The notes under the pieces are model-generated. The model was given only the letters and a program-made list of their open reading frames with translations, had not been told where the DNA came from and searched no databases. Shown here in pieces: positions 1 through 64,000 of a stretch of 64,000 bases of DNA. The DNA lies in contig DASXUQ010000012.1 of NCBI GenBank assembly GCA_036504735.1, positions 62,001 through 126,000 of the forward strand, in the 5' to 3' direction. The position numbers and the translations under genes were made by a program. This DNA comes from a bacterium. Its GTDB lineage: Bacteria > Electryoneota > RPQS01. The first letter of the stretch is position 1; each line of letters begins with the position of its first letter.

Positions 1-3000
1 ACCAGGGCGGAGCCAGCATGTTGGTATCTACCGCCGTGATCACATAATTGTACACGCCTGCCACCGTCAAGGTGTCGAGCACATACTGCGTCGTACGGCC
101 CCAGATGTTGTAGCGGAAGGTGAAAGCACCGTCCGTGGTCAGCTTGCGGTACAGCTTATATCCGTCCACCATCGTGTCCGGAGACATTGCCCAATGCAGG
201 CTGTCGACGTTCCGGGCCGTAATCACGGTGCCTGTCAGGCTTGCCGGAGCCGGCGGAGCCGAACGGCGCATGGTGATGTTCGCGCCCGTGTAACCCGTCG
301 AATCGGGAATCACGATGGTGATCGGCGTCGGATCGTAACCGGCGAGGGTTCCGGTGATCCGGCGGTTGCCGATCTGCACCAGGCTTATTGTGTAATCGCC
401 GCCGGCATTCGGATGGGTGTTGGGGCTGAACTGGCCGTTGGCCGTCACGGTCACCGCCGCCACGCTGCCATGTCCGCCGCTGAGGGTCACATGTCCGCTC
501 ACCGGTCCGTAAATCAGATCGCCGCCCCAGAATTCGACGGCATTACCGCCGCCGGGGGTGAAGGAGCCCGCGGTATGGCACCACAGGTTGGTACCAGCGG
601 TTCCCGTCGCATTTTCCACACCAAGCACGGCATTGACATCGGCCATCTCGCCGTACTGCATTTTGATGCTGCCGCTCGGCTCGAGGATCACCTGGAAGTT
701 GTAGGGACCGCCCTGGCTGAAATGCGGGCAGTTGTCCCAACTCACGATGAAACGTCCGTTAGCGGCATCTGCGTAATACTTGCACTGGCCTGCTGTCGGA
801 TACAGGTCCGTATTGAAGACGTAGACCACGTTGTTCGGCGCAGCGGTATTTAGCGGGCAAGGCGCGCCCAGCGTGTTGTTCTGGTCGCCGAAGGTGATGA
901 AGCCGTTGGAGCAGATCCGCACCTGCGTATAGGGATTTCCAAAGTAGGTAAAGGTGAAGCCAAGGTCAAAGGGACCGTCGTTGAAGTCGTCCCCCTGCGC
1001 CGCGACCGTGCCGTCTGTGGTAATGTCCACCCAATCGTAATCCGCTTCCCGCCACAGCGAGTCACCCACCCAGAACGAGGTGCTGGCCGCGCTGCTGAGA
1101 TACGTTCCCGCCTTGGCGCGCGCATAGTAGGTGTTGGGACCTACCGGCTGGCTGGGCAGAGAAATCGTCTGAGCGCCCGGGGCCACGTGGCCGATCTGCG
1201 AACCCGGCTGGAGGTTGCCGCGGAAAATCACCACGCTGTCCGGCGTGAACGGGTTGTTATTCGTGTCATGATCCGGATCCGTCCACGTGAGCGTCACCGT
1301 ATTCCGGTTCGACGTCCCCTGGAAGTTGGTGACGGAGCGCGGGATGCCGTCGGGCGGCGTGGCGATGCCCCAGATGGTCATGTCATCGAAGAAGAAGCCG
1401 GGATAGCCGCTGAGATAGGATCCAAACGTGAAGCGGAACATCGGCGTCTGGCCCAGATACTGCCCGATGGGTATGACGACATACTGCCAATTGGCACCCG
1501 CTTCAGTCCAGGCCGAGTCACCACTCACACCGGTACAGGTATTGAAGGTGTAAATAGGCTGAGTGAAATAGCTGGGCGAGGGCTGCACATTTTCCCACGT
1601 GACGCCGCCATCGACGCTGACCTTGAAATTGACGCCGTCGTAGGGTCCCCACGGATACATGCTCCACCATGCCCAGAACTCGACCGTGGCGTTGTTGCTG
1701 GTTACTGCCAGACCGGGATCCAGATCCAGATGATTGCATTGATTACCCGTATAGTTGGCGTCCATGCCCGTGCCCCACATATTGGAGCCGCTGTGCGGCT
1801 GGGGAGCGGTAGCATTTGTCGGCGCGCCCCAACTCCATCCGCCATCGGAGGTCCAGCCGCCGTTGTCCACGTCAAAATCGTTCGCATATCCCGGAGTGCC
1901 GACGACCACTGTCCGGCTGACAGGACCGCTTAGCCAGGTGCCCGCTTTGGCCCGGACGTAATACGTAATATTGCCCTGCGACTCGGTAACACTGAATGTC
2001 TGCGCCCCGGCCGCCACGTGCCCGATTTGCGAACCGGGCTGGCTGTTGCCGCGATAAATCAGAATGCTGTCTGGAGTGAGGGGGTTGCCATTTGTGTCAT
2101 GGTTCGGATCAACCCAAGTCAGTGTGACGTTGGCGCCATTCACTGAACCCTGCAGATTCGTCACCGGGTTCGGAAGTCCATCCGGCAAAGCAAACCAGAT
2201 GGCGCGTTCCGCTTCCAGCGGGCGAACCGTATTGCCATCGGTATAGCAGCGGTACGGAAGATTGGTGGTCGTCGCCGCATTCTGAATACCGACCGTGCCC
2301 ATAATCGCACCACCCGCAAGGGTGACCGTATTGTACTGAATTTTGATCCGGCCACTATTGAACAGGATCACTTCGAACTTCATGCTCGAGCCAGTGTAGG
2401 TCGAGTTAAAGAAGCCAATAGAATCATACTCAATAACGGTATACGTGCCGAAGTTCTTGTACGCGACCACGTCATTGCCCGTGGCGTCGCCGCCGCGCTG
2501 CAAATGCATGTCATAGGCGCACGGCATAACCGCCGCGCCCCAAATCGTCTGCGGAATGCAGCTATAGTAACTGCTGGCGCTGCACGTGCCGAACTCGATC
2601 ATACCATTGCTGGTGGGCGTAAAATTCTGGTAGCTCGCGCCATAGAATGGGAAGTCGAATCCGATCGGAGCCGCGGCACTGGCGCAGCCGTCATCATAGC
2701 TCTGCCAACCCGTGATCCACGTCGCATCAGCATCCCCGCGAAGTTCAATCCAGTCATAGGTCGCGGTGTCACCGCCCAAGTTGTCTACAAAGGCGTAGCC
2801 GAAGGCATCCGGACCACCCTGATCATCCAGCGGATGACCCGGACCGCGCGGCTGCAATAGGCGCGCTTCCTCCGCAAGGGCCATCTTCTCCTGATTAGAA
2901 AGCGATAGCCCGTTCAGATTCTTCTCGTGGGCGGCGGCTAAGACCTCCGCTCTCTGCATTGCCATATCCGGCGCTTGAACCGCTCCTTTGCCAAGCAAGA

Positions 3001-3106
3001 CCTCTTTGCCCGCACTCCCTTTCCCTGCGGTGCCGGCGGAAACCAATCCTCCAGCCAGCACGATTAGGGCGAGAGCACTGATCCAAATTCTTCCAAGTGA
3101 TCTCAT
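1..3106 (-). CDS. large secreted multidomain protein, C-terminus beyond window
   Basis: The reading frame is open from the ATG at 3104-3106 to the left edge, so about 1035 residues are present and the C-terminus is missing. The start is preceded by a GGAGA-type ribosome site and encodes a signal peptide (MRSLGRIWISALALIVLAGG). In order I see a module of about 210 residues (2185-2825) containing FDFPFYG, SNGMIEFG and VIEYDSIG motifs; an Fn3-like domain; a jelly-roll-like domain rich in Trp (about 1400-1890); a second Fn3-like domain; a second, more divergent copy of the first module (510-1062); a carboxypeptidase-regulatory-like fold (VSGHVTLSGG); and another Fn3-like domain. The first module is closely similar to one in the protein at 44299-46776. 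Such proteins are typical cell-surface or secreted proteins of the FCB group. A type IX sorting domain may follow outside the window. No enzymatic motif was recognised. Confidence 0.85.
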   Translation of the reverse strand, partial: MRSLGRIWISALALIVLAGGLVSAGTAGKGSAGKEVLLGKGAVQAPDMAMQRAEVLAAAHEKNLNGLSLSNQEKMALAEEARLLQPRGPGHPLDDQGGPDAFGYAFVDNLGGDTATYDWIELRGDADATWITGWQSYDDGCASAAAPIGFDFPFYGASYQNFTPTSNGMIEFGTCSASSYYSCIPQTIWGAAVMPCAYDMHLQRGGDATGNDVVAYKNFGTYTVIEYDSIGFFNSTYTGSSMKFEVILFNSGRIKIQYNTVTLAGGAIMGTVGIQNAATTTNLPYRCYTDGNTVRPLEAERAIWFALPDGLPNPVTNLQGSVNGANVTLTWVDPNHDTNGNPLTPDSILIYRGNSQPGSQIGHVAAGAQTFSVTESQGNITYYVRAKAGTWLSGPVSRTVVVGTPGYANDFDVDNGGWTSDGGWSWGAPTNATAPQPHSGSNMWGTGMDANYTGNQCNHLDLDPGLAVTSNNATVEFWAWWSMYPWGPYDGVNFKVSVDGGVTWENVQPSPSYFTQPIYTFNTCTGVSGDSAWTEAGANWQYVVIPIGQYLGQTPMFRFTFGSYLSGYPGFFFDDMTIWGIATPPDGIPRSVTNFQGTSNRNTVTLTWTDPDHDTNNNPFTPDSVVIFRGNLQPGSQIGHVAPGAQTISLPSQPVGPNTYYARAKAGTYLSSAASTSFWVGDSLWREADYDWVDITTDGTVAAQGDDFNDGPFDLGFTFTYFGNPYTQVRICSNGFITFGDQNNTLGAPCPLNTAAPNNVVYVFNTDLYPTAGQCKYYADAANGRFIVSWDNCPHFSQGGPYNFQVILEPSGSIKMQYGEMADVNAVLGVENATGTAGTNLWCHTAGSFTPGGGNAVEFWGGDLIYGPVSGHVTLSGGHGSVAAVTVTANGQFSPNTHPNAGGDYTISLVQIGNRRITGTLAGYDPTPITIVIPDSTGYTGANITMRRSAPPAPASLTGTVITARNVDSLHWAMSPDTMVDGYKLYRKLTTDGAFTFRYNIWGRTTQYVLDTLTVAGVYNYVITAVDTNMLAPPW

Positions 3107-4077
3107 CGCTGTCTCCTCTTTCTTGATACCCGGTTTATCTGCATTCAAGGTTTGACATGCTTCGCGGGCCGCACGGGCCGGCGATTTCCGAAACCTCTCT
3201 GGTCCAAATCGCTGCAAAAGTGCTGCGAAAACGGGTACGCGCTGTCATCACACTCATAGCAAGGTCGTCTGGTCGCACAATAGTCTTATGAACTCGGTTT
3301 GGCACGGTCGTTCATAGAACAGAATATAACGCACTTTTTCCGTACAAGTCAAGGAATCGCGCTACTTTCCGTAACATTGTCCACCCCTCTACTACCCCGC
3401 CAGACTCCCCGCGGCAAAAACCCACAAACTCCGCGACCAACTGCCCGCTCTGCCCAAGCATCTCGCTGCCCATTCACTTTGCCAAATCCTATCTCGCTGC
3501 TTATACGTCGTATGTCCACATTTTGTCCAGAGCGGCTAACGCTGCAAATTACGAATTAAGATCCTATTTTATAAAACATAATATGCCATGATCCCGTTAG
3601 CGTACGTCTCTTACTCTCGCCTTCTCTCTATACTAAGTCTATCAATTACATGCGTCTGAAGTTCAATGACCTTGCGTCTGTCTAAAACTTCCGCTCATTC
3701 TGAACGTAAGTGCGCGTCTTCTACGCCGGAAGTGTTCTATTTCCATCCAGCGCAACCTTCACCCGTTTCGGGTCGTCGCCAATATCCATCTTCGCCGAAA
3801 AAAACCGCCCCCTTTTGAGGCCCTGCCTCTTCTCTTCGCCCGGCGTCACCACCCGCGTCTGGCCGTAAACCGTTCGTTTCTTGACCTGAATATCTATTTT
3901 CAGTTCGACGCCTGTGCGCCTCTCTTTGGGTCGTTCGCAACCTTGGACACTTTTGTATCCTTTTATTCAATATCATCTTAACGGGTCGCGCGGGGCATCG
4001 TGCGGCGGAGCCTTTCCGGCTTTCAAACGTTAGAGAACAGGATCATTGATCATAACCATAAGGACAGTCAAGCTATT
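3107..4077. other. long intergenic region between divergent genes
   Basis: This 970-base gap separates the leftward gene at 1-3106 from the rightward operon at 4078. The part from 3540 to 3660 is distinctly AT-rich compared with the neighbourhood and should hold promoters for one or both directions. No start-to-stop reading frame here has convincing protein character. A startless but coding-like frame at 3721-3966 is listed separately. Confidence 0.6.
3721..3966 (-). pseudogene. possible gene remnant, coding-like frame without a start
   Basis: On the minus strand a stop-free stretch of about 80 codons ends with TAG at 3721-3723. It begins directly after an in-frame TGA near 3967, and no ATG, GTG or TTG exists before the middle of the frame. 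The translation (for example ERRTGVELKIDIQVKKRTV and MDIGDDPKRVKVALDGN) has a normal alternation of charged and hydrophobic residues, unlike the Arg/Gly-rich translation of the overlapping ATG-started frame. It may be the decayed 3' end of a gene whose 5' part is lost, or chance. The family is not recognised. Confidence 0.25.
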
Positions 4078-4560
4078 ATGTCGACTCGTCGCACCTTTCT
4101 TCTCATACTGATTCTTTTCAGTCTCTCCGCCATCGCGGCGGCGGCCACTCCTGCGCCATCCTTCACGCTGCCCCTTTCCGACGGCCAGATCAGTCTCGAT
4201 TCCCTGCGCGGCCATGTTGTCTATCTGGATTTCTGGGCATCGTGGTGTGCTCCCTGCCGGCAGTCCTTTCCGTGGATGGATCAGCTTACGAAGAAGTATG
4301 CGGACCAAGGCCTGATTGTGCTCGCGATCAATCTCGACGCCAAGCGCGATGCTGCCGACAAGTTTCTGGCAGCGCATCCGGTCAGTTTCACCGTCGCTTA
4401 CGATTCCAAGGCCACCGTGCCGCCGCTCTATAATGTCAAAGCTATGCCCAGCACATTCATCATCAACAAGGATGGTACCATCGCCGCTTCGCATATCGGT
4501 TTTCAGGAAAAAGATACGGCCGATCTGGAAAAACAGGTGATGGAGTCGCTGGAAAAATGA
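4078..4560 (+). CDS. TlpA-like periplasmic thioredoxin-fold protein
   Basis: A 160-residue exported thiol-disulfide protein. The first 22 residues form a signal peptide (MSTRRTFLLILILFSLSAIA). The thioredoxin fold follows, with WASWCAPC (active-site cysteines 57 and 60) and a cis-proline segment AMPSTF. This is the ResA/TlpA class, which keeps cysteines reduced or reduces apoprotein thiols in the periplasm. An upstream in-frame ATG at 4000 would add 26 residues that mask the signal peptide. The ATG at 4078 with AAGGA upstream is preferred. It is the first gene of the operon with DUF4266, DUF3570 and ApbE, and its stop overlaps the next start as ATGA. It may service the cysteine-rich DUF4266 lipoprotein (inference). 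Confidence 0.9.
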   Translation: MSTRRTFLLILILFSLSAIAAAATPAPSFTLPLSDGQISLDSLRGHVVYLDFWASWCAPCRQSFPWMDQLTKKYADQGLIVLAINLDAKRDAADKFLAAHPVSFTVAYDSKATVPPLYNVKAMPSTFIINKDGTIAASHIGFQEKDTADLEKQVMESLEK

Positions 4561-4787
4561 AGACACTACTCGTAAAAAGCCTGCTGCTGCTTGCAGCGAT
4601 CCTGCTCTTGCTCTCGGGCTGCGCCGTGCAGCGCGTCCAACCGTGGGAGCGTGACATTCTCGCGCAGAAAAAAATGCAACTGGTGCCCGATCCGACGCAA
4701 AATTCGTTCGACGAGCACATCTGTTTCAGCAAGGAAGCATCCAGCGGCGGATCAAGCGCTGGCGGTGGAGGCTGTGGATGCAACTAA
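4557..4787 (+). CDS. DUF4266-type small lipoprotein
   Basis: A 76-residue protein with a lipoprotein signal: a hydrophobic leader ending LLLLSGC, so Cys21 would be lipidated. The mature part contains RVQPWERDILAQKKM and a Gly/Ser-rich tail ending GGCGCN, which matches DUF4266, a family usually encoded next to DUF3570. It overlaps the thioredoxin gene by four bases at its start and the DUF3570 gene by ten bases at its end, so the genes are almost certainly translationally coupled. The C-terminal cysteines could bind metal or be a substrate of the upstream thioredoxin (inference). The function of the family is not known. Confidence 0.85.
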   Translation: MKTLLVKSLLLLAAILLLLSGCAVQRVQPWERDILAQKKMQLVPDPTQNSFDEHICFSKEASSGGSSAGGGGCGCN

Positions 4788-6043
4788 GGAACCGCCTGCG
4801 TACCGCTACCTGTGCTCTCCTCGCCGTGGCCGGGACTGCCGCCGCCGAAGGAACGTGGCAGGCGGAAGCCGGAGCGCTGGGATATTCCGAAGCCGGACGC
4901 GTCTCGGTGTTTGAGCCGCTGGCGCGCATCAAGCGCACCTTGCCCAACGGCCAATGGGTGGCCGCCAAAATGGTGATTGATGCCATGACGGGAGCGTCCC
5001 CCAATGGGGCGATGCCCACAGATCACCCGCAGACCTTTACCTCCGCCTCCAGCCTGGCGCAATCGCAGCGCAACCGGGGTGATGGCGAAGGGGAGGGCCG
5101 CGGACCCACCGTGGTTGCGCCCGGCGCAACACCCTTGCTGCCGTTTCAGGATCACCGCGTGGCGCTGGATCTCGAATATGAACGGCCCCTGCTGCGCACA
5201 CTGAAAGCCGATATTGGTGCCCATATCTCCGGTGAACGGGATTACATTTCGCGCGGGACCACTCTGAGTTTCAGTTGGGATACGCCCGACCGTCTGACCA
5301 CATTCACCGCGGCGGGCGGGGCCAATTTCGATCTGGTGCAACCCGTGGGCGGCAAGCCCAAACCGTATGACCTTTATGCCGTCACCACGCGCTACGGCAA
5401 TGGGGACAAGACGGTGCTCGACGGCATGGCCGGTATTACGCGCATCCTCTCCCGCCGCTGGCTGATGCAGTTCAACTATGGCTATGGCCGTGACAAGGGG
5501 TATCTTACCGAGCCCTACAAGCTGGTGAGTATCCTTCTGCCCAGTGGCAGCACTACCGATTATCGCTATGAAAACCGCCCCGATCTGCGCACTCGGCAGG
5601 ACGCCTATCTGAACTCGGTGTATCAATTCGGCGAAGACGTGCTCCGCACGTCCTACCGTTATTACTGGGACACATGGGGCGTCAAATCCCACACGGCGGA
5701 CGTCAAGTATCGTTTTGAACTTCCGCACTCCAGGTATCTTGAACCGCACGTTCGCTACTACACTCAGACGGCGGCGGATTTTCACACGTTTGGTTTGATG
5801 GACGGCGCACCGCTGCCGGCTTATGCGACCTCCGACTACCGGTACGGCCATTTGGCTACCACCACCATCGGATTGAAGTACGGTGTGCCCACGGCCGGCG
5901 GCGAACTTAATTTCCGCGCCGAATACATGCGCCAGAGCGGCGACTCGCATCCCAGCCAGGCGGTGGGGGTGCAGAAGAATTACGATCTATTCCCTTCGGT
6001 CAACATCCTGATTCTGCAAATTGGCTACTCGCGCGATTTCTGA
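4778..6043 (+). CDS. DUF3570 outer-membrane barrel-like protein
   Basis: A 421-residue exported protein. Residues 1-23 are a signal peptide ending TAAAEG. The mature part alternates short beta strands with aromatic residues, and the C-terminus is IGYSRDF, with the terminal Phe typical of outer-membrane beta-barrels. Length and context match DUF3570, which is regularly encoded with DUF4266 and a FAD:protein FMN transferase. Residues 68-78 read DAMTGASPNGA; the T71-G72-A73-S74 core resembles the S/T-G-A-S/T motif that ApbE flavinylates in other proteins (see findings). It overlaps the gene before by 10 bases and the apbE start by 23 bases. The role is unknown. A redox-related envelope function is suggested by the neighbours only. 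Confidence 0.85.
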   Translation: MQLRNRLRTATCALLAVAGTAAAEGTWQAEAGALGYSEAGRVSVFEPLARIKRTLPNGQWVAAKMVIDAMTGASPNGAMPTDHPQTFTSASSLAQSQRNRGDGEGEGRGPTVVAPGATPLLPFQDHRVALDLEYERPLLRTLKADIGAHISGERDYISRGTTLSFSWDTPDRLTTFTAAGGANFDLVQPVGGKPKPYDLYAVTTRYGNGDKTVLDGMAGITRILSRRWLMQFNYGYGRDKGYLTEPYKLVSILLPSGSTTDYRYENRPDLRTRQDAYLNSVYQFGEDVLRTSYRYYWDTWGVKSHTADVKYRFELPHSRYLEPHVRYYTQTAADFHTFGLMDGAPLPAYATSDYRYGHLATTTIGLKYGVPTAGGELNFRAEYMRQSGDSHPSQAVGVQKNYDLFPSVNILILQIGYSRDF

Positions 6044-6938
6044 TCCGCAACTTGCATCCACTCTGAGCCACGAGCGCGATCACTGGAAGGGCCGCTTCTT
6101 TGCCATGGCCAGTCCCTGTGAAGTGCTGCTCAACGAGGTTGCGCACCGCGACGCGGCGGAGCTGGTGGAGATTGCCGCCGCCGAGGCGGCGCGCATCGAG
6201 CGCAAGTTCAGCCGCTATCGCGCCGACAGTGTGGTGCAACTCATCAATACGGCGCGCGGGCAGCGCGTCGAGGTCGATGAGGAGACCGCCAAGCTGCTCG
6301 ACTATGCGGCGGAGTGCTACGCCATCAGTGACGGCCTGTTCGATGTCACCAGCGGCGTACTGCGGCGGGTCTGGAAGTTCGACGGCTCCGACCGTCTGCC
6401 GCCGTCCGCTGCGGTGGAAGCTCTCCTGCCGCTCATCGGCTGGGACAAGGTGACGTGGGACAGGCCGTGGATCACACTGCCCGCGGGAATGGAGATCGAC
6501 TTCGGCGGCATCGGCAAGGAATATGCGGTGGATACCACGGCTACCCTGCTTCGCTCGCGCACGGCAGCGGGCTTTGTGGTGAACTACGGCGGCGATCTTT
6601 ATGTGAGTGGTCCGCGCCGTAGCGGCAAGGATTGGGTGATTGGCGTGGATGACCCGCTGGCCACAGGTGAGCACAGCGTCGGCTCGCTGACTATTGCGCG
6701 CGGCGGCATTGCCACCAGCGGCGATGCGCGGCGCTTTCTTTTGAAGGATGGCGTGCGTTACAGCCACATTCTGAATCCCAAAACCGGCTGGCCCGTTACC
6801 GCCGCACCGCACAGTGTCACTGTCATCGCCGACACCTGCATCGAAGCCGGGATCCTTGCCACCCTCGCCATGCTCCAAGGCCCCGACGCCGAGACCTTCC
6901 TGACCGAGCAGGAGGTCAAGTTCTGGGCGAACCGGTAA
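6021..6938 (+). CDS. apbE: FAD:protein FMN transferase (ApbE family)
   Basis: A 305-residue protein of the ApbE family, which moves FMN from FAD onto a Ser or Thr of extracytoplasmic target proteins. Seen here are the N-terminal MASPCEVLL segment, the region FDVTSGVLRRVWKF, the flavin-binding DFGGIGKEYAVD, GGDLYVSG, and the C-terminal SGDARRF plus HILNPKTGWP with the metal-binding part near TC-IEAG. Unlike many homologues it has no signal peptide or lipobox, so it may act in the cytoplasm or be exported by an unseen route. The start at 6021 overlaps the DUF3570 gene by 23 bases. A later start at Met29 (MASPCEVLL) is possible. It is the last gene of the operon and is followed by a terminator. 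Confidence 0.93.
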   Translation: MATRAISDPQLASTLSHERDHWKGRFFAMASPCEVLLNEVAHRDAAELVEIAAAEAARIERKFSRYRADSVVQLINTARGQRVEVDEETAKLLDYAAECYAISDGLFDVTSGVLRRVWKFDGSDRLPPSAAVEALLPLIGWDKVTWDRPWITLPAGMEIDFGGIGKEYAVDTTATLLRSRTAAGFVVNYGGDLYVSGPRRSGKDWVIGVDDPLATGEHSVGSLTIARGGIATSGDARRFLLKDGVRYSHILNPKTGWPVTAAPHSVTVIADTCIEAGILATLAMLQGPDAETFLTEQEVKFWANR

Positions 6939-6971
6939 GTTAATTCTCGTTTTATAGGTATAGAAACAGCG

Positions 6972-7005
6972 GAGGCTGGCCATACAGGTCAGCCTCTTGC
7001 TTTTC
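6972..7005 (+). terminator. rho-independent terminator after apbE
   Basis: GAGGCTG at 6972-6978 pairs with CAGCCTC at 6990-6996 and is followed by TTGCTTTTC. It closes the four-gene operon before the SIR2 gene. Confidence 0.8.
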
Positions 7006-7113
7006 TCGTGAATTTGGTTATCATTAGAGAAGTCGGCAGTAGTGGGTTATTCTAAGATCAACCAAATCAAAATCGTATCTGGCGACAGCCCCGCCCTGAT
7101 AGAGGAGTGAATC

Positions 7114-10100
7114 ATGTCCATCCCCAAGACTCTCGAGGACCGTCTCAAATCTGGCAAGATTCTTCCATTCGTGGGCGCCGGTGTCTCGAAGGCGGTGAAG
7201 CGCCTTGGAACCAGCACAAATTTGTTTCCGGACTGGAAACAGTTGCTCGAACATGCTGCAGCGCGGTTGGTCGAGGAAACCAAAGTGACCGAAGCGGAGG
7301 TTGTGCGGGCACTTCTGAAGTTGAGCCCGTCGCGATACCTTGATGCCGCAAAGCATGCGCGGGATGGAATGGGCGCGTCCGTGTGGTTCTCGTATTTGGC
7401 AAAGCAACTCGTTCGTAATCGGGATGAGGCCGAGGAGGCCAGTCTCGAACTGGCGAAAGCAGTGTGGGGTTTGGGCAGTCGCCTGATTATCACCACCAAT
7501 TATGACCACGTACTGTCATGGGCCTGCCCAACGGGCCAACCCAGTGCGTGGGACATTGAAGCGCGCGCAGAAATGGCGGCGGCGTTGCGCGGCGAGATTT
7601 CCCAGAATACCGTATGGCATCTGCATGGCACCAGTGATAACGTATCTCGGCTCATCCTATCCCCGGATGGTTACCGCCAACTCTACCCCGACGGCCAGAC
7701 GGAAGCCACCTACAAAGCCGCACTGGAAACCCTCCGCACTAATCTGGCCTCGCGCACCTTTCTGTTTATCGGATTCAGCCTCGACGATCTTCGATTTGTG
7801 GAGGAGTTGAAGCGCACTCATAGTATCTTCGACGGTGCGGCCGGTCCGCACTACGTATTGATTCATGCCTCCGAGGAGCCGCACATCAAGAGTCTCGGAT
7901 TGCCTGTGGAGACAATTAGCTTCTCCGATTTCGGCCAGCCTTTGGTGAATCTCGTGCGTGAACTCGGGGCACTCGCTACGCCCGCGACCTCTGCGCCTGT
8001 TGCTGCTTCCCCTGCGCCGCAGCACATGTGCGATGTCAACAACTCCGTGTTCTACGTGCCCTTCAACGCTAAGGGCAATCAGGTTATCGGGCGCGAAGGA
8101 GCGCTGGAAGCCGTGCGCAAACAACTTGCCGACGGCCACCGCACGGCCATCGGCCACACGGCAGCCTTTCAGGGGCTCGGCGGTCTGGGCAAGACGCAAC
8201 TCGCCGTTGAATACGCTCACACCTACCGTGACTCCTATCCCAAAGGAGTCATCTGGCTCACGGCAGATCAGGACATTGATGCCCAACTCACCGACCTCGC
8301 CGTCAAAGCTAATTGGATTGACGCTGCCTCCGAGCACAAATACAAGCTCGACGTCGCCAAACACCGCCTTAATTCCTTTTCCGACTGCCTGATTATCTTC
8401 GACAACCTCGAAGACATCGCCGCCATTGAGGATTATCTGCCCGAGCCTCCGGCCCAGCCGCACATTCTGGTGACCAGCCGCACGCCGCATCGCGGTTTTG
8501 TACCCATCGCGCTGGATGTCTTGAGTGCAGACGATTCTCTGAAGCTACTGCTGCAAGAGGCTGGACGCACGCCGCAGACCGACGTGGAATGGGAAGCCGC
8601 ACGCGAGATTGCTAACGCTCTTGGTGGTTTGCCTCTGGCACTGGAAATGGCCGGTGCCTATCTGTGCTACCTGCCTGTACCTTGGCCCACATACGCCGAA
8701 CTCTTGCGCAGGAATCTTAAAGCAGCGCTGGCGGGCGACTTCTGCAGTAGCTTTACCAAGCATCAGGCCGACATCTACTCGACTCTCAAAATAGATGAAG
8801 ATCTGATTCAGTCGAAGTCACTTCTAAAACCGATCCTCGACCTCTTGACGTGGAGCGGAGCTTCCACGATGGGCTTATCGCTCATGGCCGCCCTTCTGGA
8901 TAATGCGAACCCGGGGGATCTGGAGATCGCCTGTGCCTTGGGAGTCTCCCTCCGCCTGCTGCAAAAGGATCCCAAAGAAGAGCGATTTGCCATTCACCGT
9001 CTGTTGCGAGAGGTGCGGCGCGAGGAAATTCCTCTGGAGCAGAGTACCAGTTGGGTGGACAAGGTCTGCCAGAGAATCGGCACGTGGTTTGTTGCGAGAC
9101 GCGAGAAGTTCGAGGATTTGCCCGCTTTTGAAGCGGAAATCGACCATTTGAGAGCATGGCAGGAAATTGCAAGCACTCATTCTGCTTCACACCTAGCCCA
9201 ACTCGTTTGGTTGCAAGCCTACCCGCCGTACCATCGCGGCCGATATCATGAAAGCAAAGCTTATTTGGAGAGAGCGCAGGCTGTCTTCGGTTCGACTGAA
9301 AGCCGCGACCAACTACTCCAAGCGCGTTTACTTCAGGACCTTGGCGCTATTTCCCTTGGTCTTGGAGACGATATGATTGCTATGAGTTTCTTGCGTGAAT
9401 CACTTTCAATTTACAAGACCGAGTTTCCAGGGGATCAGCATGATCAGGCGCGGTGTCTGGCTGGCAATGCGCAAATACTAATGGACATGGAATCGTTTCC
9501 GCAGGCTGAGAAGCTCATGATCGCGTCACGCGACATGTTCAGACGGCTCTATGGTGAACGGAACGACAATACGCTCACAAGGGAGTTTTCACTTTGTGTC
9601 ATCCGTGGCAGAATGGGACGATACCGCATTGCACTTGAACGAGCCAATGAACTCCTACAAACGTCTTCGTCCGTATTTGGCGAAGAGAGTCTTATCACAG
9701 CCCAAGCTCATAACGTGATAAGCGTTCTTTGTGGGGAATCTGGGGATTTTGGTGCCACTTTGTCACACAGTTTGACTCAATTGAAGGTCCTCCGAAAGAT
9801 CGTCGGTTTAAAACACCCCCGCACCGCGATCTGCCTCTATAACGTTGGAGGCGCTTACCAGAGGCTTGGTCGTTCGAAAGAGGCATTGCTTTGTCTCAAG
9901 GACGCATACGCAATTCAGTTGGAAATGCTCGGCGCAGAACATAACGAAACAGTTGATTCTCAATTGGAGATTGGAGAAGTTTTGTACTTGCAAAAGGATA
10001 TCAAAGGTGCAAGACACGAACTGGAAAGTGCGGTTGAAATCTGCAGAAAGCGGGGCTTTCTGAACCGAACAGCGGTCAAAGCCCACATTGATCTTGCAAG

Positions 10101-10275
10101 ACTGATGGACAGATTGGGGCTTGCGTCGGAAGCTTATCCTGTCTTAAAGAACTTTTTCGACCGATACCCCAAGGAATTTCCAGCCTACATACGCCTGCGA
10201 GACTCTGTACATGCACTTCAGCAGAAAGCTCAGCGTCCCGGCTTCCGCCAACGTTCAGCCAAGAAGGGCCGATAA
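7114..10275 (+). CDS. SIR2 - NB-ARC/STAND ATPase - TPR protein, candidate defence sensor
   Basis: A 1053-residue cytoplasmic protein with three parts. Residues 1-290 are a SIR2-like NADase fold: FVGAGVS (19-25), TTNYDHVL (127-134) with N129, HLHG (169-172) with H171, and FIGFSLDD (218-225). N129 and H171 correspond to the catalytic pair of defence SIR2 domains. Residues 310-600 are a STAND ATPase: Walker A GLGGLGKT (354-361), Walker B CLIIFDNLED (425-434), VTSR sensor (453-456), GGLPLA (504-509). Residues from about 670 to 1040 are tetratricopeptide repeats of the kinesin-light-chain type. In known systems of this design (Avs-type and other bacterial NLRs) the C-terminal repeats sense a phage product, the ATPase oligomerises and SIR2 depletes NAD. 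That role is inference here. The gene stands alone between terminators, with GAGGAG before the ATG. The TPR part is poorer in GC than the rest. Confidence 0.88.
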   Translation: MSIPKTLEDRLKSGKILPFVGAGVSKAVKRLGTSTNLFPDWKQLLEHAAARLVEETKVTEAEVVRALLKLSPSRYLDAAKHARDGMGASVWFSYLAKQLVRNRDEAEEASLELAKAVWGLGSRLIITTNYDHVLSWACPTGQPSAWDIEARAEMAAALRGEISQNTVWHLHGTSDNVSRLILSPDGYRQLYPDGQTEATYKAALETLRTNLASRTFLFIGFSLDDLRFVEELKRTHSIFDGAAGPHYVLIHASEEPHIKSLGLPVETISFSDFGQPLVNLVRELGALATPATSAPVAASPAPQHMCDVNNSVFYVPFNAKGNQVIGREGALEAVRKQLADGHRTAIGHTAAFQGLGGLGKTQLAVEYAHTYRDSYPKGVIWLTADQDIDAQLTDLAVKANWIDAASEHKYKLDVAKHRLNSFSDCLIIFDNLEDIAAIEDYLPEPPAQPHILVTSRTPHRGFVPIALDVLSADDSLKLLLQEAGRTPQTDVEWEAAREIANALGGLPLALEMAGAYLCYLPVPWPTYAELLRRNLKAALAGDFCSSFTKHQADIYSTLKIDEDLIQSKSLLKPILDLLTWSGASTMGLSLMAALLDNANPGDLEIACALGVSLRLLQKDPKEERFAIHRLLREVRREEIPLEQSTSWVDKVCQRIGTWFVARREKFEDLPAFEAEIDHLRAWQEIASTHSASHLAQLVWLQAYPPYHRGRYHESKAYLERAQAVFGSTESRDQLLQARLLQDLGAISLGLGDDMIAMSFLRESLSIYKTEFPGDQHDQARCLAGNAQILMDMESFPQAEKLMIASRDMFRRLYGERNDNTLTREFSLCVIRGRMGRYRIALERANELLQTSSSVFGEESLITAQAHNVISVLCGESGDFGATLSHSLTQLKVLRKIVGLKHPRTAICLYNVGGAYQRLGRSKEALLCLKDAYAIQLEMLGAEHNETVDSQLEIGEVLYLQKDIKGARHELESAVEICRKRGFLNRTAVKAHIDLARLMDRLGLASEAYPVLKNFFDRYPKEFPAYIRLRDSVHALQQKAQRPGFRQRSAKKGR

Positions 10276-10301
10276 CCTCGTGTTCCACATGTCATAGTAC
10301 A

Positions 10302-10332
10302 AAACGGGCTGACCATTGCGGTCAGCCCGTTT
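10302..10332. terminator. bidirectional terminator between convergent genes
   Basis: A 13-bp perfect stem (AAACGGGCTGACC at 10302-10314 with its complement at 10320-10332) and a five-base loop. A T-run on either side serves both the SIR2 gene and the leftward barrel gene. Confidence 0.88.
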
Positions 10333-10361
10333 GCATTTTCCTTGCCTCGCCGGATTCATCC

Positions 10362-11984
10362 TTAGAAGCGGCAGCCGAGTTCGGCGTAGTAGCGGTTGCC
10401 GCTCAGGCCACCGCCCCGGTAGAATTCATAGCTCCCCGATGCGTACAGCAAACGGCTCATCATCCAGTCCGCATTAATCCGCTGCCAGTTGCTGCTGACC
10501 TTCTGGTTCACCGTCTTCAAATCATAAACATCCCAGCCCGCCTGCACTCCCGCCGTCAGACGGTTGAACAGCAGCCGCGAGACCGTGATGCTCGGCTGAT
10601 AGCCTTTGGAAAAGCGGCTGGAAAAGGCCGTCACCCGTGCGCCCAGAAACACGCGCTGCTTCAATAGATCCCGCGTGCTGAGTCCGGCGCTGCCCGTTTG
10701 GGTGGTGGTGTTGTCTCCACGCCGCGTGCGCAGCCCGCCCTGTACGTCCGCCTGCATGGCCCACGGCAGCCGCATGTCCACACCCAGCTTGTAGCCCTGC
10801 TGCAGCGAGGTGTCGAACAGGCTGTCCGCCAGCGTGCGGGTTTCATAGGTTCTGTAGGGTGTGCGGTTGTCATAGCTGGCCGTTACGGCTACCGCATGCA
10901 GCGGACTGTAACGCACATTCAGCAGCAGGTTGGTCAGTTCCAGTGTCGAGCTGTTCGCGGTCTTGCGCCAGCCGCGGTTCACGTTCATTTCCACACTCTG
11001 ATAGGCGCTAAGCTGGTCTGTCCACAGATAGTTGGCCTGCTCATAGACAAACTCGCGGCTGATCTGCCCCTTATAATACTCTCCTGCCGCCGCCAGCGTG
11101 GCATTCACAAGCTGCGTGCCGTAGCTTCCATGTTGATACGTGGCATAGGCGCCGCCCTTGGTTACCGTGCCGCGCAGATCGGTGGTGCGCAAGTCCGGCT
11201 GCGTGCCGCCGAACGCTCCCACTTCAATCGCGTTGGCGACCTGCACTCCCAGCAGCGCGCCGTCCAGATACCCGATCCCCGCCATCCGGTTGCTCAGGAT
11301 CCGCCCCACCGAATAGTTGATGGCCGATCCCGGCGCATCATAGCTGAGCGAGACCTCATACACCCGGCTCAGCCATTCTGTCTGCGGCACTCCGGGCCGT
11401 GGCAGATTGCGGTGGTTCCGCCGCAGATTCATCCGCGCATTCAGCACCGGTCCCGCGCCGAAGATGTTTTCCACCTTAGCCCTCAGCGCCAAACCCGGCT
11501 GATAATAGTTGTAGTTGAGCGCATCGTGGCTGATCTGCCCCAGTATCTGCACGCCCACGCTGCCGGTGAACCGCGCGCCCGCTGTTTTGGCTTTGCGCAC
11601 CGGCGCAATAACTGAAGGCGGAGCGCTGACCTGCTTTGCTGCGGTGTCGGCTACGGCCTGCGGGGTTTGCGGTGCGATGGTCACATGCAGCGACACCTCA
11701 TCGCCCACCCGCACCGTGCCTGCCACATCCTTTAGCGCGCAGGACGATGATTTGTCCGACACGAACAGCACCACCGCCGTCGCCACGCGCTTGCCTTTCT
11801 GCAGCACTTCGCCCGAATCGCCCTTCTGCACTCCCTGTGCCGCACCCTTATCCAAATATACTGAGCTGGTCGCCACATAGGTGATGGTCGCCGTTACAGT
11901 CTGGGCACTCGCACTGCCGATTACGCACAGTGCCGCAGCCAGCGCCACCAGCCATCGCAAAGATTTCTTTATCAGAATAGACAT
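10362..11984 (-). CDS. outer-membrane beta-barrel protein of the cytochrome cluster
   Basis: A 540-residue exported protein. Signal peptide 1-27 ends GSASAQ. A domain of about 75 residues follows (VYLDKGAAQGVQKGDSGEVL through VRVGDEVSL), resembling periplasmic SH3-like folds. From about residue 145 to the end the sequence is amphipathic beta strands with many Tyr and Arg, finishing in YYAELGCRF; the last Phe is a barrel-insertion signature. It lies 3 bases after the 40-haem cytochrome gene, with GAGG before the ATG, so it is part of the same operon. In porin-cytochrome conduits a barrel holds a multihaem cytochrome across the outer membrane. By position this barrel could do that, although it shows no recognisable MtrB/PioB-type motif. 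It contains no CxxCH. Confidence 0.75.
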   Translation of the reverse strand: MSILIKKSLRWLVALAAALCVIGSASAQTVTATITYVATSSVYLDKGAAQGVQKGDSGEVLQKGKRVATAVVLFVSDKSSSCALKDVAGTVRVGDEVSLHVTIAPQTPQAVADTAAKQVSAPPSVIAPVRKAKTAGARFTGSVGVQILGQISHDALNYNYYQPGLALRAKVENIFGAGPVLNARMNLRRNHRNLPRPGVPQTEWLSRVYEVSLSYDAPGSAINYSVGRILSNRMAGIGYLDGALLGVQVANAIEVGAFGGTQPDLRTTDLRGTVTKGGAYATYQHGSYGTQLVNATLAAAGEYYKGQISREFVYEQANYLWTDQLSAYQSVEMNVNRGWRKTANSSTLELTNLLLNVRYSPLHAVAVTASYDNRTPYRTYETRTLADSLFDTSLQQGYKLGVDMRLPWAMQADVQGGLRTRRGDNTTTQTGSAGLSTRDLLKQRVFLGARVTAFSSRFSKGYQPSITVSRLLFNRLTAGVQAGWDVYDLKTVNQKVSSNWQRINADWMMSRLLYASGSYEFYRGGGLSGNRYYAELGCRF

Positions 11985-11987
11985 GGT

Positions 11988-14900
11988 TTACCTCGCACTC
12001 CCGCGCGGCGTCAGTCGCTGCGGCGGCACTCCGCCCGAACTGCCGCGCGGATGGCAGGCATAGCAGTGCTGACTGTCGTAGACATAACCGGAGACTTCGT
12101 TGTGCTGACCGTCCGTCTGCGACCTCGTGTGCGCATGGCAATCAATGCAGGAGAACACCGTGTAGTCGCTGGGGTTCGCGTGACAATCGGCGCATGTGCT
12201 CCAGGCGGTTCGATGGTTGCCCGAGTAGATCGGAAAATACGGTCCGTCATGGTTGAACGTCGAGGGCGTCCATCCGGTAGTGGTGTGGCAGGTGGTACAG
12301 GTTGTGGGGAAGTGCGCCGACTGATGATTAGGATTGGTCGCGCCATTGTAATCGGTCTGGTGGCAGAAGAAGCAGTCCGTCGGCGTTCCCGCATACTGAC
12401 CATTGACGTGGCACAGGTTGCAAGCCGTCGTTACGTGCACGCCCGTCAGCGGGAATGATGTGTTGCTGTGGTTGAACGTCGCCGGATTCCACGCCGTCGT
12501 GCTGTGGCATGTCAGGCAGTTGTGATCGAACTGGTTGGACACATGGTTCGGATCCGTTACATTCTGGAAATCGGTCTGGTGACACGAGAAGCAATCGGTC
12601 GGCGTTCCGTGATAGTGGCCACCCGCATGGCACAGGTTGCAAGCCGTAGTCTGGTGCGCCCCTGTCAACGGGAAGGGTGTGTTGTTGTGATTGAAGGTCG
12701 CCGGGGTCCACGCCGTGTTGCTGTGGCAGGTCAGACAGTTATGATCGAACTGATTGGACACGTGGTTCGGATCCGTCACTCCCTGGTAGTTGGCAAGATG
12801 ACAGGTATAGCAATCCTGCGGCGTCCGGTTGTATGGGCCGCTCTGATGGCAGGAACGGCAGGCCAGCGCCACATGCGCGCCCGAAAGTTCATACCCCGTG
12901 CTGCTGTGCGCGAAGGTCGAAGGCTGCCAGCCGCCCGCCACGTGGCAGCGGTGGCATTGCTGGCTGAACTGCCCCTGCACGTGCGGCGGATTGAAGGCGC
13001 CCTCATAGGCGTCGCGGTGGCAGGCAACACATTCGGACGGCGTGTTCACAAAATTCCCATTGGCATGACAACTGGCGCACTGCTGGGTGGTATGCCGCCC
13101 GTTCAGCGGGAAGCCGGTATTGGCATGGTTGAAATTGCCGTTGTCCCAGCCGTTGGTGGTATGGCACTGGGTGCAATCATGCGGATAGCCTTGCGCTACG
13201 TGGTTTTCGGCGCGCTGGTAGTCGCTCTGATGGCAGGAGTAACAGGCCGTAGGTGTTCCGACATACTGCCCGTTGACGTGGCATTGTGTGCAGCCCGTCT
13301 GGCGATGCCGACCTGTCAGCGGGAAGGCGGAGGTCTGATGGTCGAAGGTTGAAGGCTGCCAGCCCACCGTGTTGTGGCACACCCGGCAGTCATGCGGGAA
13401 ATTCTGCGACGCATGCCCCGGATTATTTGCCCCGTTGAAATCCGCGGTGTGACACGAATAACAGTCCGTGGGTGTGTTGGCAAATTGCCCGTTGACGTGG
13501 CACTGGGCGCACTGCACATTCACATGCGCGCCCGTCAGCGGGAAGGTCGACTGACTGTGGTCAAAGCTGGCTGGTGACCAGCCCGCCGTCGTGTGGCATT
13601 GCGCGCACTCGTGCGGGAAGTTTCCCGTCACGTGATTGGGATTGGTCGAATTCTGGAAATTCGTCTGATGGCAGCTAAAGCAATCTGTCGGCGTTCCCGT
13701 AAACTGACCGTTGACATGGCAGTCGGTGCAACTGGCTTGCACGTGCCGTCCGGTAAGCGGGAAGGTGGACAGGCTATGATCAAACGTCGCCGGCGACCAG
13801 CCGCCGGTGCCGTGGCACTGCGCGCATTCGTGCGGAAAATTTCCCGTCACATGGTTAGGATTGGTCGAATTCTGGAAATTGGTCTGATGGCAGGAATAGC
13901 AGGCGGTCGGCGTATTGGCAAACTGCCCGTTGGTGTGGCACTGGGCGCACTGTGTGTTCACATGCGCGCCGGTTAACGGGAAGGTGGACAGATTGTGATC
14001 GAAGGTCGCGGGCTGCCATGCTGCCGTGGTGTGGCATTGAGTACACTCGTGCGGAAAGTTTCCCGTCACGTGGTTGGGATTGGTCGAATTCTGGAAATTG
14101 GTCTGATGGCAGGTGTAGCAGTCGCTGGGCGTGCCCGTGTAGCGCGGTTGGCCGTTGACCGTATGGCAGGCCGTGCATTCCACGGATGTGTGCGCGCCCG
14201 TCAGTGTAAACCGCGCCAGATTGTGATCGAAACTGGCCGGACTCCAGCCGTTGGTGGAATGGCACACCCCGCAGTTGTGCCCAAAATTTCCCGCCGCGTG
14301 ATCCGGATTCGTGGCCGACTGAAAATTCGCCTGATGACAATTGTAGCAGTCGGTGCCGATTCCCGAGTAGCGCACCTGTCCGTTCACAGTATGACAATCG
14401 CCGCAGGTGGCGCGGGCGTGCTGCCCGGTCAATACGAATCCCGATAGCGCATGGTTGAAGCTCGCGTTCTGCCATTTGACGGTTGTCACGCTGTGGCACT
14501 GCGAGCAATCCATAGAGAATCCCGCCGCCACGTGGTTCGGATCCGCCGCCGATTGATAGGCCGCCAAATGGCAGCTTCCGCAATTGGTGGAGACTCCCGC
14601 ATACTGACCTGTCGCGTGACACGCTTCACAATCCACATTGGCATGCACGCCAGTCAGCGCAAAGCGTGTAGTCTGGTGGCGCTGCGCCATTTCCCGTTCA
14701 TTATTCCACTGGACCGGTGTGTGGCATTCGGAGCAGGCGTAGGCAAACTGTCCGCGGTGAACATCCAAGTGACAATCTTTGCACTGCGTTCCGGCCTTGG
14801 CAAAATCCAGAGTGGTGTGGCAGGAGGCGCACTGCACCTGCACGTGCCGGCCTTCCAGCGGAAAGCGCGTAGTCTGATGATTGAACACCGGCGATGCCTT

Positions 14901-15056
14901 AATCGGCCGCCAGCCTTCGGTGGTATGGCAGTCCTCACAGTTCAGGGCCAGATTCCCGTGCGGACTCTGGCCGGAACCGCTCTGAGCAAAGGCGGTGCTT
15001 CCCGCCAGCAGCAAGAGCACCGGCAGTAATATGAGTGGCACATGTAAGATTTTCAT
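11988..15056 (-). CDS. giant multihaem c-type cytochrome, 40 CxxCH motifs
   Basis: The protein has about 1022 residues from the ATG at 15056, which has GGAGGA upstream and a signal peptide MKILHVPLILLPVLLLLAGS. A start at 15092 would overlap the preceding gene and hide the signal. I count 40 CxxCH haem c attachment motifs and no other domain. Most of the protein is a tandem repeat of 73 residues carrying three CxxCH each plus extra His in NPNH, NFPH, FDH and TGxH positions, suitable as second axial ligands. The last four haems lie in a non-repeating C-terminal segment. It would be periplasmic or exported through the outer membrane and act as an electron wire or capacitor. It is followed by a barrel gene and preceded by a 20-haem cytochrome. 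No type IX sorting domain is present. CcmF/Ccs assembly genes are not in the window. Confidence 0.95.
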   Translation of the reverse strand: MKILHVPLILLPVLLLLAGSTAFAQSGSGQSPHGNLALNCEDCHTTEGWRPIKASPVFNHQTTRFPLEGRHVQVQCASCHTTLDFAKAGTQCKDCHLDVHRGQFAYACSECHTPVQWNNEREMAQRHQTTRFALTGVHANVDCEACHATGQYAGVSTNCGSCHLAAYQSAADPNHVAAGFSMDCSQCHSVTTVKWQNASFNHALSGFVLTGQHARATCGDCHTVNGQVRYSGIGTDCYNCHQANFQSATNPDHAAGNFGHNCGVCHSTNGWSPASFDHNLARFTLTGAHTSVECTACHTVNGQPRYTGTPSDCYTCHQTNFQNSTNPNHVTGNFPHECTQCHTTAAWQPATFDHNLSTFPLTGAHVNTQCAQCHTNGQFANTPTACYSCHQTNFQNSTNPNHVTGNFPHECAQCHGTGGWSPATFDHSLSTFPLTGRHVQASCTDCHVNGQFTGTPTDCFSCHQTNFQNSTNPNHVTGNFPHECAQCHTTAGWSPASFDHSQSTFPLTGAHVNVQCAQCHVNGQFANTPTDCYSCHTADFNGANNPGHASQNFPHDCRVCHNTVGWQPSTFDHQTSAFPLTGRHRQTGCTQCHVNGQYVGTPTACYSCHQSDYQRAENHVAQGYPHDCTQCHTTNGWDNGNFNHANTGFPLNGRHTTQQCASCHANGNFVNTPSECVACHRDAYEGAFNPPHVQGQFSQQCHRCHVAGGWQPSTFAHSSTGYELSGAHVALACRSCHQSGPYNRTPQDCYTCHLANYQGVTDPNHVSNQFDHNCLTCHSNTAWTPATFNHNNTPFPLTGAHQTTACNLCHAGGHYHGTPTDCFSCHQTDFQNVTDPNHVSNQFDHNCLTCHSTTAWNPATFNHSNTSFPLTGVHVTTACNLCHVNGQYAGTPTDCFFCHQTDYNGATNPNHQSAHFPTTCTTCHTTTGWTPSTFNHDGPYFPIYSGNHRTAWSTCADCHANPSDYTVFSCIDCHAHTRSQTDGQHNEVSGYVYDSQHCYACHPRGSSGGVPPQRLTPRGSAR
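12200..14945 (-). repeat. tandem 219-bp (73-codon) tri-haem coding repeats
   Basis: The repeats lie inside the 40-haem cytochrome gene. The anchor string TTGGTCGAAT recurs at 13642, 13861 and 14080, exactly 219 bases apart, and a diverged version sits at 13423. Each unit encodes three CxxCH motifs in the order FPHxCxxCH, TGxHxxxxCxxCH and TPTxCxxCH. About twelve units are visible. Outer units vary by a few codons, while the central ones are nearly identical at the DNA level. Confidence 0.9.
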
Positions 15057-15069
15057 ACGGGCTCCTCCA

Positions 15070-16758
15070 CTAACTGGCGCGCTTGCCGGCATGGCAGGCG
15101 CTGCACTCCATTTTCAGCGGACTGTACACCACATAAGCATTCCCATCCGCACCTTTCACGCTCGGGTGACAGGCGCTGCACGCCACTTTCTCATGCGCGC
15201 CGTCCAGTTTGAACCGCGCGTCCCGGCTGTGGGCAAACACCGTTTCTTTCCATCCTTGAGGACTGTGGCAGCGCTTGCAGTCGGCCTGTTTCTCGTTCCG
15301 GTCCGCTCGCACAAACTGGCCCGCATGCGGATCCTTGTGGCAGCTTGCACAGTCCATAGCCAGCGGCTTTATCCACAATACTTCTTTATCGCCCGGCTTG
15401 ACCACCTTGTGGCACTTAAGGCACAATACTTCACGGTGCTTGCCTTCCAGCGGGAACTTGGCCAGCTTGTGGTCGAAGGACGTGCGGTGCCACGTGTCGG
15501 TGTTGTGACAGAACTCGCAACCACCTTTGGCAATCCACAGATCAAGCTGCCCGTCGTGGGCGTCCTTGTGGCAGCCCTTGCAGGAGCGGTCTTCAAAGGT
15601 GAACTTGGCCGGACTCTGCGGCGTCGCCTTGGTGTGGCATTGACTGCACGGCACGGCCAGATGGCTTCCGGTCAGCGCGAGGCGGCTCTGCGCGTGCTCA
15701 TCGATTCCGTATTTGGGCGGGGTGTAGCCGGCCATCGTATGGCAGGCGTCGCACACGCCTTTATCCTTGCGCGCGGCAAACTGTCCGCCGTGTTCATCCT
15801 TATGGCAGTTGACACAGGCCGCGTGGGCCACCGGCGTCGTCATGTCGCCGCTGGTGTGGCACTTCGTACAGGTTACGTCGCGGTGCCGTCCTTCCAGCTG
15901 ATATTTGGTTTTTGAATGATCGAAGGCCGTGCCGACAATCGTCTTGAAACTCGCCGTAACATGACAGGTCCCGCAATTCTGCCCGAACTGTCCGGTGTGC
16001 TTGTCTTCGTGGCACGGTGTGCAGTTGGCAAAGCTCAGTCCCGTATATCTGGCATACTGCCCGACATGATCCTTTTTGGAAATCTTGTCCGACGTCGCCA
16101 GCGGCACACTCTGAAACGGGTGGCACTTCTCGCAGTCGGTGCTTACATGCTTGCCGGTCAGGGCATATTTGGCTTGAGAATGGGAGTAGCCGCCGGCGGG
16201 CTTCCAGGCATCCGTGGTGTGGCACTTCAGGCAATTCTCCGCAAGCTGACCCTGATGCTCGTTCTCGTGACAGCTTGTGCACTCTTTCCCCAGTCCCAGA
16301 AAGGTGCGCGTGAGGTTGACATTCCTGCCGCTCTTTACCGCGTTATCCGCCACAAAACTCCCCCTGTGGCAATCGCTGCATTCCTTGTTCCGGTGCGCGC
16401 CGTCAAGGGCAAACCCCGTCAGAGTATGATCGAAAACCTTTTTGCCGCCCTTCCAGTTGACCAGCTCGAAATCCACGCCGTTATGCTCGGAGTGGCAGGA
16501 GGCGCACTTGGCGCTCTTTACTGCGGAAGACGTGTGATAGCCCGTGCCCGCCGACTGCCGCGCGGCAATCTGCGTATGGCAATCGAGGCACTTGCTGTTG
16601 GCCACATCCTGCCCGAGAGCATGGCACTTCGTGCAGTTGGAAATACCTTCCAGCGCGGAATGGTACCGCGAGAGCTTGCCCGGAGAAATCTGGGCCGATG
16701 CACTCGGGGCTAAAAACCAAAATGCCAGAATGCCAAAAAGCCAAAAGGGATTGCGCAT
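15070..16758 (-). CDS. multihaem c-type cytochrome, 20 CxxCH motifs
   Basis: A 562-residue exported protein with signal peptide MRNPFWLFGILAFWFLAPSA. I count 20 CxxCH motifs spread over the whole mature length, in cytochrome c3/c7-like spacing, with recurring segments such as FDHxxTxFxLxGxH, CxxCHxDxHxGQF and CxxCHTTDAW. Non-motif histidines are frequent enough for bis-His ligation. It lacks the regular 73-residue repeat of its neighbour, so the two are related in style but not recent duplicates. It is encoded 14 bases downstream of the Fe-S flavoprotein gene and just upstream of the 40-haem gene. A role as the periplasmic shuttle between inner-membrane components and the larger cytochrome is inferred from order and size only. 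Confidence 0.93.
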   Translation of the reverse strand: MRNPFWLFGILAFWFLAPSASAQISPGKLSRYHSALEGISNCTKCHALGQDVANSKCLDCHTQIAARQSAGTGYHTSSAVKSAKCASCHSEHNGVDFELVNWKGGKKVFDHTLTGFALDGAHRNKECSDCHRGSFVADNAVKSGRNVNLTRTFLGLGKECTSCHENEHQGQLAENCLKCHTTDAWKPAGGYSHSQAKYALTGKHVSTDCEKCHPFQSVPLATSDKISKKDHVGQYARYTGLSFANCTPCHEDKHTGQFGQNCGTCHVTASFKTIVGTAFDHSKTKYQLEGRHRDVTCTKCHTSGDMTTPVAHAACVNCHKDEHGGQFAARKDKGVCDACHTMAGYTPPKYGIDEHAQSRLALTGSHLAVPCSQCHTKATPQSPAKFTFEDRSCKGCHKDAHDGQLDLWIAKGGCEFCHNTDTWHRTSFDHKLAKFPLEGKHREVLCLKCHKVVKPGDKEVLWIKPLAMDCASCHKDPHAGQFVRADRNEKQADCKRCHSPQGWKETVFAHSRDARFKLDGAHEKVACSACHPSVKGADGNAYVVYSPLKMECSACHAGKRAS

Positions 16759-16772
16759 ATCCGTGATCGATC

Positions 16773-18080
16773 CTATCGCTGGCCGAATTTGCGTTGAACG
16801 TCGATACCCACTTTCTTCAGAAATTCGGTGGGCAGTTCTCCGCCGGCAAAAATAAACACGTAATCATTGGGCAGCACCAGCGGCGTGCCGCCGGTGTCCA
16901 GATGGACTTCATTCGCGTCGATTCGGGTCACGCCGCTGTTGAATACCGGCACTACCGCCCCGCGTTTCAGCGCCGCCTCAATCCGCTTCTGGTTGCCTTC
17001 CTTCAGACGGAAAAAGGTCTCGCGGCGGTAGGACACATGCACAACATTGTCCCGCTGCTCTGACAAGGCCAGCGCCGATTCCACTGCACTGTCGCCGCCG
17101 CCCACTACCAGCAGTTTCATTTTCTGAAACTGCTCGGGCTCGAGCAGCCGGTACGCCACCTTGGCCGATTTTTCCCCCGGCACGTCCAGCTTGCGCGGAG
17201 AGCCCCGCCGCCCAATGGCCAGCAGCACCCGCTGCGTGGGATAACTTCCCTTGGGTGTGACCACCCGGAAACAGTCATTTTCTTTCAGAATATCATCGAC
17301 GTGCTCGCCGCTGCGGATTTTCAGATCCGTCCGGGCAAACACCTCCATGAAGATTTCCAGCAGATTCTCTTTCTGAATTTCCCGGGCTTTCAGCGTGCCA
17401 TACACTGGCAGTTCCACCGGCTGCGTCATGACCAGTTTGCGGCGAGGATAGGTCAAAATCGTCCCGCCCAGATCCTCCTGATCGAGCGTCACAAAATTCA
17501 ACCCCAGCAGTTTGGCCTGCAACGAGGCGGCAACCCCCGCCGGACCCGCGCCCACAATTACGAGGTCGTACACTCCGTCCGCCCTGTGGCCATTCAGGCT
17601 TTTCGCGATGTACTCCACCGCCTCGCGTCCCTGCTTGACCGCATTGCGGATCAATCCCATTCCACCCAGTTCGCCCGCGATGTAAATACCCGGAACATTG
17701 GTCTCGAAGGTCCCGCTGACAAAGGGAATATCCACGCCGCGCTTTTCGGTGCCGAATACCAGCGTGATCGCATCCACTGGACAGGCCGCCTCGCACATCC
17801 CATGGCCGACACAATGGGAAGGATTAATCAGCGCGCCGCGATTGTTGATCAGCCCCAGCACGTCCTTTTCGGGGCAGGCCTGCACGCACGCACCCATCCC
17901 CATGCACAGGTCGGGATCAATATAGGGATGCAGCGACACCGGCTCATCCATCCCGCGCTCGACGGCCTTCTTTAAGACCTGCTCGGCATGCGCGCTCTGC
18001 TTTTTCGCCCGCAGAAAATAGATTACCGGAATACCCACGGCGATCACTGCGGTTACGATGTAGATTAAGGATTCAAGCAT
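16773..18080 (-). CDS. membrane-anchored Fe-S/FAD NAD(P)H oxidoreductase-like protein
   Basis: A 435-residue protein. Residues 1-24 form one membrane helix. Residues 55-105 hold two ferredoxin-like motifs with Cys 59, 65, 69 and Cys 90, 96, 100; the second cysteine of each classical CxxCxxCxxxCP is replaced (Met62, His93). Residues 125-160 (FETNVPGIYIAGELGG) look like the C-terminal flavin-binding part of thioredoxin reductases. Only after it comes the FAD motif GAGPAG (177-182) and then the NAD(P) motif GGGDSA (327-332). The protein probably moves electrons between a pyridine nucleotide or quinone and the cytochromes. The start is the ATG at 18080. A GTG at 18161 with GGGAGG upstream is an alternative, but it would make an inverted repeat coding. 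The gene lies between the cytochrome b-like and 20-haem genes. Confidence 0.82.
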   Translation of the reverse strand: MLESLIYIVTAVIAVGIPVIYFLRAKKQSAHAEQVLKKAVERGMDEPVSLHPYIDPDLCMGMGACVQACPEKDVLGLINNRGALINPSHCVGHGMCEAACPVDAITLVFGTEKRGVDIPFVSGTFETNVPGIYIAGELGGMGLIRNAVKQGREAVEYIAKSLNGHRADGVYDLVIVGAGPAGVAASLQAKLLGLNFVTLDQEDLGGTILTYPRRKLVMTQPVELPVYGTLKAREIQKENLLEIFMEVFARTDLKIRSGEHVDDILKENDCFRVVTPKGSYPTQRVLLAIGRRGSPRKLDVPGEKSAKVAYRLLEPEQFQKMKLLVVGGGDSAVESALALSEQRDNVVHVSYRRETFFRLKEGNQKRIEAALKRGAVVPVFNSGVTRIDANEVHLDTGGTPLVLPNDYVFIFAGGELPTEFLKKVGIDVQRKFGQR

Positions 18081-18107
18081 AAGAAGAAAAAAATCTGAAA
18101 GCAAGAC

Positions 18108-18127
18108 GGGCACGACATGTCGTGCCC
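18108..18127. repeat. perfect 20-bp palindrome
   Basis: GGGCACGACA at 18108-18117 is followed directly by its reverse complement. It lies in the 225-base gap between two same-strand cytochrome-cluster genes, which otherwise shows no gene. It could be a REP-like element, a dimeric regulator site or an mRNA hairpin. No U-run follows on the minus strand, so a terminator is unlikely. Confidence 0.6.
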
Positions 18128-18305
18128 ATACGACGGATTCTGGGTCTAAAGCGAGGGCCACGCTGCCCTCCCGGCTGACGGTCCGCTGAAGGCGAGATCT
18201 CGGCTACGCCGGACCTGAGGCCGCCGCTATGGGAGATCGTCTTGGGACCGCGCGGCCTCCATGCAGCACCCTTACGCCGCCGAGCAGGCGAAACAGGTGC
18301 AGGGG

Positions 18306-19187
18306 TTACCCCTGCTGCCCGAAGATCCAGCGGTAGCCGAAGAGGATCGTCACCACCACGTGCACGGTCATGATCACCAGCATGACAATCGCAAAGGGCC
18401 GGTGGATGAGATGCCAGTGGTGCAACAGGGCGCGGGCCGTGGAGAGAAAGGCGACGCGGCGATGGAGTTTCACTTTGCGTTTGACAATCGCCATCACGTT
18501 GTGCATCTCCACCTTGCCCAGCCCTTCCGCTGATTTCAGTTCGCGGCGGATGCGGCGCAGCCTCGACGGTAGTGTTACATCCTGCATCAGCCAATACCAC
18601 ATATTGCCCCAGCCTTGGTGCTGGACTGAACCCTCGACGCCCGAAGCCCGCTGGATCATTTGCAGTGCGGATTCGTCCAGCTTGTACTGCTCTTGCAATT
18701 GCCGCTGCAGGTCGCGGTCCATCTCGTCAAGGTCCCGTGCCGAAAGCTCCTGGCCGCTGAGGCTGTGCGGGATCTGTAGATACAAATACCGGCCCAACAC
18801 CCCGCTCAGGGCCACGCCGATCATGGACCAGAAGGAGACCGCGACTATCCCCCCAATTTTGAAACTCGTGTGAAAGATCACGAGAATCGGGCCGGTCACC
18901 CCCATCCAGATATGGTAGTTCAGCCAGTAACGGATATTGCCAGCATGCTGCATGGCCCGCAACCGTTTGCGGGCTGAATACAACAACAGGATGAGCATCA
19001 GGCCGCTGCCGACAATCCCCAGTCCGTGTCCAATGGACCCGCCGGGCTTCCACGCCATGTGCAGCGCGCTGTGTGGACGTTCCAGAGAACTCAGCGTATA
19101 GTACCCGCCGCCTTCAAAGAGGATGTTCAAAACAACGGCGAGGGTGATCGAGTACAAAACCCATAAAGAGATGCGATGAAAGGTCAT
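18306..19187 (-). CDS. membrane b-type cytochrome-like protein
   Basis: A 293-residue protein with about five hydrophobic helices: near 5-24, 52-72, 92-112, 116-138 and 262-285. A long charged cytoplasmic or periplasmic stretch lies at 145-250. Histidines placed in or next to helices (H54, H92, H106, H257-H262, H276) are suitable haem b ligands, and the general layout resembles cytochrome b561/ferric-reductase-like subunits. It is the first gene of the five-gene cytochrome cluster and would pass electrons between quinol and the Fe-S flavoprotein or periplasmic cytochromes (inference). No exact family is recognised. The stop at 18306 precedes a 225-base gap with a palindrome. Confidence 0.7.
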   Translation of the reverse strand: MTFHRISLWVLYSITLAVVLNILFEGGGYYTLSSLERPHSALHMAWKPGGSIGHGLGIVGSGLMLILLLYSARKRLRAMQHAGNIRYWLNYHIWMGVTGPILVIFHTSFKIGGIVAVSFWSMIGVALSGVLGRYLYLQIPHSLSGQELSARDLDEMDRDLQRQLQEQYKLDESALQMIQRASGVEGSVQHQGWGNMWYWLMQDVTLPSRLRRIRRELKSAEGLGKVEMHNVMAIVKRKVKLHRRVAFLSTARALLHHWHLIHRPFAIVMLVIMTVHVVVTILFGYRWIFGQQG

Positions 19188-19339
19188 AGCCTGATAAACT
19201 AAGATGCACTGAGCAAAGTCTTTCTGTTAAGAATAGAAGATACAAAATTATCCACGCAAAGCAAACAAAACCTCTACCTTGCGTAAACTTAGAACCAAAC
19301 GAACCGGATATAGTCTGCACATTCTAAATACTTCAATTA

Positions 19340-19377
19340 CAAAGACAAAAAGAGCGGCACCCGAAAAGGCGCCGCTC
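19340..19377 (-). terminator. terminator of the secreted propeller-like gene
   Basis: On the minus strand GAGCGGCGCC, a short loop and GGGTGCCGCTC are followed by TTTTTGTCTTTG. It ends transcription from 19405-21075 before the cytochrome cluster starts at 19187. Confidence 0.88.
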
Positions 19378-19404
19378 GCGGAGAAGGTTGGACGATCCGG
19401 GATC

Positions 19405-21075
19405 TCAGTTGCGCACAGCACTCACATAGTAGAACCGCTTGGTCTGAGCATCCGACTCTCCCGGCAGGGTCGCCGTGGTGTCGGTCACCGAACCGACCAG
19501 TGTTCCAAAGTCCATCATGTCCGTACCCGCGCGGATGTTGTAGCTCGTGGCCCCGGTCACCGAATGCCAGCGCAGATGAATGTCGCTGCCGACAGGAGCA
19601 ACGGTCACCTCCTGCGGAGCATCAATCGTAACCACCGGCAGATTTCCGAGGCTGCCATCCGGATTGATGTTCTGCAGGTATAGATCCCAGGAGGGATCCA
19701 CCCGGCCATCGGGCCACGTGGCCATCACCTGGCCAAACCGGTTGACATCGGCAGCGAGGCGCATCTTGATGCTGGAAACCGAACACATCACGCGGGGGGA
19801 AGTCTCCCACACCATCGCGCCGGTGCCATCTACCCGAAACGCCTCGACGCCACTGTTCTGTCCGCCGAAGGACAGCAACTTCTCGAAAACTACCACCGCA
19901 CCGTCTCCCACCGAATAGCAGAGAATATTGCTCTCCTGCAACGGATCGAGCGGCGAATAGAGGATACCGGCGTTCGTCCACTGCCGCGCACCGGTTGAAC
20001 CGATACGCTGAGCGCCGATGCTGAAATTGCCCTGGCTGGCGTCGGATTCGAGATAGGCCACGATGATTTCCTGTGTTCCGGGAATGCGGCAAGCCACCGG
20101 AGACATCTGCATCCGAACTGTGGATGTATCCGTTTGGACGCCATTCGCCGTCCACGACACCGTGGCATCGGACAGAATATGCTGTGCCCAGCAGCGCAGG
20201 TTGATTCCGCCCAACCGGCTGTCATACCACGTGCAGAAGGCGCCGCCCAGAGAATCCGCCAGCAGGAACGGCTTCACCTGAATGCCCATTCCATTGCCCA
20301 CAAAGACGGGAACGCCTGCCGCTGCCCACTGCACCGTGCCCGATGCATCAAATTTCTGCATGTAGATGTGACGCGGCGAGGAGAAAGAACTGCCCTGCCG
20401 CACCACATAGGAGGCTACAAAGCCGTCTTCCAGAGCCGGAGCAATGCGCGGATAGTCATTTCCATAAGTCGAGGTAATCGCCACGGTGGTCGGGGTCCAC
20501 AGATCCGCACCGGCCAGAGACAGTTTGCGGATCTTCACCGCATTGTGCCCGCCGGAAGCTCCCTGCCAGGCGATAATCACGTTGCCCGCGGAAGAGATAA
20601 TCACGCGCGGATCCGCTTCAAAATCCGTGTTGCCCGTTGCAGAAAGCGCGATACCATTAGCACCCCACAGGAATTCTCCATCCGGCGAGATCCGGTAGGC
20701 ATAGATGTCGCGGTTCGCATCGGTGCGCGTGTCGTTGAAGACCACAATGGCGCTGTTGGTCGAGTCCACCGCAAGGTCCCAATCGGTCAGAGAAGTGGAC
20801 TGCGGGTTGTTGCTGATCAGCAGGCCATTTTGCGCCCACAGGGGATTGCCCTGCGCGTCCAACCGCTGCAGGTACACGGCGTAACTTGCCCCGCCATGGT
20901 CGAACCAACTGACATAACAGCCGCCATCGGGCGCGGCGGCGAGCTTGGGTACTGTCTGCTCGCCGGTGCGATCACAAATAACCAGGTTGGCGTCAGGCGC
21001 CGACGGCCAGGCACCGGCCAGCGATCCCCACAGCAACAGGCCCGACACAATTACAGCCGTAAAGATTTTGCTCAT
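19405..21075 (-). CDS. secreted beta-propeller-like protein with C-terminal Fn3
   Basis: A 556-residue exported protein with signal peptide MSKIFTAVIVSGLLLWGSLA. The body has repeated blades of the kind DGGCYVSWFDHGGASYAVYL, IVVFNDTRTDANRDIYAYRI, VIIAWQGASGG and GAFCTWYDSRLGG. This is a WD-like pattern seen in secreted FCB proteins in which each blade carries an A-W-D/Y-x-R core. The last 85 residues are an Fn3-like domain ending FYYVSAVRN. No catalytic residues of sialidases are recognisable, so a binding or structural role at the surface is more likely. It is transcribed alone, with its own terminator, and lies downstream of recQ with a 50-base gap. Confidence 0.75.
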   Translation of the reverse strand: MSKIFTAVIVSGLLLWGSLAGAWPSAPDANLVICDRTGEQTVPKLAAAPDGGCYVSWFDHGGASYAVYLQRLDAQGNPLWAQNGLLISNNPQSTSLTDWDLAVDSTNSAIVVFNDTRTDANRDIYAYRISPDGEFLWGANGIALSATGNTDFEADPRVIISSAGNVIIAWQGASGGHNAVKIRKLSLAGADLWTPTTVAITSTYGNDYPRIAPALEDGFVASYVVRQGSSFSSPRHIYMQKFDASGTVQWAAAGVPVFVGNGMGIQVKPFLLADSLGGAFCTWYDSRLGGINLRCWAQHILSDATVSWTANGVQTDTSTVRMQMSPVACRIPGTQEIIVAYLESDASQGNFSIGAQRIGSTGARQWTNAGILYSPLDPLQESNILCYSVGDGAVVVFEKLLSFGGQNSGVEAFRVDGTGAMVWETSPRVMCSVSSIKMRLAADVNRFGQVMATWPDGRVDPSWDLYLQNINPDGSLGNLPVVTIDAPQEVTVAPVGSDIHLRWHSVTGATSYNIRAGTDMMDFGTLVGSVTDTTATLPGESDAQTKRFYYVSAVRN

Positions 21076-21125
21076 GGTTCACTCCTTATAAGAATATGGT
21101 ATGAATTTCCTTTTCTGCCGGCTAT

Positions 21126-22940
21126 TTACCGTGCTCGCAGCGTAGACCCTTCCGCATGGAGGCGAATTTCTGTCAGAAAGCGCGAGCCGTATTCATGGGC
21201 TTTCTTTTCTCCGACGCCACGCACAGCCAGAAATTCCTGCACCGAAGCGGGGCGGCGGCGCGCCATGTCCCGCAATGCAGCGTCATCGAAGATCATATAG
21301 GCCGGAAGGTTTTTCTCCGTGGCGATCTCGCGGCGCAGATCCTTCAGCCGCTCAAACAAATCGCGGTCCACACCTTCCCAGGAACCGGCTGCCGGACCTC
21401 CTTTGGTCTTCTGGGCCGCGCGTCCGGAGGGCTTCAGAAGCTTGGGAGATTCATCTCCCGTTAAGACCCGCCGCCCCTTGGCGGTCACTCGCAGTACCTG
21501 ATAGTCGCCGTAAGTCTCCAGATATTCCTGCCCGGTAAGCTGCTCAATCCAACTGCGAATGTTTGTCCGGTTGACATCCGACAGCAATCCCCACGTGCTG
21601 AGCCGTTCGTGGCCGTTTTCGAGAATCCGCTGGTCCTTCGATCCGCACAACACCCGCACGTTGTAGGTCACACCGAAACTCTCGCCGGTGCGAATCACGC
21701 ACGAGAGAATCTTCTGTGCCACCGTCAGGGCGTCGGGCATCAGGTCCGCGCCGCCTGCGCAGACGTCACAGGCGCCGCACGGCTCATCGGGGAGATCCTG
21801 GCCGAAATACTGCACCAGCATGCGGTGGCGGCAGGTGATTCCCGTGCAGTAACTGTACATCGTGTCCAGCTTACGGCGCATGGCCGGACCGGCCTGCGGA
21901 TCATCCAGCGGCAGCATCCGTTTCCACGCCACAATATCCCCGCCCGAATAGAACAGGCAGCAGTCCGCGTCCAAACCGTCGCGCCCCGCGCGGCCACTCT
22001 CCTGCTGGTAATGCTCCAAGGATTTCGGCATGCCCCAGTGGACGACATAGCGCACATTGGGTTTGTCGATCCCCATGCCGAAGGCCACCGTGGAAACTAC
22101 GATGGAATCGTCATCTCGAATGAACACATCCTGATTTCGGCGGCGGTCCTCATCGGACAGGCCCGCATGGTACGGCAGCGCGGGCAGCCCCTGTTTGCGC
22201 AAGGTCGTGCTCAGGGCGTCCACTTCTGCCCGGCGAATACAATAAATGATGCCCGACTCACCCTTGTGCCGGTCGATGATCTCGCCGATCTGCGCGAGTT
22301 GCTCCACCTTAGGCCGCGCCGAATAGATCAGATTGGCCCGGTCAAAGGATCCCACCAGCATTTCGGGATTTTTCAGCGCAAGCTGCGTCGCAATGTCCTC
22401 CCGTACCTGTGGCGTCGCCGTGGCGGTGTAAGCATGCACGGCCACGCCGGGGAACTGCTCTTTCAGCACTTGCAGCGCGCGGTATTCGGGCCGGAAATCG
22501 TGCCCCCAGATGCTGATGCAGTGGGCTTCATCCACCGCAAAAAAGGAGACATTGCTCTGGCGCAAATATGTCAGAAAGCCGTCCAGTACCAGCCGTTCGG
22601 GAGCCACATACAGCAGTTTGAGTTTGCGGGCGCGGATCAGCGCCGCCACCTGCTGGCGTTCCGGCGCGCTCTGCGAACTGTTCAGGAAAGCCGCAGGAAC
22701 TCCCACTTCCGAGAGCGCGTCCACCTGATCTTTCATCAGGGAAATCAGCGGCGAAACGACAATGGCCATGCCGTCCATCGCCATGGCGGGAGTTTGATAA
22801 CAGAGGGATTTGCCGCCGCCGGTCGGCAGAACGACAACCGAGTCCTTGCCTTCCATGACACAGGTCATGGCCTCCTGCTGCAAGGGTCGAAAGGTGCTGT
22901 AGCCCCAGTATTGGGACAGAATACGCTGAAGGTCAGTCAA
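21126..22940 (-). CDS. recQ: ATP-dependent DNA helicase RecQ
   Basis: A 604-residue protein with the full RecQ layout. The helicase core carries Walker A TGGGKS (40-45), DEAH (137-140), the aromatic-rich loop AHCISIWGHDFRP and motif VI QESGRAGRDG. The zinc site is C370, C388, C391, C394, followed by the winged-helix RQC region (about 405-500) and a C-terminal HRDC domain (about 525-600). RecQ unwinds DNA with 3'-5' polarity in recombination and fork repair. The predicted start codon is TTG at 22940, giving MTDLQRILSQYWGYSTFRPLQ, which aligns with the usual RecQ N-terminus; no strong ribosome site is visible. The length is normal. Confidence 0.97.
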   Translation of the reverse strand: MTDLQRILSQYWGYSTFRPLQQEAMTCVMEGKDSVVVLPTGGGKSLCYQTPAMAMDGMAIVVSPLISLMKDQVDALSEVGVPAAFLNSSQSAPERQQVAALIRARKLKLLYVAPERLVLDGFLTYLRQSNVSFFAVDEAHCISIWGHDFRPEYRALQVLKEQFPGVAVHAYTATATPQVREDIATQLALKNPEMLVGSFDRANLIYSARPKVEQLAQIGEIIDRHKGESGIIYCIRRAEVDALSTTLRKQGLPALPYHAGLSDEDRRRNQDVFIRDDDSIVVSTVAFGMGIDKPNVRYVVHWGMPKSLEHYQQESGRAGRDGLDADCCLFYSGGDIVAWKRMLPLDDPQAGPAMRRKLDTMYSYCTGITCRHRMLVQYFGQDLPDEPCGACDVCAGGADLMPDALTVAQKILSCVIRTGESFGVTYNVRVLCGSKDQRILENGHERLSTWGLLSDVNRTNIRSWIEQLTGQEYLETYGDYQVLRVTAKGRRVLTGDESPKLLKPSGRAAQKTKGGPAAGSWEGVDRDLFERLKDLRREIATEKNLPAYMIFDDAALRDMARRRPASVQEFLAVRGVGEKKAHEYGSRFLTEIRLHAEGSTLRAR

Positions 22941-23220
22941 AAGTGGGGTCTTAGCAAATATAGGAAAGGGACAACGTGAACGGTAATAATATACGCGATT
23001 GCCGGGCGGTTCGCAAGCAAACGGATTCCGGATTACAAGGAACCCATTTGTCTACGCAGAATGTATATACCCAGCAAAATCAGCCGATAAGCGCCTCAAT
23101 GGCGCAAGTCACTCCGCGGAATAGCCGGGAACAGCGGGTCAAGGTCAATGGCTGAATTCAAATTCCGACCTGACCAAGGGCGGTAGGATAGCCGCCAACT
23201 GTCCAGCAGGTGGCGGATGG
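22941..23220. other. intergenic region between recQ and a chemoreceptor remnant
   Basis: This 280-base stretch contains no gene that I can support. The promoter for leftward recQ should lie here. The right part may be further decayed sequence of the chemoreceptor remnant that begins at 23221. Confidence 0.5.
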
Positions 23221-23758
23221 CACACACAGACACAGGCGGCCTCGATTGAAGAAAGCAACGCCGGACTGGAAGAACTTTCCGGGGTGATCAGGGAGAATGC
23301 GACCCGTACCTACCGGGCCGCCGATCTAGCCACGAAAGCCCGAATGATGCTGACCGAGTCAGCTGTGGGCACCGAGCGAATGGGCGATGCCATACGGCAG
23401 ATCAAGGAGGCGTCGGGACAAACCAGCAAGATTATCAAGACCAGCGATACGATTGCGTTTCAGATCAATCTGCTGGCACTGAAGGCGGCGTGGAAGCAGC
23501 CCGGGCCGGAGAAGCAGGCAAGGGTTTTGCAGTAGTAGCCGAGGAGGTCCGCAGCCTGGCCCGCCGAGCAGCGGATGCGCCAAGGAAACCAGTGGCTTGT
23601 CGAAGACACTGTCAACCATGCGGCGGGCGGCACCATTTGGCAGAGGGTCTGCACACGTCTCTGGGCAACACGGTGACCAAAGCGGAAGCCTTCCTTGAAC
23701 TTTCCAACCGCGTCGCCAAGGGCTCGCGGGTTGTGGATGGCAAGACCGCCACGGCATA
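23221..23758 (+). pseudogene. decayed methyl-accepting chemotaxis protein fragment
   Basis: Pieces of the MCP signalling domain are readable in successive frames. QTQAASIEESNAGLEELSG and QINLLALKAA lie in one frame up to about 23490. EAARAGEAGKGFAVVAEEVR continues in a second frame after loss of one base. LVEDTVNHAAGGT appears in a third frame, and VTKAEAFLELSNRVAKGSR follows in the second again. The hairpin tip of MCPs (NLLALNAA-EAARAGEAGKGFAVVA) is therefore split by a frameshift. No sensor, transmembrane or HAMP region is present upstream and no start is visible. No other chemotaxis gene is in the window. It is a clear gene relic. Confidence 0.88.
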
Positions 23759-23811
23759 ACCGATGGCAAAGAACTGAGACCATTTTCAACGTAACCTATA
23801 AGGGCTTCTCC

Positions 23812-24684
23812 ATGCGATCCTTTCTTACGACGCTCCTGATGGCCTGCCTCGCCTGGCCGTTGCTGGCGAACGAACCGGCTTCTGCGGTGAGCCGCGAACA
23901 GGCATTATCGGAATTACGCAATGGCAATTCCCGTTTTGTGGCGGGCACGCCCCATGCGTGGGCCGCGGGCACAGCCAAACGTGAACTGCTGACCAAGGGA
24001 CAGCATCCGCTGGCCTGCGTAATTACCTGTTCGGATTCCCGCGTATCCCCGGAAATTCTGTTTGACCAATCACTGGGCAGCGTGTTTGTCGTTCGGCTTG
24101 CAGGCAACGTGGTGTCGCCGGAAGCCGTTGGTTCGGTGGAATATGCGGTGGAACATCTGCATGTTCCGCTGGTAGTCGTGCTGGGGCACTCCTCCTGCGG
24201 CGCGGTGAGCGCGGCGCTTGCTGAGCCGGATATGGAAGGACCGATCGCGACGCTGATCAACCGGATTAAGCCGTCGATCGACGCGGCAAAGCAGAAGGGC
24301 TTTGCGGGTGACGAACTGGCCGGAGCGGTGATCACCGAAAACGCACGGCATGGCGCCGAAGAACTGGTGCATGATTCACGGGCAGTGGACGAAGCCGTAC
24401 AGAAGGGCAGCGTGACCGTGCTCAGCGCGACATACGACCTGAAGACTGGCCGCGTAGCCTGGCAAACGCAGCTTTCCGCGCCGGCATTCGACGCAGCGGT
24501 GGCCACCACGCCAGCCGGGGAAAAACCGGCAACGGAGGCCAAGACAGCGACGAGCGCCACGCCGAAGACCGCAGTGGCGGCGCACAAAGAAGAGTACAAG
24601 CCGGCCACAAAGATCTTCGGCGAACCACAACCGGCACCGAAGAAACCGGCCCACGACGCGGCCTCTTACGCCGGACGGCGCTAA
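23812..24684 (+). CDS. periplasmic beta-carbonic anhydrase
   Basis: A 290-residue exported protein. Signal peptide MRSFLTTLLMACLAWPLLAN is followed by a beta-class carbonic anhydrase domain (about 27-215) with the zinc ligands and Asp/Arg dyad in CVITCSDSRVSPE and GHSSCGAV. It interconverts CO2 and bicarbonate, here in the periplasm. After about residue 215 the protein has a long Ala/Pro/Lys/Thr tail (TTPAGEKPATEAKTATSATP and onward) that looks disordered and may bind the cell wall or membrane. An in-frame ATG at 23695 would start inside the chemoreceptor relic; the ATG at 23812 is chosen because it opens the signal peptide. It is a single-gene unit with a terminator. Confidence 0.93.
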   Translation: MRSFLTTLLMACLAWPLLANEPASAVSREQALSELRNGNSRFVAGTPHAWAAGTAKRELLTKGQHPLACVITCSDSRVSPEILFDQSLGSVFVVRLAGNVVSPEAVGSVEYAVEHLHVPLVVVLGHSSCGAVSAALAEPDMEGPIATLINRIKPSIDAAKQKGFAGDELAGAVITENARHGAEELVHDSRAVDEAVQKGSVTVLSATYDLKTGRVAWQTQLSAPAFDAAVATTPAGEKPATEAKTATSATPKTAVAAHKEEYKPATKIFGEPQPAPKKPAHDAASYAGRR

Positions 24685-24711
24685 GCAAGTTTTTGAACGG
24701 GTAGAAGAGAC

Positions 24712-24743
24712 AGACAAGCCGGCGTTTTGCCGGCTTGTCTGTT
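24712..24743. terminator. terminator between carbonic anhydrase and small minus-strand gene
   Basis: A 12-bp perfect stem AGACAAGCCGGC (24712-24723) with its complement at 24729-24740, loop GTTTT, then GTTT. It serves the plus-strand gene and possibly the convergent small gene. Confidence 0.85.
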
Positions 24744-24772
24744 TAGCAGGTGATGTTTGCGAGGGTGGCGTC

Positions 24773-24982
24773 TCACTCATTGCCATCCTCCATCAGCGTC
24801 TCCCATAGCTTCCGGCGGCAAACTTCCATGCGGAGGTCGAAATCCTCGCGGCTCAACGCGGGCTCGAGCGCATGGATGATCCGGTAGATGGCATCCGGGT
24901 GCCGCCCTTCAAGTGTGGCAATCAGCATGATCCGGCAGAAGTCATCATCGATGCCCCGGATCACGGACAAGAGTTTCTCCAT
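24773..24982 (-). CDS. small hypothetical protein
   Basis: A 69-residue protein with no recognised family. The sequence (MEKLLSVIRGIDDDFCRIML at the start) is predicted helical, acidic and soluble, without signal peptide or membrane segment. Its codon use resembles neighbouring genes, and a GAAGGC ribosome site lies before the ATG. It is convergent with the carbonic anhydrase gene. The even spacing of hydrophobic residues (Leu, Ile) suggests a helical bundle or a binding partner of a larger protein, but nothing more can be said. Confidence 0.55.
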   Translation of the reverse strand: MEKLLSVIRGIDDDFCRIMLIATLEGRHPDAIYRIIHALEPALSREDFDLRMEVCRRKLWETLMEDGNE

Positions 24983-25185
24983 GTTGCCTTCAGCCCCGTC
25001 AGGAACAGATGGGTTCAGCGCGTTTGCATTCTAATAGTTTGTCGAAAAGGTTCCTCTGACAGGGGATGAGTGCGATTGTTCATTTGGATTCCGATCCGCT
25101 AAGTTTCTGTGCAGAAGAAGCTTGGGACAAAGGGCCCAATGCCGGAAGCTTAGGAGAACAGAGGCTGAGGGCCGCGAGCGGAAAC

Positions 25186-25222
25186 AGAACAGGGCGGCCC
25201 TTTGGTAAAGGTCGCCCTGTTT
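25186..25222 (-). terminator. terminator after the sigma/anti-sigma operon
   Basis: AACAGGGCGGCCCTTT (25188-25203) pairs with AAAGGTCGCCCTGTT (25207-25221) with a single mismatch, and T-rich sequence follows on the minus strand. Confidence 0.82.
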
Positions 25223-25244
25223 GATATCCGCTTGCAGGAAGAGT

Positions 25245-26117
25245 CTATGGGGTTTGGGCAGCGGCTTGGATCTTGTTCAGCAAGTCCTGGGACTCGGTAA
25301 GCATGGCGGTGTTGTCCTTAAGGATGATATGCAGCCACGCCTGAGCTTGGGACGCGTTGCCTTTTTTCAATTCAAGATTGGCGCGCAACCAGCGGAATTC
25401 GGCCTTGCGGGTGGAACGCGGATCCATACTCAGCCCCTGGCGCACCGCAGCGGCGGCCAGATCGAGATGGTTGTTCAGATACGCGGATGAAGCGAGGTAC
25501 AGCCAGACCTCCGGCTTATCCGGCATCTCTTTGCTCAGGCGCTGCAACTGAGTTTCCGCGGCGGGCATGTCGCCGGCCACATACGGCTGCATGGCCTGTT
25601 GAAACCGCTCCTCTTTAGGATCGCCGTCTCCGCGCGGCGTACTGATTGCAAAGGGCAGCTTGGCCGTGGTCGCTACGGCGGCCCAGCGCGCGGCTTCCGG
25701 ATCGGTAGCAGGTTGCTGCGCAGCGGTATCGGCTGGCGGAGGTTGCTGCTGGGCCACCTGCGGCTTGTCCGGCGCCTTGTGATCCGAGAGCGGATTCACC
25801 AGCAAAAGAATGGCGACAATGGCGGCAAGGCCCAGCGCGGCGGCGAGCAGCCACGTCACACGGCTGGGGCGGCGGGATGGTGCGGTCTGTTTCACAATAT
25901 TCTCCTGAAGTCGCTGAACGATAGTCATCCGGTTAGCCGATAAAGTCTGTAAAGATTTGGCCGCCTGGGTCAATTCATCGCGACAGGCGGTGCAGGTGAG
26001 CACATGGTCTTCAAAACGCTGCGCGGACGGCTCATCCAGCGTGCCCAGCGCATAGGGGAGTAGCAGCGAGCCGAGGGACAGGTCCGTGCAGAGAGGTTCG
26101 GATTCGGACGGCTTCAT
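25245..26117 (-). CDS. transmembrane zinc-finger anti-sigma factor with TPR-like periplasmic domain
   Basis: A 290-residue protein. The cytoplasmic N-terminus has the ZAS pattern PYALGTLDEPSAQRFEDH followed by H38-x3-C42-x2-C45, the zinc site of ECF anti-sigma factors. One membrane helix lies at about 87-107. A Pro/Gln/Ala-rich linker follows, then a domain of about 120 residues with TPR-like helices (EERFQQAMQPYVAGDMPAAE onward). The ATG at 26117 overlaps the stop of the sigma gene as ATGA, so the two are co-translated; a start at 26156 would sit inside the sigma gene. It should hold the sigma factor at the membrane until its outer domain is altered. The neighbouring exported CHAT protease is the obvious candidate for that (inference). 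Confidence 0.88.
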   Translation of the reverse strand: MKPSESEPLCTDLSLGSLLLPYALGTLDEPSAQRFEDHVLTCTACRDELTQAAKSLQTLSANRMTIVQRLQENIVKQTAPSRRPSRVTWLLAAALGLAAIVAILLLVNPLSDHKAPDKPQVAQQQPPPADTAAQQPATDPEAARWAAVATTAKLPFAISTPRGDGDPKEERFQQAMQPYVAGDMPAAETQLQRLSKEMPDKPEVWLYLASSAYLNNHLDLAAAAVRQGLSMDPRSTRKAEFRWLRANLELKKGNASQAQAWLHIILKDNTAMLTESQDLLNKIQAAAQTP

Positions 26118-26689
26118 AAATCCACCTCCATCAGTTTCAGCAAATGGCGGCGGCAAAGATACAGCCGGTGGTCAAACGCGGAGCGTTTCATCTCGGGATG
26201 ACCTTCGCGGAAGGTCGCCCAGATCTCGCCGACGGACAGTCCTCGCAGAATACCGACGAGCAGACTGCGGCACGGCTCCCCCATGCGGCGGATGGCTGTG
26301 GCACATGTCTGGATGGTGTCGCGGTCCTCAACCTGCCGCACAAAATGCGCGGGCGTAGCCGCCGCAGGATGATCGCCGTCCAAGGTTACACTCGTCGAAC
26401 CGGACAGGCGTTGCAGCTCGTTGCCGATCCGGCGATAGAGGATGCCCCGCACATACGCCGTAGGCGAGGTGTTGACCTCGGCCACCTTCTGGGAAAAGAT
26501 GGCCAAGGTATCCTGCACGATGTCTTCGACCAGTTCACGCGATTTGCCGGGCAGGCGGTACGTGGCAATGGCGATCAGGCCGCCGCGGATCGCGCCGCAA
26601 AACGCGTTCAGGCAGTGGATATCTCCCTGCTGCGCACGCCCAAAGAGGCTCTCCAGATCGAGATGCGGCGATTTGCTGGCGATGGTCAT
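26114..26689 (-). CDS. ECF-type RNA polymerase sigma factor
   Basis: A 191-residue sigma-70 family protein. Region 2 is seen in ELVEDIVQDTLAIFSQKV (helix 2.2/2.3, about 50-72) and region 4 in PCRSLLVGILRGLSVGEIWA plus the following helix with RSAFDHRLYLCRRHLLKL (about 140-188). Only regions 2 and 4 are present, as in ECF factors. It directs transcription of genes responding to an envelope or extracytoplasmic signal. The gene starts 27 bases after the CHAT gene and overlaps the anti-sigma gene by four bases. No strong ribosome site precedes the ATG, which fits translational coupling to the upstream gene. Target promoters cannot be identified here. Confidence 0.9.
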   Translation of the reverse strand: MTIASKSPHLDLESLFGRAQQGDIHCLNAFCGAIRGGLIAIATYRLPGKSRELVEDIVQDTLAIFSQKVAEVNTSPTAYVRGILYRRIGNELQRLSGSTSVTLDGDHPAAATPAHFVRQVEDRDTIQTCATAIRRMGEPCRSLLVGILRGLSVGEIWATFREGHPEMKRSAFDHRLYLCRRHLLKLMEVDL

Positions 26690-26716
26690 GCTGGTAATAA
26701 GATTTTCATAAAGATA

Positions 26717-29700
26717 TTAATGTCCGGCGGAAACGCGCCAGTCACCCGACGCGACGAATCCCGCCCAATAGTAAGGATGATCCGAAAAACCCGTCTGTCG
26801 CATCTTCTGCCGCTGTTTGAGCATGGCGTTGCGCAGCGCGGACGGGATGTTCCGCTCCGGCCCGAACGTCATGGCGCTCATCAGTTCGGCGGTCCAGCGG
26901 TCATCCACCCGCCAGAGAGAACTGAGCACCGTTCGCGCTCCGGCCAGTTCAAAGGCGCGGCGCAAGGCAAAGACGCCTTCACCGGGAACGATCTTTCCCA
27001 CTCCGGTCTCACAGGCCGAGAGCACCACCAGATGCACCCGGCAGAGGTCCAGCGCCGCAACTTCTTCGGCGGTGAGAATGCCGTCATCCATGCCAAGGCT
27101 GTCCCGGTCTGCACCTTTGAGGTTGGCACCCGCCAGAGCCAGGCCGCTGGTAAGCAGCGGGTTCTCTTCGGAAAAATCGCGCAGCTTGCCCGGTATTCCC
27201 TGCGTGCGTGGTGCGATGCAGTTGCCGTGAATCCAGAAACCGTGCGTGGCAAGGTAAACCGTTTGGGCGAAGGGTGCGCGGCGCTTGAAAGCATCTTCGG
27301 TGGCGGCGGCCCCGGTCAGCAACTGCGCGCCGGACTTGTCCTCTGAAGGCCAAAGGTCGAGAATGGCCGCGCATTCGGCGGCGGTGCCGGGAAGTCTCTT
27401 CCAGTGAATGTCACGGAAGGCGCGGCACTCGGAGCGGATGTTTGGGGGCGCAACGCCGGAGGCTTCTGCAGGCGTTGCAATGGAGGCGAAACGCTCGGGG
27501 GCGGCGGCATCGTAATCCGGATCGCCCATAACCAGCAAGCCACAGGATGCGGCACTGTCTGGAGTGCTGGCCGCCGCGCGTACAAGGTCACGTCCGGAGG
27601 AAAGATAATGGAATGCGTGCGAATCTACAAGGTATCTGCCCTGCGAATTGACCAGCGCGGCAAAGGCAAGGGTGTGGATGTCACCATCGGGCGCAATAAA
27701 CACCAGGTCTTTGCCCCGGCAGGCGGCGGCGACGGGTTTCCACAGGCGGTCATAGAGGGCGCGCGCAACCTTCTTGTATTCGAACTCATCGAGGGCCACG
27801 GGGTTGGCCATCTCCTCGCGCCAGCGGGCGATCAGTTCTTCTATGGGTGCGGCGGCTCCGAGCCGCGTAGCGGTGATTGTGCTGTCGGGCGAGACGGTGA
27901 TGACCAGATAGCGCGGCTCACTCTTCCGCAGACTCAGCCGATGGTCGTACTTGACGAATTCGACCAGCACCGCGTTAGCAGGCAAAGCCGAGGCGACCTG
28001 CGATGGCGTGCAGTTCCATAGCGGATCGTTCCCGTGATCGCGCGGACTGCGCGCCGCGAGGGAATCCTGCCAGCGCTGTTCACGGCGGGACAGACTGTCC
28101 AGATACGGCACCAGCGGCTCGCCGTCGGCGGACGCCTGAGCGCGCACGTACACATTGGCGAGCAGTGTGCGCACCGCCAGCAGGGAATCGGTGATGGCAG
28201 CGAGCGTGGCATCACGCTGCTCATTTGCGGTTTTCAGCCGCGCGCTGAGAACATCCCATGCCTGCGCCTTGGTGCCGAAAACCGTAGAAGCTAAATCATG
28301 CACGGCAGCGGAGTCGGGAAAGGCCTCACTTGCCAGCGTGTAGAAGCGGGCTGCTTCGTCCTGCAATTCGCGCGCCAGGCTGAGCACGTAGCGCTCGGAA
28401 AGCACGCTGACGGCGTCGCGCATTACGGTCTGGCGGATGGACCATGCGCGGCCTTCCTGTCTCAAGGGGTTGAGATCATTTTGAGGATCGGTGAAGATAC
28501 CGTCGGGCCGTACGTCGCGCTGCATCCAGGCCATGCGCTGACAGCTCTCGGCAACGTCGGGATGCATATTGCCATAGATGCCGTAGCGCAGCCAGAGAGC
28601 ACGCTGCTGAAAATAGCGCGCCATGTCGCCACGGCCCGTCTCATAGAGGAATTCGGCAAACGGTTCGTAGAAGCCGGAGAGCCGTGGATCCGCTTTGGGG
28701 TGAATGATCTCCGCCTTGACGAGCGCCGCCCAGTAGTAGCGCTCGGCTTTGTCCTTGTCCCCCTGCAAATCATAAAGCCGTGCCAGATCGAGCACCAGAT
28801 AGGAGAAAGCATCCTCGCCGGATTGAAGCCCGTCGACCGCCACCTCGTAGGCCTTGCTGAGCAGGCTGTCCGCCGCGGTAAGATTCCCGCGCTCCATATA
28901 AGTCCGGCCCAGTTCGGTCAGCGTCGACACATAGAAATAGGGCGGGTTGTATTCGCCGCAGTCTTTCCAGAGGGAGATGGCCCGGGTGTACATGGGCGCG
29001 GCTTCGTCGAAACGGCCCAGTGCGGTCAGGCATTCGGCCAGCCAAGTGTAGCCTCGCGCGGTCTGACAACCGTGCGGGCCAAATTCAGCTTCTATGCCGG
29101 GGAGTGACTGACGGTAGAGCGCAAGAGCCTCGGCAGGCTCCCCTGCGGCAAACAGGTCCTCGGCCCGCATCTGCAACACCATAGCATAGGTGGGAAAGCC
29201 GTCATCCGGTTGCGCCGCCGCAATCGACAGGAGCCGCCGGCTGTATTTCGCCGCTTCATCGGGCCGCATGACTTCCCGCATGCCATTGTGCAGCCACCAC
29301 AGCCCGAGCCGCACATTCGCGCTGTCGGCCCTGTCATGGCGCTCGAGAATCCCCAGCGCGGTGATTTCGGCGCGCAGCGCGTTGCGCTGCACGGCATCGC
29401 TGAAAACCGACGCATCCTTGCGGCCCGTGGTCCGGCCCCACTGGAACAGGATCTTGGCATAGCGCAGCGAATCGCACCACGTACAGTGGCGGCAACTGTC
29501 CAAGGCCGCAGCAAGACCGGGCTCGGCCTGCAAAATGGAGTAGCGGCCCAGCGCATCGTATGTGGCCGCCAGAGAAAAATTGCAGAGCAGCGCCAGCGAA
29601 TCCTGGGCGCGGGGAGTCTGGGAGCAGAGCGTGGAGCAGGCTTGCAGAAATCTTAGCGCGCTGTCGGCCTGATTGAAAAAGCGGTACGCGTCGCCAAGCC

Positions 29701-29911
29701 GGAACTGCTGCGCGGCAAAAAAACGGCTGTGCTCTCCTTGCTCACGGCGAAGATCTTCAAGCTGGCTGCGCAAGAGTGTCAGCGCGCTGTCGGCAGGCAG
29801 GCGCCACGTAGGATCGTCCTCCTCGAGGGCTATCCAGGGCCGTGGCGCGGCAGCCGATGCAGCAAGGCTGGCCAACGCAAGGATTAACAGGATATAAATG
29901 CGGGATGGCAC
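26717..29911 (-). CDS. exported TPR-CHAT caspase-like protease
   Basis: A 1064-residue protein. The N-terminus is a signal peptide (MPSRIYILLILALASLAASA), which implies export. Residues about 40-640 are many TPR-like helical pairs (for example AYTWLAECLTALGRFDEAAP-type segments). The last 380 residues are a CHAT domain, a caspase-fold peptidase, with catalytic His890 in YLATHGFW and Cys967 in LSACETGVG. CHAT enzymes of TPR-CHAT type cleave specific protein partners, as in the type III-E CRISPR Craspase. It is the first gene of an operon with a sigma and an anti-sigma factor. The start is GTG at 29911. No CRISPR or gRAMP gene is nearby. The likely substrate is unknown; the anti-sigma outer domain is a candidate. 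Confidence 0.92.
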   Translation of the reverse strand: MPSRIYILLILALASLAASAAAPRPWIALEEDDPTWRLPADSALTLLRSQLEDLRREQGEHSRFFAAQQFRLGDAYRFFNQADSALRFLQACSTLCSQTPRAQDSLALLCNFSLAATYDALGRYSILQAEPGLAAALDSCRHCTWCDSLRYAKILFQWGRTTGRKDASVFSDAVQRNALRAEITALGILERHDRADSANVRLGLWWLHNGMREVMRPDEAAKYSRRLLSIAAAQPDDGFPTYAMVLQMRAEDLFAAGEPAEALALYRQSLPGIEAEFGPHGCQTARGYTWLAECLTALGRFDEAAPMYTRAISLWKDCGEYNPPYFYVSTLTELGRTYMERGNLTAADSLLSKAYEVAVDGLQSGEDAFSYLVLDLARLYDLQGDKDKAERYYWAALVKAEIIHPKADPRLSGFYEPFAEFLYETGRGDMARYFQQRALWLRYGIYGNMHPDVAESCQRMAWMQRDVRPDGIFTDPQNDLNPLRQEGRAWSIRQTVMRDAVSVLSERYVLSLARELQDEAARFYTLASEAFPDSAAVHDLASTVFGTKAQAWDVLSARLKTANEQRDATLAAITDSLLAVRTLLANVYVRAQASADGEPLVPYLDSLSRREQRWQDSLAARSPRDHGNDPLWNCTPSQVASALPANAVLVEFVKYDHRLSLRKSEPRYLVITVSPDSTITATRLGAAAPIEELIARWREEMANPVALDEFEYKKVARALYDRLWKPVAAACRGKDLVFIAPDGDIHTLAFAALVNSQGRYLVDSHAFHYLSSGRDLVRAAASTPDSAASCGLLVMGDPDYDAAAPERFASIATPAEASGVAPPNIRSECRAFRDIHWKRLPGTAAECAAILDLWPSEDKSGAQLLTGAAATEDAFKRRAPFAQTVYLATHGFWIHGNCIAPRTQGIPGKLRDFSEENPLLTSGLALAGANLKGADRDSLGMDDGILTAEEVAALDLCRVHLVVLSACETGVGKIVPGEGVFALRRAFELAGARTVLSSLWRVDDRWTAELMSAMTFGPERNIPSALRNAMLKQRQKMRQTGFSDHPYYWAGFVASGDWRVSAGH

Positions 29912-30031
29912 AGAGACTTATGATTAATATATGCCCGCTCTTGAGAGCAGATGCTTATAAAGAGTAGTTCTATAGAATATCGGAAATAATTTCACGAAAA
30001 TCAAGAAATACTCACGCGTCCCCCAAACAGT

Positions 30032-30059
30032 AAAAGCTCAGAGGATGCTCTGAGCTTTT
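30032..30059. terminator. terminator of the first PAS histidine kinase
   Basis: AAAAGCTCAGAG (30032-30043), loop GATG and the perfect complement at 30048-30059. The A and T ends allow function in either direction. It lies just downstream of the kinase stop. Confidence 0.87.
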
Positions 30060-30090
30060 GCTGTGGAGGCCGGATTAAGGGCGCGTAGCG

Positions 30091-32940
30091 TCAGGGCTGA
30101 GTCGCGGCGAGTCCTGTTACCGGCAAGGTCGCATGAAACACCGTTCCGCCGTTGATATTACTTTCAAACTCCACCGTGCCGCCCAGAGCTTCCACCAGTG
30201 AGCGGGTGATAGACAGACCCAGCCCCAAGCCGCCGGTGGTGAGATAGTCCTTGGTGGTAAAGAAGGGCTCGAAGACATGGGGTTTGGCTTCTTCGGGAAT
30301 TCCCGCACCCTGATCGGCGACGGTCAGCAACAGGTTGTTGCCGTTGACATGGGCGCGGATATAAACGGTGGAACCCTTGGGCGACGCTTCGATAGCATTC
30401 TGCAGCAGATTGAAGAGCACCTGCTTCAAAGAATCGCGGTGCATGGTGACAATCTGCTCGGCCTCCTGCGTGTCTACTTCAAGATGCAATTCCTGGGCGC
30501 GCAAGGTGGACTCGAGCAGGCTGATTACGTCACGCACGGCTTCGGCGGGATTAAACACATCCGGTTCATGCGGCGAAGGCCGGTAGAGTTCGAACATCTG
30601 GCGCACGATGCGGGCGATGCGGTCTAATTCGGTTTCGATGCGCTCGGTGTACTGATAATTGGGATGATCGACGGGCACCGCTTTCTTGACCAGCCGGAAG
30701 GACATCCCGACCCCGGCGAGGGGATTGTTGATCTCGTGGGCGATCCGCGCCGCCATGCGGCCCACCGCGACTTGCTTTTCACTTTCGAGACGCTGGCGTT
30801 CGAGTTTTTCGATCTGCGCCGTGCGCTCGGCGACGAGCTGTTCAAGATGGTCGGCGTGCAAGCGAATCTGCTCTTCGGCGGCCTTGCGCGCACCGACGTC
30901 CATGAAGGTCCCGACCAGGCGCACCGCGTGCCATCTCTTGCCGCTGCCTTCGAAGTACGCCTGCCCCTTGGCCGAGAGCCAATGCACCGTGTCATCCCAC
31001 GGCCAGACGGTGCGGAATTCGATCTCGTAGCGGCCGTCGGAGGAAGGATTGACCGCTTCCACCAAGGTCCGGTCCACCATGGCGCGGTCTTCGGCATGAA
31101 TCAGGCTGAGGACCTGCTCATATTTCAACGCGTCGGCATCGGGCACCCCGAACAGCAAGCGGCAGCGTTCATCCCACAGCACGTCGCCGGTTTGCAGATT
31201 GTAGTCCCACGTGCCAAGGCTGGCCGCTTCCAGCGCGAGCCGTCGCTGCTCCGCCGCTTCCAGCAGCCGCTCTTCGGCCTGTTTGCGCAGCGAAATATCT
31301 TCAATCATGGCCGTGATGAAGCGCAGCTTGCCGCGCGCATCCCGCACACCGAAGAGGGTGACACTGCCCCAGATAGGGCCGCCGTTCTTGCGGACGTAGC
31401 GCTTCTCGACACTCTGGCGGCCACGGGCTCCCGTCTCCATGGCGGCCAGCAGTTTCAGGCTGCTTTCCGAATCATCGGGATGGGTAATGCCCGCGACGCC
31501 CAACCGGCGCAGTTCATCGGGAGTCCAGCCGAGCATCTTCTGCACCGCCGGATTGGCGTCCAGAATCTGACCGCGAGGATCTTCGAGCAAAATGCCGATG
31601 GACGATTCGGCGAAGATGGCACGGAACCGCTCTTCACTTTCCCGCAGCGCTTCATTGATATGCTTGCGCTCGGTGATGTCGCGGTTGATCTGCAGGAAGG
31701 ATACGCCGCCGCCGTTCTTGCGCGCCACCCAGCGGCTGGCGACGATGATCCGCTTGCCCTCGCGCGTGGTATGTTCCAGTTCCGCCGCGTAGCTGCCGTC
31801 GCGCAGCAGCGCCGCTTTGATGTTTTCGAAGCTCTCCGGGAAGTTGGTCAAAAGCAGTTCGTAGGCAATCATGCCCACCGCCTCGTTGCTCTTCCAGCCG
31901 TAAGTCTCTTCCGCGCCGTGATTCCAGTAGAGGATTCGATCCTCGAGGTCGCACACCAGAATGGCATCCTGCGCCAAGTCAAGCAACTCTGCCTGTTTGC
32001 GCAAGGCGCTGCTGATACTCTGCCGCTGGCGCATGTCCCGCTCAAGACGCTGATTGGCTTCGCGCAGCTCGTCATTCACCCGCTGCAGCGCTTCGTCGGT
32101 GCGGTGCATACGGGAAATATCCACCGAGGCACAGACAATGCCGGTGATCTTCCCTTCCTCGTCCCGCACCGGTTCGACCGACAGGCTGTAATGAGTCGTG
32201 GCGCCGTGCAGCGTAATGCTGACGTCCTGCTCAATGCGCTCGCCTTCGGTGAGGACCTTGCGCTTGAGGTCGACGAGCGGTCCGGCGGCTTCGGCGCCGA
32301 GGATCTCTTCATCGGTCTTGCCGACAATCTCCCGCAAATTGGTAATCGGTGGTGCAGGATTATACACCCAGGTGTAACGAAGATCACGGTCCTGCAGCCA
32401 GACCGACACGGGAGAATTCCGCAGCGCCAGGCGCAAGTGCTTGTAGCGCTCATGCACGGCTTCATCCGTGCGGTGCTGCGCGGCGGGCGGCTCGGCGGAT
32501 TTCTGCGCGCCCCGCGAGCTACGGCCCAACACGCGCCGCAGCGTGAAGGCGAGCATGCCGCTGGCAGACTGCTGCGGCGTGACCACTTCCGAGGCTCCGG
32601 CGGTCAGCAGTTCCATCACCCGCTTCCAATCCTCATGAGCGGTCAGCACCACCACCTTGGCTTTGCGCACGCCGGGCAGAAGATCCAAGGCATCGCACTG
32701 CGGCGGCGAGTCGTTCAGCAGGATCAGATCGAAGCCGGCTTTTTTCAGTGAAGCGGCGGCATGGGCCGGGTCGACGGTGGAGAGTTGGATCTCCGCGGAA
32801 CTGGCCTTCTTCAGCGCCGATGTGAGGCCGCTGGTGCCCTCGGGCTGACTGCCCACCCAGAGCACTTTCAGCACCGCCTGAGCCTCCGCAACATTCGGGG
32901 ACTTTTTTGTTGGCATAGTGGGACGTTTTGATGTCATCAT
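30091..32940 (-). CDS. soluble multi-PAS hybrid-like sensor histidine kinase
   Basis: A 949-residue protein without signal peptide or membrane helix. Residues 24-140 resemble a receiver fold (KVLWVGSQPE, DLILLNDSPP, KVVVLTAHEDW) but without a clear set of receiver catalytic residues. Four PAS domains follow at about 165-280, 315-425, 435-555 and 565-690. HisKA contains RIAHEINNPLAG with His735. The ATPase domain has the N box NLLQNAIEAS (844-853), DQGAGIP (876-882) and GGLGLGLS (903-910). The kinase should sense an internal signal and phosphorylate an unlinked response regulator. It is transcribed alone. It shares the whole architecture with the kinase at 51760-54915 and is its paralogue. Confidence 0.93.
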   Translation of the reverse strand: MMTSKRPTMPTKKSPNVAEAQAVLKVLWVGSQPEGTSGLTSALKKASSAEIQLSTVDPAHAAASLKKAGFDLILLNDSPPQCDALDLLPGVRKAKVVVLTAHEDWKRVMELLTAGASEVVTPQQSASGMLAFTLRRVLGRSSRGAQKSAEPPAAQHRTDEAVHERYKHLRLALRNSPVSVWLQDRDLRYTWVYNPAPPITNLREIVGKTDEEILGAEAAGPLVDLKRKVLTEGERIEQDVSITLHGATTHYSLSVEPVRDEEGKITGIVCASVDISRMHRTDEALQRVNDELREANQRLERDMRQRQSISSALRKQAELLDLAQDAILVCDLEDRILYWNHGAEETYGWKSNEAVGMIAYELLLTNFPESFENIKAALLRDGSYAAELEHTTREGKRIIVASRWVARKNGGGVSFLQINRDITERKHINEALRESEERFRAIFAESSIGILLEDPRGQILDANPAVQKMLGWTPDELRRLGVAGITHPDDSESSLKLLAAMETGARGRQSVEKRYVRKNGGPIWGSVTLFGVRDARGKLRFITAMIEDISLRKQAEERLLEAAEQRRLALEAASLGTWDYNLQTGDVLWDERCRLLFGVPDADALKYEQVLSLIHAEDRAMVDRTLVEAVNPSSDGRYEIEFRTVWPWDDTVHWLSAKGQAYFEGSGKRWHAVRLVGTFMDVGARKAAEEQIRLHADHLEQLVAERTAQIEKLERQRLESEKQVAVGRMAARIAHEINNPLAGVGMSFRLVKKAVPVDHPNYQYTERIETELDRIARIVRQMFELYRPSPHEPDVFNPAEAVRDVISLLESTLRAQELHLEVDTQEAEQIVTMHRDSLKQVLFNLLQNAIEASPKGSTVYIRAHVNGNNLLLTVADQGAGIPEEAKPHVFEPFFTTKDYLTTGGLGLGLSITRSLVEALGGTVEFESNINGGTVFHATLPVTGLAATQP

Positions 32941-33116
32941 GTAACCGGCAAGCTATAAACGGAAGGATAGTACTCCGCATGGTGCGAAGTCTGTCTTAAC
33001 TATCTGAGGAGTTATACGACGCGTAAGCTAATTTTCTCCGGCATCCAAGCGGAAGCACAGCGGATTGGTCTTTCTCTCACTTTATGTGTCGTTGCAGCGG
33101 GAGCACAGCGTCAATG

Positions 33117-33147
33117 AAAAAGCCCCGCTATGACCGGCGAGGCTTTG
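33117..33147 (-). terminator. terminator of the hydrogenase-like operon
   Basis: On the minus strand AAAGCCTCGC and GCGGGGCTTT form a stem with one mismatch, followed by TTTC. It lies 26 bases after the last gene of the operon. Confidence 0.78.
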
Positions 33148-33172
33148 AAATAGCAGGCTGCTTGCGCACTCC

Positions 33173-34732
33173 TTAAAGGTCATTACCCGAGTAGGAGAGG
33201 TTGAAGCTTTTGTTGATCAAGGGAAAGTCGGGGACGATGTTGCCGCGGCCGGCATAGCCGAGCACGGTCCAATTGAGGAAGGAAGGATCCCGCACGTCCA
33301 CGCGGCTGATCTGGCCATCGGCATCGGTCGCCACAAGGTAGACAATTTCGCCGCGCCAGCCTTCCACCATGCCGGTGGCAAAGGAACTCTTGCGGAAGAC
33401 CGGAGCGGGCTGCTTCGCAGCGGTCTTCGGGGGCAGAGCGCTTAACGCCTGTTGAAGGATTTCGAGGGAGGCGTAGGCTTCCTTGACGCGCACCCGGTAG
33501 CGCGCATAGACGTCGCCGCTCTCTTCGGTGGCAACATGGAAGCGGAATTTGGAATAGGCCGCGTACAGATAGTCTTTGCGCACGTCGGCATCGAAACCCA
33601 CGGCGCGTCCGGCCACACCCACCACCCCATGATCCGCCGCCACCTGCTTGTCCAGAGTGCCAGTGCTCTTCAGACGGTTGAGCAGAGTGCTGCTGTTCTC
33701 GGCGATGGTTATGATTTCGGCAAAGTCTTCGCGCAGCGCCGGCAGGCTCGCCGCAATTTCTTCCGCCGCAGCGGCACTGATGTCGCTGTTCAGGCCGCCG
33801 ATCCGCATCACACCGCGCAGAAACCGGCTGCCGCAAAGGCGCTCATGGTGCTGCATGATCATTTCCCGCAGCCGTCCGCCGTGTGCGCCGCCGAAGTTGA
33901 AGCCGGTATCGGTCATAATGGCGCCGATGTCCCCGAAGTGATTGGCCAGCCGCTCGAGTTCGGCAAAGATCACCCGCAGAATATTGTCGCGCTCGGAAAC
34001 CTCTGTGCCGCTTAAAGACTCCAACGCAAGGCAGAAGGCCAGCGCGTGGGAAAAGGAACTGTCTCCGGAAATGCGCTCGGCAAGCTTCAGCTTTTGATCA
34101 AGCGGCAGCACTTCGAAGAGCTTCTCGCTGCCCTTGTGCGAATAACCCAGCCGCGGCTCGAGCATCAGGACCTCTTCTCCTGCCACACTGAAGCGGAAGT
34201 GTCCGGGCTCGATAATTCCCGCATGCACCGGCCCCACGGGAATCTCGTAAATGCCTTCCCCGCCCAGCTTGCGGAAATGGAACCGGCCATCGGCGATAGC
34301 GGGACGGGTGCTGTAGACAAAATCTTTGCGCAGAGGGAAGACATCTTCGGGCCAGTTCTCGTGCAGAATCAGCGAGCGCGGGTTGGGATGACCCAAGGGT
34401 GTCAAACCAAAAAAGGTCTTGATCTTGCGCTCGTACATCGAGGCTTCGTGGATCGCGGGCGTGAGCGACAGAAAGGTATCTTTGACCCGAATGCACGGAG
34501 CGACAAAGAGATTCTCCTTCGGCACGGCAAACAGGTACATCATACGGAAGAAACCGGATTCGCGGCGCTCATCGAAGGCAGTGATCGTCTTCAGCGGCAG
34601 ACGATGCTGAACATAAAGCCGCTCGCACACGGAGACGATCTCCTGTGCGGAGACTTCACACACCGCCAGGTTGCCGTGCATCGTGGCCGGGTGCGGAAGA
34701 TAGCGTTGAAGTATGGTAGAAGGTGTGCTCAT
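33173..34732 (-). CDS. HyfG/NuoCD-like large subunit without NiFe cysteines (Ehr type)
   Basis: A 519-residue protein. The N-terminal 140 residues are a 30-kDa (NuoC-like) domain with YERKIKTFFGLTPLGHPNPR; the rest is the 49-kDa/large hydrogenase subunit fold with VGPVHAGIIEPGHFRF (166-181). In group 4 NiFe hydrogenases the N-terminal ligand motif is RxCGxCxxxH; here it is R220-ISGDSSFSH with Ser222 and Ser225. The C-terminal DPCxxC is DPSFLN with Ser484 and Asn487. All four nickel ligands are absent, so it cannot be a NiFe hydrogenase. It is also not standard complex I, because it sits in a Hyf-like operon. This matches the Ehr complexes. It is the last gene of the operon, followed by a terminator. 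Confidence 0.88.
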   Translation of the reverse strand: MSTPSTILQRYLPHPATMHGNLAVCEVSAQEIVSVCERLYVQHRLPLKTITAFDERRESGFFRMMYLFAVPKENLFVAPCIRVKDTFLSLTPAIHEASMYERKIKTFFGLTPLGHPNPRSLILHENWPEDVFPLRKDFVYSTRPAIADGRFHFRKLGGEGIYEIPVGPVHAGIIEPGHFRFSVAGEEVLMLEPRLGYSHKGSEKLFEVLPLDQKLKLAERISGDSSFSHALAFCLALESLSGTEVSERDNILRVIFAELERLANHFGDIGAIMTDTGFNFGGAHGGRLREMIMQHHERLCGSRFLRGVMRIGGLNSDISAAAAEEIAASLPALREDFAEIITIAENSSTLLNRLKSTGTLDKQVAADHGVVGVAGRAVGFDADVRKDYLYAAYSKFRFHVATEESGDVYARYRVRVKEAYASLEILQQALSALPPKTAAKQPAPVFRKSSFATGMVEGWRGEIVYLVATDADGQISRVDVRDPSFLNWTVLGYAGRGNIVPDFPLINKSFNLSYSGNDL

Positions 34733-34736
34733 AGGA

Positions 34737-36185
34737 TCACCGGATAAAAGATGCCGCCGACTCCAGCAGAGCCTTCAGCGGCTCCGGCACCACAACGCCG
34801 ATAATAATCAGCGTGGACAGCAGAATCACCGGCGGCAGCGTCGTCATCAGGTTGGCTTCTCCGGCGGGCAGCGGCTCGGCGGATTTGCTGAAGGTCATGG
34901 CCACGATGTGCCGCAGGAAGCCGATGAACACCAGCGCCAGCATGGCAATGACCGTGACCACCACGGCGGGATGTGCGGCCATGCCCGCCGTCAGAATGTA
35001 GACTTCGGTCAGGAACATTCCGAAAGGCGGCGTACCGGTAATGGAGAGAAAGCCAAGAATCAGAATCAATCCCGTCAACGGCAGCGCGGGCAGAAGACCC
35101 TTGATGTTGGCGATTTTGGTGGAGCCGAACTTGATCAGCACATTACCCGCCGAATAGAACAGGATCGATTTGGACAGGGAGTGGTAGATCATGTGCAGCA
35201 AAGCGGCAAACGCGCCGAGGCCGCCGAAGCCGAAACCCAGCGCCAGGATGCCGACGTGCTCGATACTGGAATAGGCGAACAGCCGCTTGTAGTTGCGCTG
35301 CGGGAACATGATGAACGCCGCCACCACCACCGAGACCACGCCGAAAAAAATCATCAAATTCTGCGAGAAGTGCGGATCAATCGCCTTGTCGGTCACCATC
35401 TTGAAGCGCAGAATCGCCAGCACGGCCACATTCATCAGCGCTCCCGAGGAGAGCGCGCTGATGGGAGACGGCGCCTTGCTGTACGCGTCGGGCAGCCAGG
35501 TATGCATCGGTACCAGGCCCGCCTTGGTGCCGTATCCGATCAGCGCGAAGATAAAGGCAATCTTGGCGACCAGCGGATCCAGCCGCGAGGCATTGGCGAG
35601 CAATACCTGCCAGTTAACCAGCAGGTCGGCAGGCAAATCGCGTGTGGCGGTCATAAACAGCAACGTGCCGAAGAAGCCGAGCAACAGGCCGATAGAATTG
35701 ATGATCAGATATTTCCACGCCGCTTCCATCGAACTGGACTTGCTGTAGAAGCTAATGAGAAACGCGGTGGACAAGGTGGTCGCTTCGATGGCGATCCACA
35801 TCATAATCGGATTCACAGTGGACACGGCAAAGAACATGGCCATCAGAAACAGATGGAACAGCACAAAATACTGTTTCACCCGCCGCAAACCGATAATCTG
35901 CTTGCGCACTTCCTCGCGCAAATAGCCCATCGAATAGAACGCTGCGGCCACGCCGACCACTGCAACGGTCAACAAAACAATGGTGCCGAGGGCATCCACC
36001 GCCAGCAGCGAATCAAACCCGCAGCGGCCTTCCCTTCCCACCTGCGCGGTAATGACGGCCACCAACGCCGCCTCGCCCAGCGCCGCCACGGCGGCAATCG
36101 CTTCAAACGTGCGCGTGGCTTTTCCGGCCAGCAAAGTGGCCAGCGCAGCGGCCAGGGGAATCAAAATCAGAAGCAGCAGGACCAT
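34737..36185 (-). CDS. HyfF/NuoN-like proton-translocating membrane subunit
   Basis: A 482-residue integral membrane protein with about 14 hydrophobic helices. It has the antiporter-like fold, with the helix-5 glutamate in MMWIAIEATTLSTAFLIS, the helix-7 lysine in IGYGTKAGLVPMHTWLPDA, a conserved loop AYSKAPSPISALSSGALMN and further charged helix residues (YKRLFAYSSIEHVG). These are the residues used for proton pumping in complex I and energy-converting hydrogenases, so the pumping machinery looks intact. It follows the HyfE-like gene with a one-base gap and precedes the HyfG-like gene by four bases. Confidence 0.92.
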   Translation of the reverse strand: MVLLLLILIPLAAALATLLAGKATRTFEAIAAVAALGEAALVAVITAQVGREGRCGFDSLLAVDALGTIVLLTVAVVGVAAAFYSMGYLREEVRKQIIGLRRVKQYFVLFHLFLMAMFFAVSTVNPIMMWIAIEATTLSTAFLISFYSKSSSMEAAWKYLIINSIGLLLGFFGTLLFMTATRDLPADLLVNWQVLLANASRLDPLVAKIAFIFALIGYGTKAGLVPMHTWLPDAYSKAPSPISALSSGALMNVAVLAILRFKMVTDKAIDPHFSQNLMIFFGVVSVVVAAFIMFPQRNYKRLFAYSSIEHVGILALGFGFGGLGAFAALLHMIYHSLSKSILFYSAGNVLIKFGSTKIANIKGLLPALPLTGLILILGFLSITGTPPFGMFLTEVYILTAGMAAHPAVVVTVIAMLALVFIGFLRHIVAMTFSKSAEPLPAGEANLMTTLPPVILLSTLIIIGVVVPEPLKALLESAASFIR

Positions 36186-36186
36186 A

Positions 36187-36846
36187 TTAATCGTGCAGTT
36201 CCTTCATGGTGGTGACGTCCAGCGAGCCGTGCTGGCGGAAGATCATCGCGGCAAACAGCGAAGCAATCACAATCCAGATCAGAATATTGAACGTGATGCC
36301 GAGCTGCAGGGCGGGGTTCTGCTCCAGCCCGGCAAACAGCGCAAAGGCCACGATGCCGTTCTCCAGCGACAGGATGCCCAGCATCTGCGACAATGCGCCC
36401 TTGCGGTTAATCATCAGGAACATCGAAATCAGAATCGTGGCAATGGAGGTAATCAGCAGCGGCGTCTGCCCGGAGGGGGCCAGTCTGACCAGCGGCTTGA
36501 AAAAATCGGTCTGCACCAGCGCAACGAGCATGGCAATCACCGCCAGCGTGAGCGGCGCATTCAGATAGGTGCTGACCGAAAACCGGAGCTGATGATGGCG
36601 GATGAGCCGGAAGAAGAAATACGGCGCGATCACCAGCTTGACGGCAATGGTGGAAAGAATCGCCAGTGCCAGAAGCGGCGAGAACTGCTCAAACGTCGCC
36701 AGCACCAGCAGGCAGGCAATGGCGGCGGATTGCAGGATGTAGAGCGCGACGGCGGAGGAATTTTTGTGCGTCAGATGCAGAAACACCGCCGGGGCAAACA
36801 CTACGGTCGCCAGCATCAGCAGAATTTGCGGAAGAATATGTTCCAT
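36187..36846 (-). CDS. HyfE-like membrane subunit (NuoK-related)
   Basis: A 219-residue protein with about six or seven membrane helices. The C-terminal half carries the NuoK-like pattern MLGILSLENGIVAFALFAG with a glutamate in a membrane helix. The N-terminal half has KLVIAPYFFFRLI, typical of HyfE. In formate hydrogenlyase-type complexes HyfE links the antiporter-like subunits to the core. The gene is tightly packed in the operon (four bases after the HyfC-like gene, one base before the HyfF-like gene). Confidence 0.88.
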   Translation of the reverse strand: MEHILPQILLMLATVVFAPAVFLHLTHKNSSAVALYILQSAAIACLLVLATFEQFSPLLALAILSTIAVKLVIAPYFFFRLIRHHQLRFSVSTYLNAPLTLAVIAMLVALVQTDFFKPLVRLAPSGQTPLLITSIATILISMFLMINRKGALSQMLGILSLENGIVAFALFAGLEQNPALQLGITFNILIWIVIASLFAAMIFRQHGSLDVTTMKELHD

Positions 36847-36850
36847 AGGT

Positions 36851-37780
36851 CTACAGCGTCAATCCGAGAGCGATGATGCTCACGATGAAGGAAGTGAACA
36901 GCAGGTCCGGCAGCCGCATGATGCGGTACTTGGCGATGCTCGATTCGATGACGGCAATTGCCGTACTGAATACGGCGGCCTTGAGCAGCAGCGAAAACAG
37001 CCCGAGCAACAGCGGACCGGCCTCGAGAGTGTGGGCAATGCCCCACGGGAAAAAAAGATTGGCTCCCAGCGCAATGAACAGCAAATACTTGTTGGCCGAA
37101 GCCCATTCCATCAGCGCCAGCCGCTTGCCGGAATATTCGATGAGCATCGCTTCGTGGATCATCGTCAATTCCAGATGCGTCGCCGGATTATCGAAGGGAT
37201 AGCGGCAGGTTTCGGCAAGCAGCGCAATGGCAAAGCCCACAAAGGCGAGCAGAATCGGTGCGAAGGCCGGGAAAGGCAGCGCCGTAATCGTCGCGGCGAT
37301 GGTGGTCAAATTGGTCGAGTGGCTGATGAGCGCCAGCGTGAGCAGCGAGAGCACCAATCCGGCTTCCGAGAGCGCGGCCACCAGCATTTCGCGGCTGGAT
37401 CCGAAACCGCCGAAACCGCTTCCCGTATCCATACCCGCCAGCGCCAGAAAGAACGTTCCCAGGGCCAGCAGGTAAACCACCACCAGAAAATCGCCGGTGA
37501 GCGGGTTGGTGAGCGCGGTCGAGAGCAGCGGAATGCTCGCGCCGACAATCAGCGTCACCGCGAAAATCAGGTACGGCGCGGCGCGGAACAGCCAGGAGGC
37601 ATCCTCACTGATCACCTCGTCCTTGGCAAACAGCTTCTGCAGATCGCGGTACGGCTGAAAGCAGGACGCGCCGGTGCGGTTCTGCAGCCGCGCCTTGATC
37701 TTGCGCGTCAGGCCCACATAAAAGGGCGAGAGCGCGGGAATGAGGATAATATGAAGAACCCAGATGAGACTTGCGGGCAT
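36851..37780 (-). CDS. HyfC/NuoH-like membrane core subunit
   Basis: A 309-residue membrane protein with about eight helices. The hallmark is ETCRYPFDNPATHLELTMIH followed by EAMLIEYSG, the acidic loop conserved in HyfC/EchB/NuoH that connects the hydrophilic module to proton channels. A further membrane glutamate is in ALSEAGLVLS. The longer reading frame extends to 38173 but runs through the HyfB-like gene in another frame. The ATG at 37780 (MPASLIWVLHIILIPALSPF), 15 bases after the HyfB-like stop and with AAGG upstream, is the plausible start. The family length is about 310 residues, in agreement. Confidence 0.92.
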   Translation of the reverse strand: MPASLIWVLHIILIPALSPFYVGLTRKIKARLQNRTGASCFQPYRDLQKLFAKDEVISEDASWLFRAAPYLIFAVTLIVGASIPLLSTALTNPLTGDFLVVVYLLALGTFFLALAGMDTGSGFGGFGSSREMLVAALSEAGLVLSLLTLALISHSTNLTTIAATITALPFPAFAPILLAFVGFAIALLAETCRYPFDNPATHLELTMIHEAMLIEYSGKRLALMEWASANKYLLFIALGANLFFPWGIAHTLEAGPLLLGLFSLLLKAAVFSTAIAVIESSIAKYRIMRLPDLLFTSFIVSIIALGLTL

Positions 37781-37794
37781 GATGCGGATGAACC

Positions 37795-39840
37795 TTAGAG
37801 AACGTGGACCAGCAGAAGGCCGATCAGGGCGAGAAAAATGTACAGAATGTAAGCGTTGATGTTGCCGCTTTGAATGCGCCGGGTTTGCGCGGCGATACGG
37901 TCGGTGAGCTGCCGCAACGGCTGATACAAATAGGGCTGATAGATGTCGCGCAATTTCAGCGTCACGGTTTCCGTCTTGGGGAAGTAGCGCAACCGGTCGT
38001 CGTGATATTCGATGTCCGTCTGCTTCGTAGGCCGCAGCACGCCTTTGAAGACGGTAATAATCGAGCGCGAAAAACTTGTCGCGGTAATTTCCATGCGTGG
38101 CGTCAGTTCGCCGCCGCAGTTCCACGTTGGGCCGATGACAACCTTGCGTTTTCCGGCGAGCACGGCCACCCATGCGCCGGCTGCCGCCATCGCTAAAATC
38201 AGAAGGAGCAGTACGGCAGGCATGGACACAGAGGCGAACCCCTGGGGCAGTACCACCGCCGCCGGGCTGAATTCCGCCATAGGCATGACGCCAACCAATG
38301 TGCCGGCAATGCTCGCCAGACCCCGCGAGACCATGCCTGCGCCCGCGCCGAGCAGCAGTGTGGCGATGGCAAAGCCCGCCATGCCGATGCGCAGGGACAG
38401 CCCCGCTTCCTTAGCGTGCTGGGCTTCGGTGCTGCGGGGCCGCGCCAGAAACGTGGTGCCGAAAACCTTGACAAAGCAGGCGGCGGCCAAGCCGCCGGTG
38501 AAGGCCAGAGAGCCGATGGCAAGAATAAAGGGAAAGCCCTTCAGCACATCGAAGGCGGTGACGCCGTTGAACAGCGTCTGGAAGGTAAGCCATTCGCTGA
38601 AAAAGCCGTTGAACGGCGGCAGCGCGGAGATGGCCATGGAACCGACTAAGAAGAACAGCGCGGTCTGCGGCATATGCCGGATCAGCCCGCCGTACTCTTC
38701 GATGTTGCGGGTGTGAGTTTCGGAAATCACCGCGCCCGATCCCAAAAACAGCAACGCTTTGAAGGTCGCGTGATTCATGGTGTGGTAAAGCGCCGCCATC
38801 AGCCCCAGTACGGCCAGCGCGGAGTGTCCCAGCGCGGAAAACACCAGCGAACTTCCCAGCCCCAGCAGAATAATGCCGATATTTTCGATGCTGTGATAGG
38901 CCAGCAGCCGCTTCAGGTCATGCTCGGCTAAGGCATAGAGCACACCGAGCAGCGAGGAGACCGCACCGATGATCAGCACCACGGTTCCCCACCAGAGCAT
39001 GGGATGAGGCAGCAATTCGAGGCCGATGCGGATCAGCATGTAGATGCCGGTCTTGATCATCACACCCGACATCAGGGCCGAAACATGCGACGGCGCGGCA
39101 GGGTGCGCGCTGGGCAGCCAGATATGCAGCGGAATAATGCCCGCCTTGGTGCCGAAACCGATCAAGGCCGTCAAAAAGACGGCACTGAGCAACGTGGGCG
39201 ATGCGCCGGGAAGCGCCGCCTTGATGCTGTCGAAATCGAAGGAGCCCGCCACGCTGAACATCATCAAAAAGGACACCACAATAAACGCGGTGCCCAGATG
39301 CGTCATTACAAAATAGAGTGTGCCCGCCTTGATGCTGGCCTTCTCCCGGTGCTCGTAGATTACCAGGAAATAGGACGCCAGAGACATCACTTCCCACACG
39401 ATCAAAAACCAGAGCCCGTTGCGCGCCGTCACAACAAGGAGCATGCTGGCAATAAAGCTGTTGTAGAAAAAGCCCAGCACACCGATATTGTATTTGCCGT
39501 AGTAATGGCGCGCATAACCGAGCGCATAGATGGAACAGAGCAGCGCCACGGCCGAAATGACCAGCATGAAAAACCCCGACAGCGAGTCGAGGCGAATGGA
39601 CAGGGAAAGCAGGGGGAAGGAAGATTCGGCATTGAAGACTGGAGTTCTGCCTCCGATCAGCGCGGCTCCCGAGACGGCAACACCCAGCGCCGATCCCACG
39701 ATGGCAAGCCAATGGCCCCAGAGATTGGCGGCATGGTCGCGGCCCTTCAGCAGCAGCGAGCCCAACGCTCCGGCGGCAAACAGAACAAAGATCGCAGAGA
39801 ATCCTGCTTCGGACGTAAGGTTATCGAAAAGGTCTATCAT
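37795..39840 (-). CDS. HyfB/NuoL-like proton-translocating membrane subunit
   Basis: A 681-residue membrane protein of the NuoL/HyfB antiporter-like family. Seen are the helix-5 glutamate in FLIVWEVMSLASYFLV, the helix-7 lysine in IGFGTKAGIIPLHIWLPSAH, KRLLAYHSIENIG and HTMNHATFKALLFLGSGAV with the next lysine. About 15 helices are followed by a C-terminal polar part (PTWNCGGELTPRMEITATSF) usual for HyfB, and a last helix. Its start ATG overlaps the stop of the NuoB-like gene as ATGA. It is the largest ion-pumping subunit of the complex, and every pumping residue I can recognise is present. Confidence 0.93.
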   Translation of the reverse strand: MIDLFDNLTSEAGFSAIFVLFAAGALGSLLLKGRDHAANLWGHWLAIVGSALGVAVSGAALIGGRTPVFNAESSFPLLSLSIRLDSLSGFFMLVISAVALLCSIYALGYARHYYGKYNIGVLGFFYNSFIASMLLVVTARNGLWFLIVWEVMSLASYFLVIYEHREKASIKAGTLYFVMTHLGTAFIVVSFLMMFSVAGSFDFDSIKAALPGASPTLLSAVFLTALIGFGTKAGIIPLHIWLPSAHPAAPSHVSALMSGVMIKTGIYMLIRIGLELLPHPMLWWGTVVLIIGAVSSLLGVLYALAEHDLKRLLAYHSIENIGIILLGLGSSLVFSALGHSALAVLGLMAALYHTMNHATFKALLFLGSGAVISETHTRNIEEYGGLIRHMPQTALFFLVGSMAISALPPFNGFFSEWLTFQTLFNGVTAFDVLKGFPFILAIGSLAFTGGLAAACFVKVFGTTFLARPRSTEAQHAKEAGLSLRIGMAGFAIATLLLGAGAGMVSRGLASIAGTLVGVMPMAEFSPAAVVLPQGFASVSMPAVLLLLILAMAAAGAWVAVLAGKRKVVIGPTWNCGGELTPRMEITATSFSRSIITVFKGVLRPTKQTDIEYHDDRLRYFPKTETVTLKLRDIYQPYLYQPLRQLTDRIAAQTRRIQSGNINAYILYIFLALIGLLLVHVL

Positions 39841-40373
39841 GAACGGGATGGGGTCTCCAGATCGCTCAAAATCGCCAGCAAGGCCACCAGAATCTGACGC
39901 GGCGAGGGCGGATCGCCGGGGATTTCATAGTGTACCGGAATCACATTCTTGACACCATCCAGCGCGGCATAAGACTCTTTGAAGATCCCACCGCTAATGG
40001 CATCATCGCCTACAGCCACAACAATTTTCGGCTCGGGCATGGCCTCATAGGTGAGCACCAGTGCATCCCGCATGTTGCGACTGACCGGGCCGGTGACCAT
40101 CAGCATGTCGGCATGCCGCGGCGAGGCCACAAAGTGCACACCGAAGCGCTCGACGTCGTAATAGGCATTGCCGAGCGCCACCAATTCCTGCTCGCAGGCA
40201 TTCGTGGAACCGGCGGTCACCACGCGAATCGCCAGCGATCCGCGAAACAGCTTGCGGACTTTGGCCTCAATTTCCGCGCCGACACGGTGAAACTCCGCAT
40301 CGGCCCCCAAGGCCTCGCGGCTGATCACGGTCTTCGGTGTCTTGAAAATTTTCAGAAACAGGTTCGTCTTCAT
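39837..40373 (-). CDS. NuoB/HyfI-like small subunit lacking three of four Fe-S ligands
   Basis: A 178-residue protein clearly of the NuoB/HyfI family: YYDVERFGVHFVASPRHADM, MVTGPVSRNM, EAMPEPKIVVAVGD, IPVHYEIPGDPPSPRQI. In the family four cysteines bind one [4Fe-4S] cluster (CxxC, GDC, PGCPP). Here they are Thr57, Cys60, Asp124 and Asp154, so only one ligand remains and a cluster is not expected. It is the first gene of the operon and has no strong ribosome site. Together with the NiFe-less large subunit and the absence of a HyfH/NuoI ferredoxin gene, the hydrophilic arm appears to have no redox centre. Confidence 0.9.
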   Translation of the reverse strand: MKTNLFLKIFKTPKTVISREALGADAEFHRVGAEIEAKVRKLFRGSLAIRVVTAGSTNACEQELVALGNAYYDVERFGVHFVASPRHADMLMVTGPVSRNMRDALVLTYEAMPEPKIVVAVGDDAISGGIFKESYAALDGVKNVIPVHYEIPGDPPSPRQILVALLAILSDLETPSRS

Positions 40374-40545
40374 CGCGATTCGTCAGTCCAACCGTCTTTT
40401 CGTCAAACCAAAGCAGCAAAGCCATTTGAACACATGACTCGCGGCGCAGTCAGGCCTGATGGGCCGGGTACGGCGCAAGTATACAAAATCCCGTTGACTT
40501 GTTCAACTTTGCACGGCAAAAACTTTGGGCTCTGACTCAAAATGT

Positions 40546-40575
40546 GCAGGCTCCTTCAAGATGAAAGGAGCCTGC
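40546..40575 (-). terminator. terminator of the GH92 gene
   Basis: GCAGGCTCCTT (40546-40556) pairs perfectly with 40565-40575. On the minus strand ACATTTTGAG follows. Confidence 0.78.
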
Positions 40576-40617
40576 GGCATTCATGCTCTAAAGTCCATTG
40601 CTCGAGAGTTTTGCGGA

Positions 40618-42888
40618 CTATTCGTGCGCCACCGGGACACTGCCCCATGTTTTATTGGGCTCGGGTCCCATCGTGAAAACAATCACACCGCCGTTCTTAA
40701 GTTCATCGTACGGCAGAAAAGGAGTGCTCCATGCTTTGCCGTTCAGACTCACGGACTGGATGTAGATGTTTTTGTCCGAGAGATTCTGCGCCTGCATCAT
40801 AAACACCTTGCCGTTGGACAGATGCACTTTCGCACTCTTCAAGGTGGGGCTGCCGATGCTGTAATCATTGCCGCCGGGGCAGACCGGGTAGAAGCCCAGC
40901 GCATTGAAAATGTACCAGGCGGACATCTGCCCGCAATCGTCGTTACCCGTCAGCGAATTCGGTTTGTTGCCGTACTGCGTCTTCATAATCTCGTGCACGC
41001 GCGCCTGAGTCTTCCACGGCTGCCCGGCATAATCATAGAGGAAGATAATATGATGGCTGGGCTCATTGCCGTGCCAGTACTCGCCGATTCTCCCCTGAAT
41101 GTCATCCACGCCTTTGCCGGTATCCGCCTCCACGACGAACAGGGAATCCAACTTCTTTGCGAAGCGCTCTTTGCCGCCCATCAGCGAGATCAGGCCACTG
41201 ACATCCTGCGGGACATACCACGTGTACTGCCAGCTCGTGCCTTCGGTGAAATCGCCGCCTTCCACGTACTGGTGCGGCTCGAACGGCGTGCGCCATTGTC
41301 CCTGCGAATCCTTGCCGCGCATCAGCCCATAACCTGGGTCGAACAGATTCTTGTAGGCGCCGGCCCGCTTCGTAAAGTACTCGTAGTCACTGGTCTTGCC
41401 CAGCGCCTTGGCCATCTGTGCTACACAATAGTCATCATAAGCATATTCCAGAGTCTTGGAAACCGATTCGTTCTCTTTGTCGCATGGCACCCAGCCAAGT
41501 TTCGCATACGCGGCCACATTATCATAGTGGGGATTCATCGCCGTGGTCTTGACCGCCTCATAAGCGCGCTGGGGATCGAAGCCCTTCACGCCTTTCAGAT
41601 AGGCATCCACAATCACCGGCACCGCGTGATAGCCGATCATGCACCACGTTTCGTTGGCCTGCAAAGACCACACGGGCAGCAGGTGCTCGACGCTCTGGTC
41701 ATAATGCGCCAGCATGGAATGGATCATGTCCGCATCACGCGGAGCCTGAATCAGGGCAAACAGCGGATGCGTGGCCCGGTAGGTGTCCCACAGGGAGAAG
41801 ATCGCATAGTTGGAAAAACCTTCGGCTTTATGCGTGTTGCCGTCAAGACCGCGGTACTCACCGGTCACATCCTGATAGAGATTCGGCGCGAGGAAGGCAT
41901 GGTACATCGCCGTATAGAAGGTCTCCTTCTCCTGCGGCGTGCCTTCAATCTCGATCCGGCCCAGTTCTCTGTTCCACTTCTGCCGTGTCTGTTCGCGGAC
42001 CTTTTCGAAATCCCAACCGGCAATCTCCGCCTCGAGATTCTTCAGAGCATTTTCCGCACTGATGGCCGAAACGGCAACCTTCACCAGAATCTGCTCGTCT
42101 TTGCCCGTTTTGTAGCGGGCGTAGATCTGCAGGCTCTTGCCCGCCGCCTCGGCCTTGCTGCGGAAGCGGTAGCCGTTGTAGAGCACCGGTTTGCCGTCCC
42201 GCACAATACCGTAATCATCGAAGGGCCGGGAATAGCGCGCGGCGAAATACAGATGGCGGTCGCGCGCCCAGCCATTGACAATATGATAGCCTGTCACCGT
42301 CGAATCGTTCTCCACCCGAACCGCCGACCAGATCACATTCCAGCGCAGCACGTGATTCAGATCTGTCAGCACGCAGGCGCTGTCGGTCTGCGGAAAGGTA
42401 AAACGCAGCATACCCGCGCGCTCGGCGGCGGTCAGTTCCACCGTCACCGCCGGTTTCCGAAGCTTCACCTTGTAGTAGCCTGCGGACGCCGTCTCATCGG
42501 CATGGGAATACGGCGAGCGGTAACCGGAATCGGGACGGGCCTTGGGTCCCGGAGTAAACTTCGGCAGGCCGATTTGCGGCATAAACGGGAAATCGCCAAG
42601 GTCAGGAATACCCGTGCCGCTCAGGTGCGTCAGGCTGAATCCGATGATGGAACTGTCGGCATATTCATAGCCCGATGCGGTTTCCCAGAGCGAGTCTTCC
42701 GTGTCGGGGCTGAGCTGAATCATGCCGAAAGGCGCGACGGCGCCGGGATAGGTGTTGCCTTCCCCTTGCGTGCCCACCAGCGAGCGAATGTAGTCGGAGA
42801 GCGCGTTCGATGGCGCCTCAGCGGCGAAGGCCAGGCAAAAGCCGCACAGCAACGCACAGACGCTCAGCGATTTGAGAAGATGTGTCAT
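40618..42888 (-). CDS. GH92-family alpha-mannosidase-like glycoside hydrolase
   Basis: A 756-residue exported enzyme with signal peptide MTHLLKSLSVCALLCGFCLA. It shows the family GH92 pattern: a beta-rich N-terminal domain with VGTQGEGNTYPGAVAPFGMI and HLSGTG, then an (alpha/alpha)6 catalytic domain with FYTAMYHAFLAPNLY, FSLWDTYRATHPLF and WCMIGYHAVPVIVDAYLKG. Near the C-terminus are GNEPSHHIIFLYDYAG and TGNDDCGQMSAWYIFNALG, where the catalytic acidic residues lie. GH92 enzymes are calcium-dependent exo-alpha-mannosidases acting on N-glycans or mannans outside the cytoplasm. Linkage specificity cannot be read from sequence. The gene ends with its own terminator and may be co-transcribed with the lipoprotein gene upstream (42904), whose stop is 15 bases before this start. 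Confidence 0.93.
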   Translation of the reverse strand: MTHLLKSLSVCALLCGFCLAFAAEAPSNALSDYIRSLVGTQGEGNTYPGAVAPFGMIQLSPDTEDSLWETASGYEYADSSIIGFSLTHLSGTGIPDLGDFPFMPQIGLPKFTPGPKARPDSGYRSPYSHADETASAGYYKVKLRKPAVTVELTAAERAGMLRFTFPQTDSACVLTDLNHVLRWNVIWSAVRVENDSTVTGYHIVNGWARDRHLYFAARYSRPFDDYGIVRDGKPVLYNGYRFRSKAEAAGKSLQIYARYKTGKDEQILVKVAVSAISAENALKNLEAEIAGWDFEKVREQTRQKWNRELGRIEIEGTPQEKETFYTAMYHAFLAPNLYQDVTGEYRGLDGNTHKAEGFSNYAIFSLWDTYRATHPLFALIQAPRDADMIHSMLAHYDQSVEHLLPVWSLQANETWCMIGYHAVPVIVDAYLKGVKGFDPQRAYEAVKTTAMNPHYDNVAAYAKLGWVPCDKENESVSKTLEYAYDDYCVAQMAKALGKTSDYEYFTKRAGAYKNLFDPGYGLMRGKDSQGQWRTPFEPHQYVEGGDFTEGTSWQYTWYVPQDVSGLISLMGGKERFAKKLDSLFVVEADTGKGVDDIQGRIGEYWHGNEPSHHIIFLYDYAGQPWKTQARVHEIMKTQYGNKPNSLTGNDDCGQMSAWYIFNALGFYPVCPGGNDYSIGSPTLKSAKVHLSNGKVFMMQAQNLSDKNIYIQSVSLNGKAWSTPFLPYDELKNGGVIVFTMGPEPNKTWGSVPVAHE

Positions 42889-42903
42889 GAGAAAATGTTC
42901 AGG

Positions 42904-43989
42904 TTACGGAATCCACACGCCTACGGAATCAGTAGTCCACCACGTGCCCGTCGGGTAGACAACGCCGACCTTGTAAAAGTAGACCATGTGGGCGACGGCC
43001 GTAGAGTCGGTGTAGTAGGTCGGAGGATTGTACTCTTCTCCGCGCGGCAGGGAACAGAGGGTTGAGAAGGCCGATAGCGTATCGCGGCGGGCGACGAGCA
43101 CCGAGTCAAACCCGCGGCTGCGGTTCTGCCACTGAAGTTCCACAATGCCGCCGGCATGAACCCAGGCCCCCAGCTCCGCAGGGACAACGGGGGGCAGAGT
43201 GGTAAGGCGTAGCGTGTCCGAGGCCGGAGAAACGCCATACTCATTGGAGGCCTTGATCCACACTGAATAGTTGGCCAGGGGGAGATAGTCCTGAACGGAG
43301 TACTGCCAGTTCTGGTTAGGAAACGTGTCCGCCTCGATCTGCGCAGCCCCTGCGGCACGCCGGCACACAATGAAATCATCTATTCGCGGCGACATGGCAC
43401 ACCACTGAACGTACAGGCTCCCATACGGACTCTCGAAGAGGGTATCGGCCGCCGGAGCCGCAGGTGCGGCGTGAGACGGTACTGCATAGTCATAGGTCAG
43501 AACAAAGGGGATAGTCCGGCTTACGATGTTGGCTCCGCGGCTTGTGCTGACCTGTACGTAGAAGTTACCGCGAATATCCTGATGGTAAGACGAGTAGTTG
43601 AAACTGGACGTCGCGCTGCAAAAATCGATGTTGAAGGTGTCGGATGCCGGATGCAACACCGGACCAAACGGTGCGAAGCTTCCATAGGAATACTGTTGCA
43701 TGTACACCTGCGCGTCCTGAATCTCACCCGGCACACTGGCAATAACGGTCGCCGTGAACGTCGTATCCAGCGTAAAACCCCACGGGCACTGGCAGTAGTA
43801 GCTCGGATGGTTGCACTCTACCCAATTGAACAGCGCCACCACCGTGTCCCCCGGTGTTGGATTGGTGATCATCACCAGACCCGTGCTGTCCGGCGTTATG
43901 TTGTAGGTGTTGTAAATCTTGTCCCCTTCGGTGGTGCAACCCGCCATGTACAGAGCCGCCACGCAGATCAGCAACAGAAAACGTTTCAT
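42904..43989 (-). CDS. Fn3-type lipoprotein of unknown function
   Basis: The protein has about 361 residues from the ATG at 43989, which opens a lipoprotein signal MKRFLLLICVAALYMAGC (lipobox ending at Cys18). A longer frame to 44091 has no signal-like start. The mature part has a 110-residue N-terminal domain with several cysteines (CNHPSYYCQCPWGF), then two Fn3-like domains with YVQWCAMSPRIDDFIVCRRA and VELQWQNRSRGFDSVLVARR. It is probably a surface-exposed binding protein. It is encoded directly before the GH92 gene, so it may assist glycan binding for that enzyme (inference). Confidence 0.75.
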   Translation of the reverse strand: MKRFLLLICVAALYMAGCTTEGDKIYNTYNITPDSTGLVMITNPTPGDTVVALFNWVECNHPSYYCQCPWGFTLDTTFTATVIASVPGEIQDAQVYMQQYSYGSFAPFGPVLHPASDTFNIDFCSATSSFNYSSYHQDIRGNFYVQVSTSRGANIVSRTIPFVLTYDYAVPSHAAPAAPAADTLFESPYGSLYVQWCAMSPRIDDFIVCRRAAGAAQIEADTFPNQNWQYSVQDYLPLANYSVWIKASNEYGVSPASDTLRLTTLPPVVPAELGAWVHAGGIVELQWQNRSRGFDSVLVARRDTLSAFSTLCSLPRGEEYNPPTYYTDSTAVAHMVYFYKVGVVYPTGTWWTTDSVGVWIP

Positions 43990-44298
43990 CAGATGTCCCC
44001 GGTGAGGTAGATAGCAATGGGCTTTGTGTGGGACAATCTGCCGCACGGTCTCCATCTCCACCGCACCCAAGCAGCACACCAGTGTTCCCACATCGCATGG
44101 TGCAAGTTACAACAGTTTCACGTATAAGGCAAGAGTTTTGCTGAAGAAAGTTGCAGCAATGCTCGTCTGCAAATCGCGGGAGACTTTCCCCCACAGCTTT
44201 GTAAAATAAGATCTTGGAGCGATTGAACCACGTTTTCAAAATAGAAAAAGGGTGAACCCGCAGGCTCACCCTTCCCTGTTCTGTTCTGGCCTGCCCGG
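43990..44298. other. intergenic region with terminator
   Basis: No gene can be supported. The right part holds the terminator of the 44299 gene. The part before 43990 should carry the promoter for the lipoprotein-GH92 pair; an AT-richer stretch lies around 44120-44250. Confidence 0.5.
44240..44273 (-). terminator. terminator of the large secreted protein gene
   Basis: On the minus strand AAGGGTGAGCC, a four-base loop and GGTTCACCCTT (one mismatch) are followed by TTTCTATTTTG. Confidence 0.88.
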
Positions 44299-46776
44299 TT
44301 ATGGGCAGATATGCCGCAGCACGTAGCGCCGGTTCAGGGATACCGCCGACGGATCCATCCACGCATTGAATCCCACCGTGGCATTCAGCGTTACCGCCAG
44401 CGTCCACGGCGGCAAGGGATTGTGCGGATCGAACGCCGCATTCTTGTCGGTGGTATTCCAGACCTCGTAGCTTCCCGCCACCGGTGCGGTAAACGTGAGC
44501 TGCACACACGAGTCCTCCCGCGCGGCATTAATGCGGTAAAGCGTGACATCCCGCGCCGAATCGCAGGTGGCCGTGTTGCAGGTTCCATCACTATAGATGG
44601 TGAGGTTGTACGGACCCGACCCTGTGCTGTAGTAGCCGACACGGATAATGTACGTCCCGGCCGGCATGGTGTCTGCCACAAAGGAGTTGAGCCCCGTGGG
44701 ACGGTGGTGCACCCAGTGGAGTCCCGTGGTGTCGAAGTAGGAGGCATCGTCATCACACAGGAATTGGGTATTCAGGCAGCACTGATTGTTGTTCCAGACC
44801 ACAAGATACATGTCGTTGGGTTCAAGCTTCATCTCCACGAGGCGGCAAGACGACAGTGTCAGCCGGTAGAACAAATCGGGGCTGCTGCTGATCGTCCCCT
44901 GTGTGGTGCCCGCACAGGTATCGGTACAGGTTACGTCGCAGCCCAGTGTGGTCCCGGTGGCAAAAATCGAGTCCGCCGCGCCGAAGCTGATGGGAATCGC
45001 TCCCGCACAACCGTCGCCGGGAATACACGCGTTGGTCGCGCAGGTCATGCCCGCCGTCCATGTACCGCCAAGAGCCGTGCAGGCGGCCTGCGTAGTGTCC
45101 ACGCAGGAATTGCCGCCATTGTAACAGCAACGCATCCGCGAGCAGCTCATGATGTTCAAAGAGTACGACGGAATGCAGGTGGAAAATTCCGTCGCCACCA
45201 TGATGTAATAGGTGCCCACCGTAAAGTTAGTGCAGGCCGTCTGCACCGGCCCGGAGTTCGACGAGGTCGCTGAGACAATGCAGTTCGAATCGGGCGGGCA
45301 ATGGTTGCTTACCAGAATACCGGGATAGTAGAAGCTGCCCGTGCCGGGGTTGACACTGATCAAGTATTGCCCCGGCTGCGTCACGGTCCAGCGGTAAATC
45401 TTGTCTGCATAGGAGTCGTACGCTCCAAGGCAGGTGGCCGTGTACCGCGTGGGATAACCGCACGTGGTTTCCCCGGTGAGATTCACAACGTTCGAACCGG
45501 CATGCAGATCCCAGCAGTCGGTGGCGTTGACCAGCACACGGATCGTATCATTGGTGTGATCCAGGTCTCCGGGCAGATCCGTCCACACCACGAGCGTGTA
45601 CTGACCGGCCACAGCGGGCATAGTAATGTTGGTTGCAAAGGTGTGAGCATCCACGCCGTACTGCGCCAGCGAGGGTGTGGTTTCCGTCACCACCGTGCCG
45701 TTGTTGAAACGGTACTTGACCGGCGAGGCTTCGGTGGTAGAACCCGCATTGGTAAAGGTGGCCTGAATCTGCACCGAGCTGTTGATGGGATAGGGTATGC
45801 CCGGCAGCGGATTTTGAACCGAAGACGTGGCGTAGTCATGCAACAAGCTTGGCAATTGGTAAAACCAGATGGCGCGGCCATTCACCAGCGGCATCACGGT
45901 ATTGGCGCTGCTTCCGCAGCGGTAGGCAAGGGAATTGCTGGGTGAGGCCAAGCCATTCTGAACGCCCACCGTGCCCATCGGAGCGCCACCTGCCAGCGAC
46001 AGATTATTGTACTGGAGTTTGATCTTGCCGTTGCTGTACAAAATGACTTCGAACTTCAGACTGGATCCCGCATAGGAACTGCTCCAGTAGCCCACGGAAT
46101 CATACTCGATCACCAGATAGCTGCCGAAGTTGCGGAAGCCCACCGTGTTGACTCCGACGGAATGTCCGCCGTTATCGAGGTGCAGATCCCAGACATACGG
46201 CAGGATCGCCGGGCCCCATGTGGATTGCTGCGGAATGCAGGACGTGTAGTTCGAAGCCGACGCCGCGCCGAACTCGATCTGGCCATTCGAACACACCCAG
46301 AAAGAGTCGCGATTCACGCCGTAGAAGGGGAAGGCAAAGCCGATGGGATACTTGCTTGTGCTCGTCCCGTCATCATGGCTGGTCCAACCGCTGACCCATG
46401 TGGCCTGCGCATCACCGGTCAATTCAATCCAATTATAGGTGGCGGTGTCCGGGGATACATTGTCCTTATAGCGATAGCCTCCCCCATCCGGGCCGCCGAC
46501 ATTGTCCAGACTGTTTCCGCTGCGCTCCAATCCAAAACGGTACACCAGTTCCTTTTCCTCCGGCGTCATATTGCCGGTGGCCTGATAACGTGCCCACGCG
46601 GCGTGCGCCGCGCTGAGAGCTTCGTCGCCTTGCAGAACCGAGAGAGCGGTTCCGGCAGACGGTTTGACATGCTTCGGGTCATTTGGATCCCACGTGACTT
46701 TTGTTTGCACAGCCAAGGTGAGTGCGGCAAGGCACAGCAGCCCCAGAATTACCCAAAATCGTGAACGGACTTTCAT
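44299..46776 (-). CDS. large secreted cysteine-rich protein, paralogous module to 1-3106
   Basis: An 825-residue exported protein with signal peptide MKVRSRFWVILGLLCLAALT. Residues about 90-310 (45853-46500) form the same module as in the protein at 1-3106: FAFPFYG, SNGQIEFG, LVIEYDSVGYW, FEVILYSNGKIKLQYNNLSL and GTVGVQNG. Next is a CARDB-like domain (NPLPGIPYPINSSVQIQATF onward). Two cysteine-rich beta domains with PPC-like character follow (RWTVTQPGQYLISVNPGTGS and LFYRLTLSSCRLVEMKLEP). Between them is a short insert CCYNGGNSCVDTTQAACTAL, a motif found in secreted FCB proteins. No sorting domain is visible and the C-terminus is YVLRHICP. The function is probably adhesion or surface structure; no enzyme motif was seen. 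Confidence 0.8.
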   Translation of the reverse strand: MKVRSRFWVILGLLCLAALTLAVQTKVTWDPNDPKHVKPSAGTALSVLQGDEALSAAHAAWARYQATGNMTPEEKELVYRFGLERSGNSLDNVGGPDGGGYRYKDNVSPDTATYNWIELTGDAQATWVSGWTSHDDGTSTSKYPIGFAFPFYGVNRDSFWVCSNGQIEFGAASASNYTSCIPQQSTWGPAILPYVWDLHLDNGGHSVGVNTVGFRNFGSYLVIEYDSVGYWSSSYAGSSLKFEVILYSNGKIKLQYNNLSLAGGAPMGTVGVQNGLASPSNSLAYRCGSSANTVMPLVNGRAIWFYQLPSLLHDYATSSVQNPLPGIPYPINSSVQIQATFTNAGSTTEASPVKYRFNNGTVVTETTPSLAQYGVDAHTFATNITMPAVAGQYTLVVWTDLPGDLDHTNDTIRVLVNATDCWDLHAGSNVVNLTGETTCGYPTRYTATCLGAYDSYADKIYRWTVTQPGQYLISVNPGTGSFYYPGILVSNHCPPDSNCIVSATSSNSGPVQTACTNFTVGTYYIMVATEFSTCIPSYSLNIMSCSRMRCCYNGGNSCVDTTQAACTALGGTWTAGMTCATNACIPGDGCAGAIPISFGAADSIFATGTTLGCDVTCTDTCAGTTQGTISSSPDLFYRLTLSSCRLVEMKLEPNDMYLVVWNNNQCCLNTQFLCDDDASYFDTTGLHWVHHRPTGLNSFVADTMPAGTYIIRVGYYSTGSGPYNLTIYSDGTCNTATCDSARDVTLYRINAAREDSCVQLTFTAPVAGSYEVWNTTDKNAAFDPHNPLPPWTLAVTLNATVGFNAWMDPSAVSLNRRYVLRHICP

Positions 46777-47174
46777 TGACCTCTCCTCCGGAAGTGTTCG
46801 TTTCCATACTGGACTTCATCAACATCTGGTCTTGGGAAAGTGGATGAAAGCAGCCTCGAGGGCTTTCCTTCGCGGTCTCTGTATGATAAAGAGAAAACCC
46901 TGTTTTGTCAACATCCTGAACGATGTTTTTTGACAGACCCATGTCCTTACCGAAAAAGCTATACTTAAACCCATGTAGGCCTATGAAGGAGTTACTCCGC
47001 TCGCTTTTCCAACGTGGGCAATCGCCCCGCAGAGTAAAGTTGGATCAAGGCTCTTGTCTGCACTTCCGCCTGCGCCGCGCAGATCTGACGGCACCCCTTC
47101 AGCTCGCCTCCTCAAAAAGAAACGGGCTGACCTGTAGGGTCAACCCGTCCGTATCTTAGAAAAAGGGGGCGCGC
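46777..47174. other. intergenic region with shared terminator
   Basis: The 398 bases between two leftward genes contain no supported gene. The left part must hold the promoter of the 44299 gene, and the right end contains the terminator at 47120-47150. Short frames on both strands are low-complexity or overlap the hairpin. Confidence 0.5.
47120..47150 (-). terminator. terminator of the M3 peptidase gene
   Basis: ACGGGCTGACC (47122-47132) pairs with GGTCAACCCGT (47138-47148) with one mismatch. On the minus strand TTTCTTTTTGAG follows. Confidence 0.85.
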
Positions 47175-49004
47175 TTACTGTTCTTGCGTGTGCAGCCAGC
47201 GTTCATATTCCGCGGCCATCTGCTCGAAGGTGTCATCTTCGGTGGAGGCAATCAGTTCGTCGCCGTGTATCATTCGAATCTTCGCGCCCAGTTCCACCGG
47301 CCCCTGATCATCAGGCAGGATTTTCTCCTTCTCAATAATCACATCGGTCTCGGCCAGCATCACTTCGAGCGGTTTGTTGACCAGATCCACCGTTGCCTTG
47401 GCAGAGAAGGGCTTGCCCGTCAGTTCTTCAATGTAGCGGAAGAATGTTTTCGAGTTGCCCGGCTTCCAGTAAATATCGGCCAGGGCGCTGCCGACGCGCG
47501 GATTATCCGTAATCCGCCCGTCACGCTCGAGGAAAAAGGCCCGCGTCTGGTAGACCGCCATCTGGGCCAGCACATAGGCATGGTAATAAGCCGACGAATC
47601 GCTGGCCAGCAGGTGCGGCACGCTCAAAATGGGGCGGGCATCCGAGGGCTGATGGACCATCTGGGCCTCAATGCGCCGTCCGGCTTCGAGAATATTCTTC
47701 GGTGTCAGTTCGCTGTCGGACATCCCGTAGAGGGCGCGTTCGAAATAGGGGACGATCATCAGTTTGCGCAGTTGATGAGCCAGGAACGTGTGGCGCTCTT
47801 TGAGGGATCGCTTTATCAGTTCCGCCGGCATGGGCTGCCCGGCCTCATTTTTGGCATAGCGCGTCAGCCAGTCCGGATCGCCAACCACGCTATCGAGAAA
47901 CATGGACTGCGTCTCGGCAAAGGCAATAGACGTCGGCGCGAATTCCTGCGAGTAGCACGGCGCGGGCATCTCAATATTGGAGAAGTGCGCCGCGTGGCCG
48001 CCTTCATGGAAGAGTGTCTCCAGCGCGCGCTTGCCGCTGCCGACCTGTCCCGGCACCGCATTGGCCGTGAAATTGATCCGCGCCGGCAAAAATTCCTCGC
48101 GGTTGATGAACGCCGGTACCGGGCCATGCATGAAACCGTTCTCATACTTGCCCTTGCGATCCACCAGATCCAGTGTCAACTTCGCGCCATGGTAGCGGAT
48201 ACCCATCTTGGCAAAGGAGCGGCCCCAGTTCAAGAGCGCCGATCCGAAGCGCAGATAGGGGTCCAACTCGGCGCTGAGATCTCCGGCGGTGGCAAACTCG
48301 AAATTCCACGGCTCGATGGCCTGCGGTCCCTTCGCCTTCGCCACGGCCTCCACCGATGCGCGGCCAACCTCACGCGTGTTGACTTCCAGCTCATCGAGCA
48401 CACGGAACAGCTCCTCAATAGAGAAGCCTTCGAACATCTTCACTTTCCAGTCATAGAAATCGCGGTAGCCCATCAGGCGGCCAAGGCGGTTGCGCTCCTT
48501 GACGATCTCGATGAAGCCATTCTCCAGCACATAGCCTTCAATCGAGCGCAGCCCTTCCCACGCCGCCTTGCGGATGCCTTCTTCCGGATTGGTCATCACC
48601 ATCAGGCGGAGCTTGACGGAACTGCTGGGGACCAGTGCGCCCGTTTGCGGATCCTTGTATCCCAGTTTCATTCGCGTGCGGGCATTGGCCAGATCCGCTT
48701 CCATGCCGACGATTTTGCTCATTACGGCCAGGGCTTCTTTGCTCTCCATGGCGTTCACTTCAAAGAAGTGCAGCCAGCCTTCGAGGCCCACGCGCTCTTG
48801 CTCGCCAAGGCCGGGTTGCCCGAGAGCCTGGCGCAGCTTGGGAATCCAACTGCCGTCGGTGGTAAACTCCTTCAGGCGGATCTCGTTCTTTTCCAGCACA
48901 TGTTCATCCCCGCCCTTCAGTCCCATTTTAGCGGCCCAGAAGGCGTCCTCTTTGGCAGTATGCAACGTCAGATAGCGCTGGTTGAGGTCATCCAGAAGTG
49001 TCAT
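47175..49004 (-). CDS. M3-family oligoendopeptidase-like metallopeptidase
   Basis: A 609-residue cytoplasmic protein from the ATG at 49004 (MTLLDDLNQRYLTLHTAKED), with CAGGAA before it. The frame extends to 49148 but the extra residues look untranslated. The zinc motif LFHEGGHAAHF has HExxH at His333-His337, and the downstream MPAPCYSQEFAPTSIAFAET supplies the third ligand glutamate region typical of family M3 (thimet oligopeptidase/PepF). These enzymes degrade short peptides inside the cell. No signal peptide is seen. It is transcribed alone. Confidence 0.9.
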   Translation of the reverse strand: MTLLDDLNQRYLTLHTAKEDAFWAAKMGLKGGDEHVLEKNEIRLKEFTTDGSWIPKLRQALGQPGLGEQERVGLEGWLHFFEVNAMESKEALAVMSKIVGMEADLANARTRMKLGYKDPQTGALVPSSSVKLRLMVMTNPEEGIRKAAWEGLRSIEGYVLENGFIEIVKERNRLGRLMGYRDFYDWKVKMFEGFSIEELFRVLDELEVNTREVGRASVEAVAKAKGPQAIEPWNFEFATAGDLSAELDPYLRFGSALLNWGRSFAKMGIRYHGAKLTLDLVDRKGKYENGFMHGPVPAFINREEFLPARINFTANAVPGQVGSGKRALETLFHEGGHAAHFSNIEMPAPCYSQEFAPTSIAFAETQSMFLDSVVGDPDWLTRYAKNEAGQPMPAELIKRSLKERHTFLAHQLRKLMIVPYFERALYGMSDSELTPKNILEAGRRIEAQMVHQPSDARPILSVPHLLASDSSAYYHAYVLAQMAVYQTRAFFLERDGRITDNPRVGSALADIYWKPGNSKTFFRYIEELTGKPFSAKATVDLVNKPLEVMLAETDVIIEKEKILPDDQGPVELGAKIRMIHGDELIASTEDDTFEQMAAEYERWLHTQEQ

Positions 49005-49207
49005 AATCGGATTCCTGAGAGGTGAAATAGTGAACACCGCGGCAAGATACAGGATGAGCGGTGCATTGTGGCCGCCCCATGCCCTTTTGATAGGCAAAAG
49101 CGGTGAATTGTTGCGCCCGAATTTGGGCAGAAAAAAGTCCGCAACCATAATGTACGGCGCGGACCGCTGTAAATCAACCCTGAAGGGTTCTTGTCGAATT
49201 TTTCGGC

Positions 49208-49801
49208 CTACATACCATGCAAACCGACCAGCAGCACCAGATATTTGCCGCTGTCCTCAAAGGTGGTGCCACGCTTGAGCCCGATCCAGCGCGGCTTGTG
49301 ATGCGCCGGATCATGCGCCAGAAATTTGCCCTTCGGGTCGCAGTAACCGGATAGCACTACGCTATGATAGACCGGGTTGCGCCGCGACGGCTTGTAAATC
49401 AGAATCAGCGGCCTGCCCCGGACAATGTGTTCGGCGGCCTCGGCGGGGGTCAGTTGCAACACGGCGGCAAACAACCTATTCCCGTCCGTGTCCCGCAACT
49501 CCGCGGCATTCAAGCGATGCGTCAGGGAAATCAGCTCGAGCGGCAGCGCCGTGTCGGGCACCACCGCTTGAAAGCCATAGTAATCGAGCACCATATCCAC
49601 GCAGGCGGCAAGACAGTCGGACTGCTTCTGCTGATCCCGGTGCCGCACATTTAGCACCGATTCGCTCCCGCGCTGGGACTCCGCCAAGTGCCCGGTCAGC
49701 GCGGCGCACGAGACGTAGAGCAACGGAGCGGCCAGCAGCACCGGCCACCTGAGCAGAGCCGCTCTATGGTTTCCGCTGAATACCATCTCTGACGTCTTCA
49801 A
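49208..49801 (-). CDS. C39-like papain-fold cysteine peptidase, membrane-anchored
   Basis: The protein has about 197 residues from a TTG at 49801, or 192 from the ATG at 49786. A hydrophobic leader near residues 17-33 (LRWPVLLAAPLLYVSCAAL) looks like a signal anchor or imperfect lipobox. The rest is a C39-type peptidase: QQKQSDCLAACVDMVLDYYG with Cys63, HSVVLSGY with His146, and HDPAHH with Asp164, a complete triad. C39 peptidases cleave double-glycine leader peptides, but free-standing exported versions have other, mostly unknown targets. The start overlaps the end of a small membrane protein gene (49798-50145), suggesting they work together. Confidence 0.82.
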   Translation of the reverse strand: MKTSEMVFSGNHRAALLRWPVLLAAPLLYVSCAALTGHLAESQRGSESVLNVRHRDQQKQSDCLAACVDMVLDYYGFQAVVPDTALPLELISLTHRLNAAELRDTDGNRLFAAVLQLTPAEAAEHIVRGRPLILIYKPSRRNPVYHSVVLSGYCDPKGKFLAHDPAHHKPRWIGLKRGTTFEDSGKYLVLLVGLHGM

Positions 49802-50145
49802 CTGATCACGCGGATGATGACCACGGCCAGCAGCACGATCACCAGGATGTAGATAATATCAGTCGTGGATGCGACACCCACCGGAACTTCCTTGATGCCG
49901 GCCTGCGCCAGCAGACTATCCCCCTTCACTTGCAGAGAGTCCGCTTCCGCCTGCGTCAGGATGGCCGTGCCTTTGGGTCCGGCGTCAGGCTTAGCGGTCA
50001 TCTGCGATGCAGGTTTATCCGCCTGTGGCGCAGCAACCTTTCCGCTTTGCGGCGCGGACGGCGAAGTCTGCGGGGCAGGAGTGACCGCCACGCACCATGT
50101 TGTTAAAAGAAGGATCATTGCGAATCCAAGCCATAAGGTCTTCAT
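49798..50145 (-). CDS. small exported protein with C-terminal membrane helix
   Basis: A 115-residue protein. It has an N-terminal signal-like helix (MKTLWLGFAMILLLTTWCVA), a Pro/Ala/Gln/Lys-rich linker (about 22-60), a short helical stretch (LTQAEADSLQVKGDSLLAQA) and a C-terminal helix DIIYILVIVLLAVVIIRVIS. It is not recognised as a family. The stop overlaps the start of the C39-like peptidase gene by four bases (TTGA), so the two are co-translated. It may be the membrane partner or the substrate of that peptidase (inference). Confidence 0.7.
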   Translation of the reverse strand: MKTLWLGFAMILLLTTWCVAVTPAPQTSPSAPQSGKVAAPQADKPASQMTAKPDAGPKGTAILTQAEADSLQVKGDSLLAQAGIKEVPVGVASTTDIIYILVIVLLAVVIIRVIS

Positions 50146-50227
50146 ACTGTTCTCCGTTGACTATAGATAGCTGTCCATAGGGTCTTAAAGATAGAGTGGT
50201 TTGCAAGAATAAGCGCCGTTTCAAAAG

Positions 50228-50256
50228 CAGAAAGCCCCATCGATGACGGGGCTTTC
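50228..50256 (-). terminator. terminator after the CsbD-like gene
   Basis: GAAAGCCCC (50230-50238) pairs perfectly with GGGGCTTTC (50248-50256). On the minus strand TGCTTTTG follows. It lies about 70 bases after the gene. Confidence 0.8.
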
Positions 50257-50326
50257 TTAGCAATAGTTGGTGAACCTTGCGCGGGCTCTCGTCCGGCGAA
50301 CACAAGGCCTTAAGGAGAAAGCCGCA

Positions 50327-50512
50327 TCAGAGGTCGGAGATCATATTGCGGATTTCTTCCTTGGACTTGCCGATTTTGTTCTGCAATCTGCCGAGGAGTT
50401 CTTCCTCTTTGCCCTCGGAAAAAGTCAGATCATCATCCGTCAGGTTGCCGTAGCGTTGTTTGAGTTTGCCTGCCACTTCGTGCCAGTTGCCCTTAAAATT
50501 GAGCTTGTTCAT
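50327..50512 (-). CDS. CsbD-like stress protein
   Basis: A 61-residue soluble protein matching the CsbD family: MNKLNFKGNWHEVAGKLKQ, then YGNLTDDDLTFSEGKEEELL and a last helix. CsbD proteins are small, charged and usually induced by general stress; the molecular role is unknown. A very strong ribosome site, AAGGAGGAG, precedes the ATG, consistent with high expression. It is a single-gene unit. Confidence 0.93.
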   Translation of the reverse strand: MNKLNFKGNWHEVAGKLKQRYGNLTDDDLTFSEGKEEELLGRLQNKIGKSKEEIRNMISDL

Positions 50513-50588
50513 AATCTCCTCCTTGGAGTTCTAAGGATAGTACCTCGTCTCCCAAAAAGAGGTTCCGCTACGACATCCGATGCTCAAT

Positions 50589-51551
50589 TCAGCGCAGGAA
50601 AATAATAGCGACGCCGACCATTGCAATCACCGTTCCGGCAATCGTGCGGAAGGTGGGCGTGCCGTCCCCACGCAGCCAGACTACGGGCACTACCAACAGC
50701 GGATACAGCGTGGAAAGTGTGGCTACCACCCCGGCTTCGGTGGTCCGGTACGCAAAGAGCACCAGCGAAACCCCCGTCACCGGGCCGAGCAGCGAAGCCA
50801 GCAGCAGCGGACGCAGCGCGTCTTTATTTTTCAAAACCGGTTGAATCCGATTCAGATTTCCCGTCGCCATTCCCCACACCCACACCATCAGGGCCGCGGA
50901 AAACATGCGGAAGAAAGCCGTGGGAATCGCGGCCATGGTGCCGTTCATGGCAATCTTGGCTACCAGCAGTCCCGTCGCCTGTCCGAACGCGCCCATCAGC
51001 CCGTAGATAATTCCCGCCTTCAAATTGGCGACCGGCGCGCCATTTTCATGCTGCTCGGCAATGACCCAAATAATACCGCCGGTGGTCAGTAGGATGCCAC
51101 CCCAGGCAACCCAACTCAAGCCCTCTCCCAGCAGTGGCACCGCAAGCAACGCGGTCACCACCGGCGTCGAAGCGGAGAGCAGCGTCGCCCGGCGCGGTCC
51201 GATCAGTGTCAGAGACCGGAAATAGAAACCGTCACCGAAGGCCAAACCCAAAAACGCCGAGAGCGCCAGCAGCCAGAGTTGCATGTTGGTTGCACCCTGA
51301 GGAATCACCTTGCCGCTGGAGAACCAGAGAAAAATTCCGAGGCACAGCGCCGCAAACGGCAGACGAAACATGTTCATGCCCAGCGGCTGGGCTCTCTTGC
51401 CCGCTTGGGCAAATAGCAAGGAGGTTGCTGTCCAGCAAACGGATGCGCTAAGTGCCGCCGCCTCGCCGGCATATCCAAAAGTTGAAAGACTCACGCCAAT
51501 CCCAAAGTAGTAGAATCTACGCCTTTCCTGACCATCACCATATCCGATCAC
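50589..51551 (-). CDS. EamA/DMT-superfamily transporter
   Basis: The protein has up to 320 residues, with ten membrane helices in two five-helix EamA repeats: LLFAQAGKRAQPLGMNMFRL to WVIAEQ and AGIIYGLMGAFGQATGLLVA to VAIIFLR. Members export small metabolites or amino acids; the substrate cannot be told. The longest frame begins with GTG at 51551, whose first 20 residues are polar. A GTG at 51494, just before SLSTFGYAGEAAALSASVCW, is a plausible true start because the first membrane helix begins there. Confidence 0.88.
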   Translation of the reverse strand: MIGYGDGQERRRFYYFGIGVSLSTFGYAGEAAALSASVCWTATSLLFAQAGKRAQPLGMNMFRLPFAALCLGIFLWFSSGKVIPQGATNMQLWLLALSAFLGLAFGDGFYFRSLTLIGPRRATLLSASTPVVTALLAVPLLGEGLSWVAWGGILLTTGGIIWVIAEQHENGAPVANLKAGIIYGLMGAFGQATGLLVAKIAMNGTMAAIPTAFFRMFSAALMVWVWGMATGNLNRIQPVLKNKDALRPLLLASLLGPVTGVSLVLFAYRTTEAGVVATLSTLYPLLVVPVVWLRGDGTPTFRTIAGTVIAMVGVAIIFLR

Positions 51552-51759
51552 GGTCCCGGATCGTGTCTCACCATTGCAGAGTTAATCTAAGCAATCTGAT
51601 GTCAAAGTCAAGATTAGGTCCAAAGCTCCGCCGAAACTTGAAGAAGACGCCTGCCACAGCGGGAATAAATACAGAGCTTTCCGCGAGTTATAAGAGTGTA
51701 AGGAGTATACTTGGGGATGAACGTGCGATGTTTTACGAATTGAGCAGTGATGCTTTCCT

Positions 51760-54700
51760 ATGAAAACTCGACCAGTGCAGACGGTGGCTCTGCCATTCTT
51801 ATCGCGGGTCCTGATCATTACCGCGATGTCGACCGGGATTTGTTCACTGTATGCCGCGCTGAAAGAGGCTGGCGCGGCGCACTGTGAATGGGCTGCGATG
51901 CATCCGAAGGACGTGCCGACCCTTCCCGTTGACGGCCAATATACCTTGATTATTATCCAGGAGGGCCGCGGTGGCTGCGATGCCTTCTCCCTGCTGCCTG
52001 ACTTGCGGGCAAAGTACCCCTCCATTCCGATCTTGGTGGTTACTCCGTACACCGATAGCGCGCGGCTCGACCGCCTGATGCAGCTTGGCGCCTTCAGCGC
52101 CGTGGCGGCAAAACATGTTCGGTCGGGGGCCCTTTCCTCTACCCTGCGCTGGATCCTTCAGGAGCGTCTGCCTGCCGAGACGGCCTCCGAAGAATCTCCC
52201 GGCCCGGACGCGCTCCAAACCAATGTCCCGATGATCCTCTGGGGGACGGATCGCGAGGGCATCATCACCTATGTGGAAGGTAAGGGAGTCGATGAGATTG
52301 GTGCGGCATCCCTGTCGCTGATCGGCAAAAGTGCTTTCGATATGCTCAAGGACTATTCGAGCAGTCTGGCCATGCTGCGTCGGGTGCTGGGCGGCGCGTA
52401 TTCCGGGCGAATCGCCGAAGTGATCGAGTTTGCACGACGCCGGGCACTGGTAGATACCCATTGCGTTTCGCTGCGTAATGACGATGGGCAGATCCGTGGC
52501 GCGGCGGGAGTATCCATGGTGATGACCGAATATGGCAAGGCTGGCCCGGCGGTGAAGGAATCTGCCGCCCGCGTTTACGCCGCAGAGGCTCTAACCGAGA
52601 GTGCGCGGCGATTCGAGGCAGTGTACCGCAGCCTTCCCGTTCCTACCTACACTTGGAAGCAGGTCGAGAATGACTTTCTGCTGGTGGATTTTAACGAGGC
52701 CGCCATCCGCAACAGTCCGGATCGGTTGAATGGCATGCTCAATGCGGTAGCGTCCGACTTCTTTCGGAAAAACCCGCAGGTCGTTGCTCTTCTGCGCCGC
52801 TGTCAGGACCAGAAAACAACCCTGCAAACCGAACTGGATTATTCGATGCGGATCACGGGCGAACAGCGGCACTTTCTGGTTCACGGCGTCGCGCTGCCGC
52901 CCGATCTGGTCATTCTCCATACCGTGGACGTCACCGAACGCAAGCGCAATGAGCAGATCATGCGTGAGGCCAACGCCCGATTGGAGAAAGTCGTTGCCCT
53001 GCGAACAAGCGCCTTGCGCGAGCAGGCGGCGCTGCTCGATCTGGCCAATGACGCCATCATCGTGCGGACGCTTGATGGGCGCATCACCTTCTGGAACCAC
53101 GGCGCCGAAATCCTCTACGGCTGGAGCTGCAACGAGGCCACCGGCAAGACCACTCAGGAATTGCTGCAAACCCGCTACCCGATTCCCACGGCGGACATTA
53201 TTTATCGCACCTTGCGAGAGGGAAATCTGGAAATCGAGATCGAGCAGGTCGCCCGCGATGGCCGGCAGATTATCGTGGCCAGCCGCTGGGCTCCCCAGCG
53301 CGACGACATCGGCAACCCCATCGGATTTTTAGAGATCAACCGGGACATCACCGACCGCAAGCGAGCCGAAGAGGATCTGCGCAAATCCAAGGAGGAATAC
53401 CGGCTCCTCATCGAGAACCAGACCGACATGGTGATGAAGGTAAGCCGCGACGGAATTCGGCTGTATGCAAGCCCCAATTTCCTTCAACTGGTCGGCAAGA
53501 CCGAAGAAGAGGTGGTCAATACCAGCTTTCTTTCCGATGTACATCCGGACGACGCCGACCGCGTGCTGCGTGAATGGCAAGCAACCTTTGAGCCGCCACA
53601 CTATCGCTCGGACATTGAAACCCGGATGATGACTGGCAGCGGCTGGCGCTGGCTCTCCTGGCGCAATCAGGCGATTCCCGGCAAGGAAGGCGAGCCCACC
53701 ACCGCCATCAAGGTCGGACGGGACATCACAGAACTCAAGGAGGCCGAAGAGGCGCTGCGGCAGAGTGAGGCTCGCTTCCGCTCGATCTTTGAGCGGGCCA
53801 CCTTCGGGATTATTCTGGTGGATGCCGATTTTCAGATCGCCGACGTGAATCCTGCCTTTCAACAAATCCTCGGCTACAGCCTCGAGGATATGCGCCGCCT
53901 CGGGTTGCCCGGCATCACCCATCCCGATGATCTGGCCCACGCCAATCAACTCTTCGAAGATCTGATTTACGGCAAGATCGACCATTACCATCTGGACAAA
54001 CGCTATTTCCGCAAGGACGGCTCGATCATGTACGGCAGCCTGACGGTCTTTGCTTCCCGGGATGAGCGCGGAAAACTGCTGCACACGACCGGAATGGTCG
54101 AAGACATTACCGCGCGCAAGGAGTCCGAACAGCGCACCGAGCGTTACAGCGAGGAACTCGAGCAGTTGGTGATGGAACGCACGGCACAGATCCGCCAGCT
54201 CGAAAGGCTGCGTTCGGAAAGCGAAAAACAGGCTGCGGTAGGCCGCATGGCCGCGCGGATTGCCCACGAGATCAACAATCCGCTGGCCGGCGTGAAGAAT
54301 TCCTTCCTGCTGGTCAAACAGGCGGTATCCCGCGAACACAAGCATTTCCGGTTCGTGGAGATGATCGAGAAGGAACTGGACCGCATCGCGCGCATTGTTC
54401 GCCAGATGTTCGAGCTATACAAGCCCGAAATCATCAAACCGGGGCAGGTGCAGCCTGCCCAGGTGATACGCGAGGTCACGGAATTGCTCGAAGGAAATGT
54501 CCGCGCACAGGGCGTCACCATGGAGATAGACACGCGCCGCGCCGCGCAGGCTGTCCTATTGCATGAGGACTCGCTCCGGCAGATTCTCTTCAGCGTCATT
54601 CAGAATGCCATTGAAGCATCGCCGAGCGGCGGCGTCGTGCGCATCGCAGCAAATTACGACGGCCGGCAACTCACCGTTTCCGTAACCGATCAGGGCTCCG

Positions 54701-54915
54701 GTATTCCTGAAGACGTCAAATCACGGATCTTTGACCCGTTCTTTACCACCAAGAGCGAACTGGCGTCTGGGGGCCTGGGGCTGGGCCTGTCCATTACAAA
54801 AGGAATCGTGGAAGCGATGGGCGGCAGTCTGACCTTCGAATCGGAAATCGACAAGGGCACAACCTTCTTCATTGGCCTGCCCGCCAAGTCCGGACCCGAA
54901 AACGACACCGCGTGA
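51760..54915 (+). CDS. soluble multi-PAS sensor histidine kinase (paralogue of 30091-32940)
   Basis: A 1051-residue cytoplasmic kinase. Residues 15-130 are a receiver-like fold (RVLIITAMSTGICSLYAALK, YTLIIIQEG, ILVVTPYTDSARLDRLMQLG) without a convincing phosphoacceptor set. PAS-type domains lie at about 155-260, 280-395, 420-535, 540-660 and 668-790. HisKA has RIAHEINNPLAG with His836. The ATPase domain has IQNAIEAS (947-954), DQGSGIP (977-983) and GGLGLGLS. From HisKA to the end it is closely similar to the kinase at 30091-32940, including VGRMAARIAHEINNPLAGV, so the pair arose by duplication, with one PAS domain more here. No response regulator gene lies beside either. No ribosome site is obvious before the ATG. 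Confidence 0.93.
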   Translation: MKTRPVQTVALPFLSRVLIITAMSTGICSLYAALKEAGAAHCEWAAMHPKDVPTLPVDGQYTLIIIQEGRGGCDAFSLLPDLRAKYPSIPILVVTPYTDSARLDRLMQLGAFSAVAAKHVRSGALSSTLRWILQERLPAETASEESPGPDALQTNVPMILWGTDREGIITYVEGKGVDEIGAASLSLIGKSAFDMLKDYSSSLAMLRRVLGGAYSGRIAEVIEFARRRALVDTHCVSLRNDDGQIRGAAGVSMVMTEYGKAGPAVKESAARVYAAEALTESARRFEAVYRSLPVPTYTWKQVENDFLLVDFNEAAIRNSPDRLNGMLNAVASDFFRKNPQVVALLRRCQDQKTTLQTELDYSMRITGEQRHFLVHGVALPPDLVILHTVDVTERKRNEQIMREANARLEKVVALRTSALREQAALLDLANDAIIVRTLDGRITFWNHGAEILYGWSCNEATGKTTQELLQTRYPIPTADIIYRTLREGNLEIEIEQVARDGRQIIVASRWAPQRDDIGNPIGFLEINRDITDRKRAEEDLRKSKEEYRLLIENQTDMVMKVSRDGIRLYASPNFLQLVGKTEEEVVNTSFLSDVHPDDADRVLREWQATFEPPHYRSDIETRMMTGSGWRWLSWRNQAIPGKEGEPTTAIKVGRDITELKEAEEALRQSEARFRSIFERATFGIILVDADFQIADVNPAFQQILGYSLEDMRRLGLPGITHPDDLAHANQLFEDLIYGKIDHYHLDKRYFRKDGSIMYGSLTVFASRDERGKLLHTTGMVEDITARKESEQRTERYSEELEQLVMERTAQIRQLERLRSESEKQAAVGRMAARIAHEINNPLAGVKNSFLLVKQAVSREHKHFRFVEMIEKELDRIARIVRQMFELYKPEIIKPGQVQPAQVIREVTELLEGNVRAQGVTMEIDTRRAAQAVLLHEDSLRQILFSVIQNAIEASPSGGVVRIAANYDGRQLTVSVTDQGSGIPEDVKSRIFDPFFTTKSELASGGLGLGLSITKGIVEAMGGSLTFESEIDKGTTFFIGLPAKSGPENDTA

Positions 54916-54942
54916 AGGAATAGGGCAAGTGGCGGACAGAGT

Positions 54943-54966
54943 ACAGGCTCCTTTTAGGGAGCCTGT
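54943..54966. terminator. terminator between kinase and DoxX gene
   Basis: ACAGGCTCC (54943-54951) pairs perfectly with GGAGCCTGT (54958-54966), with a T/A-rich loop. It lies between convergent genes and can serve both. Confidence 0.8.
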
Positions 54967-54971
54967 GCTGC

Positions 54972-55385
54972 TTATACCGGGGATGAGGGCGGCTGACCGG
55001 AGAATCGCCGTCGAGATATCAGATGGTCAATGCTCCAGATGCCGGAACCTGCGGCAGACATGAATAGAAACAGGAAGCAATACACCACCGCCGGTTCTCC
55101 ATGGTTGATAATCGGCAGCAGGGCACTGGGGGCATGGGCTGTCCAATAGGCATAGGCCATTTCACCCGATGCGATGAAAGCCGCCCAGTGCGTCCACAGG
55201 CCCAGCATGATGAACAGTCCCCCGAAGAACTCTACCGTTCCACCAATCACCACGATATGTATCGGCGGCACGCCCGGCAAGGGCGGAAAACCGAACAACT
55301 TTTGTGATCCGTGCCATAGAAAGAGAAATCCCACCACAATCCGCAGCAAAGCATAGGTCTGCCGCTCATATTTTTGCATGAACAT
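54972..55385 (-). CDS. DoxX-family membrane protein
   Basis: A 137-residue membrane protein with four helices: LLRIVVGFLFLWHGSQKLFG, IVVIGGTVEFFGGLFIMLGL, AAFIASGEMAYAYWTAH and VVYCFLFLFMSAAGSG. It matches the DoxX/DoxD-like family, whose members are linked to thiol redox stress or act as accessory oxidase subunits; the role is not settled. The ATG at 55385 has GGAGAG before it. A frame extension to 55439 adds an Arg-rich segment that is unlikely to be translated. Confidence 0.9.
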   Translation of the reverse strand: MFMQKYERQTYALLRIVVGFLFLWHGSQKLFGFPPLPGVPPIHIVVIGGTVEFFGGLFIMLGLWTHWAAFIASGEMAYAYWTAHAPSALLPIINHGEPAVVYCFLFLFMSAAGSGIWSIDHLISRRRFSGQPPSSPV

Positions 55386-55484
55386 GGCCGCTCTCCGTAA
55401 GATGATCCGTAAGGCTCTTCTTCTTGAACGAGCCTGCATAGTTTGCGGTTCATCTTTGCCGAAAAGATTTCATCTTTCCGGGGA

Positions 55485-56405
55485 TCAAAACTCCAGCAAA
55501 CCCAATTCCCGTAAGGCCAGATACCCTGCCCCGACCACGCCCGCCGAATCTCCCAGTACGGCTTTCAAGATTGGGATATTCGTACGGGGAGGGCCAAAGA
55601 GAGATTGCTTAAGATAGAATGGTACACGGCCATACCAACAGGGCACGTTGGAAACGCCGCCGCCGAGGATGATCGCTTCAAGATCAAAGCCATTCACCGC
55701 ATTGGCAAAAACCTCCCCCATGAAATAACAGCTCTCTTCAAACAGGTTGGCGGCGTCGCGATCTCCAGCCAGAGCGCGCTGGTAGATCTGCGGGACTTCC
55801 ATGTGCTGGCCGCAGAGTTCGGCATACCGGCGGCTGAGACTCGAGCCGGAAAGGTAAGCCTCCGCGCAGCCGCGCCGCCCACACTCACAAAGCCGGCCCT
55901 GATAATCAATGGTGCAGTGCCCGATCTCCCCCGCCCCGCCCAGCGCGCCGCGATACAGCTTGCCGTCCAGCACCAGCCCGCAACCTAATCCCGTCCCTAA
56001 AATTACCGCCATCACAAAGCGGTACGTCCCCGCACACTGGGCAAAGTACTCGGCGATGCCGAGGCAGTTGGCATCGTTCTCGACCGCCAGCGGCACCCCG
56101 AATTCCCGCCGCAGCCGACTGACAAAGCCCGGCGTCTCATAGACCGGAGTATGTGGGCTGCCGAAGAGCATGTCCTGTAAGGGCAAATACGTGCCCGGCG
56201 TGCCTATTCCCACCGCCGAGAACGGCTTTCCACCGGCGACTTCCAAAACTACCTTGTGAATATTCTGGCAGACGCGGTCCAGGCCCAGCGCCGGTTCGGA
56301 GGGAGTGCGGCAACGGGATAGAACATTGCGCTGTGCATCCAGCAGGCAGGCTTCCACCTTGGTTCCGCCAAGGTCAATGCCGATAACGTAGGTTTGCGTG
56401 CTCAA
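55485..56405 (-). CDS. ROK-family sugar kinase (glucokinase-like)
   Basis: A 306-residue protein of the ROK family. The ATP-binding loop is GIDLGGTKVE (9-18), the catalytic Asp lies in VENDANCLG, and the zinc motif is GHCTIDYQGRLCECGRRGC. The C-terminal ILGGGVSN is the adenosine loop. It phosphorylates glucose or a similar sugar with ATP. There is no DNA-binding N-terminus, so it is not a ROK repressor. A TTG at 56405 with AGGAAG upstream begins STQTYVIGIDLGG and is the best start. The longer frame to 56525 would translate the terminator hairpin of the previous gene. Confidence 0.93.
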   Translation of the reverse strand: MSTQTYVIGIDLGGTKVEACLLDAQRNVLSRCRTPSEPALGLDRVCQNIHKVVLEVAGGKPFSAVGIGTPGTYLPLQDMLFGSPHTPVYETPGFVSRLRREFGVPLAVENDANCLGIAEYFAQCAGTYRFVMAVILGTGLGCGLVLDGKLYRGALGGAGEIGHCTIDYQGRLCECGRRGCAEAYLSGSSLSRRYAELCGQHMEVPQIYQRALAGDRDAANLFEESCYFMGEVFANAVNGFDLEAIILGGGVSNVPCWYGRVPFYLKQSLFGPPRTNIPILKAVLGDSAGVVGAGYLALRELGLLEF

Positions 56406-56504
56406 AAGAGTTTCTTCCTGATAAGGGCCGGTCTTCCGCAATCTACATATTCCGTGTACAATGTCAAGTAGCGGATGCGGCAGGCGCTCACGGAAGACGC
56501 CGGC

Positions 56505-56530
56505 TTCCGGGCCGGCGTCTCTCATACATC
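56505..56530 (-). terminator. terminator of the 56566-57432 gene
   Basis: AGACGCCGGC (56505-56514) pairs perfectly with GCCGGCGTCT (56521-56530). On the minus strand only a short TCTTCC follows, so it is a moderate terminator. Confidence 0.7.
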
Positions 56531-56565
56531 AATCGTGCGGTTTCAGGAGTCGAATCCGCAACATC

Positions 56566-57432
56566 TCATTTCCGCCGCGAAGAGCTTCCTGCCTGAAAGG
56601 ATCCGCCGGACGCTTGGCCTGCCTTAAGTCCGCCGCGCTGGCCGGTTCTGCCGCTGGTGACAGCCGATCCCGCACCACCGTTAAGCCGCATCATCGACAA
56701 GGCGGGTTTACTTGGTGTGGTGGATGCCGGATGTGGCCGCTTCGCCATATCGCCGCTGCTCGCACTGCGTACGGCGGGGCCGCGGTAAGAGGACGGGAGG
56801 TTCCACGTCGCGGTCTGTACGGTGGTGCGATTGGGCATCTTGTCTTGCGAGAGCATCGACGCTGAAGGTTCCTTCAATCGTTTCAAACGCGCTTCAAGCT
56901 GCGCACTCTGATCCGACAATCGCGCCAAGTTGCCCTTCAAGTCCGCGGCAATACTCAGGGCCGTCCTATCGGCACTGATCTCCGGAAAGTCAACGGTATC
57001 CTGCCGCATGTGAATCGAGGCCCACAAGTTTTCCGGAATAGGACCGCGCGGATAGGACACCGGCATCGGCTGGCGGCGGTTGCGCCAGTGCGCGACCTGT
57101 TGGCCGGATAGTTTTTTCAATTCAGCATTCACATCCAGCAGCCGCGAACTGACGGAGCGCTGGTCACTGGCTCCGCGCAGAAAGCCGTTCACATCCGCCG
57201 CTGGTGGAAATCCGGACGTGCCACTCATGTCGCCGCTGGTCCAGACAGCGCCGGAAGACGGCAAGGCGCCGGTCTTTTCCAACTCCAGCCACAGGGGATT
57301 GTCGGCGAGGGCCGTACTCCGCAATTCCTTGCGCAGCGCGGAGGTGCTTGTGCCGTTTGCCGGTTCCGCTGCCCATCCGCTTGCCACCGTCCCCGCCAAA
57401 GCCACACACATCCATAGCCATTTTCTGTTCAT
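56566..57432 (-). CDS. exported protein of unknown function
   Basis: The protein has about 288 residues from the ATG at 57432 (MNRKWLWMCVALAGTVASGW), with GGAGGACAGA before it. Signal peptide cleavage is expected near ASGWAAE. The mature part is soluble, with a helical centre containing LKGNLARLSDQSAQLEARLK (possible coiled coil). The C-terminal 90 residues are rich in Ser, Gly, Pro and Arg and look disordered (GGAGSAVTSGRTGQRGG). No known domain was recognised. It lies between terminators and is a single-gene unit. Confidence 0.72.
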   Translation of the reverse strand: MNRKWLWMCVALAGTVASGWAAEPANGTSTSALRKELRSTALADNPLWLELEKTGALPSSGAVWTSGDMSGTSGFPPAADVNGFLRGASDQRSVSSRLLDVNAELKKLSGQQVAHWRNRRQPMPVSYPRGPIPENLWASIHMRQDTVDFPEISADRTALSIAADLKGNLARLSDQSAQLEARLKRLKEPSASMLSQDKMPNRTTVQTATWNLPSSYRGPAVRSASSGDMAKRPHPASTTPSKPALSMMRLNGGAGSAVTSGRTGQRGGLKAGQASGGSFQAGSSSRRK

Positions 57433-57832
57433 TCTGTCCTCCGTCACGGACGCACTGCCGGTCTGCTCATTCTGTCAGCTTCAAGATACGCCATGTACCC
57501 CGCGCAAGGCAAGATCCCGCCTTCTCCCCGCCGAAAAAGTCCGCGCCCGTTTCACACGCTATCTTCCCACATTACAGAAGCCTACCCAACCCCGCAGAGC
57601 CTTGCATGGCCTCATGGTAGCATGATCGCAACATGCCTCCTGCCCATCGCCTGTGCAGAGTGTACGCCCTACGCAGATCCACCAGCTCACATTCGCCATA
57701 GACAATTCTGCTCCCTCTGCCGCACCATCTTAAAGCCCATTTGAAGTATGAAAAAAGCTCCCATCCACAAGGAGCCTCTACACAAACACGATAGGTCGCG
57801 GCGAACGGCTGTCCAGGAAGATAGCACCCAGC
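57433..57832. other. intergenic region with terminator
   Basis: This 400-base gap between two leftward genes contains no supported gene. It should hold the promoter of the 56566 gene. The right part has the weak terminator at 57749-57777. Confidence 0.5.
57749..57777 (-). terminator. weak terminator of the phosphodiester glycosidase-like gene
   Basis: GCTCC (57757-57761) pairs with GGAGC (57771-57775). On the minus strand TTTTTTC follows directly, which is the stronger part of the signal. Confidence 0.6.
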
Positions 57833-58654
57833 TTACAATCTTCGCTTCACAATCCCCAGCACATTGGGCACAGGCCAGGCTTGAGAACTCTGGCCGCTTT
57901 CCGAGAACAGGGTTTCGCCATCGCCGGTCAGTTCCATCTCATGGCCGCCGGAGTTCACATAAAACTGCGCCTCCTGACCGCCTTCAAGATGCTGCGCGCA
58001 AACCAAATCCACCGGCAACGCGAGCAGGATACGGTTGAAATCGAACATCGTATACGGAGAGCGCGAGTAGATAAACAAGATCCGTCCCTGCTTGTCTTCA
58101 CCCAATGCGGCCTCGCTCCATCGCTTCTCCTGCTCTGCCCAGCGATTGGCCCGCGAGCGGTCAATCAGCCGCAAATTCTGAATCACGCAGGCATAATCCT
58201 TTTGCACGGCAGCAATCTTCGTATCGTCCAGATCGAAGATATGAAACAGCGGCGTGTCTGTGCGCAGGGGGTTGAAGGCGGCAAGGGATTTGTACGGATT
58301 CACCGACGCGTTGTTGGTGTGAGTACCGCATTTCATGTAGCCGGTGTGCGCACGTCTGTCCGTATTGAACATGCCCGCATTGATCGCCGCGGTCATGCCG
58401 AACATGCCGCACCATTCCCGCGCGCTCATGGTCACCGCACCATCCGACTCACTGGCCGAATGAAGCTGCAGTTGCCAGTAGGCCGGATCGATCCGCAAAA
58501 TCGTAATTACCGAATCGCCATCCGTCGCGGCCTCCTGTGCTTTGAAGCGCCCGAGGTCCAGCCCTTCACCCAATGACGACCATGAATCCTGTGCGCGGGC
58601 GCTCCCCTCAGAAAGCAGCAACACCAGCGCCACATATATTGCCCACACTCTCAT
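57833..58654 (-). CDS. phosphodiester glycosidase (NAGPA)-like exported protein
   Basis: The protein has about 273 residues from the ATG at 58654 (MRVWAIYVALVLLLSEGSAR, a signal peptide). An ATG at 58687 adds 11 polar residues and lacks a ribosome site. It shows the NAGPA pattern: MTAAINAGMFN, a mid-protein region ending RILFIYSRSPYTMFDF, and near the end YVNSGGHEMEL, which resembles the LDGGGS/NGGG element of the family. Members remove terminal sugars from phosphodiesters, and bacterial members may modify exopolysaccharide or cell wall. Substrate and activity are not known here. Confidence 0.8.
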   Translation of the reverse strand: MRVWAIYVALVLLLSEGSARAQDSWSSLGEGLDLGRFKAQEAATDGDSVITILRIDPAYWQLQLHSASESDGAVTMSAREWCGMFGMTAAINAGMFNTDRRAHTGYMKCGTHTNNASVNPYKSLAAFNPLRTDTPLFHIFDLDDTKIAAVQKDYACVIQNLRLIDRSRANRWAEQEKRWSEAALGEDKQGRILFIYSRSPYTMFDFNRILLALPVDLVCAQHLEGGQEAQFYVNSGGHEMELTGDGETLFSESGQSSQAWPVPNVLGIVKRRL

Positions 58655-58796
58655 GCGGTCTCGCTTCTGTAGGACCTGCTCTGACATAAGCAGAATGCAA
58701 GCTAACGATTTCGCATGAACATGTCAACTGCTGCGGAAATGCCGCGCGGGGTCTGCGGAAAAACTGTTGTTAAACCGATGCTTAACTCACGCAAAC

Positions 58797-58835
58797 ACAG
58801 CGGCGGCAAAGGAAGTGTTCCTCTGCCGCCGCTGT
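58797..58835 (-). terminator. terminator of the 58894-59664 gene
   Basis: ACAGCGGCGGCA (58797-58808) pairs perfectly with TGCCGCCGCTGT (58824-58835), with an inner GGAA/TTCC pair. On the minus strand GTTTGCG follows. Confidence 0.83.
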
Positions 58836-58893
58836 AAACTGACTCTGCCAGTGCATCAAACTATACCAACACCCGGTGCGCACGGCACAGTGA

Positions 58894-59664
58894 TCACTTG
58901 TAGAAGAAGATGGCGTCCACACCCTGTTTGTCACGCAGCTCTATACGGTGGCTGGAGGAATGAATGCTCGGATCCGCCAGTAGAGCCTTAATGCTCGCGA
59001 AGGATCCGAGGCCTCCCAAGTGCGCGACAATCTTGGAGGGCTGATGGTCTCTGGATTTGTAGATGTCACCCACGCCGCCGAAGAAGGTCGCGCCGTTGCT
59101 TAAGTCTTTTTCCGCGCCCATCAGCACAGCATCCACTCCCGCCTGCGCGGCGCGCAAGGCTCTCTGAAATTGCAGGCCATCATCGCCGTGAGTGGTGTCC
59201 GAAGGCATCAGGTGCACAATCTCCCGCATATACTTCGAAGGATGTGCCTTTGCCCGGGTGAGAATCTCTTGCCGATATGCCGGGTCGAGCGAAGCCAGCG
59301 CGGCATGGACCTCAGGCTTTCCTTTGTAGCGTCCGCTGCCCGATTGCTTCTTCGTCAACCCATAGAATTGATTGTGCGCCAGTACGGTCTCCTTGATCGT
59401 ATGCTGATCCTCCGGTGTGCCGTTCAATGTGCGCCGCAAAATGACGTAGGAAATTGCGATGGCCTTGTCTTTGATGTTGAGGCTGTCGAGGCTCTTCCAC
59501 TGACCCAATTCGGACATGACGCTGGCCACCATCAGGTTCCGCTCCAAGGGCGTGAACGGTACGGTGCCGTTATCCACATGCGCAACACCCCCGGTGGGCT
59601 GCGCGTTCCCTGCGGTCAGGCCGAACAGCAGGACCGTCACCGCGGCATACTGTGCCGTTTTCAT
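58894..59664 (-). CDS. exported protein with possible cell-wall hydrolase resemblance
   Basis: A 256-residue exported protein with signal peptide MKTAQYAAVTVLLFGLTAGN and a good ribosome site (AAGGAGATACC). The segment KDKAIAISYVILRRTLNGTP with HTIKETVLAHNQFYGL loosely resembles the SleB-type cell-wall hydrolase pattern (A-x-V-x-x-NR and the later V-x-x-x-x-QF). The active-site glutamate would be in VASVMSELGQW. The rest, with TFFGGVGDIYKSRDHQP and ending RDKQGVDAIFFYK, matches nothing that I know. Peptidoglycan turnover is a possible role with low certainty. It is a single-gene unit. Confidence 0.6.
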   Translation of the reverse strand: MKTAQYAAVTVLLFGLTAGNAQPTGGVAHVDNGTVPFTPLERNLMVASVMSELGQWKSLDSLNIKDKAIAISYVILRRTLNGTPEDQHTIKETVLAHNQFYGLTKKQSGSGRYKGKPEVHAALASLDPAYRQEILTRAKAHPSKYMREIVHLMPSDTTHGDDGLQFQRALRAAQAGVDAVLMGAEKDLSNGATFFGGVGDIYKSRDHQPSKIVAHLGGLGSFASIKALLADPSIHSSSHRIELRDKQGVDAIFFYK

Positions 59665-59905
59665 AGCGTGGTATCTCCTTCCCTGTGTCGTCGTTCTTCT
59701 CTCTTACGATGCTAATCGGAGTAGGGTTTCGAAGCGGCGGGGCTCGCGAGCATAGAGCGATACGGTGCGGCGCACTTTGAAAAGGGGCTTTTGATCAGGA
59801 TTTCAAAGCCGCGAGCCGCCGTCCGTATGCACCCCTATGACAAGAGCCGGTGCGGTGATCGGCTCTGTGCCTGTATGGATTCCGTGAAGCCGTGCCGCCT
59901 AAGGC

Positions 59906-60177
59906 TTAGGCCTTGACAGCCTTCACCTGATAGAAATAGTGGCGGGAGATGGGAGTGCCCTGCGCATAATCCCCATACTCATGCAACAGACCCATCTGCC
60001 GCGTGCTGTGGCTGTCCTGCGCAAAGCAGGGCGTCAACAGCACAGCGCCGCTTCACTGACAGGCCACACTCCCTGCGGCATCTGCGGCGTGGCCTGGTCG
60101 CGAGCTTGCCGCCAGTAGTCGAACGGCATATTGCCCAGCGGGCGGTCTTCATTGCCGAGCGTATAGCTGGTGGGTGA
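59906..60177 (-). pseudogene. frameshifted 3' remnant of a secreted protein gene
   Basis: Two reading frames on the minus strand each give plausible protein but do not join. One has PTSYTLGNEDRPLGNMPFDY and then WRQARDQATPQMPQGVWPVS, ending in a stop near 60037. The other encodes RQMGLLHEYGDYAQGTPISR and then HYFYQVKAVKA before the TAA at 59906-59908. The last piece resembles the end of an Fn3-like domain. No start or upstream part exists because the 157-bp duplicated segment begins at 60177. It looks like the tail of a gene cut by a rearrangement. Confidence 0.65.
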
Positions 60178-60489
60178 AGGAAAACAGAAACAGGACGACC
60201 CCTTTTCAAGGATCGCCCTGCTTTTTTTTCTGTTGTTCACCCACACCCGGAGGGTGTGGAGTAGTAACCTTGAGGGGTTACTTCATCAGCAGCATCTTCT
60301 TCTCGGCCACAAAACCATTCACATTCAGGCGATAAGGAAAACAGAAACAGGGCGACCCCTTTTCAAGGATCGCCCTGTTTTTTTTCTGTTGTTCACCCAC
60401 ACCCGGAGGGTGTGGGGTAGTAACCTTGAGGGGTTACTTCATCAGCAGCATCTTCTTCTCGGCCACAAAACCATTCACATTCAGGCGAT
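60177..60489. repeat. tandem direct duplication of 157/156 bp
   Basis: Copy 1 is 60177-60333 and copy 2 is 60334-60489. They differ by a few substitutions (for example AGGACGACC versus AGGGCGACC) and one base in the T-run. Each carries a GGGCGA hairpin with eight Ts, a second hairpin CACACCC-GGGTGTG, a third TAACC-GGGTTA, and the last coding segment of the neighbouring type IX cargo gene (LNVNGFVAEKKMLLMK). Only copy 2 is joined to the intact gene. Confidence 0.93.
60345..60380 (-). terminator. terminator downstream of the type IX cargo gene
   Basis: AAACAGGGCGA (60345-60355) pairs perfectly with TCGCCCTGTTT (60370-60380). On the minus strand TTTCTGTTTTCC follows. A copy with a weakened stem lies 157 bases further left. 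Confidence 0.8.
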
Positions 60490-61657
60490 AGAGATACAGA
60501 CCTGAAGATAGGTGGCTGGCGTCAAATCTCACCACATGATTTCCGCCGGCCATATTGCTGTTGACCAGAGACGCAACCTCCTCGCCCAGCAGGTTGTACA
60601 CCTTCAGGGACACAAAGCCATTATCCACCAGATCGAAGACAATGCTGGTGCTCGGGTTGAAGGGATTGGGATAGTTCTGGTTCAGAGCATAAGTGGTCGG
60701 CTGCGACGCCGAGAGCGGCGAGGCAAAGATCACCGAGCCCAGGGGATGCCGCGAGCCATCGGCTTCGGTCATGCTCAGGCGGTAGCGGTAGGTTGTGCCC
60801 GCCAGCACCTGCGCATCATGATAGGTATAGGTATGGCCTGCCGGATTGTCACCGAGTCCCGCAAGATGGGCAATCGTGCTCCAGCCGTTCGCCGTCTCCC
60901 GGGCCAGATCATAACCCGCTACATTACGCTCCGACGCCGTGACCCACGAAACGTCTACGCGATTAAACGCGCCTACGGCCGTAAAGCTTGTCAGCTCCAC
61001 CGGCAGAATCTGATCGCAATCCGGTTCGACCAGAAACCCTCCGCTGCTGCCGCCGTCAAAGTTATTGTTGATGGCGTCTACCACATCATTCAGATCGGAG
61101 ACCGTGATCCCGGCAGGAAGGGCTCCCAGATCACCGCCCAGCACCTGATTTGCCAGCGCGAAAATCTGGTTGACGGTATAGCCAGCAAAGGGACCGGAAG
61201 GCGTGTGGACTCCCACCGGCACCACCAGATTGCCAAGGTTTGAGTTGAATCCCGTCACACCCGCATTGGAAAACCCAAGTGTGATGGCAAGCGTCAGGAC
61301 TTGTCCGGCAAATACACCGGCTGGAGTGGAGGTCGGATTCGTCAGATTTGCCGTCAACATACTCGGAGGGCCGCCCGCCGGCAGAAAGTTTTCAATCGAT
61401 GTGTCGGATAAAAACGTCGCCGTAAAGTTGCCTCCGATTGTCAGACCCGAGGGAAAGACGGTAGCAAAGTTATTGTCCCGAATGCACCCCGGATTGTTGC
61501 CATGACATGGGGCGCCCCATCCGCCCTGCGTGACGGTGAGGTAGTCTCCCGGAGGAATATTGCACGGATCCGGTTGGGCCATCGCCGCAGATACCAGCAA
61601 AAGCACAGACAGGATAAGCACAATCTTCTTCTCGAAGCTCGCGATAGATGAACGCAT
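60434..61657 (-). CDS. secreted protein with type IX secretion sorting domain
   Basis: A 407-residue protein with signal peptide (MRSSIASFEKKIVLILSVLL to about residue 27). The central part has a domain of about 200 residues without known family (DPCNIPPGDYLTVTQGGWGA onward). An Fn3-like domain follows (VDVSWVTASERNVAGYDLAR). The last 85 residues are a type A sorting domain: YALNQNYPNPFNPSTSIVFD, KVYNLLGEEVASL, LSSGLYLYRL and KKMLLMK. This tail directs cargo through the type IX system to the outer surface in FCB bacteria. The end of the gene is duplicated in tandem downstream. The function of the N-terminal part is unknown. Confidence 0.9.
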   Translation of the reverse strand: MRSSIASFEKKIVLILSVLLLVSAAMAQPDPCNIPPGDYLTVTQGGWGAPCHGNNPGCIRDNNFATVFPSGLTIGGNFTATFLSDTSIENFLPAGGPPSMLTANLTNPTSTPAGVFAGQVLTLAITLGFSNAGVTGFNSNLGNLVVPVGVHTPSGPFAGYTVNQIFALANQVLGGDLGALPAGITVSDLNDVVDAINNNFDGGSSGGFLVEPDCDQILPVELTSFTAVGAFNRVDVSWVTASERNVAGYDLARETANGWSTIAHLAGLGDNPAGHTYTYHDAQVLAGTTYRYRLSMTEADGSRHPLGSVIFASPLSASQPTTYALNQNYPNPFNPSTSIVFDLVDNGFVSLKVYNLLGEEVASLVNSNMAGGNHVVRFDASHLSSGLYLYRLNVNGFVAEKKMLLMK

Positions 61658-62110
61658 AAATCACCTCCTGAATTGAACATATTTGTTAGAAACATCTCCT
61701 CTAATTTGGCCGAATAAGGTAGCTTGGACCCGACGGCCAATCAAGTAAAAGTAACCTAAGCCACAATTTCGGGTCCGCTTCCAGCGGCAGTTGTGCTAAT
61801 ATACCGTACATACTTTGAGTGTGTCATCTTTGACTCCAACACCCGTCTCTCTCGGCAATGTGATACAGTTTGACAGGTTGGTACTTACAAACAATGGGCA
61901 ATCCCTGCGCTGCACCGAAGCGTACGCACAGAGGCATGCGGAGATGACACGGAAACATTCGATCATCCTCACTGGCCGCCGAACCATTTTTGCTTAAAGC
62001 CGTTCAAGGGAGTATTGCCGGGCCAGGGAGTCGGTGAAAACCACTTGACCACCGTCACAAAGATATGTACATTGAGAGGTCATTTTGAACTCAGAGACAG
62101 GTGCCGCGCC
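61658..62110. other. intergenic region between divergent genes
   Basis: This 450-base region carries the divergent promoters of the leftward type IX cargo gene and the rightward beta-helix gene. Short overlapping frames on both strands near 61800-61990 have no ribosome site and no recognisable protein. I see no further structure. Confidence 0.5.
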
Positions 62111-64000
62111 ATGATTCGGATTGCGATTCTTTTGGGATGGATTTGCCTCACCCGCCTCGCCTTTGCCGACAGCACCCTGGTGCCGACAGGATCCGTCAGC
62201 GGTGTTTGGAGTGCGGTGCACAGCCCGTACATTGTCTGGAATGGCACTGTGACCGTCAATGACGGTGACACCTTGAAGATTCAACCGGGTGTGACGGTGA
62301 GATTCAGCGGTCCCTATCAACTGCGGGTATCGGGAGTCTTGCGCGCGCTCGGCCGTGCGGACAGCCTGATTCGTTTCACGGCGGATACCCTTGCCAATCC
62401 TGCCGGCTGGGGCGGCATCCGCTTTGTCTCCGCGCGGGATTCGAGCCGTCTCTCCTACTGCATCATCGAGAATGGCCGGGCCACGGGCAACTGGCCCGAT
62501 TACACCGGCGGCGGTGTCGCGCAGTTGGGTTCGCGCCGGATCACCCTCGACAATGTCACCTTTCAAGACAACCGTGCCAGTCAGTCCGGTGGGGCCTACG
62601 CAGGCAACGGTTCGGGCGGAGCAGTATTTACACATTGCCAATTTCTCCGCAATGTCTGCATGGAGAGCGGCGGTGCACTCAGCCTGACCTCCAATTCGCC
62701 GAATACCTTTACCGATTGCGATTTTATTGCCAACACCACAGCGCCGGGCAGTTTCGGAGGCCGCAACGGGGGCGCAGTGGACACCTACCGCGGAAACGGA
62801 ACATTTACCTCCTGCCGTTTTATCCGCAACTACTGTGCGTCCACCGGCGGTGCGGTGCAGGGACATGGGTTTCTGAGCTTCAGCAATTGCAGTTTTGACA
62901 GCAACCGCGCGGACGGGAATGCGGGGGCCATCTATCTCGATGACAGCCTGTCCACCTTCAGCCTCACCCATTGCCTGATCCGCTGGAATACGGCGGTCTA
63001 TTATGGCGGTGGGCTCTACTGCTTCGACAGCTCCCCGGTGGTGCTAAGCTGCCAATTCATCGGCAACCACACCGGAGATCGCGGCGGCGCGATCAACTGC
63101 TACCGCTGGAGCGGCACGGCCCGCTTTGAAGACTGCCTGATTACCCAAAACAGTTCCAACAGTAACGGCGGAGGGCTTTGGGTAGGCACCTATTGCCATC
63201 CCAGCTTTTACCATTGCGAGTTCAGTTGGAACTCTTCCGGCGCTGGCGGCGGAGCCTATTCCACCAATCACGGTGCACCGTCCTTTCATGGCTGCACCTT
63301 TCTGCATAATTCCGCCGGCGGTGAGGGCGGCGGCCTGTCGCTGACCCAATACTCCCAGTGCGCGCTCGACAGCAGCACGATCAATTGGAACTCGGCGGCA
63401 GGAACCGGCGGCGGTTTTGTCGCCAGCGGATCGTTCATCACTCTCAGTGCCTGCTCGCTCTCCTACAATACCGCGCAGGATGGCGCAGGCGGAGCCATGC
63501 TCGCCTCGTGCTCCGAAAGCAGTCCGCTGGGAATTTCCTCCTCGGTCATCAGCGGCAACCGCGCGGATTCCACCGGAGGCGGCATGTGGATTGACGGCTA
63601 CACCTGTGCGTCTCTGGAAAAAGTGCTGCTGCTGGATAACCGCGCGGCCTATGCCGGCGGCGCCCTGTTCTGTTCCGCTGGCGCGCAGCCGCTGGTCACG
63701 TTCTGCGATCTGCTGCGCAATCAGGCGCCGTCTGGCGCGGGGATCTTTGTCAGCGCCTCATCACCCACCATCAGCACCAACATCATAGCCGCTAATGGCG
63801 GTCGGGGAGTTGAACTCTGGGAGTCGCCCGCCGCGCAAGTCCGTTTCTGCGATTTGTACACCAATTCCGGCGGCAACTTCGCCGGAGATAATCTTCCGGC
63901 AGGGCTGGGACAGATTACGCAGGTCAACAGCAACGGTCGGCCATGCGACGCCTATTCCAACCTCTATCTGAATCCCATGCTGCCCGATACCACGAACGAC
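62111..64000 (+). CDS. secreted right-handed parallel beta-helix protein, 3' end beyond window
   Basis: The frame is open from the ATG at 62111 to the right edge, giving 630 residues of an incomplete protein. Signal peptide MIRIAILLGWICLTRLAFAD is followed by a short beta domain (VWNGTVTVNDGDTLKIQPGV). Then come about 18 imperfect repeats of some 24-30 residues of the type FTxCxFxxNxAxxxGGAxY (for example FTSCRFIRNYCASTGGAV, LSACSLSYNTAQDGAGGAML). This is the parallel beta-helix of pectate-lyase-like and choice-of-anchor proteins. Catalytic residues of lyases are not visible, so a surface binding role is equally possible. A sorting domain is expected after the edge. Confidence 0.9.
   Translation, partial: MIRIAILLGWICLTRLAFADSTLVPTGSVSGVWSAVHSPYIVWNGTVTVNDGDTLKIQPGVTVRFSGPYQLRVSGVLRALGRADSLIRFTADTLANPAGWGGIRFVSARDSSRLSYCIIENGRATGNWPDYTGGGVAQLGSRRITLDNVTFQDNRASQSGGAYAGNGSGGAVFTHCQFLRNVCMESGGALSLTSNSPNTFTDCDFIANTTAPGSFGGRNGGAVDTYRGNGTFTSCRFIRNYCASTGGAVQGHGFLSFSNCSFDSNRADGNAGAIYLDDSLSTFSLTHCLIRWNTAVYYGGGLYCFDSSPVVLSCQFIGNHTGDRGGAINCYRWSGTARFEDCLITQNSSNSNGGGLWVGTYCHPSFYHCEFSWNSSGAGGGAYSTNHGAPSFHGCTFLHNSAGGEGGGLSLTQYSQCALDSSTINWNSAAGTGGGFVASGSFITLSACSLSYNTAQDGAGGAMLASCSESSPLGISSSVISGNRADSTGGGMWIDGYTCASLEKVLLLDNRAAYAGGALFCSAGAQPLVTFCDLLRNQAPSGAGIFVSASSPTISTNIIAANGGRGVELWESPAAQVRFCDLYTNSGGNFAGDNLPAGLGQITQVNSNGRPCDAYSNLYLNPMLPDTTND

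Follow-up and report, generated by a model that had tools for sequence, protein, structure and literature searches.

The six-gene operon at positions 33173–40373 of the window, the whole 64,000-nucleotide stretch of DNA analysed here, encodes a complex I/hydrogenase-like complex of the Ehr family in which no redox centre is recognisable and the proton path is kept. We read the product, from its sequence, as a cofactor-free Ehr variant that would move protons without internal electron transfer, likeliest as a gated proton conductor or an H+-coupled (antiporter-like) transporter. We put the probability of this reading at about 0.5.

The operon lies on the minus strand and comprises six open reading frames (ORFs) in the order S-B-C-E-F-L, which overlap or are separated by a few bases in the ORF list. 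Pfam and NCBIfam assign them to NuoB-like S, HyfB-like, NuoH/HyfC-like, HyfE-like, HyfF-like, and NuoC+NuoD fusion (L) classes, bearing out the Hyf-like complex of six subunits described in an earlier note on this DNA:

39837..40373, minus strand: S, NuoB/HycG-like small subunit, 178 aa (PF01058, 8e-25; alignments to MbhJ, HycG, and NuoB)
37795..39840, minus strand: B, HyfB/NuoL-like antiporter-type subunit, 681 aa (PF00361, 1e-57; NF005086)
36851..37798, minus strand: C, HyfC/NuoH-like subunit, about 309–315 aa, starting at ATG 37780 or TTG 37798 (PF00146, 1e-48)
36187..36846, minus strand: E, HyfE-like (NuoK-related) membrane subunit, 219 aa (PF00420, 4e-6; NF008556, 4e-14)
34737..36185, minus strand: F, HyfF/NuoM-like antiporter-type subunit, 482 aa (PF00361, 1e-49; NF005044, 4e-137)
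33173..34732, minus strand: L, HyfG/HycE-like large subunit (NuoC+NuoD fusion), 519 aa (PF00346, 6e-47; PF00329, 5e-16)

The same-strand neighbours are a multi-PAS histidine kinase (30091–32940, minus strand), ~230 bases downstream, and a GH92 glycosidase (40618–42888, minus strand) upstream. The window also carries a TPR-CHAT domain protein of 1064 aa (26717–29911, minus strand) with an adjoining zf-HC2/TPR protein (25245–26156), a pair that looks like a caspase-like protease module.

The large subunit lacks the CxxC motifs that mark group 4 [NiFe] hydrogenases in both L1 and L2. Four residues had been named earlier as standing in for the NiFe ligands. Two of them, Ser222 and Ser225, do align with the L1 cysteines. 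The other two, Ser484 and Asn487, are not L2: they sit in an upstream D-P-S-F-L-N-W motif, opposite Thr/Asn of the active E. coli HycE/HyfG, and L2 itself corresponds to Ser513 and Gly516 (aligned with FHL HycE, 7z0s_E; SFNLSYSG versus SLDPCYSC). The chain stops right after the L2 motif, with residue 519 as its last, and the Ehr signature DFPLINKSFNLSYSGNDL forms its C terminus. The AlphaFold model of L (pTM 0.86) finds its best PDB match in FHL HycE (7z0s_E; TM 0.87, 28% identity), and that of S (pLDDT 88) in the small subunits NuoB/MbhJ/HycG. The solved structures nearest to L and S are those of E. coli formate hydrogenlyase HycE/HycG, MbhL/MbhJ, and complex I.

A classical quinone site in L was considered and rejected: Tyr87 and His38 of the Nqo4 site of complex I align with Gly223 and Ile174. 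A pocket comprising H178, D268, N507, K508, and D518 is conserved and common to cluster-bearing Ehr, and a comparison with those proteins for pocket residues specific to clusterless members returned none besides Leu45. L therefore gives no hint of a new substrate and has the general Ehr cavity. As judged from the alignment, this likeness could mean a common, possibly redox, substrate, which would count against the redox-free reading.

In the small subunit, the four Fe-S ligand positions are Thr57, Cys60, Asp124, and Asp154 (alignments to MbhJ, HycG, and NuoB), so that one Cys of four is kept and three ligands are gone, as claimed earlier. The claim that the operon has no ferredoxin subunit (HyfH/NuoI) likewise holds: neither S nor the same-strand ORFs around the operon contain a ferredoxin-type C..C..C...C motif, and the HycF/HyfH-type electron-input subunit of group 4 [NiFe] hydrogenases is absent from the operon. 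The features that define complex I at these sites, the N2 ligands in NuoB and Tyr87/His38 in NuoD, are also absent from the window complex. Elsewhere in the window's genome, the sole HyfH-like match sits in the complex I region. Among 12 small patescibacterial hosts of related operons, eight lack any HyfH-like match at E ≤ 1e-3, and four have weak ones.

To place these losses within the family, we scanned named genomes and found at least 576 Ehr-type relatives, 80 of which were kept; 380 and 384 Patescibacteria genomes were sampled further for clusterless members, and L144–L146 were set aside as other hydrogenase-like proteins. Ehr genes are arranged either in the classical order B-C-E-F-L-S or S-first, as S-B-C-E-F-L. 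The earlier note had proposed checking whether cluster loss is general across Ehr, and it is not: the fourth ligand position is Cys in 98% of 63 other Ehr small subunits, and most have all four Cys. Within the window's S-first clade, each of 31 complete small subunits (14 from the first set and 17 from the sampling) has at most one ligand Cys and carries Asp or Asn at ligand position 4. In several members, none of the four ligand positions is Cys and the third is Gly (NAEE / GDG / PGDPP), and the operons of this clade contain no ferredoxin motif. Two operons in which S comes last, after L (L031 and L142), have lost the proximal ligands and kept a ferredoxin-type motif in S; they are placed among cluster-bearing sequences on long branches and look like losses separate from that of the window's clade. 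Cluster loss would then be a trait of one S-first clade plus apparently independent losses elsewhere.

A four-subunit tree (L+B+C+F, about 2000 columns, LG+F+G4 fast search) unites all S-first clusterless operons in one clade (SH-aLRT 100), which adjoins the cluster-bearing S-first operon L175 (support 96); a tree built from L alone did not resolve two clusterless clades. Both trees place the window's L within Ehr and apart from HyfG/HycE, in keeping with the Ehr relationship proposed earlier. The window operon groups with those from Calditrichaeota (L029), Thermoleophilia (L038), and Daviesbacteria (L039) within a clade made up mostly of patescibacteria, a placement suggestive of horizontal transfer.

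Other members of the family show further arrangements. L175 (genome G539) is a patescibacterial S-first Ehr with all four small-subunit Cys and a possible intermediate toward the clusterless clade. Two ferredoxin-type motifs occur in the S ORF of L063, L064, L079, L081, L086, L087, L092, L098, L099, and L110 (mostly Bacillota), suggesting a stepwise loss of redox parts across the Ehr family. A mobilizable Rhodococcus plasmid (L201) carries an S-first six-gene Ehr operon in the window's gene order, near an IS110 transposase and integrases; since this operon keeps all four Cys, the mycobacterial Ehr type is probably cluster-bearing.

The proton path is kept throughout. The Glu/Lys residues that the pumping subunits had been said to retain are in place: Glu150, Lys232, and Glu416, along with H353 and H357, in B; Glu134, Lys221, and Glu394 in F; and Glu139, Asp197, Glu204, and Glu215 in C. 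This check rests on B, C, and F, the HyfE-like alignment being unreliable at the NuoK glutamates. Across the clade (32–35 sequences per subunit), the equivalents of NuoL E144/K229 are retained with Glu at the K399 position, those of NuoM E144/K234 are retained with E or K at 407, and those of NuoH E157/D213/E220/E228 are retained with the sole exception of one E-to-D change at E228. In close pairs, dN/dS is about 0.05–0.15 in S, B, C, F, and L, and lowest in S.

F-type ATP synthase genes adjoin the operon in 14 of the 25 clusterless patescibacterial loci with flanks, mostly on the same strand and at most a few hundred bases from atpC. One or more of these genes were recognised by Pfam at L039, L040, L047, L090, L100, and L102, and by sequence similarity at the others. 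At L163 (2062–13914), S-B-C-E-F-L separates atpG from atpD of an ATP synthase operon, all on one strand and spaced by about 20–30 bases. No such adjacency was seen among the cluster-bearing Ehr loci examined, many of them on short contigs, nor at the window or at L029, L030, and L038, whose hosts are not small-genome patescibacteria. With the adjacent members of the zero-Cys clade counted as one event, adjacency is found in about 5 of 14 lineages, for a binomial probability of about 4e-5 if adjacency by chance is taken to occur at 3%; both this rate and the number of lineages are approximate, and the figure is not a formal tree-based test.

ATP synthase genes are the recurring neighbours, and the operon has no recurrent redox partner gene next to it. 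Downstream of it, two related patescibacteria carry conserved type IV pilus genes (PilM, T2SSE ATPase; L043:8221–15998 and L044:12526–21339). A beta-carbonic anhydrase (PF00484) is encoded at 23695–24684 on the plus strand, about 9 kb from the window operon, and a putative carbonic anhydrase directly downstream of the L090 operon; with these two loci alone, and no other neighbour scanned, showing such a gene, we treated the link as coincidence.

Most hosts in the clade are Patescibacteria that lack complex I, cytochrome oxidase, and molybdopterin enzymes; these absences are soft, as they rest mostly on MAGs of unknown completeness. In all 12 small (0.5–1.1 Mb) patescibacterial hosts, Ehr L is the sole NuoD-type protein and COX1 is absent; UbiA-family matches are absent in six of the 12 and marginal in a seventh. 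UbiA-type prenyltransferases are present in several hosts, the window's included. The molybdopterin enzyme family PF00384 has no match in any of 30 smaller-genome hosts, on which ground we rejected a formate dehydrogenase partner of the kind proposed as an FDH-Ehr complex (PMC6349859). PF00384 is matched once each in G000, G025, and G057 and twice in G061; the G000 and G057 matches fall in the complex I region. The genome of the window's host carries two complex I-type loci as well as terminal oxidases. An ATP synthase a-subunit is present in 18 of 18 host genomes tested. A Na+-type ATP synthase was set aside, the readable c-subunits showing by eye no Na+-type Gln/Ser-Thr signature; several loci gave no readable c-subunit. 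The host of L047 (G070), with a genome of about 0.9 Mb, encodes two ATP synthase a-subunits and two c-subunits.

The loss of redox centres, the selection on the proton path, and the position of the genes beside or inside the ATP synthase operon in many small hosts that lack a respiratory chain together point to an ion-moving machine that is probably not run on electrons. In the mechanism we propose, a complex I/group 4 hydrogenase-type machine would have lost its NiFe site, its ferredoxin subunit or domain, and finally its proximal 4Fe-4S cluster. The proton path, made of the NuoH-like acidic residues and the Lys/Glu chains of the two antiporter-type subunits, would have been kept under strong selection. 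The L/S/NuoH-like cavity would serve as a ligand- or conformation-operated gate in place of the redox site, and the complex would trade energy with the proton-motive force built up or consumed by the ATP synthase. Isolated antiporter modules of complex I conduct protons on their own (PMC11496545), which makes redox-free conduction plausible. A bolder version, in which a primary ion pump of complex I fold is driven by a non-redox exergonic event (a reaction or the binding of a ligand at the L/S site) and feeds the adjacent ATP synthase in bacteria lacking a respiratory chain, is improbable on our estimate.

Just how complex I couples redox chemistry to proton pumping has long been debated. A natural complex without recognisable redox centres, in which the L/S/NuoH cavity and the proton path remain under selection, offers a test of what the membrane arm and cavity do alone. 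The ATP synthase linkage in Patescibacteria bears on how proton-motive force is handled without respiration.

Several other explanations were weighed against the proton-conducting one. An organic two-electron carrier (quinone, flavin, or nicotinamide) at the L/S interface, turned over by a soluble partner, would leave the complex redox-driven without metal centres. The conserved L pocket, common to cluster-bearing Ehr, and the UbiA-type prenyltransferases of several hosts speak for this explanation, but the missing Y87 and H38 of the Nqo4 site, the small hosts devoid of UbiA-family matches, and the recurrence of ATP synthase genes instead of a redox partner beside the operon lead us to regard it as unlikely. 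Alternatively, by analogy with the inorganic-carbon complexes DAB, the antiporter subunits might be coupled to a reaction at the L/S site that involves no redox step (hydration, carboxyl, or proton chemistry). DAB provides the precedent of complex I-type antiporter subunits acting without redox chemistry, and carbonic anhydrases lie near the window and L090 operons; however, the operon encodes no DabA-like protein, a carbonic anhydrase accompanies no further scanned locus, and no clade-specific set of metal ligands was seen, which makes such a reaction a rather long shot.

Electrons might still arrive through an unseen Fe-S partner or a reduced-ligand (Cys/Asp) cluster. Asp occasionally ligates Fe-S clusters, and many members carry it instead of Cys at positions 3 and 4; the weak HyfH-like matches in four small-genome hosts also fit. 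Against this stand the members with no ligand Cys and Gly at position 3, the eight small hosts without a HyfH-like match, and the location of the window genome's only match in the complex I region. A co-varying Fe-S subunit encoded elsewhere, which the earlier note had named as a refuting case, is thus unsupported, and we hold electron supply of this kind to be very unlikely. Its other refuting case, an operon in decay left over from a hydrogenase or Ehr complex, would sit well with the apparent stepwise loss in the family, of the ferredoxin domain and then of the cluster, yet is scarcely credible for the family given the low dN/dS in S, B, C, F, and L, the retained pump residues, and the occurrence of six intact genes in many phyla with horizontal spread. 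With neither refuting case borne out, the reading of an Ehr-like, ion-translocating complex not driven by internal electron transfer is strengthened.

Among known systems, E. coli formate hydrogenlyase and hydrogenase 4 (Hyc/Hyf) have the same membrane subunit types as the window and provide the closest solved L structure; unlike them, the window complex lacks NiFe ligands, the HycF/HycB ferredoxins, the proximal cluster, and a C-terminal extension after L2. Respiratory complex I shares homologous L (NuoCD) and S (NuoB), NuoH/L/M/K-type subunits, and the proton path, whereas the window complex has no N2 ligands, Tyr87/His38 quinone site, or NADH module. Mrp antiporters and DAB complexes are precedents for NuoL/M-type subunits that work without electron transfer. 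The small subunits MrpB/E/F/G are not among the six window genes, which speaks against a standard Mrp-type antiporter, and DabA, the partner of the NuoL-like subunit in DAB, is absent from the six gene products; in contrast to both systems, the window complex keeps L, S, and the NuoH-like subunit.

With Ehr, the energy-converting hydrogenase-related complexes (ehrABCDLS of Geobacter, Methylacidiphilum, and Nitrospira; Rv0082–Rv0087 of M. tuberculosis), the window complex shares six subunits, the loss of the NiFe cysteines from L1/L2, the Hyf-type membrane module (HyfB-, C-, E-, and F-like), and an L signature ending in SFNLSY[SC]GxDL, and its L, B, C, and F nest within Ehr in the trees. In typical Ehr, the ligands of the proximal 4Fe-4S cluster are preserved in S; S is the last gene in many of them and is fused to a 2x4Fe-4S ferredoxin domain in some. 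The window's clade has none of these traits, and the window's S keeps one Cys of four. Those ligands lie outside the definition of Ehr used in PMC6349859 and PMC10284858. Ehr, their missing NiFe ligands, and their presence in CPR were already known (PMC6349859, PMC10284858, PMC6728331, PMC7304191). Our search found no literature on Ehr together with ATP synthase operons, and neither clade-wide cluster loss nor the ATP synthase linkage turned up in the open literature searched, prior notice in Coppi 2005 or Marreiros 2013 being possible. The CPR Ehr large subunits reported by Jaffe et al. 2020 (PMC7304191) are monophyletic, apart from other Ehr, and without NiFe cysteines; the main text searched mentions neither small-subunit cluster loss nor ATP synthase linkage and does not contain the term ATP synthase. 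These CPR Ehr probably belong to the window's clade, to which the present analysis adds relatives from outside CPR, the window included.
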